Assembly (NCBI RefSeq): GCF_005403045.1
Contig: NZ_BJCL01000006.1
Location: 62,001 to 126,000 of the forward strand
From: Pseudaquabacterium pictum
GTDB taxonomy: Bacteria; Pseudomonadota; Gammaproteobacteria; Burkholderiales; Burkholderiaceae_C
Reading direction: 5' to 3'
DNA length: 64,000 nt
Below are positions 1 through 64,000 of the stretch, piece after piece. The position numbers were made by a program, and so were the translations under genes. The notes below the pieces were generated by a model. It did not search any database. It was not told the origin of the DNA and saw nothing but the letters and a program-made list of their open reading frames with translations. Within the stretch, counting starts at the first letter, position 1. Every line of letters begins with the position of its first letter.

Positions 1-1
1 G

Positions 2-280
2 CTGGGTGCGGTGGCGCACGGCATCCTCGTCGATCCCAAGCGGGCGTCGATCTACCGGCCGATGGAGAGCTTCGTCAACTTCCGTGACAACTGCCGCTAC
101 ACCGCGGAGGGCGTGTCGTGCAAAGTGCCGGCCGGGCACTACTTCGTGATGGGCGACAACCGCGACAATTCCCAGGATTCCCGCTATTGGGGCTTCGTTC
201 CCGACGAGAACATCGTCGGCCGCGCCTTCATGGTGTGGATGAACTTCGGCAACCTGCGCCGCATCGGCAGCTTCGACTGA
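2..280 (+). CDS. lepB: Signal peptidase I, C-terminal part (5' end outside window)
   Basis: Last 92 residues of the membrane-bound serine/lysine peptidase that removes signal peptides from exported proteins. The frame is open from the first bases, so the catalytic Ser and Lys lie outside the window. The conserved family box [14 protein letters not shown] is plainly visible, followed by the usual short tail [17 protein letters not shown]. Two cysteines in the preceding periplasmic loop could form the disulfide seen in E. coli LepB. It is the first gene here of the lepB-DUF4845-rnc-era operon, whose order matches other Burkholderiales. Confidence 0.95.
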
Positions 281-303
281 TGCCGCGCGTCACCCGGGGC
301 ACC

Positions 304-678
304 ATGCGCACGCCACACTGCTTTCCTGCACCGGCACCGCGCCGCGGTGTCACCCTGATCGGCCTGCTGGCCTGGGCCATCGTGGTGGGCTTTGCCGGCT
401 ACCTGCTGGTGCGGGTGGTGCCCACGGTGACCGAGTTCTACACCATCCAGAGCGTGGTCGACCGCATCGCCGCCAGCCCGGCTTCCACCGTGGCCGAGAT
501 CCGCGGCGCCTTCGACAAGCAACGCCAGGTCGATGCCACCATCACCTCGGTGCTGGGCAAGGAACTCGACATCACCAAGGAGAACGACCGGGTGGTGATC
601 AGCTTTGCCTACGAGAAGGAAATCGAACTCTTCGGCCCGGTGTTTCTGCTGATCAAGTACGCTGGGCGATCGAAGTGA
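304..678 (+). CDS. DUF4845 family protein with pilin-like N-terminus
   Basis: Small membrane-anchored protein of unknown function, about 124 residues from this start. The N-terminus has a short basic leader ending RRGVTLIGLL followed by a hydrophobic helix (about residues 15-38), which closely resembles a type IV prepilin N-terminus (G then Phe/Val-Thr-Leu-Ile). The remainder is a small alpha/beta domain. A DUF4845 gene between lepB and rnc is standard in beta- and gammaproteobacteria. Start choice: ATG 304 has GGGG just upstream; ATG 280, overlapping the lepB stop, is an alternative and would add eight residues. No Glu at position +5 of the pseudo-pilin helix is seen, so real pilin assembly is uncertain. 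Confidence 0.8.
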   Translation: MRTPHCFPAPAPRRGVTLIGLLAWAIVVGFAGYLLVRVVPTVTEFYTIQSVVDRIAASPASTVAEIRGAFDKQRQVDATITSVLGKELDITKENDRVVISFAYEKEIELFGPVFLLIKYAGRSK

Positions 679-1460
679 TGGCAGCGGCGGCCGACCGGTC
701 GGCCGGCACGCCCCCTGCACAGCCTGGAGCCATGGAACCCCGACCTGACCACCGCCCGGAGCCGCGCCTGGATGCCCTGCAGCAGCGCCTGGGCCACCGC
801 TTTGCCGACGTCTCGCTGCTGCAGCGGGCGCTCACCCACCGCAGCTTCGGCGCCGACCACAACGAGCGGCTGGAATTCCTGGGCGATGCGGTGCTGGCGA
901 TGGCGGTCTCCGCGCTGCTGTACGAGCGCTTCTCCGCGTCGGACGAAGGCGACCTGACCCGCGTGCGCGCCCACCTGGTGCGCGAGGACAGCCTGCACCG
1001 CGCCGCCCTGGTGCTGGGCCTGCCCGAGGCGCTGCGCCTGTCCGAGGGTGAGGCCCGTGGCGGTGGTGCGCAGCGGCCATCCATCCTGGCCGATGCGGTG
1101 GAGGCGCTGCTCGGCGCGCTCTACCTCGACGGCGGCCTGCCGGCAGCCACCCGCCTGGTGCGGGCGCTGTTCGGCGAGCTGATCTCCAGCACCGAAGCCG
1201 ACAGCTGGAGCAAGGACGCCAAGACCGAGCTGCAGGAGTGGCTGCAGGCCCGCAAGCTGGCGGTGCCCAGCTACCGCATCCTGGCCACCCGCGGCCAGGC
1301 CCATGCCCAGACCTTCGAGGTCGAATGCGCCGTGCCCACACTGGGCCTGGCCGAGCAGGGCGAGGGCCGATCGCGTCGCAGTGCCGAGCAGGAGGCCGCC
1401 CGCCGCATGCTCGGCCGCCTGAAGGCCAGCGACAAGCCTGGCAGCCCCCTGAGGAACTGA
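678..1460 (+). CDS. rnc: Ribonuclease III
   Basis: Endonuclease that cleaves double-stranded RNA in rRNA precursor processing and mRNA decay. The signature [12 protein letters not shown], with the metal-binding Glu and Asp, sits in the N-terminal nuclease domain; a second metal-site segment reads [20 protein letters not shown]-terminal double-stranded-RNA-binding domain begins near [14 protein letters not shown] 678 overlaps the stop of the upstream gene. GTG 675 and ATG 732 are alternatives; the last would give about 242 residues, nearer the usual family length. The gene is followed directly by era, as in most proteobacteria, so the two are probably co-transcribed. Confidence 0.95.
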
Positions 1461-1461
1461 C

Positions 1462-2397
<936 letters not shown>

Positions 2398-2399
2398 CC

Positions 2400-3185
2400 G
2401 TGGCCAGCAGCCGGTCCGCGCCCCAGCCCGCGTTTGTGCTCCACCAGTGGGACTGGAGCGAGACCAGCCTGATCCTCGACCTGTTCACCCGTGAGCAGGG
2501 CCGCCTGGCGGCGGTGGCCAAGGGCGCCAAGCGGCCGTATTCGCAGCTGCGGCCGGTGCTGATGCCCTTCCAGCGCCTGCTGGTGCTGACCACCCGGCCC
2601 AAGGCCGCCAGCACAGACGAACATGCCGACATCCTGCTGCTGCGCTCGGCCGAGTACGCCGGCGCCGGCGCCGCGCTGCCGCCGGCCCGGCTGTTCCCGG
2701 GCTTCTACCTCAACGAGCTGCTGATGAAGCTGCTGGCCCGGGGCGACCCGCACCCGGCGCTGTTCGACGCCTATGCCGATGCGCTGCAGGCCTTGGCAGT
2801 GGCACCGGATGAGGCGCCGCTGCGCGCCTTCGAGCTGCTGCTGCTGCGCGAGACCGGCCTGCTGCCCGAGCTGTCGCGCACCACCACCACGCAGGAGCCG
2901 GTGCGGCCGGGCCAGCACTACCGCCTCAGCGGCGACAGCGGCCTGGTGGTGGCCGCCGATGAAGCCGCCAGACTGCCCGGCAGCCTGTGCCTGGCCCTGC
3001 AGGCCGCGCTGGATGCCGACGACCGCCCGGCGCTGCGCCGGGCCTGCCAGGGCGGGCTGCCGGCCTTGCGGGCGCAGCTGCGGGCGCTGCTTCACTATCA
3101 TCTGGGCGCGCCGGCGCTGCGCACCCGCCAGCTGATGCTGGACGTGCGCCGCCTGCTCGACGCGCCCGCGCCGCCCTCCACCTGA
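2400..3185 (+). CDS. recO: DNA repair protein RecO
   Basis: RecFOR-pathway protein that helps load RecA onto SSB-coated single-stranded DNA. The N-terminal OB-fold is recognisable in AFVLHQWDWSETSLILDLFT and GRLAAVAKGAKRP, followed by the helical domain with PARLFPGFYLNELLMKLL. The product is 261 residues, normal for the family. The GTG start lies three bases after the era stop, implying translational coupling. The cysteine zinc cluster found in some RecO proteins is absent, as is usual in proteobacteria. Confidence 0.92.
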   Translation: MASSRSAPQPAFVLHQWDWSETSLILDLFTREQGRLAAVAKGAKRPYSQLRPVLMPFQRLLVLTTRPKAASTDEHADILLLRSAEYAGAGAALPPARLFPGFYLNELLMKLLARGDPHPALFDAYADALQALAVAPDEAPLRAFELLLLRETGLLPELSRTTTTQEPVRPGQHYRLSGDSGLVVAADEAARLPGSLCLALQAALDADDRPALRRACQGGLPALRAQLRALLHYHLGAPALRTRQLMLDVRRLLDAPAPPST

Positions 3186-3197
3186 CACCGGGCCCCC

Positions 3198-3989
3198 ATG
3201 AACCCCCTCGTCGCACCTGAAGCCCATGCCCGGCCGCACCGCACCGCGCTGTCGGTCAACGTCAACAAGATCGCGCTGCTGCGCAACACCCGGCACATCG
3301 GCATCCCCGATGTGGTGAAGCTGTCGCGCCAGGCGCTGGAGGCCGGCGCCCAGGGCATCACCGTGCATCCACGTCCCGATGCGCGCCACATCCGCACCCA
3401 GGACGTGCACGATCTGCATGCCCTGATGCAGCAGTGGCCCGAGGCCGAGTACAACATCGAGGGCAACCCGTTCCACAACCTGATGGGCTTTGTGCGCGCG
3501 CTGCGGCCCCACCAGGTCACCTTCGTGCCCGACAGCGAAGACCAGTTCACCAGCGACCATGGCTGGCGCTTTCCGGAGGATGCCGCCCGCCTGCAGCCGC
3601 TGATCGACGAGGCCCGGGCGCTGGGTGTGCGGGTCAGCCTGTTCATGGACCCGCTGCCCGACCAGATGGCCGCCGCCCGCGCCACCGGCGCCGAGCGGGT
3701 GGAGCTCTACACCGAGGCCTATGCCAGCGCCCACGGCACGCCGCAGGGCGCCGCCATGCTGGCGCGCTACACCGCCGCGGCCGAGGCCGCGCTGGCGGCC
3801 GGCCTGGAGATCAATGCCGGCCACGACCTGAACCGCGACAACCTCACCGAGTTCCTGCGTGCCGTGCCCGGCGTGCTGGAGGTGTCGATCGGCCATGCGC
3901 TGATCGCCGATGCGCTGGAGCTGGGCCTCACCGAGACGATCCGCGACTACCAGCGCTGCATCCAGAACGCTTTCGCAAGACCCGCATGA
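3198..3989 (+). CDS. pdxJ: Pyridoxine 5'-phosphate synthase PdxJ
   Basis: Condenses 1-deoxy-D-xylulose 5-phosphate with 3-amino-1-hydroxyacetone phosphate in the DXP-dependent vitamin B6 pathway. TIM-barrel features include [15 protein letters not shown] near the N-terminus, [21 protein letters not shown], and INAGHDLN with [15 protein letters not shown] near the C-terminus. The 263-residue length fits the family. The stop overlaps the acpS start by 4 nt, a pdxJ-acpS coupling conserved in many proteobacteria. Confidence 0.96.
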
Positions 3990-4387
3990 TCTTCGGCATC
4001 GGCACCGACATCTGCGACATCCGCCGCCTGCGGGCCACGCTGGAGCGCCGTGGTGACCGCTTTGCCGAGAAGGTGCTGGGACCCAGCGAGCTGCAGGTCT
4101 TCCACGCCCGGCGCGCCCGTGTCGATGTGCGTGGCACCGCCTACCTGGCCACCCGCTTCTCGGCCAAGGAAGCCTTCTCCAAGGCCATCGGCATGGGGAT
4201 GCGCATGCCGATGACCTGGCGCGCCTGCGAGATCCTCAACCACCCCAGCGGCGCGCCATACATCCGCCTGCATGGCGCGCTGGCCGAGTGGTTCAGCCAG
4301 CGCGGCCTGCGCGCCCATGTCACCGTCACCGACGAGACCGACTACGCCGCCTCGTTCGTCGTCGTCGAGTCCACTCCCTCAGCCTGA
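3986..4387 (+). CDS. acpS: Holo-[acyl-carrier-protein] synthase
   Basis: Transfers the 4'-phosphopantetheine group from coenzyme A to apo-ACP. The N-terminal motif [14 protein letters not shown] supplies the Mg-binding Asp, and [12 protein letters not shown] contains the second conserved acidic/lysine pair. The product is 133 residues, normal for the family. ATG 3986 overlaps the pdxJ stop as ATGA. A long open frame extends upstream but is an out-of-frame shadow of pdxJ. Confidence 0.95.
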
Positions 4388-4399
4388 AAGACCTTTCCC

Positions 4400-5461
4400 A
4401 TGTCCTTCGACCTCGACAACGGCCACGCCCCGGTGGTGCTGGACATCGCCGGCACCACCCTCAACGCCGACGACCGCCGCCGCCTGCAGCACCCGCTGAC
4501 CGGCGGGCTGATCCTGTTCGCCCGCAACTGGGAGCACCGCGCCCAGCTCACCGCGCTGACGGCCGAGATCAAGGCCATCCGGCCCGATGTGCTCATCTGC
4601 GTGGACCATGAAGGCGGCCGGGTGCAGCGCTTCCGGAGCGACGGCTTCACCCACCTGCCGCCGATGCGGGTGCTGGGCGACCTGTGGATGCGCGACGCGC
4701 TGGCCGCCACCGATGCCGCCACCGCCTGCGGCCATGTGCTGGGCGCCGAGCTGCGCGCCTGCGGCGTCGACCTGAGCTTCACCCCGGTGCTCGACCTGGA
4801 CCATGGCGGCAGCAGCGTGATCGGCGACCGCGCCTTCCACCGCGATGCCCGCGTGGCCACGATGCTGGCCAAGAGCCTGATGCACGGCCTGCTGCTGGCC
4901 GGCATGGCCAACTGCGGCAAGCATTTCCCCGGCCACGGCTTCGTCAAGGCAGACAGCCACCTGGCGCTGCCGGTGGACAAGCGCTCGCTGAAGGCCATCC
5001 TGGCCGATGACGCCAAGCCGTACGACTGGCTGTCGACCAGCCTGGCCAGCGTGATGCCGGCGCATGTGGTCTACCCCAAGGTGGATGCGCTGCCGGCCGG
5101 CTTCTCCGAGCGCTGGCTCAAGCAGATCCTGCGTGTCGACCTGGGCTTCCAGGGCGCGATCTTCAGCGACGACCTCAGCATGGAGGGCGCCAAGGTGGCT
5201 GGCAGCGCGGTGGATGGCGCGCTGGCCGCCCTGAACGCCGGCTGCGACATGGTGCTGCTGTGCAACCAGTCCATCGACGGTGGCCAGGCGGTGGATGCCC
5301 TGCTCGACGGCCTGCAGGCCGCCCAGGCCGACGGCCGCTGGCGGCCCGACGGCGACAGCGAGGCCCGTCGGCTGGACCTGCTGCCGCTGACGCCGCCCCT
5401 GCCCTGGGACGAGCTGATGCACCAGCCCGCCTACCAGCACGCGCTGGAAAAACTCCCCTGA
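4400..5461 (+). CDS. nagZ: Beta-N-acetylhexosaminidase NagZ
   Basis: Cytoplasmic glycoside hydrolase family 3 enzyme that removes N-acetylglucosamine from muropeptides during peptidoglycan recycling. The conserved KHFPGHG loop with the catalytic His is present (about residue 175), as is the nucleophile region SDDLSMEGA (Asp about residue 256). There is no signal peptide, consistent with cytoplasmic NagZ. It lies 12 nt after acpS and closes this operon; its stop is 4 nt from the stop of the convergent aminopeptidase gene. Confidence 0.95.
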   Translation: MSFDLDNGHAPVVLDIAGTTLNADDRRRLQHPLTGGLILFARNWEHRAQLTALTAEIKAIRPDVLICVDHEGGRVQRFRSDGFTHLPPMRVLGDLWMRDALAATDAATACGHVLGAELRACGVDLSFTPVLDLDHGGSSVIGDRAFHRDARVATMLAKSLMHGLLLAGMANCGKHFPGHGFVKADSHLALPVDKRSLKAILADDAKPYDWLSTSLASVMPAHVVYPKVDALPAGFSERWLKQILRVDLGFQGAIFSDDLSMEGAKVAGSAVDGALAALNAGCDMVLLCNQSIDGGQAVDALLDGLQAAQADGRWRPDGDSEARRLDLLPLTPPLPWDELMHQPAYQHALEKLP

Positions 5462-5465
5462 CGGA

Positions 5466-6845
5466 TCAGCCGTAGCGCTGCTGCAGCCAGGCCAGCAGCG
5501 TGCGGATCGTCTGCGCCTCGCCGCCGGCGGGGCGGCCGGGTCGGCTGGCGTCGTTCCAGGCGAACAGGTCGATGTGCAGCCAGTCGATGTCGGCGGGCAC
5601 GAAGTCTTCCAGGAACAGCGCCGCGTTGATGGCGCCGGCCTGCGGCCCGCGGCCGGTGTTGACGATGTCGGCGATGTCGCTCTCGATGCCGCCGTGGTAG
5701 CCCGCCCACAGCGGCAGGTGCCACAGCGGATCGTGCCGGGCCAGGCCCAGGTCGACGATGTCGCGCGCGGTCTGCATGTCACGGCAGAACAGCGCCGGCA
5801 GCTGGCCACCCAGTGCCACCCGGGCCGCGCCGGTCAGCGTGGCCAGGTCGATGATCAGGTCAGGCTGCGCTTCGGCGGCGTAGGCCAGTGCATCGCACAG
5901 GATCACCCGGCCCTCGGCGTCGGTGTTGCCGATCTCGATGTGCAGGCCGGCGCGGGTCTTGAACACATCACCGGGCCGGTACGCATTGCCCGAGATCGCG
6001 TTCTCCACCGCCGGGATCAGCAGCGTCAGCTGCACCGGCAGCTTCAGCCCCATCACCAGGCTGGCCAGGCCCAGGGCGTTGGCGCCGCCGCCCATGTCCT
6101 TCTTCATCTGGCGCATGCCCTCGGGGCCCTTGATGTCCAGGCCGCCGGAATCGAAGCACACACCCTTGCCGACGATGGTGAGCTTCGGATCCTTCGGTGA
6201 GCCCCAGCGCAACTCGATCAGCCGCGGCGCCCGCGCCGCGTCCGCCGCCCGGCCCACGGCGTGGATGGCCGGGAATCCGGCCTTCAGCAGCGCGTCGCCC
6301 ACCGTCTGCTTGAACTTGGCGCCGTGCGCCTTGGCCACCGTCTGCACGGCAGCAGCCAGGTCGGCCGGGCCCAGGTGCTCGGCCGGGGTGTTGACCAGAT
6401 CACGGGTGTGGGCGATGGCAGCCGCCAGCAGCAGGCCCTGGCGGGCGGCTTCGCTGGGCGGCAGCAGCAGTTCGGCTGGTGCGCGGCGGGCCGGCTTGTA
6501 GCGGGTGAAGCTGTAGCCGCCCAGCGCCCATGACAGCGCGGCGGCACCGGCGTCGGCGCCGAAGCCGCCGTCACCCAGGCCGTAGCGGCCGGCCGGCAGG
6601 GCCTTGGGCAGGGCCGACAGCGCATACGGATGGTCAACTGCCCGCACGCCGGCCCACACCGCCTGCAGCCCGCCCTGGTCATCGGGCAGCAGCGCATGGG
6701 TGTCCGGCGCGCCGGTGAAGCCCACGGTGTCCAGCCACTGCCGCTGGGCGGCGGGCAGGCTGGCGGTGTGGGCCGCCAGGTGGGCCCGGTCGGTCAGGTG
6801 CACGGGGATGCAGGCGGGCGAGGGCTTCTTCAGGGTGACGGTCAT
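5466..6845 (-). CDS. M17 leucyl aminopeptidase family protein
   Basis: Cytoplasmic di-metal aminopeptidase of the PepA/PepB family, 459 residues. The family signature NTDAEGR is intact, as are the metal-site segments VGKGVCFDSGGLDIK and KKDMGGGAN. The N-terminal domain is short and divergent, so this looks like the M17 form of about 450-460 residues common in Burkholderiales, not the 500-residue PepA. It sits downstream of rne but is separated from it by a rho-independent terminator. Substrate preference cannot be read from the sequence. Confidence 0.9.
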   Translation of the reverse strand: MTVTLKKPSPACIPVHLTDRAHLAAHTASLPAAQRQWLDTVGFTGAPDTHALLPDDQGGLQAVWAGVRAVDHPYALSALPKALPAGRYGLGDGGFGADAGAAALSWALGGYSFTRYKPARRAPAELLLPPSEAARQGLLLAAAIAHTRDLVNTPAEHLGPADLAAAVQTVAKAHGAKFKQTVGDALLKAGFPAIHAVGRAADAARAPRLIELRWGSPKDPKLTIVGKGVCFDSGGLDIKGPEGMRQMKKDMGGGANALGLASLVMGLKLPVQLTLLIPAVENAISGNAYRPGDVFKTRAGLHIEIGNTDAEGRVILCDALAYAAEAQPDLIIDLATLTGAARVALGGQLPALFCRDMQTARDIVDLGLARHDPLWHLPLWAGYHGGIESDIADIVNTGRGPQAGAINAALFLEDFVPADIDWLHIDLFAWNDASRPGRPAGGEAQTIRTLLAWLQQRYG

Positions 6846-6890
6846 GGGCGTTGGGAAGGGCGTGCGACGCAGGGCTCTGCATCGTGCATG

Positions 6891-6922
6891 AAAAACGCCG
6901 CCACGGCGGGGCCGGGCGGCGT
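6891..6922 (-). terminator. Rho-independent terminator of rne
   Basis: On the minus strand the arms ACGCCGCC and GGCGGCGT enclose a 12-nt loop and run straight into a T tract (AAAAA at 6891-6895 on the plus strand). It lies about 27 nt after the rne stop, in the correct orientation. Confidence 0.8.
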
Positions 6923-6948
6923 GCAGGGATGGCCGTGCGCGGGGCGCG

Positions 6949-9927
6949 TCAGGCGGCCGGCGGGGCGCTCTGCTCGAACGGCAGCTTCAGCTGCGACAAG
7001 TCCTTGCGGGTCTCCACCAGCACCAGCGGGCCCTCGTCGATCACCACCAGCGGCTTGCGTTCACGCGGCACGTGGATCGGTGCCGGCTCGGCGGCCATCG
7101 CGGCCTGGGCAGCGCGGATCTTCTCGCCATCGCTGTTGACCCACTGCAGGCCCGAGGCCTCGGCCAGGCGCTGCAGGTCGTCCATCGGCAGCACGAAGGG
7201 CGCGACCTTGGGCAGTGCGCGGGGCTGGGCGGCCGGTGCGGCGCTGGCGGCGGCCGGCGGTGCCACGGGGGCGGCCACCACAGGCGCTGCCTGGGCGACC
7301 GGCTCCGCGACGGCATCGGCCAGTGCCACCGTCTCGCCGGCGGTGGCTGCTGCAGCCTCGGCGACGGTCTCGGCCGGCGCATCGGTGGCCGGCTCGGCTG
7401 CGATCGGCTGGCCGTTCTCGTCCAGCAGCGCGCGCTCACGGCGGTTGCGGTCGCGGCCACGGCCGCGGCGGCGGCCGCCTTCGCGCTCGCCGCCCTCGGC
7501 TGCGTCGCCCGGCTCGGTGCTGACAGGCTCGGCGGCCACATCGGCAGCGTCGCCGGTCTCGGCGCGGGCAGGTGCCTCGGTGGTGGCGTCAGCGGCCGGC
7601 AGGCCGTCGACGGCCAGATCGGCACCGGATTCGTCACGGCCACCGCGGCCACCGCGGCGGCGGCGGCGGCGGCGCTGCTCGTCGCCAGCCGCATCGCTGC
7701 CCTCGGCGGCGGCTGCGTCCGGCACGGCGCCGTCGGCCAGCGGCAGGGCGGTGTCGGTCAGCTCGGCCGGGCGCGGTTCGCGCTCAGGGCGCGGCGGGCG
7801 GCGCACGGCCTCGGTGCTGGCGCTGCCATCGGCGCGCAGCGCGGCATCGGCCTCGGCCGGGCGCTCATTGCGGCGGCCGTCACGGCGGCCTTCGCCGCGG
7901 GGTTCCCCACGCTCCGCACGGTCGGCACGCGGGCCGCGCTCGGGGCGGTCGCCCCGGGCCTCGGCCGGCTTGCCGTCGCGGCCGCGGCCGCCACGGTCAC
8001 CGCGCTCGCCGCGGTTGCCACGGTCGGGCCGGTCACGGCGGCCGTCGGGGCGGGCTTCACGCTTGTCGGACTCGACCGGTGCGGCCGGCGTGGCCACCAC
8101 GGCCGGTGCCGGGGCCGGGGCGGGCGCGGCCACCGGGGCCGGCGCGGCACCGCCGAACAGCTTCTTCACCCAGCCGAAGAAGCCGCTGCCGGCGGCCGGC
8201 GCGGGCGGCTGCGCCACCCAGGTGGGCGCGGCAGGGGCTGCTGGGGCAGCGGCGGGTGCGCTGGTCGCCACCGGTGCGGCGGCCTTGGCAGCCACCGGCT
8301 CGGGCTTGGGCGCGGCCACCGGCGCCGGCTGGTCGGGCAGCACGCCCTTGATCACCGGCTCCTGCTTGGGCTTGCTCTTCTCGCGCCGGGTGATGCCGAC
8401 CTCGTCGTCCGGCTCCTCGATCATCGTGTAGCTGGCCTGCAGGTTCTCCAGCCGCGGGTCGTCGTGGCGCAGGCGCTCGAGCTTGTAGTTCGGCGTCTCC
8501 AGGTGCTTGTTGGGCACCAGCAGCACGGTGCAGCGCTGCTTCAGCTCGATCTTGGTGATCTCGGTGCGCTTCTCGTTCAGCAGGAAGCTGGTCACCTCCA
8601 CCGGCACCTGCACATGCACGGCGGCGGTGTTGTCCTTCAGCGTCTCTTCCTGGATGATCCGCAGGATCTGCAGAGCCGACGACTCGGTGTCGCGGATGTG
8701 GCCGGTGCCGTTGCAGCGCGGGCAGGTGATGTGGTTGCCCTCGCTCAGCGCCGGGCGCAGGCGCTGGCGGCTGAGTTCGAGCAGACCGAACTTCGAGATC
8801 GAGCTGAACTGCACCCGGGCGCGGTCCTGGCGCATCGCGTCACGCAGGCGCTGCTCCACCTCGCGGCGGTTCTTGCTCTCCTCCATGTCGATGAAGTCGA
8901 CGACGATCAGGCCGCCGAGGTCGCGCAGCCGCATCTGGCGGGCGATTTCATCGGCCGCTTCCAGGTTGGTGCGGGTGGCGGTTTCCTCGATGTCGCCGCC
9001 CCGGGTGGCACGCGCCGAGTTCACGTCCACGCTGACCAGCGCTTCGGTGTGGTCGATCACGATGGCGCCGCCGGCCGGCAGGTTCACCGTGCGGCTGAAG
9101 GCGGTCTCGATCTGGTGCTCGATCTGGAAGCGCGAGAACAGCGCCGCGTCGTCGCGGTAGCGCTTCACACGGGATGCCGACTCCGGCATCACGTGGTTCA
9201 TGAACTGCTGCGCCTGATCGTAGATGTCGTCGGTATCGATCAGGATCTCGCCGATATCGGACGTGAAGTAGTCGCGGATGGCGCGGATGACCAGCGATGA
9301 TTCCTGGTAGATCAGGAACGCGCCCTTGCCCGCCTTGGCCGCGCCGTCGATGGCGCTCCAGAGCTTGAGCATGTAGTTCAGGTCCCACTGGAGCTCAGGC
9401 GCCGAGCGGCCGATGCCGGCGGTGCGGGCGATCAGGCTCATGCCCTTGGGGTACTCGAGCTGGTCGAGGTTTTCCTTCAGCTCTTCCCGGTCTTCGCCTT
9501 CGATGCGGCGTGACACGCCGCCGCCACGCGGGTTGTTGGGCATCAGCACCAGGTAGCGGCCGGCCAGGCTGACGAAGGTCGTCAGCGCCGCGCCCTTGTT
9601 GCCGCGTTCTTCCTTTTCCACCTGGACCAGCAGTTCCTGGCCCTCGCGGATCGCCTCCTTGATGGTGGCGTTCTTGGCTTCCACGCCTTCGCGGAAGTAC
9701 TGTTTGGAGATTTCCTTGAACGGCAGGAAACCGTGGCGATCTTCGCCGTACTCCACGAAGCAGGCCTCCAGCGAGGGCTCCACCCGCGTGACCACGGCCT
9801 TGTAGATGTTGCCCTTGCGCTGCTCGCGCCCCTCGATCTCGGTTTCGAAGTCGAGCAGTTTCTGCCCGTCGACGATCGCCAGGCGCCGCTCTTCCGGCTG
9901 CGTGGCATTGATCAGCATGCGTTTCAT
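6949..9927 (-). CDS. rne: Ribonuclease E
   Basis: Essential endoribonuclease for mRNA decay and for rRNA and tRNA processing, and scaffold of the degradosome; 992 residues. The N-terminal catalytic half begins [20 protein letters not shown] and contains the S1 domain (about residues 38-120), the catalytic segment VVDFIDMEE in the DNase-I-like domain, and the zinc link CPRCNGTG near residue 400. The C-terminal half is low-complexity, rich in Ala/Pro and Arg-Gly-Asp-Arg repeats (R/G/D tracts around plus-strand 7440-8060), as expected of a disordered RNA- and protein-binding scaffold. It ends in a short conserved-looking block, [11 protein letters not shown] 9927 is chosen because GGAG precedes it and the family N-terminus starts there; an in-frame extension to 9981 has no support. 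Confidence 0.96.
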
Positions 9928-10563
9928 GTGCACTCCAGTCCCGCACGGGCCCGCCAAGGCGGGCACGCGCTGTCTGACCACCGGCCTGACGTCAGTGCGT
10001 CAAGGCAGGCGATCCATTCCGATGCACGAGAAACGGGAAACGGCCGGAGTACGAATCGCCCTGGGCTGCAGTGACCGAATGGCGGTCAGGGATGCAGCGG
10101 GGCCGCGTGCGGCGAAGCGGTGGGGGTGGGCGGCGCCGCATTTCCCCACCCGCGCGCGGTGCGCGCAGGCATCACACCACCGGCGGGCGCTGCCGCACCG
10201 GCCGGTGGCCGGGGCTGCGCCTGGCTGCCGGACGGGTCGTCCAGCAGCTGCAGGTGGGTGGGTGGGAGGGGCGGCATGCAGACCCTGTGGGCTTCGACGC
10301 GGACGGCAGGCCACCACAACAGGGTGATCTGCCGTCCATGAGCTTTTGATCTTCCCTGTGACGGGACGGCTGTGACGACGTGTCTCTTCCAGCGGGCCAA
10401 CGGGGCCGCCGCATCACTTGGGGGACTGCGGCCTGCCGCGCGGACGCCACTGTTGCATCAACGCTTTTGAGCGCCTGTGACGGCGCCCACCGACGATAGA
10501 CCCGCACCTGCCCGGGTAAACTCTGAAAAATCAAGCACTTACGGCCCAATCGTGGCTCGGATC
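9928..10563 (-). promoter_or_regulatory. Long untranslated leader of rne
   Basis: No gene is supported in the roughly 680 bp between rne and rluC. Reading toward rne there are two clear inverted repeats: arms of 9 bp (GGACGGCAG at 10301-10309 and CTGCCGTCC at 10329-10337), and arms of 7 bp with a 2-nt loop (GCCCGCC at 9949-9955 and GGCGGGC at 9958-9964), the latter about 20 nt before the start codon. RNase E in E. coli autoregulates through a long structured 5' leader; a similar role is inferred here and not proven. Confidence 0.55.
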
Positions 10564-10569
10564 ATTATA
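10564..10569 (-). promoter_or_regulatory. Candidate -10 box for rne (possibly shared with rluC)
   Basis: The minus strand reads TATAAT, a perfect -10 hexamer and very rare in this GC-rich DNA. The -35 region is poor. The plus strand of the same bases reads TTATAA, so the site could also serve rluC, whose start is about 36 nt away. If used, rne would have a leader of about 630 nt. Confidence 0.45.
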
Positions 10570-10605
10570 AGCAGCAAACCCGCGGCGTCCCGAGGTGATC
10601 CCACC

Positions 10606-11577
10606 GTGGCGGCCGTGACCGCGCCCGAGGTGCGCCGCGTGATCGTCGACGAAGCCGGCGAAGGCCAGCGGCTGGACAACTTCCTGCTGCGCCTGCTCAA
10701 GGGCGTGCCCAAGACCCATGTCTACCGGGTGATCCGCTCGGGCGAGGTGCGCGTGAACAAGGGCCGGGCCGCGGCCGACACCCGGCTGGCGCTGGGCGAC
10801 GAAGTGCGGGTACCGCCGGTGCGGGTGGCCGAAAAGCCCGCCGACGCCCCGGCAGCTCCGGCCCGCGAATTCCCGATCCTGTTCGAGGACGACCACCTGC
10901 TCGCCATCGCCAAGCCAGCCGGCGTGGCGGTGCATGGCGGCTCGGGCGTCAGCTTCGGCGTCATCGAGCAGCTGCGCCAGGCGCGGCCGGCGGCCAAGTT
11001 CCTGGAGCTGGTGCACCGGCTCGACAAGGAAACCTCGGGCGTTCTGCTGCTGGCCAAGAAGCGCAGCGCGCTGACCCATGTGCAGGACCAGTTCCGCAGC
11101 CGTGACACCGGCAAGATCTACGCCGCCCTGGTGCTGGGCCATTGGCCGGCGAAGCTGAAGGTGATCGACGTGGCGCTGCACAAGACGCTGGACGCCCGCG
11201 GCGAGCGCCATGTGCTGCCGGTGGCGGCCGACCACCCCGACGGCCGGCGCTCGATCAGCCTGGTGCAGGTGGTCACCGACTTCCAGGACTGCACGCTGCT
11301 GGACGTGACGCTGAAGACCGGCCGCACCCACCAGATCCGGGTGCACCTGCAGCAGGCCGGCCACCCGATCGTCGGCGATCCGAAGTACGGCGACTTTGCG
11401 CTGAACAAGCAGTGGGCCCGGGGCGAGGGCCTGGCCGGCCACCGCTTCGACCGCATGTTCCTGCATGCCCGGCAGCTGTCGATCGACCACCCGGCCACCG
11501 GCGAACGCATCACGCTGGCCGCGCCGCTGCCGGCCGACTGCACGGCGCTGCTGCGGCGCCTGGGCGAGCCGCACTGA
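10606..11577 (+). CDS. rluC: 23S rRNA pseudouridine synthase RluC
   Basis: Isomerises uridines of 23S rRNA (955, 2504 and 2580 in E. coli numbering). An N-terminal S4 RNA-binding domain (QRLDNFLLRLLKGVPKTHVYRVI) is followed by the catalytic domain with HRLDKETSGVLLLAKK, where the Asp near residue 139 is the catalytic residue, and the C-terminal KTGRTHQIRVHL motif. The GTG at 10606 is preceded by GAGGTGAT at a good distance; longer in-frame starts would add a non-conserved extension. The divergent rne/rluC pair is conserved in many proteobacteria. Confidence 0.94.
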   Translation: MAAVTAPEVRRVIVDEAGEGQRLDNFLLRLLKGVPKTHVYRVIRSGEVRVNKGRAAADTRLALGDEVRVPPVRVAEKPADAPAAPAREFPILFEDDHLLAIAKPAGVAVHGGSGVSFGVIEQLRQARPAAKFLELVHRLDKETSGVLLLAKKRSALTHVQDQFRSRDTGKIYAALVLGHWPAKLKVIDVALHKTLDARGERHVLPVAADHPDGRRSISLVQVVTDFQDCTLLDVTLKTGRTHQIRVHLQQAGHPIVGDPKYGDFALNKQWARGEGLAGHRFDRMFLHARQLSIDHPATGERITLAAPLPADCTALLRRLGEPH

Positions 11578-11628
11578 CAGGCGCACAGCGGATGCGCGAC
11601 ACTGGCGCGTTCCACACCGCCGCCCGCC

Positions 11629-12297
11629 ATGCCCAGCCCACGCCAACGCCGCTTCGACCTGGTCGTCTTCGACTGGGACGGCACGCTGTTCGATTCCACC
11701 GCGCTGATCACCCGCTGCATCCAGGCCGCCGCCGCCGACCTTGGCCTGCCGGTGCCCAGCGACCAGGCCGCCAGCCATGTCATCGGCCTGGGCCTGACCG
11801 AGGCCCTGCAGATGGCCGTGCCCAGCCTGCCGGCCGCGCGCTATCCCGAGCTGGGCGCGCGCTACCGCCACCACTACTTCAACCGCCAGCATGAGCTGGT
11901 GCTGTTCCCCGGCACGCTGGAGATGCTGCAGGCGTTGAAGGCGCGCAACCACTGGCTGGCGGTGGCCACCGGCAAGAGCCGCCGCGGCCTGGACGAGGCC
12001 TTGCAGACGGTGCAGCTGCATGGCCTGTTCGACGACACCCGCACCGCCGATGAAACCGCCGGCAAGCCGCACCCGCGCATGCTGCTGGAGCTGATGGCCG
12101 CCATCGGCACGGCGCCCGAGCGCACGCTGATGATCGGCGACACCACCCATGACCTGCAGCTGGCCCGCAATGCCGGCACGGCCAGCGTGGCGGTGAGCTT
12201 CGGGGCCCATGCGCCCGAGGCCTTCGGCGCGCTGGGCCCGCTGCACATCGCCCACAGCACCGCCGACCTGGCCGACTGGCTGCTGGCCCATGGCTGA
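11629..12297 (+). CDS. HAD-IA family phosphatase (phosphoglycolate-phosphatase-like)
   Basis: HAD hydrolase of 222 residues. Motif I is FDWDGTLFDS (nucleophile Asp near residue 14), motif II is VATGKSRRGL, and motif IV is MIGDTTHDLQLARNAG. A helical cap is inserted after motif I. Phosphoglycolate phosphatase and pyrophosphatase PpaX-like enzymes share this architecture, so the substrate is not certain. It follows rluC by about 50 nt and overlaps the Rieske gene by 8 nt, suggesting one operon. Confidence 0.88.
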   Translation: MPSPRQRRFDLVVFDWDGTLFDSTALITRCIQAAAADLGLPVPSDQAASHVIGLGLTEALQMAVPSLPAARYPELGARYRHHYFNRQHELVLFPGTLEMLQALKARNHWLAVATGKSRRGLDEALQTVQLHGLFDDTRTADETAGKPHPRMLLELMAAIGTAPERTLMIGDTTHDLQLARNAGTASVAVSFGAHAPEAFGALGPLHIAHSTADLADWLLAHG

Positions 12298-12700
12298 GCC
12301 CGACACGGCGCCGGCGGCCCAGCCGCTGGGCCCGTCGGCCAGCCTGGCCGAGCGGGGCAAGGCCATCGTCTTCGACGTGCTGCTCTGGGGCCAGCCGGCG
12401 CGCGCCTTCGTGTTGCGGCATGACGGCGTGCTGCGCGGGTACATCAACCGCTGCGCCCATGTGCCGGTGGAGATGGACTGGCAGCCGGGAGAGTTCCTCG
12501 ACAGCGATCAGCGCTTCATCGTCTGTTCCATCCACGGCGCCACCTATGAGCCGGCCCAGGGCCGCTGCGTGGGCGGGCCCTGCGGCCGCAGCAAGCTGAT
12601 CGCGCTGGACGTGGGCGAGCAGGCGGGACAGGCCTGTTGGTATCCTTCCCGCGATGTGCGGCCGGTGCCGCCGGCCGCCACCCCACCATCCCCACCGTGA
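12290..12700 (+). CDS. Rieske [2Fe-2S] domain protein
   Basis: Small soluble Rieske-type ferredoxin, 136 residues. The cluster-binding motifs are Cys-Ala-His (RCAHVPVEM, about residue 54) and Cys-x2-His (VCSIHGATYEPAQGRC, about residue 79), followed by the usual GGPC loop. No signal peptide or membrane segment is visible, so it is probably cytoplasmic. A Rieske gene between the HAD phosphatase and the S49 peptidase after rluC is a recurring arrangement in Burkholderiales; the partner oxidoreductase is unknown. Confidence 0.88.
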   Translation: MAEPDTAPAAQPLGPSASLAERGKAIVFDVLLWGQPARAFVLRHDGVLRGYINRCAHVPVEMDWQPGEFLDSDQRFIVCSIHGATYEPAQGRCVGGPCGRSKLIALDVGEQAGQACWYPSRDVRPVPPAATPPSPP

Positions 12701-12707
12701 GCCTGCC

Positions 12708-13727
12708 ATGACAACGCCCGACGACACCCCGACCCCCGCCCCCGAGGGCAGCGGGGCCGTGGCGCCCACCGCCGCGGCACCTGCGGCTGCGCCAGCCACC
12801 ACCCGCCCGGCGCTGGAAGCCTCGCTCGAGACCCTGGCCCGCGCGCTGCTGCAGGACCGGCGTGCCGAGCGGCGCTGGCGCATCTTCTTCCGCCTGGCCT
12901 GGCTGGGCGTGGTGCTGGCGGTGCTGTGGCTGCTGATGTCCGACCGCAACCGCCACACCGCCCCCAGCGGCCCGCACACCGCGCTGGTGGAACTGCGTGG
13001 CGAGATCGCCGCCGACACCGAGGCCAGTGCCGAGCTGATGCTCTCGGGCCTGCGCAGCGCGTTCGAGGACGTGGGCGCCCGCGCCGTGGTGCTGCGCATC
13101 AACAGCCCGGGCGGCAGCCCGGTGCAGTCGGGCATCATCAATGACGAGATCCGCCGCCTGAAGGCGCTGCACAAGAAGAAGGTCTACGCCGTCGTCGAGG
13201 AGGTCTGCGCCAGCGGCGCCTACTACGTGGCGGTGGCGGCCGACGAGATCTATGTCGACAAGGCCAGCATCGTCGGCTCGATCGGCGTGCTGATGGACGG
13301 CTTCGGCTTCACCGGCCTGATGGACAAGCTGGGCGTGGAGCGCCGCCTGCTCACCGCGGGCGAAAACAAGGGCATGCTCGATCCCTTCACCGCGCAGGAC
13401 CCGAAGCAGCGCGCCTATGCCCAGGCCATGATCGACCAGGTGCACCAGCAGTTCATCCGCGTGGTGCGCGAGGGGCGCGGCGCCCGGCTCAAGGAGACCC
13501 CCGACACCTTCTCCGGCCTGTTCTGGAACGGCGAGGAAGCCGTGGCCCTGGGCCTGGCCGACAAGCTGGGCAACCTGGACTACGTCGCCCGCGAGGTGAT
13601 CCAGGCCGAGGAAGTGATCGACTACACGCCGCACGACAACGTCGCCGAGAAGCTGGCCAAGCGCTTCGGCGCGGCCATCGGCGAAGGCGCGATGCGCGCC
13701 GCCGGCGGCCTGGTGCGGCTGCACTGA
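12708..13727 (+). CDS. S49 family signal-peptide peptidase (SppA-like)
   Basis: Membrane-bound serine protease of the single-domain SppA type, 339 residues. A Pro/Ala-rich cytoplasmic start is followed by one membrane helix (about residues 62-80). The catalytic Ser lies in EEVCASGAYYVAVAA (about residue 169) and the probable general-base Lys in AGENKGMLDPF (about residue 221). Their spacing of about 52 residues matches the Ser/Lys pair of B. subtilis SppA. It probably degrades cleaved signal peptides or membrane protein fragments. It starts 8 nt after the Rieske gene. Confidence 0.9.
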   Translation: MTTPDDTPTPAPEGSGAVAPTAAAPAAAPATTRPALEASLETLARALLQDRRAERRWRIFFRLAWLGVVLAVLWLLMSDRNRHTAPSGPHTALVELRGEIAADTEASAELMLSGLRSAFEDVGARAVVLRINSPGGSPVQSGIINDEIRRLKALHKKKVYAVVEEVCASGAYYVAVAADEIYVDKASIVGSIGVLMDGFGFTGLMDKLGVERRLLTAGENKGMLDPFTAQDPKQRAYAQAMIDQVHQQFIRVVREGRGARLKETPDTFSGLFWNGEEAVALGLADKLGNLDYVAREVIQAEEVIDYTPHDNVAEKLAKRFGAAIGEGAMRAAGGLVRLH

Positions 13728-13767
13728 GGGCCGGCAGACCAGCGCCGGCGCCGGCCGGCCGCGGTGC

Positions 13768-14865
13768 TCAGCCGCAGTCCAGCACCGGCTCGCCCTCGCG
13801 CTTGTAGGCCACCACATGGTCGACCTCCAGGCGGATGCCGATGCGTTCGCCGATGGCGTGGTTGTGGTGGCTGGGCACCAGCGACAGCACCGTCTGCCCG
13901 CTGTCCAACCGCAGGGTGTAGAGGAACTCGGCGCCGCGGAAGGCCTTGGCCACCACCTCGGCGGTGACCGGGCTGGCATCGTCGTGCACCACGTCATCGG
14001 GGCGCAGCAGCACATCCACGCTGCAGCCGGCATCACACAGGTCGCCATGCTCGGTGCAGCGGATCGGCTCGGGGCTCTCCAGCACGCCCAGTTCCATGTG
14101 GATGTGCTGGCCACGCTCCACCGTGCCCGGCAGGAAGGCGCCCTGGCCGACAAAGTCGGCCACGAAGCGGTTGGCCGGCTGGTGGTACAGGTTGTATGCG
14201 CTGGCCCATTGCTGGATGCGCCCGCCGGACATGATGCCGATCTCGTCGGCGATGGCGAAGGCCTCGTGCTGGTCATGCGTGACCAGCAGGGCGGTGGTGC
14301 CGGCGGCCTTCAGCAGCTGGCGCAGCTCGCCGCCCAGGCGCTCGCGCAGTTCGATGTCGAGGTTGGAGAAGGGCTCGTCCAGCAGCAGCAGCCGCGGTGA
14401 CGGCGCCAGCGCCCGCGCCAGCGCCACCCGCTGCTGCTGACCGCCCGACAGCTGGTGCGGGTAGCGCGTGCCGCTGCCGGCCAGGCCCACCGTCTCCAGC
14501 ATCTGCTGCACCCGGCGGTCGGCATCGGGCAGGCCGCGCAGGCCGAAGGCCACGTTGGCCGCCACGGTGAGGTGGGGGAACAGCGCATGGTCCTGGAACA
14601 CCATGCCGATGCGGCGCTGCTCCGGCGGCACCTGCTGCCGGGCGCTGCCCACCAGCGTGCCGTCCAGCCGGATCTCGCCGGCGGCCAGCGGCTCGAAGCC
14701 GGCGATGGCGCGCAGCACCGTGGTCTTGCCGCAGCCCGACGGCCCCAGCAGGCAGCCCACCGTGCCGCGCGGCAGGGTGAGCGAGAAGTTCTCGACCACG
14801 GCCTTGCGGCCGTAGGCCACGGCGATGCTGTCCAGTTGCAGCCAGGGCGGGGAGGCGTCGTTCAT
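13768..14865 (-). CDS. ABC transporter ATP-binding protein, ferric-iron type
   Basis: ATPase of 365 residues. Walker A is GPSGCGKTT (about residue 43), the signature is LSGGQQQRVALARALA, Walker B is LLLLDEPFSNLD, and a His-loop TTALLVTHDQHEAFA follows. A C-terminal TOBE domain with LLRPDDVVHDD is typical of FbpC/PotA-like subunits. It is transcribed away from the permease gene. The pairing and the permease type suggest Fe(III) or a related periplasmic substrate, but no binding-protein gene is adjacent, so substrate is inferred. The long open frame upstream on this strand is an artefact of the opposite permease gene. Confidence 0.88.
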   Translation of the reverse strand: MNDASPPWLQLDSIAVAYGRKAVVENFSLTLPRGTVGCLLGPSGCGKTTVLRAIAGFEPLAAGEIRLDGTLVGSARQQVPPEQRRIGMVFQDHALFPHLTVAANVAFGLRGLPDADRRVQQMLETVGLAGSGTRYPHQLSGGQQQRVALARALAPSPRLLLLDEPFSNLDIELRERLGGELRQLLKAAGTTALLVTHDQHEAFAIADEIGIMSGGRIQQWASAYNLYHQPANRFVADFVGQGAFLPGTVERGQHIHMELGVLESPEPIRCTEHGDLCDAGCSVDVLLRPDDVVHDDASPVTAEVVAKAFRGAEFLYTLRLDSGQTVLSLVPSHHNHAIGERIGIRLEVDHVVAYKREGEPVLDCG

Positions 14866-14973
14866 GGTGGGGCGATCATAGGGGGGCGTCGCAGTCCTGG
14901 CCGATACACTGCCAGCCCTGCGGCGCCTGCCGCGGCCCGCTGCCGCGCCGCCACCCGATCCTGCGCCCCCACC

Positions 14974-16680
14974 GTGTCCGCCCGTCCCGAGCGCCTGACC
15001 CTGCCCGCCACGCCGCGCCGTGGCGCGGGCGCCGTCCGTGGCCGGCGCTGGTCGTGGCTGCTGCTGCTGGCCCTGGCCACGGCCGGCCTGGTGGCGGTGC
15101 CCATCCTGTCGGTGGGCAGCAATGTCTTCGCCACCGGGCAGGCCGGCACCTGGGCCCACCTGGCGTCCACCGTGCTGCCCGACTACATCCGCACCACGCT
15201 GTGGCTGTGCGCCGGCGTCGGGCTGGGCGTCACGCTGCTGGGCGTGGGCGCGGCCTGGCTGGTCACGCGGCACCAGTTTCCCGGCCGGGCCAGCTTTGAA
15301 TGGGCGCTGGTGCTGCCGCTGGCCATGCCGGCCTACGTGATGGCCTACACCTACACCGACCTGCTGCAGTACGTGGGCCCGGTGCAGACGGCGCTGCGCG
15401 AGGCCTTCGGCTGGAAGCGCGCCGACTACTGGTTTCCCGATGTGCGCAGCACCGGCGGCGCGGTGGCGATGTTCTCGCTGGTGCTCTATCCCTATGTCTA
15501 CCTGATGGCGCGCACGGCGTTCCTGGAGCGCGGCGGTGCCACGCTGGAGGTGGCCCGATCGCTGGGTCTGACGCCCTGGCAGGGCTTTCTGCGGGTCAGC
15601 CTGCCGATGGCCCGGCCGGCGATTGCCGGTGGCGTGGCCCTGGCGCTGATGGAGACGCTGGCCGATTTCGGCACGGTGAGCTACTTCGCGGTGCAGACCT
15701 TCACCACCGGCATCTACCGCGCCTGGTTCTCGCTGGGCGACCGGGTGGCCGCGGCCCAGCTGGCCCTGGTGCTGCTGGCCTTCGTGGTGCTGGTGCTGGT
15801 GTTCGAGCGGCTCAGCCGCGGCGGCCGGCGCTTTGCCGAGACCAGCCTGCAACGCAGCGGCGCCGCGCGCATGCCGCTGGCCGGCGGCCGGGCGCTGCTG
15901 GCCTGGTGCGCCTGCGCGCTGCCGCTGGTCGGCGGCTTCCTGCTGCCCGGTGGCCTGCTGCTGGCCATGGCGCTGACCGAGGGCGATGCCCAGTTCGGCG
16001 AGCGTTTCCTGCGCCTGGCCGGCAACAGCGTGCTGCTGGCCGGGCTGACGGCGCTGCTGGCCGTGGCGCTGGCCCTGCTGATCGGCTATGCCGCCCGGGT
16101 GCACCGCGGCGGCGCCATGCGCTGGGCGCACCGCATCGCCGGCCTGGGCTATGCGCTGCCGGGCTCGGTGATCGCGGTGGGCGTGCTGATCCCGGTGACA
16201 CGGCTCGACCATGCGCTGGCCGCGCTGTGGCAGCAGCTGTTCGGCACCCACCCCGGGCTGCTGATCACCGGCGGCATCGCCGCGCTGGTCTACGCCTGCA
16301 TCGTGCGCTACCTCACCGCGGCCATGCAGGCGGTGGATGCCGGCCTGGCCAAGATCACGCCCAGCATGGACCAGGCCGCCCGCAGCCTGGGCCACACGCC
16401 GGCGCAGACGCTGCGCCGCGTGCACCTGCCGCTGCTGCGCGGCAGCCTGCTCACCGCCGCGCTGCTGGTGTTCATCGACGTGATGAAGGAGCTGCCCGCC
16501 ACCCTGGTGATGCGGCCGTTCAACTTCGACACCCTGGCCACCCAGGCCTACACCCTGGCCGCCGACGAGCGCCTGGCCGAGGCCAGCACCGCCGCGCTGG
16601 CCATCGTGGTGGTGGGCCTGCTGCCGATGGTGGTGATCTGCCGGCAGATCGCCAAGGGCCAGTCCGTCTCGTCCAGCTGA
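14974..16680 (+). CDS. ABC transporter permease with two fused BPD-type domains
   Basis: Inner-membrane permease of 568 residues with about twelve hydrophobic segments and two binding-protein-dependent transport domains in tandem. Each half carries an EAA-type loop: EVARSLGLTPWQGFLRV in the first, DQAARSLGHTPAQTLRRV in the second. This is the FbpB/ThiP architecture. The start is taken at GTG 14974, where the protein sequence becomes typical (basic N-terminus then first helix). It is divergent from its presumed ATPase partner over a 108-bp shared region with no strong promoter visible to me. Confidence 0.88.
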   Translation: MSARPERLTLPATPRRGAGAVRGRRWSWLLLLALATAGLVAVPILSVGSNVFATGQAGTWAHLASTVLPDYIRTTLWLCAGVGLGVTLLGVGAAWLVTRHQFPGRASFEWALVLPLAMPAYVMAYTYTDLLQYVGPVQTALREAFGWKRADYWFPDVRSTGGAVAMFSLVLYPYVYLMARTAFLERGGATLEVARSLGLTPWQGFLRVSLPMARPAIAGGVALALMETLADFGTVSYFAVQTFTTGIYRAWFSLGDRVAAAQLALVLLAFVVLVLVFERLSRGGRRFAETSLQRSGAARMPLAGGRALLAWCACALPLVGGFLLPGGLLLAMALTEGDAQFGERFLRLAGNSVLLAGLTALLAVALALLIGYAARVHRGGAMRWAHRIAGLGYALPGSVIAVGVLIPVTRLDHALAALWQQLFGTHPGLLITGGIAALVYACIVRYLTAAMQAVDAGLAKITPSMDQAARSLGHTPAQTLRRVHLPLLRGSLLTAALLVFIDVMKELPATLVMRPFNFDTLATQAYTLAADERLAEASTAALAIVVVGLLPMVVICRQIAKGQSVSSS

Positions 16681-16699
16681 CCCCCCTCAGGAGCCCGCC

Positions 16700-17482
16700 A
16701 TGCCCGACCTCGATGCCGCCTACCCCCGCCCGGAACACATCGCCCCGGCCGAGTGGGCCGCGCGGGTGGAGCTGGCGGCGGCCTACCGCATCTTTGCCCA
16801 CCTGGGCTGGGAAGAGCTGATCTACAACCACCTGTCGCTGCGGGTGCCGGGCGAGCCGGGGCACTTCCTGCTCAACCCCTTCGGCCTGCACTACACCGAG
16901 GTCTGCGCCTCCAACCTGGTCAAGGTGGACGGCGACGGCCGCACCATCGGCGACAGCCACTGGCCGATCAACCCCGCCGGCTTCACCTTCCACGGCGCCA
17001 TCCACCGCACCGTGGCCGATGCCCACTGCGTGATGCATGTGCACACCACGCCGACGATGGCGGTGTGCTGCCTGGAAGGCGGCCTGAGCTACACCAACTT
17101 CTATGCCGCCCAGCTGTACGGCAAGGTGGCGTACCACGACTTCGAGGGCATCACCGTGCATGCCGACGAGGGCGCGCGCATCCTGGCCAGCGCCGGTGCA
17201 CCCGACCACTGCAAGCCGGTGCTGCTGTTGCGCAACCACGGGCCGGTGGTGATCGGCCAGACCCTGGCCCAGGCCTTCAACCTGCTGTGGGTGCTGCAGC
17301 GGGCCTGCGAGGTGCAGGTGGCGTCGCAGCCACTGGGGCCGCTGCGCGCCATCCCCACACCGGTGCTGGAAGGCTGCGTACGCGATTCGCTGAACTTCAA
17401 CACCCACTTCGGCGCGGGGCAGGACAGTTTCGACGCGATGCGGCGGGTGGTCGACCGGATCGATCCGTCCTACCGCGGCTGA
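16700..17482 (+). CDS. Class II aldolase/adducin family protein
   Basis: Protein of 260 residues with the aldolase II fold: WEELIYNHLSLRVPG at the start, the metal-site pair HVHTT, and the distal LLRNHGPVVIGQT. The family includes sugar-phosphate aldolases and also decarboxylases and hydrolases. The long form with an N-terminal AARVELAAAYRIFAHLGW segment is often annotated as an aldolase of unknown substrate. It follows the permease gene by 20 nt with AGGAG upstream, but a functional link to iron transport is not evident. Confidence 0.85.
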   Translation: MPDLDAAYPRPEHIAPAEWAARVELAAAYRIFAHLGWEELIYNHLSLRVPGEPGHFLLNPFGLHYTEVCASNLVKVDGDGRTIGDSHWPINPAGFTFHGAIHRTVADAHCVMHVHTTPTMAVCCLEGGLSYTNFYAAQLYGKVAYHDFEGITVHADEGARILASAGAPDHCKPVLLLRNHGPVVIGQTLAQAFNLLWVLQRACEVQVASQPLGPLRAIPTPVLEGCVRDSLNFNTHFGAGQDSFDAMRRVVDRIDPSYRG

Positions 17483-17592
17483 TCAGCGGCGCGGCCCCGG
17501 GCAGACCCCAGGATGCCGCCGCGGGCGGTGCGTGCGATAACCGTGGGCCTTGCTGCCCGAGCGGCGCATGCACACCCACAACGGAGACCCCC

Positions 17593-17901
17593 ATGATCCA
17601 CGTCCAGATCTTCTACCCGCAGAGCAGCCGCTTCGACTTGGCCTACTACTGCGAGAAGCACATGCCCATGGTGCAGGCCCGCATCGGTGCCGCCTGCACC
17701 GGCTTCACGGTGGATGCCGGTCTGGCCGGCGGCGCACCCGGCGCGCCGGCACCTTATGCCGCCATCGGCACCCTGCACCTCACCTCGGTGGAGGCGCTGC
17801 AGGCCGCGCTGGCCAAGCATGGTGCCGAGATCATGGGCGACGTGCCCAATTACACCGACGCCCAGCCGGTGCTGCAGATCAGCGAAGCCAAGGTCGGCTG
17901 A
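17593..17901 (+). CDS. EthD family protein
   Basis: Small dimeric ferredoxin-like-fold protein, 102 residues, beginning MIHVQIFYPQ and carrying the typical YYCEKHMPMV segment. EthD-like proteins occur in ether-degradation and many unrelated operons, and their reaction is mostly unknown. ATG 17593 has GGAG upstream (acGGAGaccccc). A regulator gene starts 20 nt downstream. The 110 bp upstream holds no other feature I can support. Confidence 0.8.
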   Translation: MIHVQIFYPQSSRFDLAYYCEKHMPMVQARIGAACTGFTVDAGLAGGAPGAPAPYAAIGTLHLTSVEALQAALAKHGAEIMGDVPNYTDAQPVLQISEAKVG

Positions 17902-17920
17902 CCGGCCTGCGGGGTCTGCC

Positions 17921-19873
<1,953 letters not shown>

Positions 19874-19906
19874 CCCACCCGCCGGCCCCCAGGCCTGCCT
19901 TTGCCG

Positions 19907-21025
19907 ATGACCACCATGACCACCCCGGTGCTCGACCTGTTGCAACACCAGCTGGCGGCGCGCCATTGCCCCGGTGCCCTGTTGCTGGTGGAACGTGCCG
20001 GCCAGGTGCTGGCGCGCCACGCGCTCGGCCGCATCCACCCCGACCAGCCGGCGCCCCTGCATGCCGGCGTGCGTTTTCGCATCGCGTCGCTGACCAAGCC
20101 GGTGGTGACGGTGGCTGCGCTGATGCTGGCCGACGAAGGCCGGCTCGACCTGGATGCGCCGGTGGGCGAGATCCTGCCCGCGCTGCGCGGGCTGCGCCTG
20201 GCCGACGGCAGCCTGGCCGTGCCCGGCCCCACGGTGCGCGACCTGATGCGCCACACCGCCGGCTTGGCCTACCCGCAGGAGATTGCGCACGCCGCGCTGC
20301 GCAGCGCCTGGACGGCCGCAGCCCTGGCACCTGGCCGTGCCGGGCTGGACGGCGCCGGCCTGCTGGCCGGGCTGGCGGCGCTGCCGCTGGTCAATGCCCC
20401 GGGGGCGGCCTTCCGCTATGGCTACAGCACCGACGTGCTGGGCCTGGTGGTCGAGGCGCTGGACGGCGTGCCGCTGGGCGGCGCGCTGCAGCGCCGGCTG
20501 TTCGGGCCGCTGGGCATGCGCCACACCAGCTTTGCCATCGGCCCCGGTGAGCAGGTGGCCACCGCCTTCGCCGACGATGCTGCCTGGCATGCCACCGTGG
20601 CCCCGCTGGGCCAGCAGCAGCCGGGCGCGGCCTGGATGGACAGCGGCGGCGGCGGCCTGGTCAGCACGCTGGACGACTACGCCGCCTTTGCCCGGCTGCT
20701 GGCCGACGGTGGCGTCGTCGGCGGTCAGCGGCTGCTGTCCGAGCGGCTGTTTGCCGAGCTGTCACGCAACCAGCTGGCCGACGGCGTCGACGGCCCGGCG
20801 GGCTACACCGGCCCGGGCTTCGGTTTCGGCCTGGGCCTGGCGGTGCGGCACGACTGGGGCCCGGCTGCGATGCCCTGCACCGCGGGCGAGCTGACCTGGT
20901 CGGGCATCAGCGGCACGGCCCTGTTCGTGCAGCCCCGTGAGCGCTGGTTCGCGCTGCTGATGAGCGCCAACATGGCCAGCCGCATGGTGGCGCGCATGAT
21001 GCTGCGCCGCGCGCTGGCGGCCTGA
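19907..21025 (+). CDS. Serine hydrolase, class C beta-lactamase/EstB family
   Basis: Protein of about 372 residues with the penicillin-binding-like fold. The nucleophile motif SLTK (SxxK) is in RIASLTKPVVTVAALML near residue 63, and a Tyr motif FRYGYSTDVLG takes the YxN/S place. No clear signal peptide is present, which argues for a cytoplasmic esterase or amidase and not a true beta-lactamase. Start at ATG 19907; ATG 19916 is equally possible. It follows the regulator closely and may share its transcript. Confidence 0.85.
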   Translation: MTTMTTPVLDLLQHQLAARHCPGALLLVERAGQVLARHALGRIHPDQPAPLHAGVRFRIASLTKPVVTVAALMLADEGRLDLDAPVGEILPALRGLRLADGSLAVPGPTVRDLMRHTAGLAYPQEIAHAALRSAWTAAALAPGRAGLDGAGLLAGLAALPLVNAPGAAFRYGYSTDVLGLVVEALDGVPLGGALQRRLFGPLGMRHTSFAIGPGEQVATAFADDAAWHATVAPLGQQQPGAAWMDSGGGGLVSTLDDYAAFARLLADGGVVGGQRLLSERLFAELSRNQLADGVDGPAGYTGPGFGFGLGLAVRHDWGPAAMPCTAGELTWSGISGTALFVQPRERWFALLMSANMASRMVARMMLRRALAA

Positions 21026-21037
21026 CGCCTGGTTGCA

Positions 21038-21856
21038 TCAGCCCGGCGCGCGGCCGGGCAGGGCCTGCTGGGCCACGCAGCGGAACTGCTGCAGCCCGGC
21101 ATCGTGGTCCCAGCGTTCCACCGCTGCCTGGCGCGGGCCGCTGTCGGCCACCCGGATCAGGTTGACCGAGTTGCCGGCCTCGGCCCGCACCCGGCTGCTG
21201 ACAGCGGTGCCCGCCTGCACCGCCCACAGCACCGGTCCCGGTCCGCTGCCCTTGCCTGGCGCTGGCAGCGGCAGCAGGAATGGCAGATGGATGTGGCCAC
21301 CCAGCACCATGTCGGCACCGGCGGCGCGCCAGCGCTGCACCGCGTCTGCATGGCCATGCAGCAGGTTCTTGCGGTCTTCCGCCCGGGTCACGGCCACCGG
21401 CTGGTGCAGCAGCACCAGCTTCCACTGCCGGGCGCTGGCGCGGGCCAGTCGGTCGGCCACCCGGGTGATCTGCGCATCGGACACCTCGCCGTCGGCATGC
21501 CGCCACCAGCGCGTGGTGTTCAGCGCCAGCACCAGCACCGACGGGCTGTCGAACTCGGGTTCCAGCACCGGCCCGAAGGCCCGCTGGTAGCGCGCATAGG
21601 GCTGCAGGACGCGCTGCGCCAGGTTGAACAGCGGAATGTCGTGGTTGCCCGGCACCGCCAGCACCGTGGGCACCCGCAGCCGGTCGACGAAGGCCCGGGC
21701 GGCTGCAAACTGCGCGGCGGTGGCGCGCTGGGTGATGTCGCCCGACAGCAGCAGCACATCCGGCCGCTGTGCGGCCACCAGGCGCTCCAGCGCGGCCACC
21801 ACCGGCGGCTGCTCGGTGCCGAAGTGCGGGTCGGACAGCTGCAGCAGCAGGGTCAT
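21038..21856 (-). CDS. Metallophosphoesterase family protein
   Basis: Calcineurin-like phosphoesterase of 272 residues. Metal-binding motifs are visible in order: LSDPHFG at the start, LLSGDIT, GNHDIP, and GGHIHLPF near the C-terminus. The arrangement resembles CpdA-like/3',5'-cyclic-nucleotide phosphodiesterases, but substrate is uncertain. ATG 21856 overlaps the stop of the upstream lipid-kinase-like gene by 4 nt, so the two are likely co-translated. Confidence 0.9.
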   Translation of the reverse strand: MTLLLQLSDPHFGTEQPPVVAALERLVAAQRPDVLLLSGDITQRATAAQFAAARAFVDRLRVPTVLAVPGNHDIPLFNLAQRVLQPYARYQRAFGPVLEPEFDSPSVLVLALNTTRWWRHADGEVSDAQITRVADRLARASARQWKLVLLHQPVAVTRAEDRKNLLHGHADAVQRWRAAGADMVLGGHIHLPFLLPLPAPGKGSGPGPVLWAVQAGTAVSSRVRAEAGNSVNLIRVADSGPRQAAVERWDHDAGLQQFRCVAQQALPGRAPG

Positions 21857-22794
21857 GGGTCCTGCCGCTCGGGCGCCGGCGCCGCCGGGCGGATCAGCTG
21901 CAGGTCGGTGGGCGACACGCTGAACTCCAGCGGCAGGCGCATGCGCTGCACCTCGCCGTCGGTCGCCACCTTGACCCGCCGGCGGCCCCAGCGCCAGGGC
22001 GGCAGCACCGTCAGGCGCTGGCAGCCGAAGTGGGTGACCTGGTCGGCGTCGCCGAGGCGGCCCAGCGCGCCGCGCAGCACCAGGCCCAGCAGGTCCAGGC
22101 GCCCGACCGGCTGCAGTGCCACCACCGCCAGCGCACCGGCGTCGATGGCCTGCGCCTGCGGTACGCCCAGCTGCTCCATCTGCAGGGCGTTGTTGCCGAT
22201 GAAGAGGGTGGGGGTGCGCAGCGTGCGCCGGCTGCCCTGCACGTCGATGTCCAGGCGCAGGCTGCGGTGGCCGCGCAGCAGGGTCAGCAAGCCGGCACCG
22301 AAGGCCACCAGCCGGCTTCGGCCGAGCTGGCGCTTCCAGGCCTCGCGGTCTTCCAGCAGCACGGGGTAGAGGCCCAGGCTGGCGTTGACGAGGAAGACCT
22401 GGCCGTTGACCAGACCCACCTGCACCGGATGCGCCTGTTCGGTCAGCAGCACCTGCATCGCGGCGTCGGGCTCGGCCGGAATGCCGTGGGTGCGGCTGAA
22501 GTAGTTGAAGGTGCCCTGGGGCAGCACGCCGAAGGCGCAGCCGCTGCCCAGCGTGGCCTGGGCCACGGTGTTGATCGTGCCGTCACCCCCGGCCGCCACC
22601 ACCACGCCACCATCGGCCACCGCCGCCTGCACCGCCTGCCTGGCGATGTCGCCCAGGCGGCGGGGGTCGTCCACCCGCAGCAGGTGCACCGCCCGGCCTG
22701 CGCTGGCGCACGCCTGGGTGATGGCCTGTTCGACCAGCTCGGCACTGCCGTGGCCGGCGCCGAGGTTGAACACGATGTGCAGCGGTGCGGCCAT
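21853..22794 (-). CDS. Diacylglycerol kinase family lipid kinase
   Basis: Protein of 313 residues with the DAGK catalytic domain: the nucleotide-binding motif GGDGTINTVAQA and FGVLPQGTFNYFSRTHGIP are visible. Such soluble bacterial enzymes phosphorylate diacylglycerol or related lipids. The start at 22794 gives MAAPLHIVFNLGAG; the upstream open frame is an out-of-frame shadow. The gene is paired with the metallophosphoesterase, suggesting a joint role in lipid phosphate turnover (inference from context only). Confidence 0.88.
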   Translation of the reverse strand: MAAPLHIVFNLGAGHGSAELVEQAITQACASAGRAVHLLRVDDPRRLGDIARQAVQAAVADGGVVVAAGGDGTINTVAQATLGSGCAFGVLPQGTFNYFSRTHGIPAEPDAAMQVLLTEQAHPVQVGLVNGQVFLVNASLGLYPVLLEDREAWKRQLGRSRLVAFGAGLLTLLRGHRSLRLDIDVQGSRRTLRTPTLFIGNNALQMEQLGVPQAQAIDAGALAVVALQPVGRLDLLGLVLRGALGRLGDADQVTHFGCQRLTVLPPWRWGRRRVKVATDGEVQRMRLPLEFSVSPTDLQLIRPAAPAPERQDP

Positions 22795-22889
22795 GGGCAG
22801 GGCGGTCACGGCGCCGGCGCCAGGCTGCGCCCCGCCGGCGTGGCGCGGGCTGCCAGGTGCTGCCGGCTGGGCAGGCGGGTCGGGATGGA

Positions 22890-23339
22890 TCAGGCTTTCT
22901 TCGCGTAGGCGTTGCACCAGGCCTGGGCGCTGACCTGCCGGCCGGGGTACAGCGGGCACGGGCCGGCGGCGTCGCCCGGCTGGCCGGCGTACAGCGCGCA
23001 GTTGCCGCAGGCCTGTCCGGGCTGGTACTTGGGCTGGCTGGCGGCGACCACCTGGCTGGCGTCGGCGGTGTAGGCCAGGGCCTTGGCCGACGGATCCGCG
23101 GGATCGACCATGGGCAGGCCGGCGGTTCCGGCGCTGGCCTGGGCCGGTGCCGTGGCCGCGGGCATCTCGGCGGCAGGTGCCGGCGCCGGTGTGGGGGTTG
23201 GTGCGGGGGCTGGCGTGGCGGCGGGTTCGGGCGGCTTGGAGCAGGCCGCCAGCAGCGCGATGCCGCCCAGGGGCAGCAGCACGGCAAAGCGTCGGCGCGG
23301 CAGGTGGTGCAGGGCGATCGGGCGGTCGGTGGTGGTCAT
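22890..23339 (-). CDS. High-potential iron-sulfur protein (HiPIP), lipoprotein-like
   Basis: Periplasmic [4Fe-4S] electron carrier, 149 residues. The N-terminus has PRRRF followed by a hydrophobic stretch ending LAAC (Cys 33), so it reads as a Tat-type signal with a lipobox. A Pro/Ala-rich spacer of about 50 residues follows. The C-terminal domain has the four cluster cysteines in [12 protein letters not shown] and AWCNAY, the HiPIP pattern. HiPIPs carry electrons between cytochrome bc1 and terminal oxidases or photosynthetic reaction centres, typically in purple-bacteria relatives. The gene is divergent from ygiQ over about 260 bp. Confidence 0.9.
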
Positions 23340-23602
23340 GGCGGATCTTCCGGGGCGGGTGGCGGCGCGGGTGGTGGGGCGGTGTCCGCCGCCCGTGCTG
23401 TGCGCACACGGGTCACCGGACGACGGTGTCATGGTTGCCAAACAGGGTGTGGTGCCAGTCTAGGCGGGGCGGGCAATGGCCGCTGTGCGCTGCGGCGCCA
23501 AGCGCTTGTCGGACAACAGGCCATGGCTGCACGGGCCGGTGCCCAGCGCCGTTGGCGGTGGCGGGTGACAATCCGGCCCCCGCCGCCGATCCGCCCACCG
23601 CC

Positions 23603-25876
23603 GTGTCCACCGCCACCCCCCGCCAGGAATACGGCCTCGACGCCAAGCCGCTGACCAGCTACCGCCCGTACTGGGCGAAGCGCTTCGGCACCGCGCCCTT
23701 CCTGCCCACCAGCCGCGCCGAGATGGACGCGCTGGGCTGGGACAGCTGCGACGTGGTCATCGTCACCGGCGACGCCTACGTTGACCACCCCAGCTTCGGC
23801 ATGGCGGTGGTGGGCCGGGTGCTGGAGGCGCAGGGCTTCCGCGTCGGCATCATCGCCCAGCCCGACTGGCACAGCGCCGCGCCGTTCGCCGCGCTGGGCC
23901 GGCCGAACCTGTGCTTCGGCGTGGCTGCCGGCAACATGGATTCGATGATCAACCGCTACACCGCCGACCGCCGGCCGCGTGGCGACGATGCCTACACCCC
24001 GGGCGGTGCGCCCGACAAGCGGCCCGACCGCGCCAGCCTGGTCTACACCCAGCGCTGCCGCGAGGCCTTCGGCGATGTGCCCATCCTGCTGGGCGGCATC
24101 GAGGCCAGCCTGCGCCGCATCGCCCACTACGACTACTGGCAGGACAAGGTGCGCCGCGCCATCCTGGTCGATGCCCAGGCCGACCTGCTGCTGTACGGCA
24201 ATGCCGAGCGGGCGCTGGTGGAGATCGTGCACCGGCTGGCCGCCGGCGAGCCGGTGGATCAGATCACCGAAGTGCGGGGCACGGCCTTCCTGCGGCGTGA
24301 TGGCGATGCAAGCGCAGCCGGCTGGTTCGAGCTGGACTCGACCGACGTGGACCTGCCCGGCCGCATCGACGACCACATCAATCCGTACCAGACCACCAGC
24401 GAAGCGGCGGCCAGCCAGGGTGCCAGTTGCGCGAAGGACGACGCGGCTCCACCCGCCGACCCTGCCGCCCCGCAACCCATCCGCCTGGTGCCCCGCCAGG
24501 GCCGGGTGCAGCTGCCCCCGCGCGAGCGCACCGTGGTGCGCCTGCCCAGCTTCGAGCAGGTGAAACGCGATCCGGTGCTCTATGCCCATGCCAACCGCGT
24601 GCTGCACCTGGAGACCAACCCAGGCAATGCCCGCGCCCTGGTGCAGGCGCACCTGGTGGGCGGCAAGCCGCGTGACGTGTGGATCAACCCGCCGCCGATC
24701 CCGCTGACCACCGCCGAGATGGACCATGTGTTCGGCCTGCCCTATGCGCGCAGCCCGCACCCCAGCTATGCCGACGCCAACGGCCGGCACGACGGCTCGA
24801 CCAAGATCCCGGCCTGGGAGATGATCCGCTTCAGCGTGAACATCATGCGCGGCTGCTTCGGCGGCTGCAGCTTCTGCTCGATCACCGAGCATGAGGGCCG
24901 CATCATCCAGAGCCGCAGCGAAGACTCGGTGATCCGCGAGATCGAGGACATGCGCGACAAGGTGCCCGGCTTCACCGGCATCGTGTCCGACCTGGGCGGC
25001 CCCACCGCCAACATGTACCGCCTGCGCTGCAAGAGCACCGCCATCGAGCGCGCCTGCCGCAAGCCCAGCTGCGTGTGGCCCGGCATCTGCCCCAACCTGG
25101 GCACCGACCATGCGCCGCTGATCCGCATGTACCGCCGCGCCCGCACGCTGCCGGGTGTCAAGAAGGTGCTGATCGGCTCGGGCCTGCGCTACGACCTGGC
25201 GGTGCGCTCGCCCGACTACGTGAAGGAGCTGGTCACGCACCACGTGGGCGGGTACCTCAAGATCGCGCCCGAGCACACCGAGGCCGGGCCGTTGTCCAAG
25301 ATGATGAAGCCCGGCATCGGCAGCTACGACCGCTTCAAGCAGCTGTTCGACAAGTACAGCGCCGAGGCCGGCAAGCAGCAGTACCTGATCCCGTACTTCA
25401 TCGCCGCCCACCCGGGCACCAGCGACGAAGACATGATGCACCTGGCGCTCTGGCTCAAGCGCAACGGCTTCCGCGCGGACCAGGTGCAGACCTTCTACCC
25501 CAGCCCGATGGCCAGCGCCACGGCGATGTACCACACCGGCCGCAACCCGCTGAAGGGCCTGAGCCGCGATGTCGCCAAGCCCGATGGCACCGAGAAGGTG
25601 GATGTCGTGCGCAGCGAGAAGCGCCGCCGCCTGCACAAGGCCTTCCTGCGCTACCACGATGCGGCCGGCTGGCCGCTGCTGCGCGACGCGCTGATGGCCA
25701 TGGGCCGCGCCGACCTGATCGGCAACGGCAAGAAGCATCTGGTGCCCAGCTACCAGCCGGCGGTGGCTGCGGCATCGCCGGCGGCACCAGCCCGGCCCCG
25801 GCGCGGCAGCCTGCTGACCCAGCACACCGGCCTGCCGCCGCGTCCGGGCACCGCACCCCGCCGCAAGCCGCGTTAG
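23603..25876 (+). CDS. YgiQ family radical SAM protein
   Basis: Protein of 757 residues of the UPF0313/YgiQ family, whose reaction is not known. The N-terminal cobalamin-binding-like region ([21 protein letters not shown]) precedes a radical-SAM core with the Cys-x3-Cys-x2-Cys motif in [12 protein letters not shown] (about residue 418). GTG 23603 is chosen because family similarity begins with [21 protein letters not shown]; the 5' extension of the open frame lies in intergenic DNA. The C-terminus is Pro/Arg-rich. A 263-bp spacer separates it from the divergent HiPIP gene. Confidence 0.92.
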
Positions 25877-25880
25877 GCAG

Positions 25881-26383
25881 TTACTTGCCGGCCGCCGGGC
25901 CACTGGTCCCAGGCGACAGGTCCTTGCCCATCAGGATCCAGTCGCCTTCGTCGTCCGAGCCGGGAAACGGCACGTCGACCCGGCGCTGCCAGGCGGTGAA
26001 TCCGCAGCGGCTGTACAGCGCGATGGCCCCGGTGTTGGGGCTTTCCACCTGCAGGGCGATGCGCCGGTGCCCGGCCTCGCGGGCGGCCTGGCAGGCACGC
26101 GCCACCAGCGCCGGGCCATGGCCCTGGCCGCGGTGTTCCGGGAACAGGGCCACGGCCTGCAGCAGCCAGCAACCCCTGGCGACGCTCTCCAGGTCGATGA
26201 CCGGGCGCAGTGGCGCGGGCAATTCGTCGAGCGGGGTCGGGTCATCGGCGTCCGCCACCGAAAAGCCGAACAGCGCGCCGATGGTCTGGCCCTGCACCTG
26301 CGCCGCGAGGCGGCGTCGAACAACAGGGCCAGGTCAACGCTGTCTTCGGGCTGGCCCGTCCGGAATGTGGGCGTGTGGGCCAT
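25881..26383 (-). pseudogene. GNAT acetyltransferase gene split by a frameshift
   Basis: The minus strand from ATG 26383 encodes MAHTPTFRTGQPEDSVDLAL, continuing LFDAASRR, a typical GNAT first strand and helix. The frame then runs off into low-value sequence. From about 26300 a different frame takes over with AAQVQGQTIGALFGFSVAD and continues to a normal GNAT core (LFPEHRGQGHGPALVARAC for acetyl-CoA binding, then ALYSRCGF) and a stop at 25881. The downstream part alone (138 residues from GTG 26297) lacks the first secondary-structure elements. A small deletion or sequencing error near 26300 is the simplest explanation. Confidence 0.75.
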
Positions 26384-26552
26384 GGTGGCGTCCTCCTCGG
26401 CAGCCTGCATTCTGGACTGCGGGGTCACAATCGCCAGCCATGCCAGCCCGGGACGAGACCATGAACAAGTACGTCCGCCTGATCGTCGGCGCCGGCGCTG
26501 CATCCTGGCCCCGCCAGCCGCATGCGGCGGTGGTGCCCATGGAGGCCCCGGC

Positions 26553-27755
26553 ATGACAGCCGCCGGCCTGCAGCGGCCGTGGCTGGTGCTGGCCGGCCTG
26601 GCGCTGGGCGTCACGGTGACCAACGGCTTTGCCCGCTTTGCCTACGGCCTGCTGCTGCCGGCGATGAAGTCCGAGATGGGCTGGACCTACGCCCAGGCCG
26701 GCTGGTTGAACACCGCCAACGCGCTGGGCTACATCGGCGGTGCGCTGCTCACCATGCTGCTGATCCGCCACGTGCCGCCCACGCGGCTGTTCGCCTTCGG
26801 CGTGGTCACCACCACGCTGGCGCTGCTGGCCACCGGGTTGAACCCGGCGCTGTGGTGGCAGACAGGGTGGCGCATCGCCGCCGGCGTGCTGGGGGCGATG
26901 TCGTTTTCCACGGCCGGGGCGCTGGCAGCGGGCCTGTTCCAGGGCGACACACGCCGCAATGCGCTGGCCATCGCGATCCTGTTCGGGACGGGCGGCGGGC
27001 TGGGCATCGTGCTGGCGGGCGCGGTGCTGCCGCTGATGCTGCAGGCCCGTGGGGCGGCGTCGTGGCCGCTGGGCTGGGTGCTGATCGGTGGCGCCAGCCT
27101 GTGCTGCGTGCCGCTGAGCCTGTGGGCGGCCTTGCAGCTGCGCACGCCGGCGCAAGGCAGCCAGGCCGCCGACGCCGCGCCCCTGCCGCTGCGCCGCATG
27201 CTGCCCGAGATGGCCGGCTACGCCGGCTTCGGCCTGGGCTACATCGTCTACCTGACCTTCCTGTCGGCCTGGATGACCGAGCAGCGCGCCAGTGCCGGCT
27301 TCATCGCGCTGGTGTGGGTGGTGCTGGGCACCAGCATCTGCCTGTCGCCGTTCGTCTGGCGGCGCGTGCTGGCGCGCCATGCGTCGGGCCGGCCGCTGGC
27401 CATGATCCTCCTCTGCATCGCCATCGGGTCGGCGCTGCCGGTGGTGCTGCCCAACGGGCCAGTGCTGCTGGTGTCGGCGGTGGTCTTCGGCCTGTCGGTC
27501 TTCATGGCACCCGGCGCGGTGACCAACTTCGCGCGGCAGAACCTGCCGCCGGCGGCCTGGGGCCGCGCCATCAGCCTGTTCACCCTGGTGTTCGCCGTGG
27601 CCCAGACCGCCGGCCCCTACGGCGCCGGGCTGGTGGGTGACCTGTCGGGCAACATCGGCGTCAGCCTGCTGGCGGCTGCGGCGCTGCTGCTGGTTGGTGC
27701 GGTGCTGGCCTTGCTGCAACGCCCGTTGCAGCAGCCAGGGCCACCGGCGCGGTGA
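26553..27755 (+). CDS. MFS transporter, YbfB/YjiJ-like
   Basis: Inner-membrane transporter of 400 residues with about twelve hydrophobic helices. The first helix carries TNGFARFAYGLLLPAM, characteristic of the YbfB/YjiJ branch of the major facilitator superfamily. Substrate is unknown. It is divergent from the frameshifted GNAT gene over about 170 bp. The next gene downstream is behind a separate sigma-54 promoter, so co-regulation with the monooxygenase is not implied. Confidence 0.88.
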   Translation: MTAAGLQRPWLVLAGLALGVTVTNGFARFAYGLLLPAMKSEMGWTYAQAGWLNTANALGYIGGALLTMLLIRHVPPTRLFAFGVVTTTLALLATGLNPALWWQTGWRIAAGVLGAMSFSTAGALAAGLFQGDTRRNALAIAILFGTGGGLGIVLAGAVLPLMLQARGAASWPLGWVLIGGASLCCVPLSLWAALQLRTPAQGSQAADAAPLPLRRMLPEMAGYAGFGLGYIVYLTFLSAWMTEQRASAGFIALVWVVLGTSICLSPFVWRRVLARHASGRPLAMILLCIAIGSALPVVLPNGPVLLVSAVVFGLSVFMAPGAVTNFARQNLPPAAWGRAISLFTLVFAVAQTAGPYGAGLVGDLSGNIGVSLLAAAALLLVGAVLALLQRPLQQPGPPAR

Positions 27756-27780
27756 CGGGCGCGACGCGCCACGCCTGACG

Positions 27781-27821
27781 TGTCACACCCTGGGGTGTGA
27801 CAGCTGTCACGCTGTGACAGC
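27781..27821. promoter_or_regulatory. Two tandem perfect palindromes, candidate upstream activator sites
   Basis: First palindrome: arms TGTCACACCC and GGGTGTGACA (10 bp each) around a 2-nt centre, 27781-27802. Directly adjoining second palindrome: GCTGTCAC and GTGACAGC (8 bp each) around a 3-nt centre, 27803-27821. Both share TGTCAC/GTGACA half-sites. They centre about 135 bp upstream of the -24 element at 27935, where enhancer-binding proteins normally bind. The strand is neutral because the sites are symmetrical. Confidence 0.7.
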
Positions 27822-27865
27822 CTGGGTGCCGTTGCTGCATCGCAGCAGGGTTGTGGCCGGATCGC

Positions 27866-27881
27866 TGGCAACGTGTTGCCA
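27866..27881. promoter_or_regulatory. Third palindrome between activator sites and promoter
   Basis: Arms TGGCAAC and GTTGCCA (7 bp) around a 2-nt centre. It differs in sequence from the two upstream palindromes, so it probably binds a different protein or is structural. It lies about 55-70 bp before the -24 box. Confidence 0.5.
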
Positions 27882-27934
27882 CAGTGGGGTTTGCAGCCAT
27901 GTTGCGCTGCCGCAAGCCCGGGCGCCCTGGGCGC

Positions 27935-27948
27935 GGCACGCGCTTTGC
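27935..27948 (+). promoter_or_regulatory. Sigma-54 (-24/-12) promoter of the monooxygenase gene
   Basis: The sequence GGCACG-CGCT-TTGC matches the sigma-54 consensus TGGCACG-N4-TTGC in all positions except the leading T (C here). The invariant GG and GC are exactly 10 nt apart. Predicted start of transcription is near 27960, about 50 nt before the ATG at 28011. The rest of 27756-28010 holds the palindromes listed above and no gene. Confidence 0.75.
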
Positions 27949-28010
27949 GCGACAGACCCTGCGCGGCCCCTTGGCCGTTGCACTGTTCAGCACCCCACGG
28001 AGACAACACC

Positions 28011-29813
28011 ATGAGCGACACCACCCCCAGCCCGAGCGAACACGCCCAGGCCTGGCTGACCGGCTTCGACAACGCCCTGCAGCGCCGCGATATCGACGCC
28101 GCCGTGGCGATGATGGGCGACGACTGCTACTGGCGCGACCTCGTCAGTTTCACCTGGAACATCTGCACCCAGGAGAGCCCCGCCGCCGTGCGCGCCATGC
28201 TGGCCGCCCGGCTCGACGACGTGGCGCCGTCGAACTGGCAGCTGATCGGCGACGCCACCACCGCCGACGGCGTGACCGAGGCCTGGTTCACCTTCGAGAC
28301 CCGGCTGTCGCGCGGCAAGGGCCTGGTGCGCCTGATCAACGGCCGCGCCTGGACCCTGCTGACCACCATGGTCGAACTGAAGGGCCATGAGGAAAAGACC
28401 GGCCGCCACCGCGCCGCCGGCGCCGAGCACGGCGTGCACCGCGGCCGCAAGAGCTGGGCCGAGCTGAAGGCCGACGAGGCCGCCAACCTGGGCCACACGG
28501 TGCAGCCCGAGGTGGTGGTGATCGGCGGTGGCCAGGGCGGCATCGCGCTGGGCGCGCGGCTGCGCCGGCTGGGTGTGTCGCACATCGTGGTCGAGAAGAA
28601 CCCGCGCGCCGGCGACAGCTGGCGCAACCGCTACAAGAGCCTGTGCCTGCACGACCCGGTGTGGTACGACCACCTGCCGTACCTGAACTTCCCCGACGAC
28701 TGGCCGGTGTTCGCGCCCAAGGACAAGATCGGCGACTGGCTGGAGGCCTACGTCAAGATCATGGAGATCAACTACTGGGCGTCCACCACGGCCACGCAGG
28801 CGGTGTTCGACGAGGCCAGCCAGACCTGGGCAGTGACGGTGCAGCGCGATGGCCAGACCATCGTGCTGCGGCCCAAGGAACTGGTGATCGCACTCGGCGT
28901 CTCCGGCTACCCCAATGTGCCGCAGATCCCCGGCGCCGACACTTTCCTGGGCGACCAGCACCATTCCAGCAAGCACCCCGGGCCCGAGGCCTGCCAGGGC
29001 AAGCAGGTGGTGGTGCTGGGCAGCAACAATTCGGCCCACGACATCTGCGCCGCACTGTGGGAGCAGGGCGTGGACGTGACCATGGTGCAGCGCAGCTCCA
29101 CCCACATCGCGCCATCGGCCAGCCTGATGGAACTGGCCCTGGGCGGCCTGTACAGCGAAGACGCGATCGCCGCCGGCGTGGACCACCACAAGGGCGACCT
29201 GATCTTTGCCAGCCTGCCCTACAAGATCATGGCGCCGCTGCAGGTGCCGGTGTACGACGAGATGAAGCGGCGCGACGCCGACCTGTACAACCGGCTGGAG
29301 AAGGCCGGCTTCATGCTCGACTTCGGCGTCGACGGCTCGGGCCTGTTCATGAAATACCTGCGCCGTGGCTCGGGCTACTACATCGACGTGGGCGCTTCCG
29401 AGCTGGTGGCCAACGGCAGCATCAAGTTGAAGAGCCGCACCACCATCGAGCGCATCAACCCCAGGAGCGTGACGCTGACCGACGGCACCGAACTGCCGGC
29501 CGACGTGATCGTGTACGCCACCGGCTACGGGTCGATGAACCAGTGGCTGGCCGGGCTGATCTCACCCGCCGTGGCCGACCGGCTGGGCAAGGTGTGGGGC
29601 CTGGGCAGTGACACGCCCAAGGACCCCGGCCCCTGGGAAGGCGAGCTGCGCAACATGTGGAAGCCCACCCAGGTGCCGCATCTGTGGGTGCACGGCGGCA
29701 ACCTGCACCAGAGCCGGCACTACTCGCAGTTCCTGTCGCTGCAGCTCAAGGCCCGGCTGGCCGGCATCCCGACACCGGTCTACGGGCTGGCGCCGGTGCA
29801 CCACACCCGCTGA
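28011..29813 (+). CDS. NTF2-like domain fused to a flavin-containing monooxygenase
   Basis: Protein of 600 residues. The first about 140 residues form an NTF2/SnoaL-like domain (AWLTGFDNALQRRDIDAAVAM). The rest is an FAD/NAD(P)-dependent monooxygenase with the first Rossmann motif GGGQGGIALGARL and EKNPRAGDSWRNRYKSLCLH, the second nucleotide-binding motif VVLGSNNSAHDICAAL, and the late ATGYGS. GGAG precedes ATG 28011. The family oxygenates small organic substrates (Baeyer-Villiger- or N/S-oxidation-type chemistry); the actual substrate is unknown. Control by sigma-54 suggests an inducible catabolic enzyme. Confidence 0.88.
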   Translation: MSDTTPSPSEHAQAWLTGFDNALQRRDIDAAVAMMGDDCYWRDLVSFTWNICTQESPAAVRAMLAARLDDVAPSNWQLIGDATTADGVTEAWFTFETRLSRGKGLVRLINGRAWTLLTTMVELKGHEEKTGRHRAAGAEHGVHRGRKSWAELKADEAANLGHTVQPEVVVIGGGQGGIALGARLRRLGVSHIVVEKNPRAGDSWRNRYKSLCLHDPVWYDHLPYLNFPDDWPVFAPKDKIGDWLEAYVKIMEINYWASTTATQAVFDEASQTWAVTVQRDGQTIVLRPKELVIALGVSGYPNVPQIPGADTFLGDQHHSSKHPGPEACQGKQVVVLGSNNSAHDICAALWEQGVDVTMVQRSSTHIAPSASLMELALGGLYSEDAIAAGVDHHKGDLIFASLPYKIMAPLQVPVYDEMKRRDADLYNRLEKAGFMLDFGVDGSGLFMKYLRRGSGYYIDVGASELVANGSIKLKSRTTIERINPRSVTLTDGTELPADVIVYATGYGSMNQWLAGLISPAVADRLGKVWGLGSDTPKDPGPWEGELRNMWKPTQVPHLWVHGGNLHQSRHYSQFLSLQLKARLAGIPTPVYGLAPVHHTR

Positions 29814-29821
29814 TCCCTGGG

Positions 29822-32338
<2,517 letters not shown>

Positions 32339-32340
32339 GG

Positions 32341-33468
32341 TCAGCGGGCGGTGGCGGGGCCCAGGCGCACCCCCACCACCGGCGCGAGGCTGCTGTTCCA
32401 GGCATCGGTGCAGGGCGGACCGCAGCGCGCGGCCAGGCGTGGCAGCAAGGTGTCGGCCAGCAGGCTGCGCAGCTGGGCGCGGTCGCCCGCCGTGGGCGTG
32501 ACCAGGGTCATGCGGCCGCGCTGGGCCGGCTTGCAGGCGGTGCTGCCGGTGTTGCAGGCGATGCCCTCGCCGGTCTCGCGGTCGGCGTCGGCCCAGATCG
32601 CCTGCTCCAGCTGCGCCAACTCCCGCTGCAGCAGCTGCCGCACATCGGCCGGCAGCCCGGTCCAGGCCGCCTTGTTGGCCGCGAACAGCGACAGCCCCCA
32701 GGTGATGGGCAGCGCATGCATGTGGCTGGTGGCCTGGTGCAGGCCGATGGTGTTGCCCGACATGGTGCCGGTGATGGCGCAGTCGAGCTGGCCCGCGCGC
32801 AGCCTGGGCAGCAATTCGGCAAAGGGTGCCAGCACCGGCACGGCGCCCAGCGCTTCGATGAAGTCCGCCTGCGGTGCCGATGACACCCGCACCCGCCGCC
32901 CCGCCAGATCACCGAGCGTGGCAAAGGCCTGCTGGCAGAACAGCACCTGGGCCGGATAGGCGTACAGCGCCAGCAGTTCCACACCATGGGCCTGCCGCAG
33001 GTGGGCCGCCAGCACCGGGCGGTAGGCGGCCACGGCGCGGCGCAGCGTGCCCATGTCGGGGTTGGCGCCGGGCAGGTCGGTCAGGCCCACCAGCGGGTCT
33101 TCGGCGACGGTCAGGCTCAGCAGCGCGGTGCCGAACGGCACCACGCCCAGGCGCAGCAGGCGCAGCATGTCCTGGCCACGGATGCCGGCACGGTCGAACG
33201 GCTGGATCTCGGCCCGCACCCGCCCGTTGGTCAGGGCGGGCAGTTGGCGGGTCCAGAACGGTTCTTCCTGCTGCGTGAACTGGTTGACGCTGGCCAGGCC
33301 GCCGACGATGCGCAGCTGCAACGGCGGCGCCTCGCCAGCGGGCGCCTGCGCAGCGGCCCCGGCCGGCGCGCCGCCCAACCCGGCCACCACGGCCAGGGCC
33401 CAGCCGCAGGCGCGCAGGCGCCGCCAGCCGGTGGCCGACGCAGTTGGCAAGGGCGGGTGTGGGGCCAT
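32341..33468 (-). CDS. TRAP-type periplasmic solute-binding protein (DctP family), orphan
   Basis: Exported binding protein of 375 residues with an N-terminal signal segment ([28 protein letters not shown]). The core resembles DctP/TAXI-type receptors: [46 protein letters not shown], and [25 protein letters not shown]. No DctQ/DctM membrane subunits lie beside it. Instead it is directly upstream of, and 2 nt from, the hybrid histidine kinase, so it more likely presents a ligand to the kinase than feeds a transporter (inference). Confidence 0.85.
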
Positions 33469-33557
33469 CTGGAACCGGGAGTCTGCGACAGTCGCTACCC
33501 TAGCAGGGCCGGCCAGCGCCACGGCCGGGATCACCCACCAGAAACAGGAGCTTTCTC

Positions 33558-34784
33558 TTGACCTCGAACCTGCAGAAGATCCTGGTCGCCCAGGGCGGCG
33601 GCCCCACCGCGGTGATCAACCAGAGCCTGGTGGGCGTGGTGCTGGAGGCCCGCCGCCACAAGGGCATCGACCGCGTCTATGGCGCCCGCCACGGCGTGCG
33701 CGGCATCGTCGACGAGGACTTCGTCGACCTGACACAGGAGACCAGCCACAACCTGGAGCTGGTGGCCGCCACGCCGGGCTCGGCCCTGGGCAGCACCCGC
33801 GACAAGCCCGACCTGGCTTACTGCGAGCGCATCTTCCGGGTGCTGCGGGCGCATGGCATCGGCCACTTCTTCTACATCGGCGGCAATGATTCGTCGGACA
33901 CGGTGCGCATCGTCAGCCAGCAGGCGCAGGCCGCCGGCTACCCGCTGCGCTGCATCCACATCCCCAAGACCATCGACAACGACCTGGTCGGCAACGACCA
34001 CACACCGGGCTTTCCCAGCGCGGCGCGCTTTGTGGCCCAGGCCTTTGCCGGCGCCAACCTCGACAACGCGGCGTTGCCGGGCGTGTACCTGGCGGTGGTG
34101 ATGGGCCGCCATGCCGGCTTCCTGACGGCGGCCAGCGCGCTGGGCAAGAAGTTCCCAGACGACGGCCCGCACCTGATCTACCTGCCCGAGCGCACCTTCG
34201 TGCTGGAGCAGTTCCTGGCCGACGTGCAGGCCATGCAGCGGCGCCACGGCCGCTGCGTCATCGCCGTCAGCGAGGGCATCCACGATGCCAGCGGCGCGCC
34301 CATCCTGGCCCAGCTGGCGCAGGACCTGGAGCGCGATGCCCACGGCAATGTGCAGCTGTCGGGCACCGGCGCGCTGGCCGATCTGCTGTGCGCCGAGATC
34401 AAGCAGAAGCTGGGCATCCAGCGGGTGCGTGGCGACACCTTCGGCTACCTGCAGCGCAGCTTCATCGGCTGCGTCAGCGATGTCGACCAGCGCGAGGCCC
34501 GCGAGGTGGGCGAGAAGGCGGTGCAGTTTGCGATGTGGGGTGACCGGGATGGCTCGGTGGCCATCCAGCGCACCGGCTACTACAGCGCCGACTACAGCCT
34601 GCTCCCGCTGGATGCCGTCGCCGGCCAGACCCGGGTGATGGACGACGCCTTCATCAGCCCCAGCGGCACCGACGTGACCGATGCCTTCCGCCTGTACCTG
34701 CGGCCGCTGCTGGGCTCGGGTCTGAGCGATGCCTACCGCCTGCGGCCCGCGCCGGTGGCCAAGGTGCTGCACAGCGGGGGGTGA
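33558..34784 (+). CDS. pfp: 6-phosphofructokinase, pyrophosphate-dependent type
   Basis: Phosphofructokinase of 408 residues. It shows the N-terminal QGGGPTAVIN, the donor-site motif IGGNDSSDT (residue pattern of the PPi-using branch; ATP enzymes have GGDGS), the catalytic PKTIDNDL, and VVMGRHAGFLTAASA. It would interconvert fructose 6-phosphate and fructose 1,6-bisphosphate reversibly with pyrophosphate. The start is TTG 33558 with AGGAG 7 nt upstream. It is followed 4 nt later by a class II aldolase, suggesting a sugar-phosphate operon. Confidence 0.9.
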   Translation: MTSNLQKILVAQGGGPTAVINQSLVGVVLEARRHKGIDRVYGARHGVRGIVDEDFVDLTQETSHNLELVAATPGSALGSTRDKPDLAYCERIFRVLRAHGIGHFFYIGGNDSSDTVRIVSQQAQAAGYPLRCIHIPKTIDNDLVGNDHTPGFPSAARFVAQAFAGANLDNAALPGVYLAVVMGRHAGFLTAASALGKKFPDDGPHLIYLPERTFVLEQFLADVQAMQRRHGRCVIAVSEGIHDASGAPILAQLAQDLERDAHGNVQLSGTGALADLLCAEIKQKLGIQRVRGDTFGYLQRSFIGCVSDVDQREAREVGEKAVQFAMWGDRDGSVAIQRTGYYSADYSLLPLDAVAGQTRVMDDAFISPSGTDVTDAFRLYLRPLLGSGLSDAYRLRPAPVAKVLHSGG

Positions 34785-34788
34785 TGCC

Positions 34789-35451
34789 ATGGACCACGCC
34801 GACCTGCGCCAGCAACTGGTGCGCCATGCCAACCGCCTGCAGCCGATGGGGCTGGCCACCGGCACCTCGGGCAATCTCAGCGTGCGGGTGGACGGCGGCA
34901 TGCTGATCACGCCCAGCGGCATCGCCTACGACACGCTGCAGCCCGACGACATCGTGCCGGTGCAGTTCACCGGCTCGGGCACCGCCACCTGGCAGCATCC
35001 GCTGGACCCGAGCAGCGAATGGGCGATGCACCAGGCCGTCTACCAGGCCCGGCCCGAGGCCGGTGCGGTGGTGCATGGCCACCCCACCTACGCCACGGTG
35101 CTGGCCATCCAGGGGCTGGAGATCCCGGCGCTGCACTACATGATCGCCGCCGCCGGCGGCGCGCCGATCCGCTGCGCGCCGTACCACACCTACGGCACGG
35201 CGGCGCTGTCGGCCGCGGCGGTGGTGGCGCTGGAAGGCCGCAAGGCCTGCCTGCTGGAACACCACGGCCTGCTGGCATTCGAGCACAACCTGGACAAGGC
35301 CATGTGGCTGGCCGGCGAGGTGGAGACGCTGGCCCAGCAGATGGTGATGTGCCGCAGCCTGGGCGGCCCGCGGGTGCTGCCGGATGCCGAGATCGCGGTG
35401 GTGGTCGACAAGTTCAGCCGCTACGGGCTGAAGAGCCGCGCGCCGCGCTGA
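34789..35451 (+). CDS. Class II aldolase (fuculose-phosphate-aldolase-like)
   Basis: Protein of 220 residues with GLATGTSGNLSVRVDGG at the start, the zinc-site HGHPTYA, and the distal LLEHHGLLAF. This matches the FucA/AraD branch more closely than the class II protein at 16700. The family splits fuculose- or related keto-sugar phosphates into dihydroxyacetone phosphate and an aldehyde. Co-location with pfp (4 nt gap) suggests a joint role in sugar phosphate metabolism; exact substrate not determined. Confidence 0.88.
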   Translation: MDHADLRQQLVRHANRLQPMGLATGTSGNLSVRVDGGMLITPSGIAYDTLQPDDIVPVQFTGSGTATWQHPLDPSSEWAMHQAVYQARPEAGAVVHGHPTYATVLAIQGLEIPALHYMIAAAGGAPIRCAPYHTYGTAALSAAAVVALEGRKACLLEHHGLLAFEHNLDKAMWLAGEVETLAQQMVMCRSLGGPRVLPDAEIAVVVDKFSRYGLKSRAPR

Positions 35452-35472
35452 GGCGCCTGCGCCGCCAGGCGC

Positions 35473-35871
35473 TCACATGATGAGTTGGGTCTGGGTGACC
35501 ACGGCGCAGAGCTTGCCCTGGTCGTTGCGGATCATCGTCTGCCACACCTGGGTGGTGCGGCCGCGGTGCAGGGCGATGCTCTCGCCGGTGACGGTGCTGC
35601 CCACCTTGGCACCGGCGATGAACTTGGTGCTGCTGTCGGTGGTGGTGGTGCGCTGGCCGTCGGTCAGGTTCACCACCGTGCCCACCGCGCCCAGGGTGTC
35701 GGCAAACGCCATGTAGGCGCCGCCGTGCAGGATGCCACCGCCGGTGCACAGGTCGGGCCGCACCGCCATCGTGGCCACGATGCGGTCGGGCGCGACGCTG
35801 GTGAGCGTCACGCCCATCAGGCCAGGGAACAGGGGGGTCAGCATCGCCTGCACGGCAGCGGCATCCAGCAT
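35473..35871 (-). CDS. PaaI family thioesterase (hotdog fold)
   Basis: Protein of 132 residues with the hotdog-fold active-site segment GGGILHGGAYMAFADTLG and TDSSTKFIAGAKVGSTVTGE. Such enzymes hydrolyse acyl- or aryl-CoA thioesters. It converges on the aldolase gene and is divergent from the manganese riboswitch transcript. Substrate unknown. Confidence 0.88.
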   Translation of the reverse strand: MLDAAAVQAMLTPLFPGLMGVTLTSVAPDRIVATMAVRPDLCTGGGILHGGAYMAFADTLGAVGTVVNLTDGQRTTTTDSSTKFIAGAKVGSTVTGESIALHRGRTTQVWQTMIRNDQGKLCAVVTQTQLIM

Positions 35872-35954
35872 GGGGGTGTCTCGTGGTTGGAATGGGTGGG
35901 TGGTGTGTCAGCGGATCGACAGCAGCGGCCGGTACACTGGCGGCTGCTGTCCTG

Positions 35955-36112
35955 TCATTGGGGAGTAGCCGCCCGGCCACTGTGCGTGGTGTCGGGGCGG
36001 GCGTCAACACACTTGGCCGCGGGCTTGCCCGCATCCCGCGGGATCCTGGCCATGGCGCCCGCAGCACCGCAGCCCGCCCGGGTTGTGTGCCTGGCAAGAC
36101 CTTTGACCGCGC
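35955..36112 (+). ncRNA. yybP-ykoY manganese riboswitch
   Basis: The segment from GGGGAGTAGC (35961-35968 region) to GGCAAGACCTTTGACC (36093-36108) carries both conserved loops that form the Mn2+ site of this riboswitch class. Between them lie the typical GTCAACACACTTGG, ATCCCGCGGGAT hairpin and GTGTGCCTGGC. The downstream gene is a GDT1-family cation transporter, a known partner of this class. Together these make the identification strong. The aptamer likely permits expression of the exporter when Mn2+ is high. Confidence 0.92.
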
Positions 36113-36124
36113 TGCCTCCGCCGT

Positions 36125-36165
36125 GGGCCGGGGGGCGGCGTGGTCATCGGTGTTCCTGCCGGCCC
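36125..36165 (+). promoter_or_regulatory. Likely expression platform of the manganese riboswitch
   Basis: Arms GGGCCGG (36125-36131) and CCGGCCC (36159-36165) form a stem just after the aptamer and 16 nt before the ATG. There is no T tract, so control of ribosome access is more likely than termination. The remainder of 35872-36181 contains no gene. Confidence 0.5.
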
Positions 36166-36181
36166 CCTGAAAGTCTGTTCC

Positions 36182-36757
36182 ATGGAAGCCTTCCTCGTCT
36201 CCACCGGCATCGTCGCGCTCGGAGAAATGGGCGACAAGACCCAGCTGCTGGCCCTGTTGCTGGCCGCGCGGTTCCGCAAGCCTGTGCCCATCGTGCTGGG
36301 CATCCTGGTGGCCACGCTGGCCAACCATGCCATGGCCGGCGCGCTGGGCGGCCTGCTGGCCGCCTGGATGGGGCCGCAGTGGCTGCGCTGGGTGATCGGC
36401 ATCTCGTTCCTGGCGATGGCGGTGTGGATGCTGGTCCCCGACAAGCTCGACGATGTCGAGACCGAAGGCGGCAGCCGCCGGCTGGGCGTGTTCGGCACCA
36501 CGGTGGTGGCCTTCTTCCTGGCCGAGATGGGCGACAAGACCCAGATCGCCACGGTGGCGCTGGCCGCGCGCTACACCGACCTGCTGGCCGTGGTGACCGG
36601 CACCACGCTGGGCATGATGCTGGCCAATGTGCCGGCGGTGCTGCTGGGCGACCAGATCGCCAGGCGGGTGTCGATGAAGCTGGTGCACGGCATCGCCGCG
36701 GCCATCTTCGCGGTGCTGGGCGTGCTGACGCTGCTGAACGTCGGCCAGCTGCTCTGA
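36182..36757 (+). CDS. GDT1/TMEM165 family cation (Mn2+) transporter
   Basis: Inner-membrane protein of 191 residues with six hydrophobic segments. The family signature Glu-x-Gly-Asp-Lys-Thr occurs twice: GEMGDKTQ (residues 14-21) and AEMGDKTQ (about residue 115), one per three-helix repeat. Members move Mn2+ or Ca2+ in exchange for protons. The Mn2+ riboswitch immediately upstream supports Mn2+ export. Start at ATG 36182. It converges on soxA with only 7 nt between stops. Confidence 0.93.
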   Translation: MEAFLVSTGIVALGEMGDKTQLLALLLAARFRKPVPIVLGILVATLANHAMAGALGGLLAAWMGPQWLRWVIGISFLAMAVWMLVPDKLDDVETEGGSRRLGVFGTTVVAFFLAEMGDKTQIATVALAARYTDLLAVVTGTTLGMMLANVPAVLLGDQIARRVSMKLVHGIAAAIFAVLGVLTLLNVGQLL

Positions 36758-36764
36758 CGGGGCC

Positions 36765-37529
36765 TCAGGGCCGCACCGCCGGCGTCTCCACCGGCATGCC
36801 GGCGGCGCGCTGTGCCAGGTGGGCTTCCAGCGCCAGCCACGCCGGCGCATCGGCGGCCCAGGGCTCGGCCCGCACACCCACCACGCAGCCGCGCAGCCGG
36901 CGCTGCAGGCTGCCCAGGGCCTGCCATTCCAGCCGGTAACTGGGGTAGCCGGTGGCATGGCCCTGCGGGATGACGGCGCCGCCCAGGCGCTGACCGGCGC
37001 GCTGGTCATGGCAGTGCAGACAGGCCAGGTTCAGCTGGCCCAGGCGCTGCTGCCACAGCAGCTGGCCCTGCTGGCGCAGCGGTGCCAGGCGGGCATCGTC
37101 GGGCGGCGCCAGCGGCTGGCCGCGTGACTGCAGGCCCACATAGGCCGACAGCGCCAGCAGGTCGGCATGCTCCACCGGCAGCGCCGCGGCCTGCTGGTGG
37201 CGGCTGCGGCAGGCGTTGATGCGGCCGGCCAGGTTCAGCGCGCCGCCGCTGGCAGCATCCCAGGCGGGATAGCGGGCGGCCACGCCTGCCATGCTGCGCG
37301 ATGCGTCGCCATGGCAGTCGGCGCAGCGCTTGCCGCTGGTGCCGGCCGGGCTGCGCCACAGCTGCTCGCCGTCCTGCACCCACAGCATGGCCGGGTTCTG
37401 GCCATCGTCGCGCTGCAGTGCCTGCAGCGCCGGGCCCATGAACGTCAGCCCGGAGCGGCGGCCGTCGTCGGCGGTGGCTGGCAGGGCCAGCATCGCCAGG
37501 GCCAGCAGCGCGGCACTTCGCCGGTTCAT
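36765..37529 (-). CDS. soxA: SoxA, di-heme cytochrome subunit of the SoxAX complex
   Basis: Periplasmic c-type cytochrome that, with SoxX, oxidatively attaches thiosulfate to SoxY. The 254-residue precursor has a Sec signal (MNRRSAALLALAMLALPATA). Two heme-binding motifs are present, CADCH and CLHCH. The cysteine that ligates the active-site heme and carries the persulfide lies in RLRGCVVGVRAEPW. The start overlaps the soxZ stop by 4 nt. It is the last gene of the soxXYZA string; soxB and soxCD are not in the window. Confidence 0.92.
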   Translation of the reverse strand: MNRRSAALLALAMLALPATADDGRRSGLTFMGPALQALQRDDGQNPAMLWVQDGEQLWRSPAGTSGKRCADCHGDASRSMAGVAARYPAWDAASGGALNLAGRINACRSRHQQAAALPVEHADLLALSAYVGLQSRGQPLAPPDDARLAPLRQQGQLLWQQRLGQLNLACLHCHDQRAGQRLGGAVIPQGHATGYPSYRLEWQALGSLQRRLRGCVVGVRAEPWAADAPAWLALEAHLAQRAAGMPVETPAVRP

Positions 37530-37867
37530 GCCGGCGTGATGGCCCGCGTCTCGCGGTGCTGGAAGCCCCAGTCGCCGGTCCATTCGAAGCTGAGCGTGCC
37601 CGGCCCGTCGGCACGCAGCCAGAAGGCCAGGTAGGGGTTGGCGGCGATGGCGCTGTACAGGTCGGCGCCGAACACCAGCTGGCCATCGAGCCGGCATTCG
37701 AAGCGGGTGACGATGTTGCGCGGCACCACGTTGCCGTAGCCGTCGTGGCGCAGGCCGTTCTCCATCGGATGGGCCAGCGTCACCCGCAGCTCGGCCGGCT
37801 GGCCGCGGCGCAGGCTGTCCAGGCCGTGGATCAGGGTGCGCACGCGGGGGGCGGGGGTGTCGGCCAT
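37526..37867 (-). CDS. soxZ: SoxZ, sulfur-carrier partner of SoxY
   Basis: Small protein of 113 residues with the SoxZ immunoglobulin-like fold: LRVTLAHPMENGLRHD, NIVTRFECRLDGQLVFGADL and NPYLAFWLRADGPG. SoxZ pairs with SoxY to form the thiosulfate carrier and is exported with it, having no own signal. It lies 7 nt after soxY and overlaps soxA by 4 nt. Confidence 0.92.
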   Translation of the reverse strand: MADTPAPRVRTLIHGLDSLRRGQPAELRVTLAHPMENGLRHDGYGNVVPRNIVTRFECRLDGQLVFGADLYSAIAANPYLAFWLRADGPGTLSFEWTGDWGFQHRETRAITPA

Positions 37868-37874
37868 GCGGTGT

Positions 37875-38333
37875 TCAGGGTTCGATGCAGGCAGCCAGCG
37901 TCACCAGCACGTCGACATGGTGCGACCACTGGCTGCCATCGCGCATGCGCGCCAGCGCCACCAGTTGCTGCGAGGTGGCCAGCCGGATGCGCGTCTGCAC
38001 CTGGGCCATGCCGCTGGCCGGCGACAGGCTGAAGCGCGCCACATCCCGCTGCGGATTGCGCTCGTTGAAGACCACGATCTCGACCACATGGTCAGCCGCA
38101 GTCATCGGGCTGTCGACCTGCACCCGGATCGGCACCGCGTTGCCGTTCTCCACCAGCGGCGCCACGTCCAGCAGCACCCGGCCTTCGGTGATGGGCCGGC
38201 CGCCGGCCCACTGCCGTTCCACCGCCTGCAGGGTGGGCGCGGCCGACACCGCGGCCACCGGCCGGATCTGCAGCGCGAGGCCCAGGCCGGCGGCCGCACA
38301 CAGGATCTGGCGGCGGGGCAGCAGCAGATTCAT
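37875..38333 (-). CDS. soxY: SoxY-like sulfur carrier with altered C-terminus
   Basis: Exported protein of 152 residues with a Tat-like signal (LLPRRQILCAAAGLGLAL). The SoxY domain is clear (GRVLLDVAPLVENGNAVPIRV, then VFNERNPQRDVARFSLSP). In standard SoxY the chain ends in GGCGG, the swinging arm whose Cys holds the sulfur intermediate. Here the tail reads VTLAACIEP and then stop: the Cys is kept but its flanking glycines are not, and three residues follow it. Other frames do not restore GGCGG, so this is not a simple frameshift. Neighbours soxX (4-nt overlap), soxZ and soxA support the identity. Confidence 0.85.
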   Translation of the reverse strand: MNLLLPRRQILCAAAGLGLALQIRPVAAVSAAPTLQAVERQWAGGRPITEGRVLLDVAPLVENGNAVPIRVQVDSPMTAADHVVEIVVFNERNPQRDVARFSLSPASGMAQVQTRIRLATSQQLVALARMRDGSQWSHHVDVLVTLAACIEP

Positions 38334-38704
38334 CGCAGCGTGGCCAGCCAGGCCACCACGTCGTCGATCTGGGCGTCGGTCAGCAGCGGCTTGCCGCGCT
38401 GGGCGGCGGCCACCTGCTGCAACCCGGTGCTGCGGCCGTAGGCGGGCATCACCGTCTCGGGGTTGAACTGCTCCGGCGCCACCAGGCGCTGCCGCAGCGT
38501 GGCGGCGTCCAGCCGGCTGCCGACGCCGGCCAGCGGCGGTCCGATGGTGCCCTGCAGCGCCGGGTTCTGCCCCGGCATGGCATGGCACAGCACGCACAGG
38601 CCCTGGCTGCGGTGCAGCGCGATGGCCTCGCCACGCGCCGCATCGCCCTGGGCCAGGGCGGCCGGCGCCGCGGTGGCGGCCAGGGCCAGCAGGGCCAGGT
38701 GCAT
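38330..38704 (-). CDS. soxX: SoxX-like monoheme cytochrome c
   Basis: Periplasmic cytochrome of 124 residues with an N-terminal hydrophobic signal, heme motif CVLCH (Cys 37), GTIGPPLAGVG, and VMPAYG with the probable axial Met. This matches the SoxX subunit of SoxAX. It starts 7 nt after the stop of the molybdenum-hydroxylase gene, and its stop overlaps the soxY start, so all appear to be in one transcript. It might serve both systems as electron acceptor (inference). Confidence 0.85.
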   Translation of the reverse strand: MHLALLALAATAAPAALAQGDAARGEAIALHRSQGLCVLCHAMPGQNPALQGTIGPPLAGVGSRLDAATLRQRLVAPEQFNPETVMPAYGRSTGLQQVAAAQRGKPLLTDAQIDDVVAWLATLR

Positions 38705-38711
38705 GTCGGGG

Positions 38712-40901
38712 TCAGGCCTGCTTCAGGTTCTGGTTCTTGATCGGCAGGTCGCGGATGCGCCGGCCAGTGGCGGCAAAGATGGCGTTCAGCACCGCCGGCG
38801 CCGCCACCGCGATGGTGGGCTCACCCACCCCGCCCCAGAACCCGCCCGAGGGCATCACGATGGTCTCGACCTTGGGCATCTGGGCCATCAGCAGCACCGG
38901 GTAGTTGTGGAAGTTGGTCTGCACGAAGCGGCCGTTTTCCAGCGTGCATTCACCCAGCAGCGCGGCCGACAGGCCGTAGGCGAACGAGCCTTCCACCTGG
39001 GCCTCGATCTGCTGCGGGTTCACCGCATGGCCACAATCGGTGGCGGCGACGATGCGGTGCACCGTCAGCTCGCCATCCTTGCTGACCGAGACCTCCGCGC
39101 AGGCCGCCACATAGCTGCCGAAGCCCATGATCTGTGCCAGCCCGCGGTGCACTGCCTGGCCGTTGACCGGCTTGGCCGGCGTGCCCCAGCCGGCGCGCTG
39201 GGCGGCGGCGTTCAGCACCGCCAGGTGCTTCGGGCTGCCGGCCAGCAGCTTCTGGCGCAGGGCCAGCGGGTCCTGCTTGGTGGCATGGGCCACCTCGTCG
39301 AGGAAGCACTCCAGGTAGACCGCGTTCTGGTTCAGGTTCACGCCACGCCAGAAGCCCGGCCGCACCGGCGGGTTGCGCATCGCATGGTCGATCAGCAGGT
39401 TGGGGAAGGCATAGCCCAGCGCGCCCTCGGTGCCGCCCTTGTTCAGCCCCTGGAACACCACCGGGTCCAGCCCGTCGCGCATGTTCTGCGGGAACAGCCC
39501 GGCCAGGATGGACTGGCCCGAGATGCGCATGTGCAGCGCGGTGAGTTGGCCCTGCGCGTCCACCCCGGCCTTCAGCTTGCACTGGGTGACCGGGTGGTAG
39601 AAGCCGTGCTGCATGTCCTCTTCGCGGCTCCAGACCAGCTTGACCGGCGTGCCCGGCATGGCCTTGGCGATGGCCACCGCCTGGCGCACCCAGTCGGTGG
39701 CGCCGCGCCGGCCGAAGCCGCCGCCCAGGTGGATCTTGTAGACCTCGCACTGCGCAGCGGGCAGGCCGGCGGCCTCGGCGGTGGCGGCCAATGCGGCCTC
39801 GCCGTTCTGGGTGGGGGTCCAGACCTCGCAGCGCTCGGGCGTCCAGCGGGCGGTGGCGTTCATCACCTCCATGCAGGCATGGTTCTGGTACGGAAAGCTG
39901 TAGACCGCCTCGATGGTGCGGGCGGCGCCGGCCAGCGCCTCCTTCGCCTGGCCGTTGGTGTGGCCGACCAGGCCCTCGGGCGCGTCCAGCCCGGCCTTCA
40001 GCATCTGGGCGATGGCGGCGCTGTCCAGCTTGGCGTGCGGGCCCTCGTCCCACACGATGGGCAGTGCATCCGCCGCCTTCTTGGCCCGCCACCAGGTGGT
40101 GGCCACCACCGCCACCGCGGTGTCGCTCACCTGCACCACCTGCTTGACGCCGGGCAGCCCCATCACTGCCTTGGCGTCGAAGGACTTGAGCTTGCCGCCG
40201 ACGATGGGGCAGTCGCGGATGGCGGCGTTGAGCATGCCGGGCAGTTGCAGGTCCATGCCGTAGACCTGGGCGCCGGTGGTCTTGGCCACGGTGTCCAGCC
40301 GCAGCACCGATTGACCGGCCAACGTCCAGGTCTTGGGGTCCTTCAGCGGCACCTCGGTGGGCGGCGTCAGCTTGGCGGCCGCAGCGGCCACCGTGCCGTA
40401 GGTGGTACGCCGGCCGCTGGCGGCATGGGTGATCACGCCCTTCTCGGCCTGGCATTGTGCGGCCGGCACGCCCCAGCCGTCGGCCGCGGCCTGCACCAGC
40501 ATCATGCGGGCGGCGGCGCCGCCCTTGCGCACGTAGTCGTGCGATTCCCGCACGCCGCGGCTGCCGCCGGTGCTGAAGTTGCCCCAGGCACGCTGGCGCG
40601 CCAGGTTCTGGCCGGGTGTGGGGTATTCGGTGGTGACGCGGGCCCAGTCGCATTGCAGCTCCTCGGCCACCAACTGGGCCAGGCCGGTCAGCGTGCCCTG
40701 GCCCATCTCGCTGCGGGCGATGCGGACCACCACGGTTTCATCAGGCTTGATCTGCACCCAGACATTGATCTCGGGCGCCGTGCCCTGGCTCTGCGCCATC
40801 GGTACATGGAAGCCCAGCATCAGCCCGCCGGCAGCGGCGCTGCTGGTGGCCAGGAAACGGCGGCGGGCCGGCGAGCGGGGGGTGGTCGTGGTGGTGGTCA
40901 T
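38712..40901 (-). CDS. Molybdenum hydroxylase large subunit, IorB-like, Tat-exported
   Basis: Xanthine-dehydrogenase-family catalytic subunit of 729 residues that binds molybdopterin. The N-terminus [20 protein letters not shown] is a twin-arginine signal. Further motifs typical of the isoquinoline-1-oxidoreductase/aldehyde-oxidase large subunit are SEMGQGTLTGLAQLVAEEL, GGGFGRRG (about residue 390) and a late GGFWGGVGEPTI with the catalytic Glu. No FAD subunit is adjacent, as in the IorAB type, which hands electrons to a cytochrome. ATG 40901 is used; ATG 40916 is possible. Confidence 0.9.
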   Translation of the reverse strand: MTTTTTTPRSPARRRFLATSSAAAGGLMLGFHVPMAQSQGTAPEINVWVQIKPDETVVVRIARSEMGQGTLTGLAQLVAEELQCDWARVTTEYPTPGQNLARQRAWGNFSTGGSRGVRESHDYVRKGGAAARMMLVQAAADGWGVPAAQCQAEKGVITHAASGRRTTYGTVAAAAAKLTPPTEVPLKDPKTWTLAGQSVLRLDTVAKTTGAQVYGMDLQLPGMLNAAIRDCPIVGGKLKSFDAKAVMGLPGVKQVVQVSDTAVAVVATTWWRAKKAADALPIVWDEGPHAKLDSAAIAQMLKAGLDAPEGLVGHTNGQAKEALAGAARTIEAVYSFPYQNHACMEVMNATARWTPERCEVWTPTQNGEAALAATAEAAGLPAAQCEVYKIHLGGGFGRRGATDWVRQAVAIAKAMPGTPVKLVWSREEDMQHGFYHPVTQCKLKAGVDAQGQLTALHMRISGQSILAGLFPQNMRDGLDPVVFQGLNKGGTEGALGYAFPNLLIDHAMRNPPVRPGFWRGVNLNQNAVYLECFLDEVAHATKQDPLALRQKLLAGSPKHLAVLNAAAQRAGWGTPAKPVNGQAVHRGLAQIMGFGSYVAACAEVSVSKDGELTVHRIVAATDCGHAVNPQQIEAQVEGSFAYGLSAALLGECTLENGRFVQTNFHNYPVLLMAQMPKVETIVMPSGGFWGGVGEPTIAVAAPAVLNAIFAATGRRIRDLPIKNQNLKQA

Positions 40902-40912
40902 GGCCGCGTCCC

Positions 40913-41362
40913 TCATGCCTTGCTCACCATCATGATCGCGGCCTGCACCCGGTTGTAGGTGCCGCAGCGGCAGATGTTGGTGATGTTCTCGCGCACCTCG
41001 GCCTCGGTGGGGCGGGGCTTGCTCTTGAGCAGCGCGGCGGCCGCCATCAGCATGCCGCTCTGGCAGAAGCCGCATTGCGGCACGTCCAGCGCCACCCAGG
41101 CCTTCTGCAGCGGGTGCTGGCCGTCGGGCGACAGGCCCTCGATGGTGGTGATCTTCTGCCCCGGCTCGACGCTGGCGACCGGCCGCACGCAGCTGCGGGT
41201 GGGCACGCCGTCGATGTGCACGGTGCAGGCGCCGCACTGGGCGACGCCGCAGCCGTACTTGGTGCCGGTCAGGCCGAGTTGCTCGCGCAGCACCCACAGC
41301 AGCGGGGTGTCGGGTTCGGCATCGTGCGTGCGCACCTGGCCGTTGACGTTCAGGCTGGACAT
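40913..41362 (-). CDS. Molybdenum hydroxylase [2Fe-2S] subunit, IorA-like
   Basis: Small subunit of 149 residues carrying two [2Fe-2S] clusters. The plant-type motif is GCGVAQCGACTV with the fourth Cys in TRSC; the C-terminal helical cluster has QCGFCQSGM and NICRCGTY. It has no signal and is probably co-exported with the Tat-signal-bearing large subunit, 11 nt downstream. ATG 41362 gives the typical start LNVNGQ. Confidence 0.92.
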   Translation of the reverse strand: MSSLNVNGQVRTHDAEPDTPLLWVLREQLGLTGTKYGCGVAQCGACTVHIDGVPTRSCVRPVASVEPGQKITTIEGLSPDGQHPLQKAWVALDVPQCGFCQSGMLMAAAALLKSKPRPTEAEVRENITNICRCGTYNRVQAAIMMVSKA

Positions 41363-41410
41363 CCGGGGCTCCTGATCTGGATCAAGACCCCGATGATGCG
41401 ATGCCTGCGC

Positions 41411-41454
41411 CTGCCCGCCCATGCGGGCAGACCAGCAGCCCGCGTGGCCGCGGG
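41411..41454 (-). terminator. Two stacked GC hairpins after the TTT binding-protein gene
   Basis: Arms CCCGCG and CGCGGG (41439-41454) start 2 nt beyond the stop codon of the upstream gene. A second hairpin has CTGCCCGC and GCGGGCAG (41411-41430). Neither is followed by a T tract, so they may end, weaken or stabilise the transcript before the hydroxylase-sox genes. Confidence 0.45.
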
Positions 41455-41455
41455 G

Positions 41456-42433
41456 TTACTTGGCCAGCAGGTCCAGCCGCTCGATCAGCTTGCGCTCCTT
41501 CACCAGGGTCTCGCGGGCCCAGGCGGCGTAGTCGGCGCTGTTCTTGTACCAGACCGGCTGGTTCAGCTGGTCCAGCACCGCCAGGTGCTGCGGGTCGTCC
41601 ATGGCCTTCCTGAAGGCATCGTGCAGGGTCTTCACCACCGCCGGGTCCATGCCCTTGGGGCCGACCAGGCCGTAGGGCGAGTTGGCCACCACGTTGTAGC
41701 CCAGTTCCTTGGCGGTGGGCACGTTGGGATAGCGCTTCATGCGCTGGTCGCCGAAGCTCACCAGCAGGCGCATCTGGCCGGCGTCGACGAACTTGTCCCA
41801 GCCGGTGGCGTCGCTGGCGGCCATCACATGGCCGCCCAGCAGGGCCTGCATCTGGTCGGCATTGCCCTTGAACGGGATGTGGTTGAGCTGCACGCCGGCG
41901 GCGTCGGACACTTCCTCGATCAGCAGGTGCGGACTGGTGCCGGTGCCGGTGGAGCCGAAGTCGATCTTGCCCGGCGCCTTGCGGGCGGCCTCGATGTAGT
42001 CCTTGAAGGTCTTGTACGGCGAATCGGCGCGCACCACGAAGCCGAAGCTGTAGCCGGTGACGCCGAGGATGAAGCTGAAGTCGTTGATCGGGTGCCAGGC
42101 GGTCTTCTGCATGTGCGGGATGCGCAGCATGCCCATCGGGTACTGGGCGATGGTGTAGCCGTCGGGCCGGCCCTGCAGGCCCAGGTTGCCGGGGCCGTTG
42201 GTGCCGCCACCACCGGGCTGGTTGTTGATGATGATCGGCTGGCCCAGGTGCTTGCTGGCGATCTCGGCCAGGGCGCGCAGGTGGCGGTCGGTGCTGCCAC
42301 CGGCGGGCCAGGGCACGACCAGGGTGATGGCGCGGCTGGGATAGGTGTCGGCGCGGGCCGGGCCGGCGGCGGGCAGGGTGGCGGCCAGGGCGGCCAGGGT
42401 CAGCTGGCGGCGGCGGGAATCGAAGGCGGGCAT
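41456..42433 (-). CDS. Bug/TctC family tripartite tricarboxylate-type binding protein
   Basis: Exported binding protein of 325 residues with a signal segment (RRRQLTLAALAATLPAAGPARA) and the family motifs YPSRAITLVVPWPAGGSTD and INNQPGGGGTNG. Bug proteins bind carboxylates or other small organics and are greatly expanded in Burkholderiales, often without TctAB membrane partners, as here. It precedes the hydroxylase-sox string by about 93 bp containing hairpins; it may bind the substrate of that system or be unrelated. Confidence 0.9.
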   Translation of the reverse strand: MPAFDSRRRQLTLAALAATLPAAGPARADTYPSRAITLVVPWPAGGSTDRHLRALAEIASKHLGQPIIINNQPGGGGTNGPGNLGLQGRPDGYTIAQYPMGMLRIPHMQKTAWHPINDFSFILGVTGYSFGFVVRADSPYKTFKDYIEAARKAPGKIDFGSTGTGTSPHLLIEEVSDAAGVQLNHIPFKGNADQMQALLGGHVMAASDATGWDKFVDAGQMRLLVSFGDQRMKRYPNVPTAKELGYNVVANSPYGLVGPKGMDPAVVKTLHDAFRKAMDDPQHLAVLDQLNQPVWYKNSADYAAWARETLVKERKLIERLDLLAK

Positions 42434-42520
42434 GCGGAATCCGGAAACAGGGGAGGGCGCACTTTAGGGGGTGCCGGCGCGGCTGTCAGTCGCTCCTCGG
42501 ACAGGGGCCGAGGCAGCCGG

Positions 42521-43738
42521 TCAACGGCAAGGCGCCGGGGGCTGCAGCGAGGCCGCGGTGGCGCCGCCATCCAGGCTGTGCAGGAAGGCCAGAAGGTCGG
42601 CCCGCTCGCTGCCGCGCAGCTGCAGCGGCTTCAGGATCTGCTCGCCGTCGGCATGCAGCCGGTCGGGGCTCAAGGTGTCGTAGTGGTCGACCACGTCGGC
42701 CAGCGTGGCCTTCTGGCCATCGTGGAAGTAGGGCGCCGTCTGGGCCACATGGCGCAGGCTCGGCACCTTGAACTCGCCGAAGTTGCGGTGCTGGGCCAGC
42801 ACATGGCGGGTCTTCAGCGCCGGGTCATCGGCGCCGGCCGGTGGGCGATCGGCCTCCGGCCCCAGCAGGTTGTGCCGGTTGGCCAGCAGCGCGGCAATGC
42901 CGCGATGGCGGCCGGGGTCGACCACGCCGGGACGGCTGAAGAACAGCGCGCCGATGTCACCGAACTCGCCGTTGGAGAACAACGGCCCGGCATGGCAGGT
43001 GCTGCAGTTGCCGCGGCCGATGAAGATCCGCAGCCCGCGCTGTGCCGCCAGCGGGTAGCGGGCGGCCGCCACCCGGTCGCCGCGGACCAGGGCATCGCGG
43101 AAATCGTCGAATGCGGTGCGCCGGCTCTGCAGCGTGGCCACGTAGGCGCCCAGGGCCTTGGCCAGCGGCACCAGCACCGTTGGCGGGTCGGGGGTGGTGT
43201 CGGTCGGCACGGCGCCGTGGGCGTGGCGCCAGCGGCAGGCCAGCTGGGCATCGCTGCGCAGCAGGCCTGCCAGCCGCGCCGGGTCGGCGCCCATCTCCTG
43301 CGGGTGCAGCAGCGGCTGCAGGGCCTGCGCCCACAGGCTGTCGAAGGCGCCGTCCCAGCCCCACCAGCGCTGCTGGGCGGCGTTCAGCAGCGTGGGCGTG
43401 TGGCGGTCCAGCGGTGTGTCGGCCGCGCCGCCAGGCTGGCTGCGGCCCAGGGCGCGCGGCCGGCCATCGGTGAAGCCACGGTGCGGCACATGGCAGCTGG
43501 CGCAGGCCAGGTTGCCGCCCGCCGACAGCCGCGGCTCGAAGAACAGCGCCCGGCCCAGGGCGATGGCCGCCGGCCGGCCGCTCTGGGCATTGCCGGGGTC
43601 GCGCGCCGGTGCGGGCGGCCAGGGGCCGTGCGACAGGATGCGGGCCCGCTCGTCGTCACTGAAATCCAGCAGCGCTGCCGGCACTGCCGGTGCCACCAGG
43701 CCAAGCAGCGCCATGGCCAGCCAGCGCCGCAGGCTCAT
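42521..43738 (-). CDS. Di-heme cytochrome c peroxidase/MauG family protein
   Basis: Exported protein of 405 residues with an N-terminal signal (RRWLAMALLGLVAPAVPA). Two heme c sites are present: CASCH followed by VPHRGFTDGR in the N-terminal domain, and CSTCH followed by AGPLFSNGEFGD in the C-terminal domain. The family reduces peroxide or, like MauG, oxidises protein or small-molecule substrates. It overlaps the YtkA-like gene by 4 nt and forms the end of a three-gene cluster with it and an exported amidohydrolase. Confidence 0.9.
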   Translation of the reverse strand: MSLRRWLAMALLGLVAPAVPAALLDFSDDERARILSHGPWPPAPARDPGNAQSGRPAAIALGRALFFEPRLSAGGNLACASCHVPHRGFTDGRPRALGRSQPGGAADTPLDRHTPTLLNAAQQRWWGWDGAFDSLWAQALQPLLHPQEMGADPARLAGLLRSDAQLACRWRHAHGAVPTDTTPDPPTVLVPLAKALGAYVATLQSRRTAFDDFRDALVRGDRVAAARYPLAAQRGLRIFIGRGNCSTCHAGPLFSNGEFGDIGALFFSRPGVVDPGRHRGIAALLANRHNLLGPEADRPPAGADDPALKTRHVLAQHRNFGEFKVPSLRHVAQTAPYFHDGQKATLADVVDHYDTLSPDRLHADGEQILKPLQLRGSERADLLAFLHSLDGGATAASLQPPAPCR

Positions 43739-44151
43739 CGCAGGTCGATCTCGCGGCTGAGCCGGCGCGCCGGCTGGCCGTTGGCAGCCGGCAGGTCGAA
43801 CAGCAGGCGCCAGCGGCCGGCCATGTGGAACAGCAGCCCTTCGACGCGGAAGCGGCCGTCACCCAGCGCGGTGACGGTGGTGCGGTAGTTCATGCCATGG
43901 CGGTGGGCCGGCATGTCGGCATCGACCACCAGCGTGGCCGGCAGCGGCTGGCCGGCCGCCGGGCAGACGACGATGTCCAGCGCGAAATGCCGGCCCAGCG
44001 GCAGCGGCGCCGGGCGCGCCGCAAACGCCAGCTGCAGGCCATCGGCCTCGGCCAGCAGGCGGTGGGCAGCGGGCAGGCTGTCGCCGCACGCGGCCTGGGC
44101 GGTGGCGCCGGCCAGCACCAGCGCCAGCATGGCGGTGCCGCGGCGGCTCAC
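43735..44151 (-). CDS. Exported YtkA/FixH-like protein
   Basis: Protein of 138 residues starting at GTG 44151, which overlaps the amidohydrolase stop as GTGA. A signal peptide (MLALVLAGATAQAACG) leads into a single immunoglobulin-like domain with PLGRHFALDIVVCPA, DADMPAHRHGMNYRT and FHMAGRWRLLFDL. The His/Met-rich HRHGM stretch is typical of YtkA-like domains, which are linked to copper or heme assembly. The function here is not known. Confidence 0.75.
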   Translation of the reverse strand: MSRRGTAMLALVLAGATAQAACGDSLPAAHRLLAEADGLQLAFAARPAPLPLGRHFALDIVVCPAAGQPLPATLVVDADMPAHRHGMNYRTTVTALGDGRFRVEGLLFHMAGRWRLLFDLPAANGQPARRLSREIDLR

Positions 44152-44999
44152 ACCTTGGCGCCCCGCACCGCCTGCACCAGGGCCACCCCGTTGCGCCAGC
44201 CGATGGCCTCGGCCACCGGCGCCGGCAGGCTGGCCAGCCAGCCGCGTGAATAGCTGGCATGGCCGGTGATGTAGTGCCAGCGCTCGGGCGTGAAGGTGTC
44301 GGTGCCGATCATGAAGCGGTCGGGGAACTCGGTGAAGGCCTCGCGCCAGCCGGGGTCGACCTGGCTGCCGGTGGCGTGGTCGCCGCGGAAGGCCAGGTCG
44401 CACCACAGCCGCGGATGGCGGCGCAGCACCTCGCGCACCTTCTCGGGCCGGTCGAAGCCGGAGTGCGCCCACAGCACCCGGGCCTCGGGCCACTGTTTCA
44501 GCAGGCGTTCGATGCAGTCGACATCGCTGTGGGCATGCAGCAGCAGGCCACGCTCCTTGGCCAGTGCCACCATGCGGCGCGGCACCGGCAGGTCGGCATC
44601 GGCACCGTAGAGGTGGAACTCGCCGACGCCGACGTAGCGGTACTTCGCCAGCCGCTCTTCCAGGTAGCCGACCACGCTGGCATCGTTCATCCAGCTGCCG
44701 ATCTCGCCGCGGCTGCGGTAGGGCCGCAGCTCGGGCACGATCAGATCCGGTGCCTCGGCGGCCAGCAATTGCGTGCCCTGGTCGTTGGAGCTGGAGACCA
44801 GCGCGCCGCGCAGCCCCGCCTGGCGGAGGATGGCCACCGCCTGCTTGGGCGGCACCAGGTCCCAGGCGTCGTGGCTGTAGTGGATGTGGGCGTCGAACAG
44901 CGGCAGCTCCGGCGCGGCACGCACGGTGCCGCCGGCCAGTGCCGCAGCGGCCGCCAGCCAGCCCTGGAAGCCGCGGCGGGTGAGGGGGGTGGATTCCAT
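44148..44999 (-). CDS. Exported amidohydrolase-fold protein
   Basis: Protein of 283 residues with a Tat-like start (TRRGFQGWLAAAAALAGGTVRA). The TIM-barrel amidohydrolase fold is indicated by DAHIHYSHD, GVGEFHLYG, LLLHAHSDVD, LWAHSGF and MIGTDTF, which give candidate metal-binding residues. The reaction is unknown. Being exported is unusual for an amidohydrolase and fits with its periplasmic neighbours, the YtkA-like protein and the di-heme peroxidase, with which it shares 4-nt overlaps. Confidence 0.82.
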   Translation of the reverse strand: MESTPLTRRGFQGWLAAAAALAGGTVRAAPELPLFDAHIHYSHDAWDLVPPKQAVAILRQAGLRGALVSSSNDQGTQLLAAEAPDLIVPELRPYRSRGEIGSWMNDASVVGYLEERLAKYRYVGVGEFHLYGADADLPVPRRMVALAKERGLLLHAHSDVDCIERLLKQWPEARVLWAHSGFDRPEKVREVLRRHPRLWCDLAFRGDHATGSQVDPGWREAFTEFPDRFMIGTDTFTPERWHYITGHASYSRGWLASLPAPVAEAIGWRNGVALVQAVRGAKV

Positions 45000-45049
45000 G
45001 GGTGCCTCGTCCGGTGTCGACCGGCGCCAAGGCTACCGCAGCGGCAATG

Positions 45050-46402
45050 TCAGTGCTTCAGCGCGGCCAGCAGCTTCTCGTGGATGCCGCCGAAGCCGCC
45101 GTTGCTCATCACGAGGATCTGGTCGCCCGGCTGCGCCGCCTTGACGATGGCGGCCACCAGGCCATCGACGCTGTCGGCCACCACCGCCTGGGCGCCCAGC
45201 GGCGCCAGGGCCTCGGTGGCGCTCCAGCCGTAGTTGCCCTGCAGGCAGAAGCTCAGGTCGGCCTCTTCCAGCGCCCAGGGCAGCAGGGCCTTCATCTCGC
45301 CGCGCTTCATGGTGTTGGTGCGCGGCTCGAACACCACCAGCACCCGCGCCAGCCCGGCCTTGCGGCGCAGGCCGTTCAGCGTGGTGCGCATGGCCGTGGG
45401 ATGGTGGGCGAAGTCGTCGTAGACCTGGATGCCGCGCACCTCGCCGCGCAGCTCCAGCCGGCGGCGCACGTTGCGGAAGCTGGCCAGCGCGGCGGCGGCC
45501 TGCTCGGGCGGCACGCCGACATGCTCGGCCGCGGCGATGGCCGCCAGGGCGTTGAGCTGGTTGTGCTCGCCCAGCTGCTGCCAGTCCACACGGGCGATCT
45601 TCAGGCTGCCGCGCAGCACGTCGAAGGCATGCGGCTCGCCGCGGGCGCGCAGCGCGCCGGGCTCTTCCTTGCGGGCGCCGAAGCGCTGCAGCTCACTCCA
45701 GCAGCCGCGGGCCAGCACCCGGTCGAGTGCTGTCTCGCGGGCATTGACCACCAGCCGGCCATGGGCCGGCACGGTGCGCACCAGGTGGTGGAACTGGGTC
45801 TCGATGGCCGCCAGGTCCGGGAAGATGTCGGCGTGGTCGAACTCCAGGTTGTTCAGGATCGCGGTGCGCGGCCGGTAGTGCACGAACTTGCTGCGCTTGT
45901 CGAAGAACGCGGTGTCGTACTCGTCAGCCTCGATGACGAAGGGCGCGCCTTCGCCCAACCTGGCCGAGATGCCGAAGTTCAGCGGCACGCCGCCGACGAG
46001 AAAGCCCGGCTTCTGGCCCGCCTGGTCCAGGATCCAGGCCAGCATCGAGGTGGTGGTGGTCTTGCCGTGGGTGCCGGCCACGGCCAGCACATGGCGGCCC
46101 TTCAGCACGTTCTCCGACAGCCACTGCGGCCCGCTGGTGTAGCCGGCGCCGGCATCCAGGATGGCCTCCATCAGCGCATTGCCGCGGGTCACCACGTTGC
46201 CGATGACGAACAGGTCGGGCTGGAGCGCCATCTGGTCGGCGCCGAAGCCCTCGATCAGGTCGATGCCCAGGGCCCGCAGCTGGTCGCTCATCGGCGGGTA
46301 GACGTTCGCGTCGCAACCGGTGACGCGGTGGCCGGCCTCGCGGGCGATGGCGGCGATGCCGCCCATGAAGGTGCCGCAGATGCCGAGGATGTGGATGTGC
46401 AT
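45050..46402 (-). CDS. mpl: UDP-N-acetylmuramate:murein tripeptide ligase Mpl
   Basis: Joins the recycled tripeptide L-Ala-gamma-D-Glu-meso-DAP to UDP-MurNAc in peptidoglycan recycling. Mur-ligase motifs are the N-terminal IHILGICGTFMGG, the ATP-binding GTHGKTTTTSM (about residue 115), and VYDDFAHHPTAM in the C-terminal half. Length 450 fits the family. With nagZ at 4400 this gives two recycling enzymes in the window. Confidence 0.95.
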   Translation of the reverse strand: MHIHILGICGTFMGGIAAIAREAGHRVTGCDANVYPPMSDQLRALGIDLIEGFGADQMALQPDLFVIGNVVTRGNALMEAILDAGAGYTSGPQWLSENVLKGRHVLAVAGTHGKTTTTSMLAWILDQAGQKPGFLVGGVPLNFGISARLGEGAPFVIEADEYDTAFFDKRSKFVHYRPRTAILNNLEFDHADIFPDLAAIETQFHHLVRTVPAHGRLVVNARETALDRVLARGCWSELQRFGARKEEPGALRARGEPHAFDVLRGSLKIARVDWQQLGEHNQLNALAAIAAAEHVGVPPEQAAAALASFRNVRRRLELRGEVRGIQVYDDFAHHPTAMRTTLNGLRRKAGLARVLVVFEPRTNTMKRGEMKALLPWALEEADLSFCLQGNYGWSATEALAPLGAQAVVADSVDGLVAAIVKAAQPGDQILVMSNGGFGGIHEKLLAALKH

Positions 46403-46463
46403 GGCGGGATTCTAGGAGCCGCCCTCGCGCCGACCCTGCCGCGCCCCGCCCACAATCGGCCCC

Positions 46464-46883
46464 ATGTTCACCTGGATCAGCGGCCACCCCTGGGCCTACC
46501 CCGCACTGGAGGTGGTGCACCTCGTCGGCATCGCCCTGCTGCTGGGCAACCTGGTGCTGGTGGAGCTGCGGGTGCTGGGGGTGTCGCCGGTGCTGCCGCT
46601 GGTGCCGCTGGCCCGCGCGGCGCTGCCGCTGGTGGCGGTGGGCTTCGGCCTGGCGGCCACCAGCGGCCTGCTGATGTTCGCCAGCCAGCCGATGGAACTG
46701 CTGTCCAACCGGCTGTTCACGCTGAAGATGCTGCTGCTGATGGCCGCCGGCAGCAACGCCGCCTGGTTCCACGGCCGCGGCAGCCTGCAGCGGCTGGACG
46801 GCCCGGCCAAGGCCCAGGCCCTGCTGTCGCTGGGGCTGTGGGGGGCGGTACTGACCTGCGGCCGTTTCATCGCCTATGTTTGA
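46464..46883 (+). CDS. Small membrane protein, DUF6644-like
   Basis: Protein of 139 residues with about four hydrophobic helices. The start WISGHPWAYPALEVVHLVGIALLLGNL is typical of a family of small membrane proteins of unknown role. It is followed 24 nt later by a DUF6152-like exported protein, a pair seen together in other proteobacteria. Family assignment is from recall of the pattern and not from a search. Confidence 0.6.
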   Translation: MFTWISGHPWAYPALEVVHLVGIALLLGNLVLVELRVLGVSPVLPLVPLARAALPLVAVGFGLAATSGLLMFASQPMELLSNRLFTLKMLLLMAAGSNAAWFHGRGSLQRLDGPAKAQALLSLGLWGAVLTCGRFIAYV

Positions 46884-46907
46884 GGCTGCGCAACCGGAGG
46901 CCCGTCC

Positions 46908-47378
46908 ATGATCCAACGCCGTACCCTGCTGCTCGGCAGCACCCTGGCCCTGCCGCTGGCCGCCCGTGCCCACCACGGCTGGAGCAGCTTCGACCAGACA
47001 AGGCCCATCTGGCTGGAGGGCCGGGCCGCCCAGGTGGTCTGGCGCAACCCGCATGCCGAGCTGAAGCTGGAGCTGCCGGCCGACCCCAAGCTGCCCGCTG
47101 ACCTGGCCAGCCGGGCGGTGCCGGCGCAGACTGCAGCCGTCGACGGCAAGGCCCTGCTGGCTGCGGCCCAGCTGCCGAAGCGGCGCGACAAGACCTGGGC
47201 CGTCGAGCTGGCGCCGCTGACCCGCCTGCAGGCCTGGAGCGTGCCCGAGATCCAGGCCGGCACCACGCTGGCGGTGCTGGGCTTCACCTTCACCGACGAG
47301 AAGGGCGATGCGGTGCTGCGGGCCGAGTACCTGTTCCTCGGCGGCAAGGCCTACGGGCTGCGGTCGTCGCCTGCCTGA
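46908..47378 (+). CDS. Exported DUF6152-like protein
   Basis: Protein of 156 residues. A twin-arginine-like signal (IQRRTLLLGSTLALPLAARA) is followed by HHGWSSFD, the typical start of mature DUF6152 proteins, and then a compact beta-rich domain. Function unknown. GGAG lies before ATG 46908. It converges on the mutarotase gene with 6 nt between stops. Confidence 0.7.
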   Translation: MIQRRTLLLGSTLALPLAARAHHGWSSFDQTRPIWLEGRAAQVVWRNPHAELKLELPADPKLPADLASRAVPAQTAAVDGKALLAAAQLPKRRDKTWAVELAPLTRLQAWSVPEIQAGTTLAVLGFTFTDEKGDAVLRAEYLFLGGKAYGLRSSPA

Positions 47379-47384
47379 GGCGAC

Positions 47385-48218
47385 TCAGACTTCAAAGCCC
47401 TGGCGGGCCACCCACTCCTGGCCCGGCGCCAATGTCACCGGCTGGCCGATCTGGGCCGCCTCCACGCACAGCATCTGCAGCCAGTCGTCGTCGGGCAGGT
47501 CGGCCAGCGCGGCGGCGCGCGCCGGGCCGGGGTTCCACACCACCACGTCGTCGAAGCCCTCCCTGGTGATCTGGGTGCGGCCGGCGGCAGTGGCCAGGGT
47601 CAGCGGGCCCTTGGCGTCCCAGTAGATGCGGTCGATCTCGCCGGCGAAGCTGAACGGGTCCATCTCCTGGTGCTGGCTCTGGCCATTGACGGTGTCCAGG
47701 TAGCGCACGCCGAACAGGCCACCCAGTCGGGCCCGCCGCACATCGTCGACCAGCAGGTAGGTGTGCAGCGCGGCGGTGAAGTCGAACGCTGCATCACCGG
47801 TGTTGGTGACAGCCAGCTCCACATCGAGCTGCAGGCCGCTGAAGCTGAAGCTCAGCTCGGCCTCGAAGGCATGCGGCCAGACGGCGCGGGTGGCGTCGTT
47901 GTCGGTCAGGCGCAGCACGCCGATGACCACCTCGCCACGCTGCGCGCCTTCCACCCACTGCCAGACCTGCTGCCGTGCAAAGCCGTGCGGCCCCAGCGGC
48001 CCGCGCTTGGAAAACTGCGGAAAGCACACCGGGATGCCGCCGCGCACCGCGTTGCCGGGGCCGGCCACGGCCTGCGGCGACAGGTACAGCCGCTCCTGGT
48101 CGCCGGCCGGGATCCAGCTGACGATCTGGCCGCCCTGCAGCAGCACCGTCACCTCCGCACCATCGGGGGCGCGCAGCCACATCGCCGGCTGCCCCAGCAC
48201 GGTCGTGGGCTTGATCAT
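47385..48218 (-). CDS. D-hexose-6-phosphate mutarotase (YeaD-like)
   Basis: Aldose-1-epimerase-like enzyme of 277 residues that interconverts the anomers of hexose 6-phosphates. Motifs include [25 protein letters not shown] and [12 protein letters not shown]. The ATG at 48218 overlaps the hemL stop by 4 nt. Physiological link to hemL is not evident; the overlap indicates co-translation. Confidence 0.9.
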
Positions 48219-49516
48219 GCGCTGTGCAGCGTGGCCATCACATCGTGGGCTGCGGCGATGGTGGCGGCGATGTCAGCGTCGGTGTGGGCAGCGCTGACGA
48301 AGCCGGCCTCGTACAGCGCCGGCGCCAGGTACACGCCGCGCTCGAGCATGCCGTGGAAGAAGCGGTTGAAGCGGTCCTTGTCGGTGGCCATGACCACGCC
48401 GTAGTTCTGCGGCAGGCTGTCAGTGAAGAAGAAGCCGAACATGCCGCCCTGGCTGTCGCCGACAAAGGGCACGCCGGCCGCGCGGGCGGCGGCGGTCAGG
48501 CCGTCCACCACGGCCTGCGTCTTGGCGCCCAGGGTGTCGTAGAAGCCGGGTTGGCTGATCAGCTTCAGCGTGGCCAGGCCGCAGGCGGTGGCCACCGGGT
48601 TGCCCGACAGCGTGCCGGCCTGGTAGACCGGGCCCAGCGGCGCCAGCTGCTGCATGATCTTGCGGCTGGTGCCGAAGGCCGCCAGCGGCATGCCGCCGCC
48701 GATCACCTTGCCGAACACGCTGATGTCCGGCTGGAAGCCGGGGATCAGCTTGGCGTACACGCTCTGCGCGCCGCCGAGTGCCACGCGGAAACCGGTCATC
48801 ACCTCGTCGAAGACGAACAGCGCGCCGTGTTGCTGGCACAGCTCGGCGATGCGCTTCACGAAGGGCACCTGCGCCCGCACGAAGTTCATGTTGCCGGCGA
48901 TCGGCTCGATCATCACGCAGGCGATCTCGTCGCCCTGGGTCTTGAAGACTTCCTCGATCTGCTCGAGGTTGTTGTACTCCAGCACCAGGGTGTGCTGCAC
49001 CACCTCGGGCGGCACGCCGGCGCTGGTGGGGAAGCCGAAGGTCGCCAGGCCCGAGCCGGCCTTGACCAGCAGCGCATCGGCATGGCCGTGGTAACAGCCC
49101 TCGAACTTGACGATCTTGCTGCGGCCGGTGGCGCCGCGGGCCAGGCGGATGGCGCTCATGCCGGCCTCGGTGCCGCTGGAGACCAGCCGCACCTGCTCGA
49201 CGCTGGGCACGTGGCGGATGATCTCCTCGGCCAGCTCCACCTCGCGCTCGGTGGGCGCGCCGAAGCTGAAGCCGTCGAGCGCCGCCTTCTGCACGGCGTC
49301 CAGCACGGCCGGGTGGCCGTGGCCCAGGATCATCGGGCCCCAGGAGCCGATGTAGTCGATGTAGCGGGTGCCCTCGGCGTCCCACATGTAGGGGCCCTGG
49401 GCGCGGGCGATGAAGCGCGGCGTGCCGCCGACGGCGCGGAAGGCGCGCACCGGCGAGTTGACGCCACCGGGGATGACGCGCTGGGCGCGTTCGAACAGGC
49501 TCTGGTTGCTGGTCAT
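48215..49516 (-). CDS. hemL: Glutamate-1-semialdehyde 2,1-aminomutase
   Basis: PLP-dependent enzyme that makes 5-aminolevulinate in the C5 heme pathway. N-terminal [39 protein letters not shown] and the PLP-lysine segment [17 protein letters not shown] (Lys about residue 271) are diagnostic. Length 433 is normal. It follows thiD by 9 nt; the thiD-hemL-rubredoxin order is common in Burkholderiales. Confidence 0.97.
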
Positions 49517-49525
49517 GCGGTTGTC

Positions 49526-50533
49526 TCAGTGGACGCGGCGGGGCGCGGACTTGCCTTTGGTCTCGGGGATGTCGGCATCGGGCAGCACGGCGTCGCCGGG
49601 CGTGCCATCGGGCGGACCCTCGCCATCGTCGGACGGCGGCAGGGCCCAGAAGAAGCGGTCGGGCACCACGCCGCCCATGCCGGGGCGGAAGCCGGAGTCC
49701 AGCGTCTGGTCCATGAAGGCCAGCGCCTCGCCCACGGCGGCCTGCAGCTCGGCGCCGGCCGCCAGCAGGGCGGCGAGTGCGGCGCTCAGCGTGTCGCCGG
49801 CGCCGACGAAGCTGGTCTCGAACATCTCGAACTTCTCGCCGCTCAGCGCGCCCTGCGGCGAGGCCAGCACGTTGTCGATGAACTGCTCGGGCGTGCCCGC
49901 GGCGCCCTTGCCGCCCTTGGTCGGCAGCATGATGCCGGTGACCAGCACGAAGCGGGTGCCGCGCTCGCCGGCGGCCACCGCCAGCTCGCGTGCCGAGGCC
50001 GGGCGCTCGCTGTCCCAGTCAGGCAGCAGGAAGTCGGTCAGCGTCTTGTGGTTGCCCACCAGCACCTCGGTGGCCGGCAGGATCAGCTCGCGGAAGGCCT
50101 CCAGGTAGGGCTGGGCCTGGTCGTCGTCCAGCCAGCCCAGGTTGGGCAGGTAGCTGACCAGGGGCACATCGGGGTAGTCGGACAGGATTTCGGCCACCGC
50201 GCTGACGCCTTCGGCGCTGCCCAGGAAGCCCACCTTCCAGCCTGCCACGGTGATGTCTTCCAGCACATTGCGGGCCTGCTCGGCCACCATGTCGGCATCG
50301 ATCGGGTGGTGGTCGAAGATCTCGGCGGTGTCGCGCAGCAGCAGGCTGGTGGTGATCGGCAGCGCATGGGCGCCCATCGCGGCCAGGGTGCTGATGTCGC
50401 CGGCCAGGCCGCCGGCGCCGCTGGGATCGGCGGCGTTGAAGCTCATCACGCACGCCGGTGCTGCAGCCTCCTGCAGCTCATCGGCGCCGGCATCGGCCGG
50501 GGCGTCGGGTCGGGGGGCGGGGCTGGAGGTCAT
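49526..50533 (-). CDS. thiD: Hydroxymethylpyrimidine/phosphomethylpyrimidine kinase
   Basis: Ribokinase-fold enzyme of thiamine synthesis that phosphorylates HMP and HMP-P. FNAADPSGAGGLAGDISTLAAMG is the substrate-binding start; ETSFVGAGDTLSAALAALLA carries the anion hole and catalytic Asp. The 335-residue chain is longer than the roughly 265 of E. coli ThiD because of a charged N-terminal segment and an acidic/Pro-rich tail ending KGKSAPRRVH. Such extended forms occur in this order of bacteria. Start at ATG 50533; the upstream open frame lacks support. Confidence 0.88.
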   Translation of the reverse strand: MTSSPAPRPDAPADAGADELQEAAAPACVMSFNAADPSGAGGLAGDISTLAAMGAHALPITTSLLLRDTAEIFDHHPIDADMVAEQARNVLEDITVAGWKVGFLGSAEGVSAVAEILSDYPDVPLVSYLPNLGWLDDDQAQPYLEAFRELILPATEVLVGNHKTLTDFLLPDWDSERPASARELAVAAGERGTRFVLVTGIMLPTKGGKGAAGTPEQFIDNVLASPQGALSGEKFEMFETSFVGAGDTLSAALAALLAAGAELQAAVGEALAFMDQTLDSGFRPGMGGVVPDRFFWALPPSDDGEGPPDGTPGDAVLPDADIPETKGKSAPRRVH

Positions 50534-50643
50534 GAACGGTCCGATGCAGGGGAGAGAGGGCGCCCGGAACGGGCGGCCCCGCGTGCCGCCAGCCATGCTG
50601 GCGCAAAGTTGAAATAACGTGATTCCGCCGCGCCGTTGGACCC

Positions 50644-50687
50644 TTGGGGCCCGAAAACCGGTGGCTACAATGCCGGCTTCATTGTAG
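50644..50687. promoter_or_regulatory. Rubredoxin promoter and divergent palindrome
   Basis: On the plus strand TTGGGG (50644-50649) and TACAAT (50666-50671), 16 nt apart, form a plausible sigma-70 promoter for the downstream genes. The -10 is one half of a perfect inverted repeat: CTACAATG (50665-50672) and CATTGTAG (50680-50687) around 7 nt. The second half reads TACAAT on the minus strand, so it may be a -10 for thiD or an operator. Confidence 0.6.
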
Positions 50688-50702
50688 TGAACTGCCACCC
50701 CC

Positions 50703-50891
50703 GTGGCCGAAACCCGCGTGACCGAACCTCGCACCTGGATGTGTCTGATCTGCGGCTGGATCTACGACGAGGCCGCCGGCGACGCCGAACACGGCATCGC
50801 GCCCGGCACCGCCTGGGCCGATGTGCCCATGAACTGGACCTGCCCCGAGTGCGGCGCCCGCAAGGAAGACTTCGAGATGGTGCAGGTCTGA
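50703..50891 (+). CDS. rubA: Rubredoxin
   Basis: One-iron electron carrier of 62 residues. The four cysteines that bind iron are in MCLICGWIYDEA and WTCPECGARK; PGTAWADVP is also typical. The start is GTG 50703, 16 nt after the palindrome. Its partner reductase or oxidase is unknown. A rubredoxin next to pilG is a common arrangement in Burkholderiales. Confidence 0.96.
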   Translation: MAETRVTEPRTWMCLICGWIYDEAAGDAEHGIAPGTAWADVPMNWTCPECGARKEDFEMVQV

Positions 50892-50957
50892 TGGCCTGCC
50901 AGGGCTGACGCTGCCTGCCGGCAGCCCACCCGCCACCCTGGCCGAGGAGCCGCTGCA

Positions 50958-51374
50958 ATGGATGACGCCCCGACTGCCGCCGCAGCGCCTGCCGCCTGCA
51001 CGCGGGTGCTGGTGATCGACGACAGCAACACCATCCGCCGCTCGGCCGAACTGTTCCTGCGCCAGGGCGGCCACGAGGTGCTGCTGGCCGAGGACGGCTT
51101 CGACGCCCTGGCCAAGGTCAACGACCATGTGCCGCAGCTGATCTTCTGCGACATCCTGATGCCGCGGCTCGACGGCTACCAGACCTGCGCCATCATCAAG
51201 CGCAATCCGCGCTTCGCCCATGTGCCGGTGATCATGCTGTCGTCCAAGGACGGCCTGTTCGACAAGGCGCGTGGCCGCATGGTCGGCTCGCAGGACTACC
51301 TGACCAAACCTTTCACCAAGGAACAGCTGCTGCGCGCGGTGCAGCAGTTCGGCGCGGGCAGCGACGCCGGCTGA
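50958..51374 (+). CDS. pilG: Twitching motility response regulator PilG
   Basis: Single-domain CheY-like receiver of 138 residues. Acidic pocket DDS follows VLVID, the phospho-acceptor Asp lies in FCDILMPRLDG, and the Lys in TKPFTK completes the site. PilG in P. aeruginosa controls pilus extension downstream of ChpA. It is the first gene of the pilGHIJ-chpA operon. Confidence 0.93.
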   Translation: MDDAPTAAAAPAACTRVLVIDDSNTIRRSAELFLRQGGHEVLLAEDGFDALAKVNDHVPQLIFCDILMPRLDGYQTCAIIKRNPRFAHVPVIMLSSKDGLFDKARGRMVGSQDYLTKPFTKEQLLRAVQQFGAGSDAG

Positions 51375-51402
51375 CCACCCCACCCGCAGCGGAGACCGCA
51401 AC

Positions 51403-51768
51403 ATGCCCGTGAACAAGATCCTGGTGGTCGACGACTCCAAGACCGAGCTGCACCACATGACCGAGCTGCTGCTCAAGCGCGGCTATTCGGTGCGCACCGC
51501 CGAGAGTGGCGACGAGGCACTCAAGCGCCTGGCCGAGGACAAGCCCGACCTGATCCTGATGGACGTGGTGATGCCCGGCCAGAACGGCTTCCAGCTCACC
51601 CGCACCATCACCCGCGACCCGCGCTACGCCGGTCTGCCGGTGATCATGTGCACCAGCAAGAACCAGGAGACCGACAAGGTCTGGGGCCTGCGCCAGGGCG
51701 CGAAGGACTATGTGGTGAAGCCGGTGGTGGCCGACGAACTGATCGCCAAGATCAAGAAGTTCGACTGA
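51403..51768 (+). CDS. pilH: Twitching motility response regulator PilH
   Basis: Single-domain receiver of 121 residues, starting MPVNKILVVDDSKTELHHM. Phospho-acceptor Asp is in LILMDVVMPGQNGFQ, and the conserved Lys in VVKPV. PilH acts against or alongside PilG in the Chp system. Located 28 nt after pilG and 21 nt before pilI. Confidence 0.93.
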   Translation: MPVNKILVVDDSKTELHHMTELLLKRGYSVRTAESGDEALKRLAEDKPDLILMDVVMPGQNGFQLTRTITRDPRYAGLPVIMCTSKNQETDKVWGLRQGAKDYVVKPVVADELIAKIKKFD

Positions 51769-51789
51769 GCCCAGGCGCCGGCAGCCCCC

Positions 51790-52317
51790 ATGGCCAACAA
51801 GCAAGCCCTGCGCGATCTGCAGACCCGGCTGGCCGAGCGCATGCAGCAGGTGCGCACCGAGACGCCGGGCGTGTCCTGGCTGGCGGTCGACTGCGCCGGC
51901 CAGGGTCTGCTGCTGTCGCTGAAGCAGGCCGGCGAGATCTCCAGCGTGGGTCCGCTGCTGCCGGTGCCGCACACCCAGCCCTGGCTGGCTGGTGTGGTCA
52001 ATCTGCGTGGCGGCGTGTTCACCGTGGTCGATCTGGCCCGCTTCCTGGGCCTGCGCGACAGCGCACCGGCGCTGCAGGGCCAGGCCCGGCTGGTGGCCTT
52101 CAACGCGGCGCTGGGCATCAACGGCGCGCTGCTGATCGACCGGCTGGAGGGTCTGCGCCATGCCGCCGACCTGCTGGCCGACGACGAAAGCACGGACAAT
52201 GCGCCGCGCCCGGACTTCGCCCTGGCGCGCTGGCGCGATGCGGCCGGCCGCTGGTGGCAGGAGATCGACCTGGCGGCGCTGGCGCAGTCGCCGCAGTTTC
52301 TGGCGATCACGGCCTGA
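51790..52317 (+). CDS. pilI: CheW-like adaptor PilI
   Basis: CheW-domain protein of 175 residues that couples the chemoreceptor PilJ to the kinase ChpA. The domain reads VPHTQPWLAGVVNLRGGVFTVVDLARFLGL, the standard CheW core. Position between pilH and pilJ confirms the assignment. Confidence 0.92.
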   Translation: MANKQALRDLQTRLAERMQQVRTETPGVSWLAVDCAGQGLLLSLKQAGEISSVGPLLPVPHTQPWLAGVVNLRGGVFTVVDLARFLGLRDSAPALQGQARLVAFNAALGINGALLIDRLEGLRHAADLLADDESTDNAPRPDFALARWRDAAGRWWQEIDLAALAQSPQFLAITA

Positions 52318-52377
52318 AGGCGGGCATCTGCTCCCGGGCATTCCAAGCCGGTGGCACCAGACAGACAAGGGGATGTG

Positions 52378-54744
52378 ATGGGCTTGCTGGACCGACTGAA
52401 GAACAACCGCTCCGATGACGAGGCCGCACGTGACCGCGCCCCTGCCAGTTTCGACGAACTGCAAGCCGATGGCGACGACGACCGCACCGTGAACATGACC
52501 GTCACCCGCGCTGCCGATCTCGACCTGACCACCGCCGACCAGGGGGCCACCACCCTGGCCGGCAGCCACTCCATCATCTCGGAGCTGCCGCCGTCCGAGC
52601 AGCTGAGCGACTTCTCCGAAAGCCGTCTGATGCCCGCCGCCGGCGCGGCCGGCGCAGCGGCGGCCGCGGCTGCCCTGCCAGCCGCGGCGGCGGCGCTGCC
52701 GTTGATCGGCGACAAGCCGCTGGCTGCGCAGCAGCGTATCCTCGGCGGCATGGTGCTGGCCGGCCTGGTGCTGCTGGTGCTGGCCACGGTGCTGGCGTTG
52801 ACCTCCGCCAGCCGCAATGCGGTGCAGGTGGGCGCCACCGGCCAGGCGCTGATGCAGTCGCAGCGGCTGGCCAAGGCGGTGTCGCAGGCGCTGGTGGGCA
52901 CACCCACCGCGTTTGCCGAGGTCAAGGAGGCGGCCGAGGTGCTGGCCGCCAACACCCGCCAGCTCAAGAGCGGCGGCGCCAGCGTGCCGGCCGTGCCGGC
53001 GGCGGCCCAGGCCCTGCTGGAGCCGCTGATGCCCCTGGTCGACCGCGCCGAGAAGAACGCCAAGGCGGTGCTGGCCCAGCAGACCGCGCTGGTGCAGGTC
53101 AGCAAGGCGCTGCGCACCATCAACGCCCAGGCCGGCGAGCTGCTGGAATCGGCCGACACCGTGCTGTCGCTGAAGCTGCAGCAGAACGCCAGCGCGCCCG
53201 AGCTGACACAGTCCGGCAAGCTGGTGATGCTGACACAGCGCATCGGCAAGAGCGCCAACGAGTTCCTGACCAGTGAAGGCGCCAGCAACGACGCGGTGTT
53301 CCTGCTCGGCAAGGACCTGACCAGCTTCCGCGAGATCATCGACGGCCTGACCAGCGGCAGCACCGAGCTGCGCCTGCCAGGCTCCAAGGACCCGGAGGTG
53401 CGCCAGGCCCTGGCCACGCTGCTGCAGCAGTACGAGCAGACCCGCAGCCAGGCCAGCGCCATCCTGGGCAACCTGCAGGGCCTGGTCAGTGCGCGCGAAT
53501 CCCAGAGCCTGGTGCTGGCCGATGCCGAGCCGCTGCGCAAGGGCCTGCAGTCGGTGCAGGACCAGCTGGCCGAACAGGGCGGTTTCCAGCTGGCGCATGG
53601 CCTGGCCATGCTGCTGGCGCTGGCCCTGGTGGTGGCCGGCGGCTGGGGCTTCCTGCGGCTGTACATGGCCGACCAGGCCCAGCGCGCCCGCCTGGCCGAA
53701 TCGCAGCGGCTGGAAGCCGAGCGCCAGGAGCGCGAGGCCAAGCGGGTGAACGACGCCAACCAGACCGCCATCCTGCGGCTGATGAATGAACTGCAGACGG
53801 TGGCCGAGGGCGACCTGACGCAGCAGGCCACGGTCACCGAGGACATCACCGGCGCCATCGCCGACTCGATCAACTACACCGTGGAAGAGCTGCGCTCGCT
53901 GGTCAGCCAGGTGCAGGGCACGGCCAGCCGGGTGACCGAGACCACCGAGCAGGTCACCACCACCTCCACCGACCTGCTGGCCGCGTCCGACGAGCAGCTG
54001 CGCGAGATCCGCGAGACCGGCGATGCGGTGCTGCAGATGGCCACCCGCATCAACGAGGTGTCGGCCCAGGCGCAGCAGTCGGCCCAGGTGGCGCGGCAGT
54101 CGCTGCGCGCGGCCGAGACCGGCCTGACCGCGGTGCAGAACTCCATCGGCGGCATGAACGCCATCCGCGACCAGATCCAGGAGACCTCCAAGCGCATCAA
54201 GCGCCTGGGTGAATCCAGCCAGGAGATCGGCGAGATCACCGAGCTGATCTCCGACATCACCGAGCAGACCAACGTGCTGGCGCTGAATGCCGCCATCCAG
54301 GCCGCCAGCGCCGGCGAGGCCGGCCGCGGCTTCAGCGTGGTGGCCGAGGAAGTGCAGCGCCTGGCCGAGCGCTCGGGCGATGCCACGCGGCAGATCTCGG
54401 CCCTGGTCAAGACCATCCAGACCGACACCCAGGACGCGGTGGCCGCCATGGCCCGCAGCACCCAGGGCGTGGTCGACGGCGCACGGCTGTCCGATGCCGC
54501 CGGCTCGGCGCTGGCCGACATCGACCGCGTGACGCGCCGGCTGGCCGAGCTGATCGAGGCGATCTCGTCGCAGGCGCTGAAGGAGGCCGATTCCGCCAAC
54601 GTGGTGGCGGGCAACATCCAGCACATCTTCGCGGTGACCGAGCAGACCGGCGACGGCACCCGCTCGACGGCGCAGATGGTGCGCGAGCTGTCGCGCAGCG
54701 CCGAAGAGCTGCGGCAGTCGGTCTCGCGCTTCAAGATCGGCTGA
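52378..54744 (+). CDS. pilJ: Methyl-accepting chemoreceptor PilJ
   Basis: Receptor of the Chp system, 788 residues, longer than the 682 of P. aeruginosa PilJ because of a roughly 115-residue cytoplasmic N-terminal extension with an Ala-rich stretch. Membrane helices are at about 120-142 and 407-430, enclosing the periplasmic sensor. The cytoplasmic part has a HAMP-like linker and the signalling tip [18 protein letters not shown], followed by [24 protein letters not shown] 52378 has GGGGATG upstream. Confidence 0.93.
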
Positions 54745-54763
54745 CGCCGGACACCGCCCCACC

Positions 54764-61138
<6,375 letters not shown>

Positions 61139-61228
61139 GCGTGGCTTGAACTTCGGCTGCGCGGCGCCATCTCATCCGATCGGCCGCGTTGGCCGTCGGG
61201 TGGCAACGGACATGCGGGGGTGACGACG

Positions 61229-62254
61229 ATGGTGCAGAACTCTGGAACCCGGCGGCCAGCCGCCGGCCGCCTGCTGTGGGCCGGTGCCGGTCTGGTGGTG
61301 GCGTTGTCGGCCTGCTGGACCGCGCCGCTGCGCGCCCAGGCCCTGCCGCCCGAGGCGGCGGCCACGGCGCCCGAGGCCGAGGCCCGCTTCACCGTGCAGG
61401 AGTTCGACTGGTTCGACGCCGGCCGCGGCCGCCTGGTGCCGGTGCGGCTGTACCTGCCGCTCGCGGCGCCGGGTGCGCAGGCGCATCCGCTGGTGGTGTT
61501 CTCGCACGGCATCGGCGGCTCGCGCCGCGGCTACAGCTACCTGGGCCGCCACTGGGCCAGCCAGGGCTATGCCAGCCTGCACCTGCAGCATGTGGGCAGC
61601 GACCGGGCCGTCTGGATGGGCAATCCGCTGGCCCTGCCGGGCCGGTTGCAGGCCGCCGCCCAGGACGGCGAGGCCACCGCCCGGGTGCGTGACCTGAGCT
61701 TCGCACTCGACCAGCTGCTGGCCGGGCCGCTGGCCGTGCGCATCGACGCCGAGCGCATCGTCGCTGCCGGCCATTCCTACGGTGCCAACACCACGCTGCT
61801 GGCCGCCGGCGCCGAGGTGGAGCGCGACGGCCATCCGCTGAACCTGCGCGACGCCCGCATCAAGGCGGCCATCGTGATCTCGGCACCGCCGTTCTACGGC
61901 GAGACCTCGCCGCAGAAGGTGCTGGCCGGCATCCGTGTGCCCAGCCTGCACATCACCGCCACCGAGGATGTGATCCGCGTGCCCGGCTACTACTCGCCCG
62001 CCACCGACCGGGTGGCGGTGTTCGAGGCCATGGGCGGCCCGGCCAAGACGCTGGCGGTGTTCGAAGGCGGCTCGCACAGCATCTTCACCGACCGCGCCGG
62101 CACTGGCGGCGCGCTGCTGAACCCGCAGGTCAAGGCCGCCACCCAGGCGCTGTCCACCGCCTTCCTGGGCAGCGTGTTCGGTGGCGACAGCAGCACGCTG
62201 CGGCAGATGGGGCAGCGCTTCTCGGCGCTGCTGGCGCGCTTCAGCCCGCCCTGA
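61229..62254 (+). CDS. Exported alpha/beta hydrolase
   Basis: Protein of 341 residues with a signal segment (LLWAGAGLVVALSACWTAPLRAQA) that includes LSAC, a possible lipobox. The hydrolase fold shows FSHGIGGSRRGY (oxyanion region), the nucleophile GHSYG (Ser about 183), an acid-bearing TATEDVIRVPGY and GSHSIF with the probable catalytic His. It resembles platelet-activating-factor-acetylhydrolase/dienelactone-hydrolase-like enzymes; substrate unknown. ATG 61229 with GGGGG upstream is preferred to GTG 61220. Confidence 0.85.
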   Translation: MVQNSGTRRPAAGRLLWAGAGLVVALSACWTAPLRAQALPPEAAATAPEAEARFTVQEFDWFDAGRGRLVPVRLYLPLAAPGAQAHPLVVFSHGIGGSRRGYSYLGRHWASQGYASLHLQHVGSDRAVWMGNPLALPGRLQAAAQDGEATARVRDLSFALDQLLAGPLAVRIDAERIVAAGHSYGANTTLLAAGAEVERDGHPLNLRDARIKAAIVISAPPFYGETSPQKVLAGIRVPSLHITATEDVIRVPGYYSPATDRVAVFEAMGGPAKTLAVFEGGSHSIFTDRAGTGGALLNPQVKAATQALSTAFLGSVFGGDSSTLRQMGQRFSALLARFSPP

Positions 62255-62268
62255 GACGCGCCAGCGGG

Positions 62269-63795
62269 TCAGGTGGCCTTCACCACCGCGTAGCGCTGCA
62301 GCGTGGCCTCGCGCGCCAGCGCATGGTCGACCACCGGCAGCGGGTAGTCGGTGCCCAGGCGCAGCCTGGCTGCAGCCAGGTCCACCGGCCGGGCCAGCCA
62401 GGGCGCGTGGATCAGCTTGTCGGGCAGGTCGGCCAGCTGCGGCAGGTAGCGGCGGATGAACTTGCCGTCGGCATCGAACTTCTCGCTCTGGCTCACCGGG
62501 TTGAAGATGCGGAAGTAGGGCTGGGCATCGCAGCCGCTGCTGGCCGCCCATTGCCAGCCGCCGTTGTTGGCGGCCAGGTCGAAATCATTCAGGTGGGTGG
62601 CGAAGTAGGCCTCGCCGCGGCGCCAGTCGATGCCCAGGTCCTTGGTCAGGAAGCTGGCCACCACCATGCGCAGGCGGTTGTGCATGTAGCCGGTCTGGTT
62701 GATCTGGTGCATGGCCGCATCCACCAGCGGGTAGCCGGTGCGGCCCTCGCACCAGGCGGCGAACAGCGCGTCGGCCTCCTGGCCGTGGGCCCAGTGGATC
62801 CTGTCGTACACCGGCTTGAAGCTGGCCCGCGCCACATGGGGGTGGTGGTGCAGCACCTGGTGGTAGAAGTCCCGCCAGATCAGCTCCGACAGCCACACCT
62901 CGGCCCCGCGTGAGCCGCCCTGCATGCGCTGCCAGGCCTCGCGCGCCAGCCGGCGGATGCTGATGGTGCCGAAGCGCAGGTGGGTGCTGAGGTAGCTGGG
63001 GCCCTTGACGGCGGGGAAGTCGCGCGCCGTGCCGTAGGCATCGATGCGAGCGAGGAAGTCGTCCAGCAACTCCATCGCACCGCTGCTGCCGGTGGGCAGC
63101 TTCATCTGGTGCAGGTTGGTGGGCTGGAAGCCGATCTCGGCCAGCGTCGGCACACTGGTGGCCAGGCCGGGCGGCGGTGGCGCCAGCCGCGCAGCCATGG
63201 GCGCCACCGCGCGCGGCGCCAGGTCGGCGGCGTCCAGCTTCTTCAGCCAGGCGTTCTTGTAGGGCGTGAACACGCTGTAGGCCCCGCCGGTGGCGGTCAG
63301 CACCTCGCTGCGCTCGAACACCACATGGTCCTTGCCGGTGTGCAGGGCGATGCCGGCATCGGCCAGCGCGCCGCGCACCCGGGCATCGCGCGCCAGCGCA
63401 TCGGGCTCGTCGTCATGGCTGGCATAGACCGCCTGCACGCCCAGCTGGCGGGCCAGCGCGGGCACGGCGCTGCGGGCGTCGCCATGGCGCACCAGCAGGC
63501 CCACGCCGTCCACGCCATGGGCCAGCGCCAGCGCGCGCAGCTGGCCGTCCAGGTCGGCCAGGCTGTCGCGGATGAACTCCACCCGCCGGTCGGCGCGGGG
63601 CAGCGGGTCGAGGATGGTGGTGTCGAACACAAAGACACACCACACCTGGCGTGCGGCGGTCAGTGCATGGTGCAGGGCGGCGTTGTCGTCGGTGCGCAGG
63701 TCGCGGCGCAGCCAGACCAGGGCGCGGTCGAGCACCGGCGCATGGGCGGTGGGGTGGGGCAGGGTGTGTGGCACGGCGGCAGTGTCCCCGATCAT
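62269..63795 (-). CDS. phrB: Deoxyribodipyrimidine photolyase
   Basis: Light-driven repair enzyme for cyclobutane pyrimidine dimers, 508 residues. The N-terminal antenna domain begins ALVWLRRDLRTDDN. The FAD domain has SELIWRDFYHQVL, GYPLVDAAMHQINQTGYMHNR and NNGGWQWAASSGCDAQPYFR, matching class I enzymes. The start at 63795 precedes the conserved domain by about 25 residues. It is divergent from yqgE with only 12 bp between start codons. Confidence 0.95.
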   Translation of the reverse strand: MIGDTAAVPHTLPHPTAHAPVLDRALVWLRRDLRTDDNAALHHALTAARQVWCVFVFDTTILDPLPRADRRVEFIRDSLADLDGQLRALALAHGVDGVGLLVRHGDARSAVPALARQLGVQAVYASHDDEPDALARDARVRGALADAGIALHTGKDHVVFERSEVLTATGGAYSVFTPYKNAWLKKLDAADLAPRAVAPMAARLAPPPPGLATSVPTLAEIGFQPTNLHQMKLPTGSSGAMELLDDFLARIDAYGTARDFPAVKGPSYLSTHLRFGTISIRRLAREAWQRMQGGSRGAEVWLSELIWRDFYHQVLHHHPHVARASFKPVYDRIHWAHGQEADALFAAWCEGRTGYPLVDAAMHQINQTGYMHNRLRMVVASFLTKDLGIDWRRGEAYFATHLNDFDLAANNGGWQWAASSGCDAQPYFRIFNPVSQSEKFDADGKFIRRYLPQLADLPDKLIHAPWLARPVDLAAARLRLGTDYPLPVVDHALAREATLQRYAVVKAT

Positions 63796-63807
63796 TAGAA
63801 TCCCGGC

Positions 63808-64000
63808 ATGCCCGCGGACCGCATGAACCTGACCAACCAGTTCCTGATCGCCATGCCGGGCATGGGCGACGACACCTTCTCGGGCGCGGTGGTCTACCTC
63901 TGCGAGCACAACGAGAACGGCGCGCTGGGCCTGGTGATCAACAAGCCCATCGACATCAAGCTGAAGAACCTGTTCCAGAAGGTCGACCTGAGCCTGGACA
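63808..64000 (+). CDS. YqgE/AlgH family protein, 5' part (runs off the window)
   Basis: First 64 residues of a UPF0301/DUF179 protein. NLTNQFLIAMPGMGDDTFSG, then VVYLCEHNENGALGLVINKP, is the family start. The function is unknown. ATG 63808 is used; ATG 63823, directly before NLTNQF, is also good. The 3' end is outside the window. Confidence 0.92.
   Translation, partial: MPADRMNLTNQFLIAMPGMGDDTFSGAVVYLCEHNENGALGLVINKPIDIKLKNLFQKVDLSLD

Follow-up and report, generated by a model that had tools for sequence, protein, structure and literature searches.

Six genes of Pseudaquabacterium pictum, encoding a molybdenum hydroxylase (IorAB) and the Sox proteins SoxX, SoxY, SoxZ and SoxA, recur as one ordered set in several families, and IorAB and SoxXYZA very probably serve one process. 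The genes lie in the window, by which we mean the whole 64,000-nucleotide stretch of contig NZ_BJCL01000006.1 that was analysed. Together they may form a single periplasmic module, for which we propose the name IorAB-SoxXYZA system.

The six-gene block

The genes iorA-iorB-soxX-soxY-soxZ-soxA all lie on the minus strand between positions 36765 and 41362, and recomputed spacings of 11, 7, -4, 7 and -4 nt agree with the layout given in the first-pass annotation. The iorA-like gene (40913-41362) encodes a two-[2Fe-2S] subunit of 149 aa with the Pfam domains Fer2 and Fer2_2, and the iorB-like gene (38712-40901) encodes the molybdopterin hydroxylase large subunit, 729 aa long, with MoCoBD_1 and MoCoBD_2. 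They are followed by soxX (38330-38704), encoding a mono-haem cytochrome c of 124 aa (TIGR04485, 73.3 bits against a cut-off of 61), by a soxY variant with an AACIE C-terminal arm (37875-38333; 152 aa; TIGR04487, 191.2 bits against 172) and by soxZ (37526-37867; 113 aa; PF08770, Pfam SoxZ). The last gene, soxA (36765-37529), encodes a di-haem cytochrome of 254 aa with an active-site cysteine (TIGR04484, 206.9 bits against 110). Five parts are as they were first named; the sixth, called soxY, is the AACIE-arm variant, and it falls below the cut-off of the true-SoxY model (TIGR04488, 81.4 bits against 125). Family-profile scans found no FAD subunit in the six-gene block, and it contains no PQQ dehydrogenase.

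Conservation and arrangement

The adjacency is present far beyond this strain, in several families. In the family sample, iorB adjoins a soxY of the AACIE kind in 48 of 51 loci and all six genes are in order in 43 of 51; four of the eight incomplete loci stop at a contig end. Of the 67 named loci whose flanks were long enough, 66 have the complete ordered set, as do all 19 loci from four other families. Because the block recurs in other families, its layout here is not due to chance. In seven loci, designated type B, iorAB is arranged tail-to-tail with soxXYZA. The blocks of 14 of the 19 loci from the four other families also include a gene for the flavin subunit of flavocytochrome c sulfide dehydrogenase, as is the case in many alphaproteobacteria. 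The sulfide dehydrogenase gene stands before soxX or, in Roseomonas, after soxA. Pfam confirmed the identity of four such block proteins, and for one of the four a comparison with solved structures did so too. All 22 gene comparisons gave dN/dS below 1, and some Sox genes evolve fast (soxZ, 0.86 against locus L068).

The cassette is found in changing surroundings and on plasmids, and therefore moves or is moved. Such surroundings would also be expected of two unrelated functions joined by co-regulation or cassette movement. We regard this explanation as very improbable, as the gene set is kept in several families and survives rearrangement, both in type B and where the sulfide dehydrogenase gene stands before soxX or after soxA.

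The molybdenum hydroxylase

Judged from its sequence, IorAB is a predicted Mo/2[2Fe-2S] hydroxylase with separate subunits, nearest to aldehyde dehydrogenase. The best solved structure for IorA is the small subunit of an aldehyde dehydrogenase (8gy3_B, 172 bits), and that for IorB is the large subunit of the same enzyme (8gy3_C, 262 bits over residues 12-726; runner-up 100 bits). We take 8gy3 to be the membrane-bound enzyme of acetic acid bacteria, which has its own cytochrome subunit. The window's IorAB resembles 8gy3 and the two-subunit IorAB enzymes in its near-full-length subunit matches and in having no FAD subunit in the block, but differs from them in being partnered with SoxXYZA.

The cysteine pattern of both IorA clusters is complete in all 47 rows of type A and in all 7 of type B. 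A GVGEP-type motif, containing the catalytic Glu, is present in IorB in all 47 type A rows and reads GVGEP in the window. By eye, the window's IorB has a twin-arginine N-terminus with an RRxFL-type start. Specificity positions were also detected in IorB, for example C385 and, immediately ahead of GVGEP, F688 W689.

The SoxXYZA proteins

The block shares with classical Sox the pairing of SoxXA with SoxYZ, the active-site cysteine of SoxA, the haems and the arm cysteine of SoxY. The best solved structures for SoxX and SoxA are 1h31_B and 1h31_A, the latter scoring 158.5 bits in an alignment that takes in the cysteine region. The SoxX haem is present in 48 of 48 sequences, and the two haems and the cysteine site of SoxA are kept in 46 of 46 (two CxxCH motifs and CVVGVRA in the window). 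SoxZ scores 67.3 bits against TIGR04490, under the cut-off of 76, and SoxY shows by eye a twin-arginine N-terminus in the window.

The first difference from classical Sox is the SoxY arm, which is AACxE and not GGCGG; the window's SoxY ends in ...VTLAACIEP. Cys149 and Glu151 are invariant in 42 aligned sequences, and the arm is Cx[ED] in 50 of 50 type A rows, as against GGCGG in the 15 canonical rows. The arm does vary: four f225 loci finish with AACLIG or AACVIG, which lack the acidic residue, and SAC, GAC or PAC replaces AAC in other families. Trees were built for SoxY and SoxA with 22 of the type A rows. The canonical rows form a long branch beside the type A rows in the SoxY tree, and make up one side of a branch (support 94/83) in the SoxA tree, from which L107_can was dropped by the program.

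A proposed route for carrier-bound carbon

In the route that we propose, the compound that SoxXA would oxidatively couple to the arm cysteine of SoxY is a thiol or persulfide and not thiosulfate. IorAB would next oxidise a carbon at the aldehyde level, either in the adduct on the carrier or in a compound that derives from this adduct, thereby taking the place of SoxCD and SoxB in the classical cycle, and the electrons of both steps would pass to c-type cytochromes, namely SoxX/SoxA and, where present, FccA. An organosulfur substrate appears plausible. That IorAB oxidises carbon bound or linked to the carrier is a reading we hold tentatively, as possible rather than probable. It is doubtful, though conceivable, that an organic thiol or aldehyde-thiol adduct would be bound by SoxXA to the AACxE arm and its carbon oxidised there by the molybdenum hydroxylase. 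The loading parts are retained, as seen in the motifs of SoxA, SoxX, SoxY and IorB, which is a point for the carbon-oxidation reading. Further points for it are the conserved gene order, the type B and Roseomonas arrangements, the lack of detectable sox genes in the 1.5 kb flanks of 24 IorB paralogues, locus L086, the genomes without a SoxB over cut-off and the dN/dS values below 1; points against it are the IorABs without sox, the soxXYZA of L060 without iorAB, the variable arm and the fast-evolving Sox genes.

The block links a Sox carrier to a molybdenum enzyme of a kind that oxidises carbon, and does so in genomes some of which possibly lack SoxB. If the proposed route is true, a carrier of inorganic-sulfur oxidation serves periplasmic organosulfur metabolism. 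Should the parts cooperate, reading soxXYZA as thiosulfate oxidation would be wrong for such genomes, and a carrier-bound organic-sulfur route would become directly testable in ordinary laboratory bacteria.

SoxB and SoxC in the genomes

Two further differences from classical Sox concern the enzymes around the carrier. A molybdoenzyme of the xanthine-oxidase family stands beside soxXYZA in place of SoxCD, and the window's genome, which is 99.97% complete, has neither SoxB (best 88.8 bits against 550) nor SoxC (best 19.7 bits against 420) over cut-off. The absence of soxB and soxCD reported in the first-pass annotation is thus true at the locus and, for SoxB and SoxC, across the genome. As the set is widely conserved, a rearranged form exists and neither SoxB nor SoxC is over cut-off in this genome, an adjacency private to one strain and accompanied by a normal soxB-soxCD locus elsewhere is not what we found. 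These same observations support the earlier proposal that IorAB and SoxXYZA are one functional unit.

Fifty other genomes carry the system or a near relative; 14 of them likewise lack a SoxB over cut-off, and 13 of these 14 are at least 96% complete. Nevertheless, SoxB is commoner where the system is present (30 of 39 genomes against 133 of 260 others, an odds ratio of 3.2 with p 0.003, kinship ignored). This enrichment leans to an inorganic-sulfur setting, against the carbon-oxidation reading. It would also be expected if the block were a side branch of thiosulfate or sulfide oxidation, in which SoxXYZA hand their product in trans to a SoxB and SoxCD from other loci and IorAB is incidental. 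We find such a side branch quite improbable in view of the genomes without SoxB over cut-off, the window's own lacking SoxC over cut-off as well, and of the consistent Cx[ED] arm where canonical rows have GGCGG; the linkage to iorAB is, moreover, too regular to be incidental.

Loci with partial gene sets

Plasmids of Rhizobium and Sinorhizobium carry iorAB without sox genes, beside another cytochrome c gene. Of the 36 plasmid records whose IorB is close (58-70% identity), 32 gave no match to SoxA at E 1e-20. The sox-less plasmid IorB examples placed in the tree fall within the sox-linked clade, and therefore IorAB can exist without Sox, which speaks against an obligate coupling of the two. The sox-less loci of these genera are a natural comparison set. 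Four sox-less copies (L205, L206, L208 and L209) are found in the window's family. Locus L060 has soxXYZA without iorAB, and L086 has iorAB and soxYZ, while neither soxX nor soxA is matched anywhere in its 20 kb; such a locus would suit a system in which the carrier is the indispensable component of Sox.

A CxxCH cytochrome gene was found within 2.5 kb of iorAB in all seven sox-less alphaproteobacterial loci examined, and a cytochrome partner therefore seems to be needed. Together with the want of an FAD subunit in the block, this would suit an arrangement in which the substrate of IorAB is a free aldehyde or heteroaromatic compound and SoxX or SoxA (FccA where present) is the electron acceptor, the sulfur work of SoxYZ being separate. 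Such electron sharing, raised for SoxX in the first-pass annotation, is possible but in our view unlikely: it leaves the retention of SoxY, SoxZ and the SoxA active-site cysteine unexplained, and no adjoining cytochrome gene was seen at the four sox-less loci of the window's family. In addition, L186 carries soxXYZA together with a cytochrome c gene upstream, and a cytochrome c gene adjoins the set of Neorhizobium L288; as both loci hold both, SoxXYZA and the cytochrome c gene are not simply exchanged for one another.

SoxXYZA, with FccAB in many alphaproteobacteria, might instead trap sulfide or sulfane close to IorAB, and so avert the poisoning of this enzyme or restore the sulfido ligand of its Mo in the periplasm. 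Such a role would require neither SoxB nor SoxCD, and the sulfide dehydrogenase flavin subunit in 14 of 19 blocks would agree with it. Passages of PMC12997753 and PMC11237559 propose similar roles, in maturation, redox control or protection, for SoxYZ-like carriers beside PQQ dehydrogenases. However, the same need of the Mo site would be expected of IorB paralogues, and none of the 24 checked has a detectable sox gene in its 1.5 kb flanks. Since sox-less IorABs also persist, we hold this upkeep role to be rather unlikely.

Relation to known systems

No description of the system was found in open-access full texts. The statement in the first-pass annotation that no such system is described therefore needs narrowing rather than removal, in that NCBI already has a family for the SoxY variant, and carriers of the SoxYZ-like type have been described next to PQQ alcohol dehydrogenases. 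That family, TIGR04487 ('SoxY-related AACIE arm protein'), includes the window's SoxY with its AACxE arm as a member over cut-off, and its name is used in the NCBI annotation of IorAB-linked blocks on Methylobacterium and Neorhizobium plasmids. It is a one-protein model, whereas the block comprises six genes. We found no statement tying TIGR04487, known to us by its name and not its description text, to IorAB. The family, previously apparently just a name, now gains constant partners, and does so across several families of proteobacteria.

The quinoprotein dehydrogenase-associated carrier TIGR04557, which occurs with a SoxH-like hydrolase and a PQQ alcohol dehydrogenase, resembles the window's carrier in that its SoxY too is divergent and adjoins a dehydrogenase. 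Its systems have a fused SoxYZ and a PQQ dehydrogenase, whereas the window has separate soxY and soxZ genes, whose products do not reach the TIGR04557 cut-off (51.2 and 41.2 bits against 140), and an IorAB-type molybdenum enzyme. The window's genome seems to hold a TIGR04557-type locus too (L093), in which neither the window's SoxX nor its SoxA has a match. SoxYZ-S2 and SoxYZ-S4 of symbionts appear in passages of PMC11237559 as divergent carriers beside a dehydrogenase, S4 with methanol and formate dehydrogenases.

Neighbouring genes and other candidates

Below-cut-off members in other families of the class came to six loci besides the window's. Four of them (L102, L103, L106 and L107) have soxXYZA without iorAB, with a GGCGG arm in L102, L106 and L107, and two (L104 and L105) have soxYZ only. 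All six were set aside as members of the module, as they hold other kinds of SoxY and none has an iorAB match.

Methanethiol oxidase yields formaldehyde and sulfide, products that would fit IorAB plus a sulfur carrier. A search of 270 family genomes for SBP56 (methanethiol oxidase) gave 15 with the protein, the window's genome not being one of them. Five of the 15 (G005, G046, G133, G199 and G253) belong to the 39 genomes with the system over cut-off, and a sixth, G267, holds iorAB and soxXYZ. This overlap falls far short of general, and methanethiol oxidase is not supported as a common link.

A TTGATCCAGATCAG box, presumably an FNR/Anr-type motif, is located just upstream of iorA (41372-41385). 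Allowing at most one mismatch and at most 300 bases upstream of iorA, the box was found in 1 of 47 loci, the window's alone (control, 5 of 1880 random windows), and FNR/Anr-type control was rejected as not conserved.

No flanking gene cluster is common to more than 8 of 55 loci, and on this ground the upstream genes for a TctC-type protein (41456-42433) and a MauG-like protein (42521-43738) were excluded from the unit. TctC-like proteins are the cluster that reaches 8 of the 55 loci, at varying places.

Identity of the six genes

The minus-strand block at 36765–41362 comprises iorA, iorB, soxX, soxY, soxZ and soxA, with positions and spacings (11, 7, −4, 7 and −4 nt) exactly as given by the first-pass annotation. 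Family models detected two 2Fe-2S domains in IorA and both molybdopterin-binding domains in IorB, and confirmed SoxX and SoxA; SoxZ was recognised by its family model, yet scored below the cut-off of the true-SoxZ model (67.3 versus 76). The best solved relative of IorB is the large subunit of aldehyde dehydrogenase 8gy3, matched over nearly its full length (262 bits, the next match reaching 100 bits), while among solved structures IorA is closest to that enzyme's small subunit (172 bits). SoxA and SoxX both match the SoxAX structure 1h31 best. The gene called soxY does encode a SoxY-related protein, but its NCBI model scores and its C-terminus do not fit a thiosulfate carrier: it passes the model for SoxY-related AACIE arm proteins (191.2 bits, cut-off 172), scores below the cut-off of the true SoxY model (81.4 versus 125) and ends in VTLAACIEP where the classical carrier has GGCGG. 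Because IorB and SoxY start with twin-arginine N-termini and SoxA and SoxX with signal-like ones, as judged by eye, all products of the block are probably periplasmic.

Conservation and rearrangement of the block

A SoxY with an AACIE arm scored above the cut-off in 39 of 299 genomes of the family, including the window's own. These 39 loci and 13 sub-cut-off matches, less L090, whose arm is of a different kind, gave 51 family loci. In 48 of them iorB adjoins SoxY, and 43 have the complete set of six, collinear and on a single strand. Four of the eight incomplete loci stop at a contig end (L056, L071, L084 and L087); L053 is without soxX and has only a soxA fragment, no soxA match was seen at L081, iorAB is missing from L060, and L086 consists of iorAB-soxYZ only. 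Phylum-wide, a strong match was found in 20 of 398 genomes, one of them the window's, and all 19 others, from four other families, carry the six genes in order. Among the best 80 of at least 541 relatives in named species, 67 loci had enough flank and 66 of these hold the six genes in order, insertions allowed; in L177, the one that does not, soxX and soxY are separated by other genes. The named-species loci overlap the family set and are not independent samples. The adjacency of iorAB and soxXYZA is conserved well beyond the strain in which it was noted. Clusters outside the six genes were each common to at most 8 of the 55 loci compared.

A rearranged form, type B, occurs at seven loci within the family (L199–L204 and L207), where an iorAB related to that of the six-gene layout, type A (IorB 54–59% identical), lies tail-to-tail with a soxX-soxY-soxZ-soxA group. 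The SoxYs of these loci end in ACFDAS or ACFDET. SoxA keeps its haems, active-site cysteine and arginine in all seven, with VQA replacing VRA beside the cysteine. Hitch-hiking hardly explains a gene set kept through such a rearrangement.

In a tree of IorB proteins, a fully supported branch (SH-aLRT 100) separates 25 paralogues from the sox-linked IorBs (types A, B and C) and four sox-less ones. The paralogues comprise 21 of 42 matches in ten genomes, three from another search and a copy at L088. Using the window's own Sox proteins as queries, no sox match was found within the 1.5 kb flanks of 24 of 24 paralogues; the L088 copy, which adjoins a type A block, was omitted from this check. The Sox genes may serve the upkeep of the IorAB molybdenum site, but this would leave unexplained why only one IorB clade has them. 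That IorAB and SoxXYZA belong together is well supported, and the block is real, widely conserved and made of known parts.

IorAB without Sox

A close IorB (58–70% identity) occurs in 36 plasmid records, and only four of these gave a SoxA match at E 1e-20 (Methylobacterium, Roseomonas and two Neorhizobium); the other 32 belong to Sinorhizobium (23), Rhizobium (6), Methylosinus (2) and Agrobacterium (1). Ten plasmid regions were examined, and in all seven that were without sox a CxxCH cytochrome gene lies at most 2.5 kb from iorAB. In L282, L284, L289, L290 and L291, on Sinorhizobium and Rhizobium plasmids, a small cytochrome c gene precedes the sox-less iorAB, which belongs to the same IorAB clade. 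The window's family has four iorABs without sox (L205, L206, L208 and L209, the last with an in-frame stop), and no cytochrome gene lies near any of them; the sole CxxCH match, in L208, resembles, by eye, an alcohol dehydrogenase metal site.

A tree of 71 IorBs includes ten sox-less rows, of which nine sit within the sox-linked clade and one, L206, branches at its base; by a quick method that does not fix direction, the sox label needs at least five changes. Since sox-less IorBs nest within the sox-linked clade, the link is common and probably old, and Sox appears to have been lost now and then while IorAB was kept.

Conserved residues and selection

Functional residues are retained throughout type A: the SoxA haems and active-site cysteine with an arginine four places before it (46/46, the L053 fragment being dropped before the count), the SoxX haem (48/48), the Cx[ED] arm of SoxY (50/50), the GVGEP-type motif of IorB (47/47) and the cysteines of IorA (47/47). 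Across 42 aligned SoxYs, neither the arm cysteine nor the glutamate at the second position after it varies. Arms from other families differ, reading SACTE in the four f184 loci, SACID in the f206 locus, GACVE in Roseomonas and PACAE in Neorhizobium; four f225 loci (L277–L280) keep the whole block with arms AACLIG or AACVIG, in which the acidic residue is missing. The block of L277 is followed by an XdhC-MobA-like gene and one for molybdenum-cofactor synthesis. Compared with four relatives, dN/dS was below 1 in all 22 values, from 0.12 (iorB versus L108) to 0.86 (soxZ versus L068). IorAB may be linked to SoxXYZA by electron sharing alone, but this would leave SoxYZ unexplained.

Sox genes elsewhere and dependence on SoxB

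Four SoxY-like genes are present in the window's assembly (6.14 Mb, 64 contigs, 99.97% complete), the block's own and one each on contigs 18, 10 and 5. The contig 18 locus (32900–52800; L091 at 5253–11699) encodes SoxA, a GGCGG SoxY, SoxZ, and a SoxH-like metallohydrolase and an efflux-type permease that are both below their model cut-offs; thioredoxin and rhodanese domains lie nearby. On contig 10 (L092 at 6436–10386), the neighbours of a SoxY above the true-SoxY cut-off are the flavin subunit of a flavocytochrome c sulfide dehydrogenase, a small protein that by eye is a cytochrome c, and a TsuA-like thiosulfate transporter scoring below its cut-off. The contig 5 locus (28600–48500; L093 at about 9776–13583) encodes a SoxYZ-like carrier, taken to be a fused SoxYZ by its genomic place, a zinc metallohydrolase of the quinoprotein relay type (TIGR04558, 393.5 bits, above cut-off) and a PQQ alcohol dehydrogenase (TIGR03075, above cut-off).

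Neither SoxB (best 88.8 bits, cut-off 550) nor SoxC (best 19.7, cut-off 420) exceeded its cut-off anywhere in this genome, so that the absence of soxB and soxCD noted for the window extends genome-wide for SoxB and, of SoxCD, for SoxC. Therefore, unless the assembly is without those genes, the window's SoxXYZA cannot be accounted for as spare components of a SoxB-SoxCD cycle in this cell.

A further 50 genomes carry the system or a near relative of it; SoxB was above the cut-off in 36 of them and not in 14. Completeness is at least 96% for 13 of these 14, and the remaining one (G291, 58%) has a partial SoxB. SoxB is commoner among the 39 genomes with an over-cut-off AACIE SoxY (30/39) than in the rest (133/260; odds ratio 3.2, p 0.003, without correction for kinship). 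The module can do without SoxB, yet it tends to be found in genomes with sulfur oxidation. The block may be a side branch of thiosulfate oxidation, but the SoxB-less genomes do not fit such a role.

Possible chemistry and relation to described systems

For the chemistry of the IorAB-SoxXYZA module we infer the following. With SoxXA and the cysteine of the SoxY arm both intact, SoxY can probably still be loaded by oxidative attachment of a sulfur compound; since the arm is changed and SoxB absent, the cargo or its fate would differ from classical Sox. IorAB-family enzymes hydroxylate carbon, and so in the simplest joint scheme the cargo, or a compound made from it, would bear an oxidisable aldehyde-level carbon. 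As reported in the abstract of PMC5336275, the true carrier of the classical pathway is most likely a SoxYZ-S-sulfane adduct, and a sulfane-primed arm is therefore possible by analogy in this module too.

The statement that no such system had been described holds in part. In open-access full texts (top-ranked matches of broad queries, subscription literature being mostly outside) we found no description of iorAB with soxXYZA, and none pairing SoxXYZA with isoquinoline 1-oxidoreductase, AACIE with SoxY, or iorB with soxA; passages of PMC7608252 and PMC10708946 do not mention the module, which is apparently undescribed. However, PMC11237559 and PMC12997753 both describe divergent SoxY carriers beside PQQ alcohol dehydrogenases, and PMC11237559 adds further neighbours of such carriers, namely xoxF and formate dehydrogenase, DMSO reductase and octahaem tetrathionate reductase; the roles of all are unproven. 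The dehydrogenase neighbours in these sources are of the PQQ type or, for SoxYZ-S4, methanol and formate dehydrogenases, whereas the window's block has an IorAB-type molybdenum enzyme.

A sulfide dehydrogenase gene in many blocks

A match to fccB, which encodes the flavin subunit of flavocytochrome c sulfide dehydrogenase, lies between iorB and soxX in 14 of the 19 phylum loci, and in five of these the cytochrome gene fccA was detected too; the 14 genomes are probably alphaproteobacteria, as they share the window's phylum but not its order. The same layout occurs in named alphaproteobacteria (Ancylobacter, a Rhizobiales genome and a Kiloniellaceae genome) and on a Methylobacterium and a Neorhizobium plasmid, while in Roseomonas cytochrome and flavoprotein genes are placed after soxA. 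Pfam supports the FccB identity of four block proteins (L170, L183, L263 and L283), and that of L170 matches the flavin subunit of a solved sulfide dehydrogenase with 458.6 bits. FccB recurs across many blocks, which points to sulfide or sulfane being handled by them.

Surroundings of the block in the window

The region 42521–44999, upstream of tctC, encodes a MauG-like di-haem protein and, assigned by eye, a small secreted protein and a secreted amidohydrolase-like protein, genes that are not common to other loci. An FNR/Anr-like box with one mismatch, which is not conserved in other loci, lies in the iorA leader at 41372–41385 and is the sole such match within the window.
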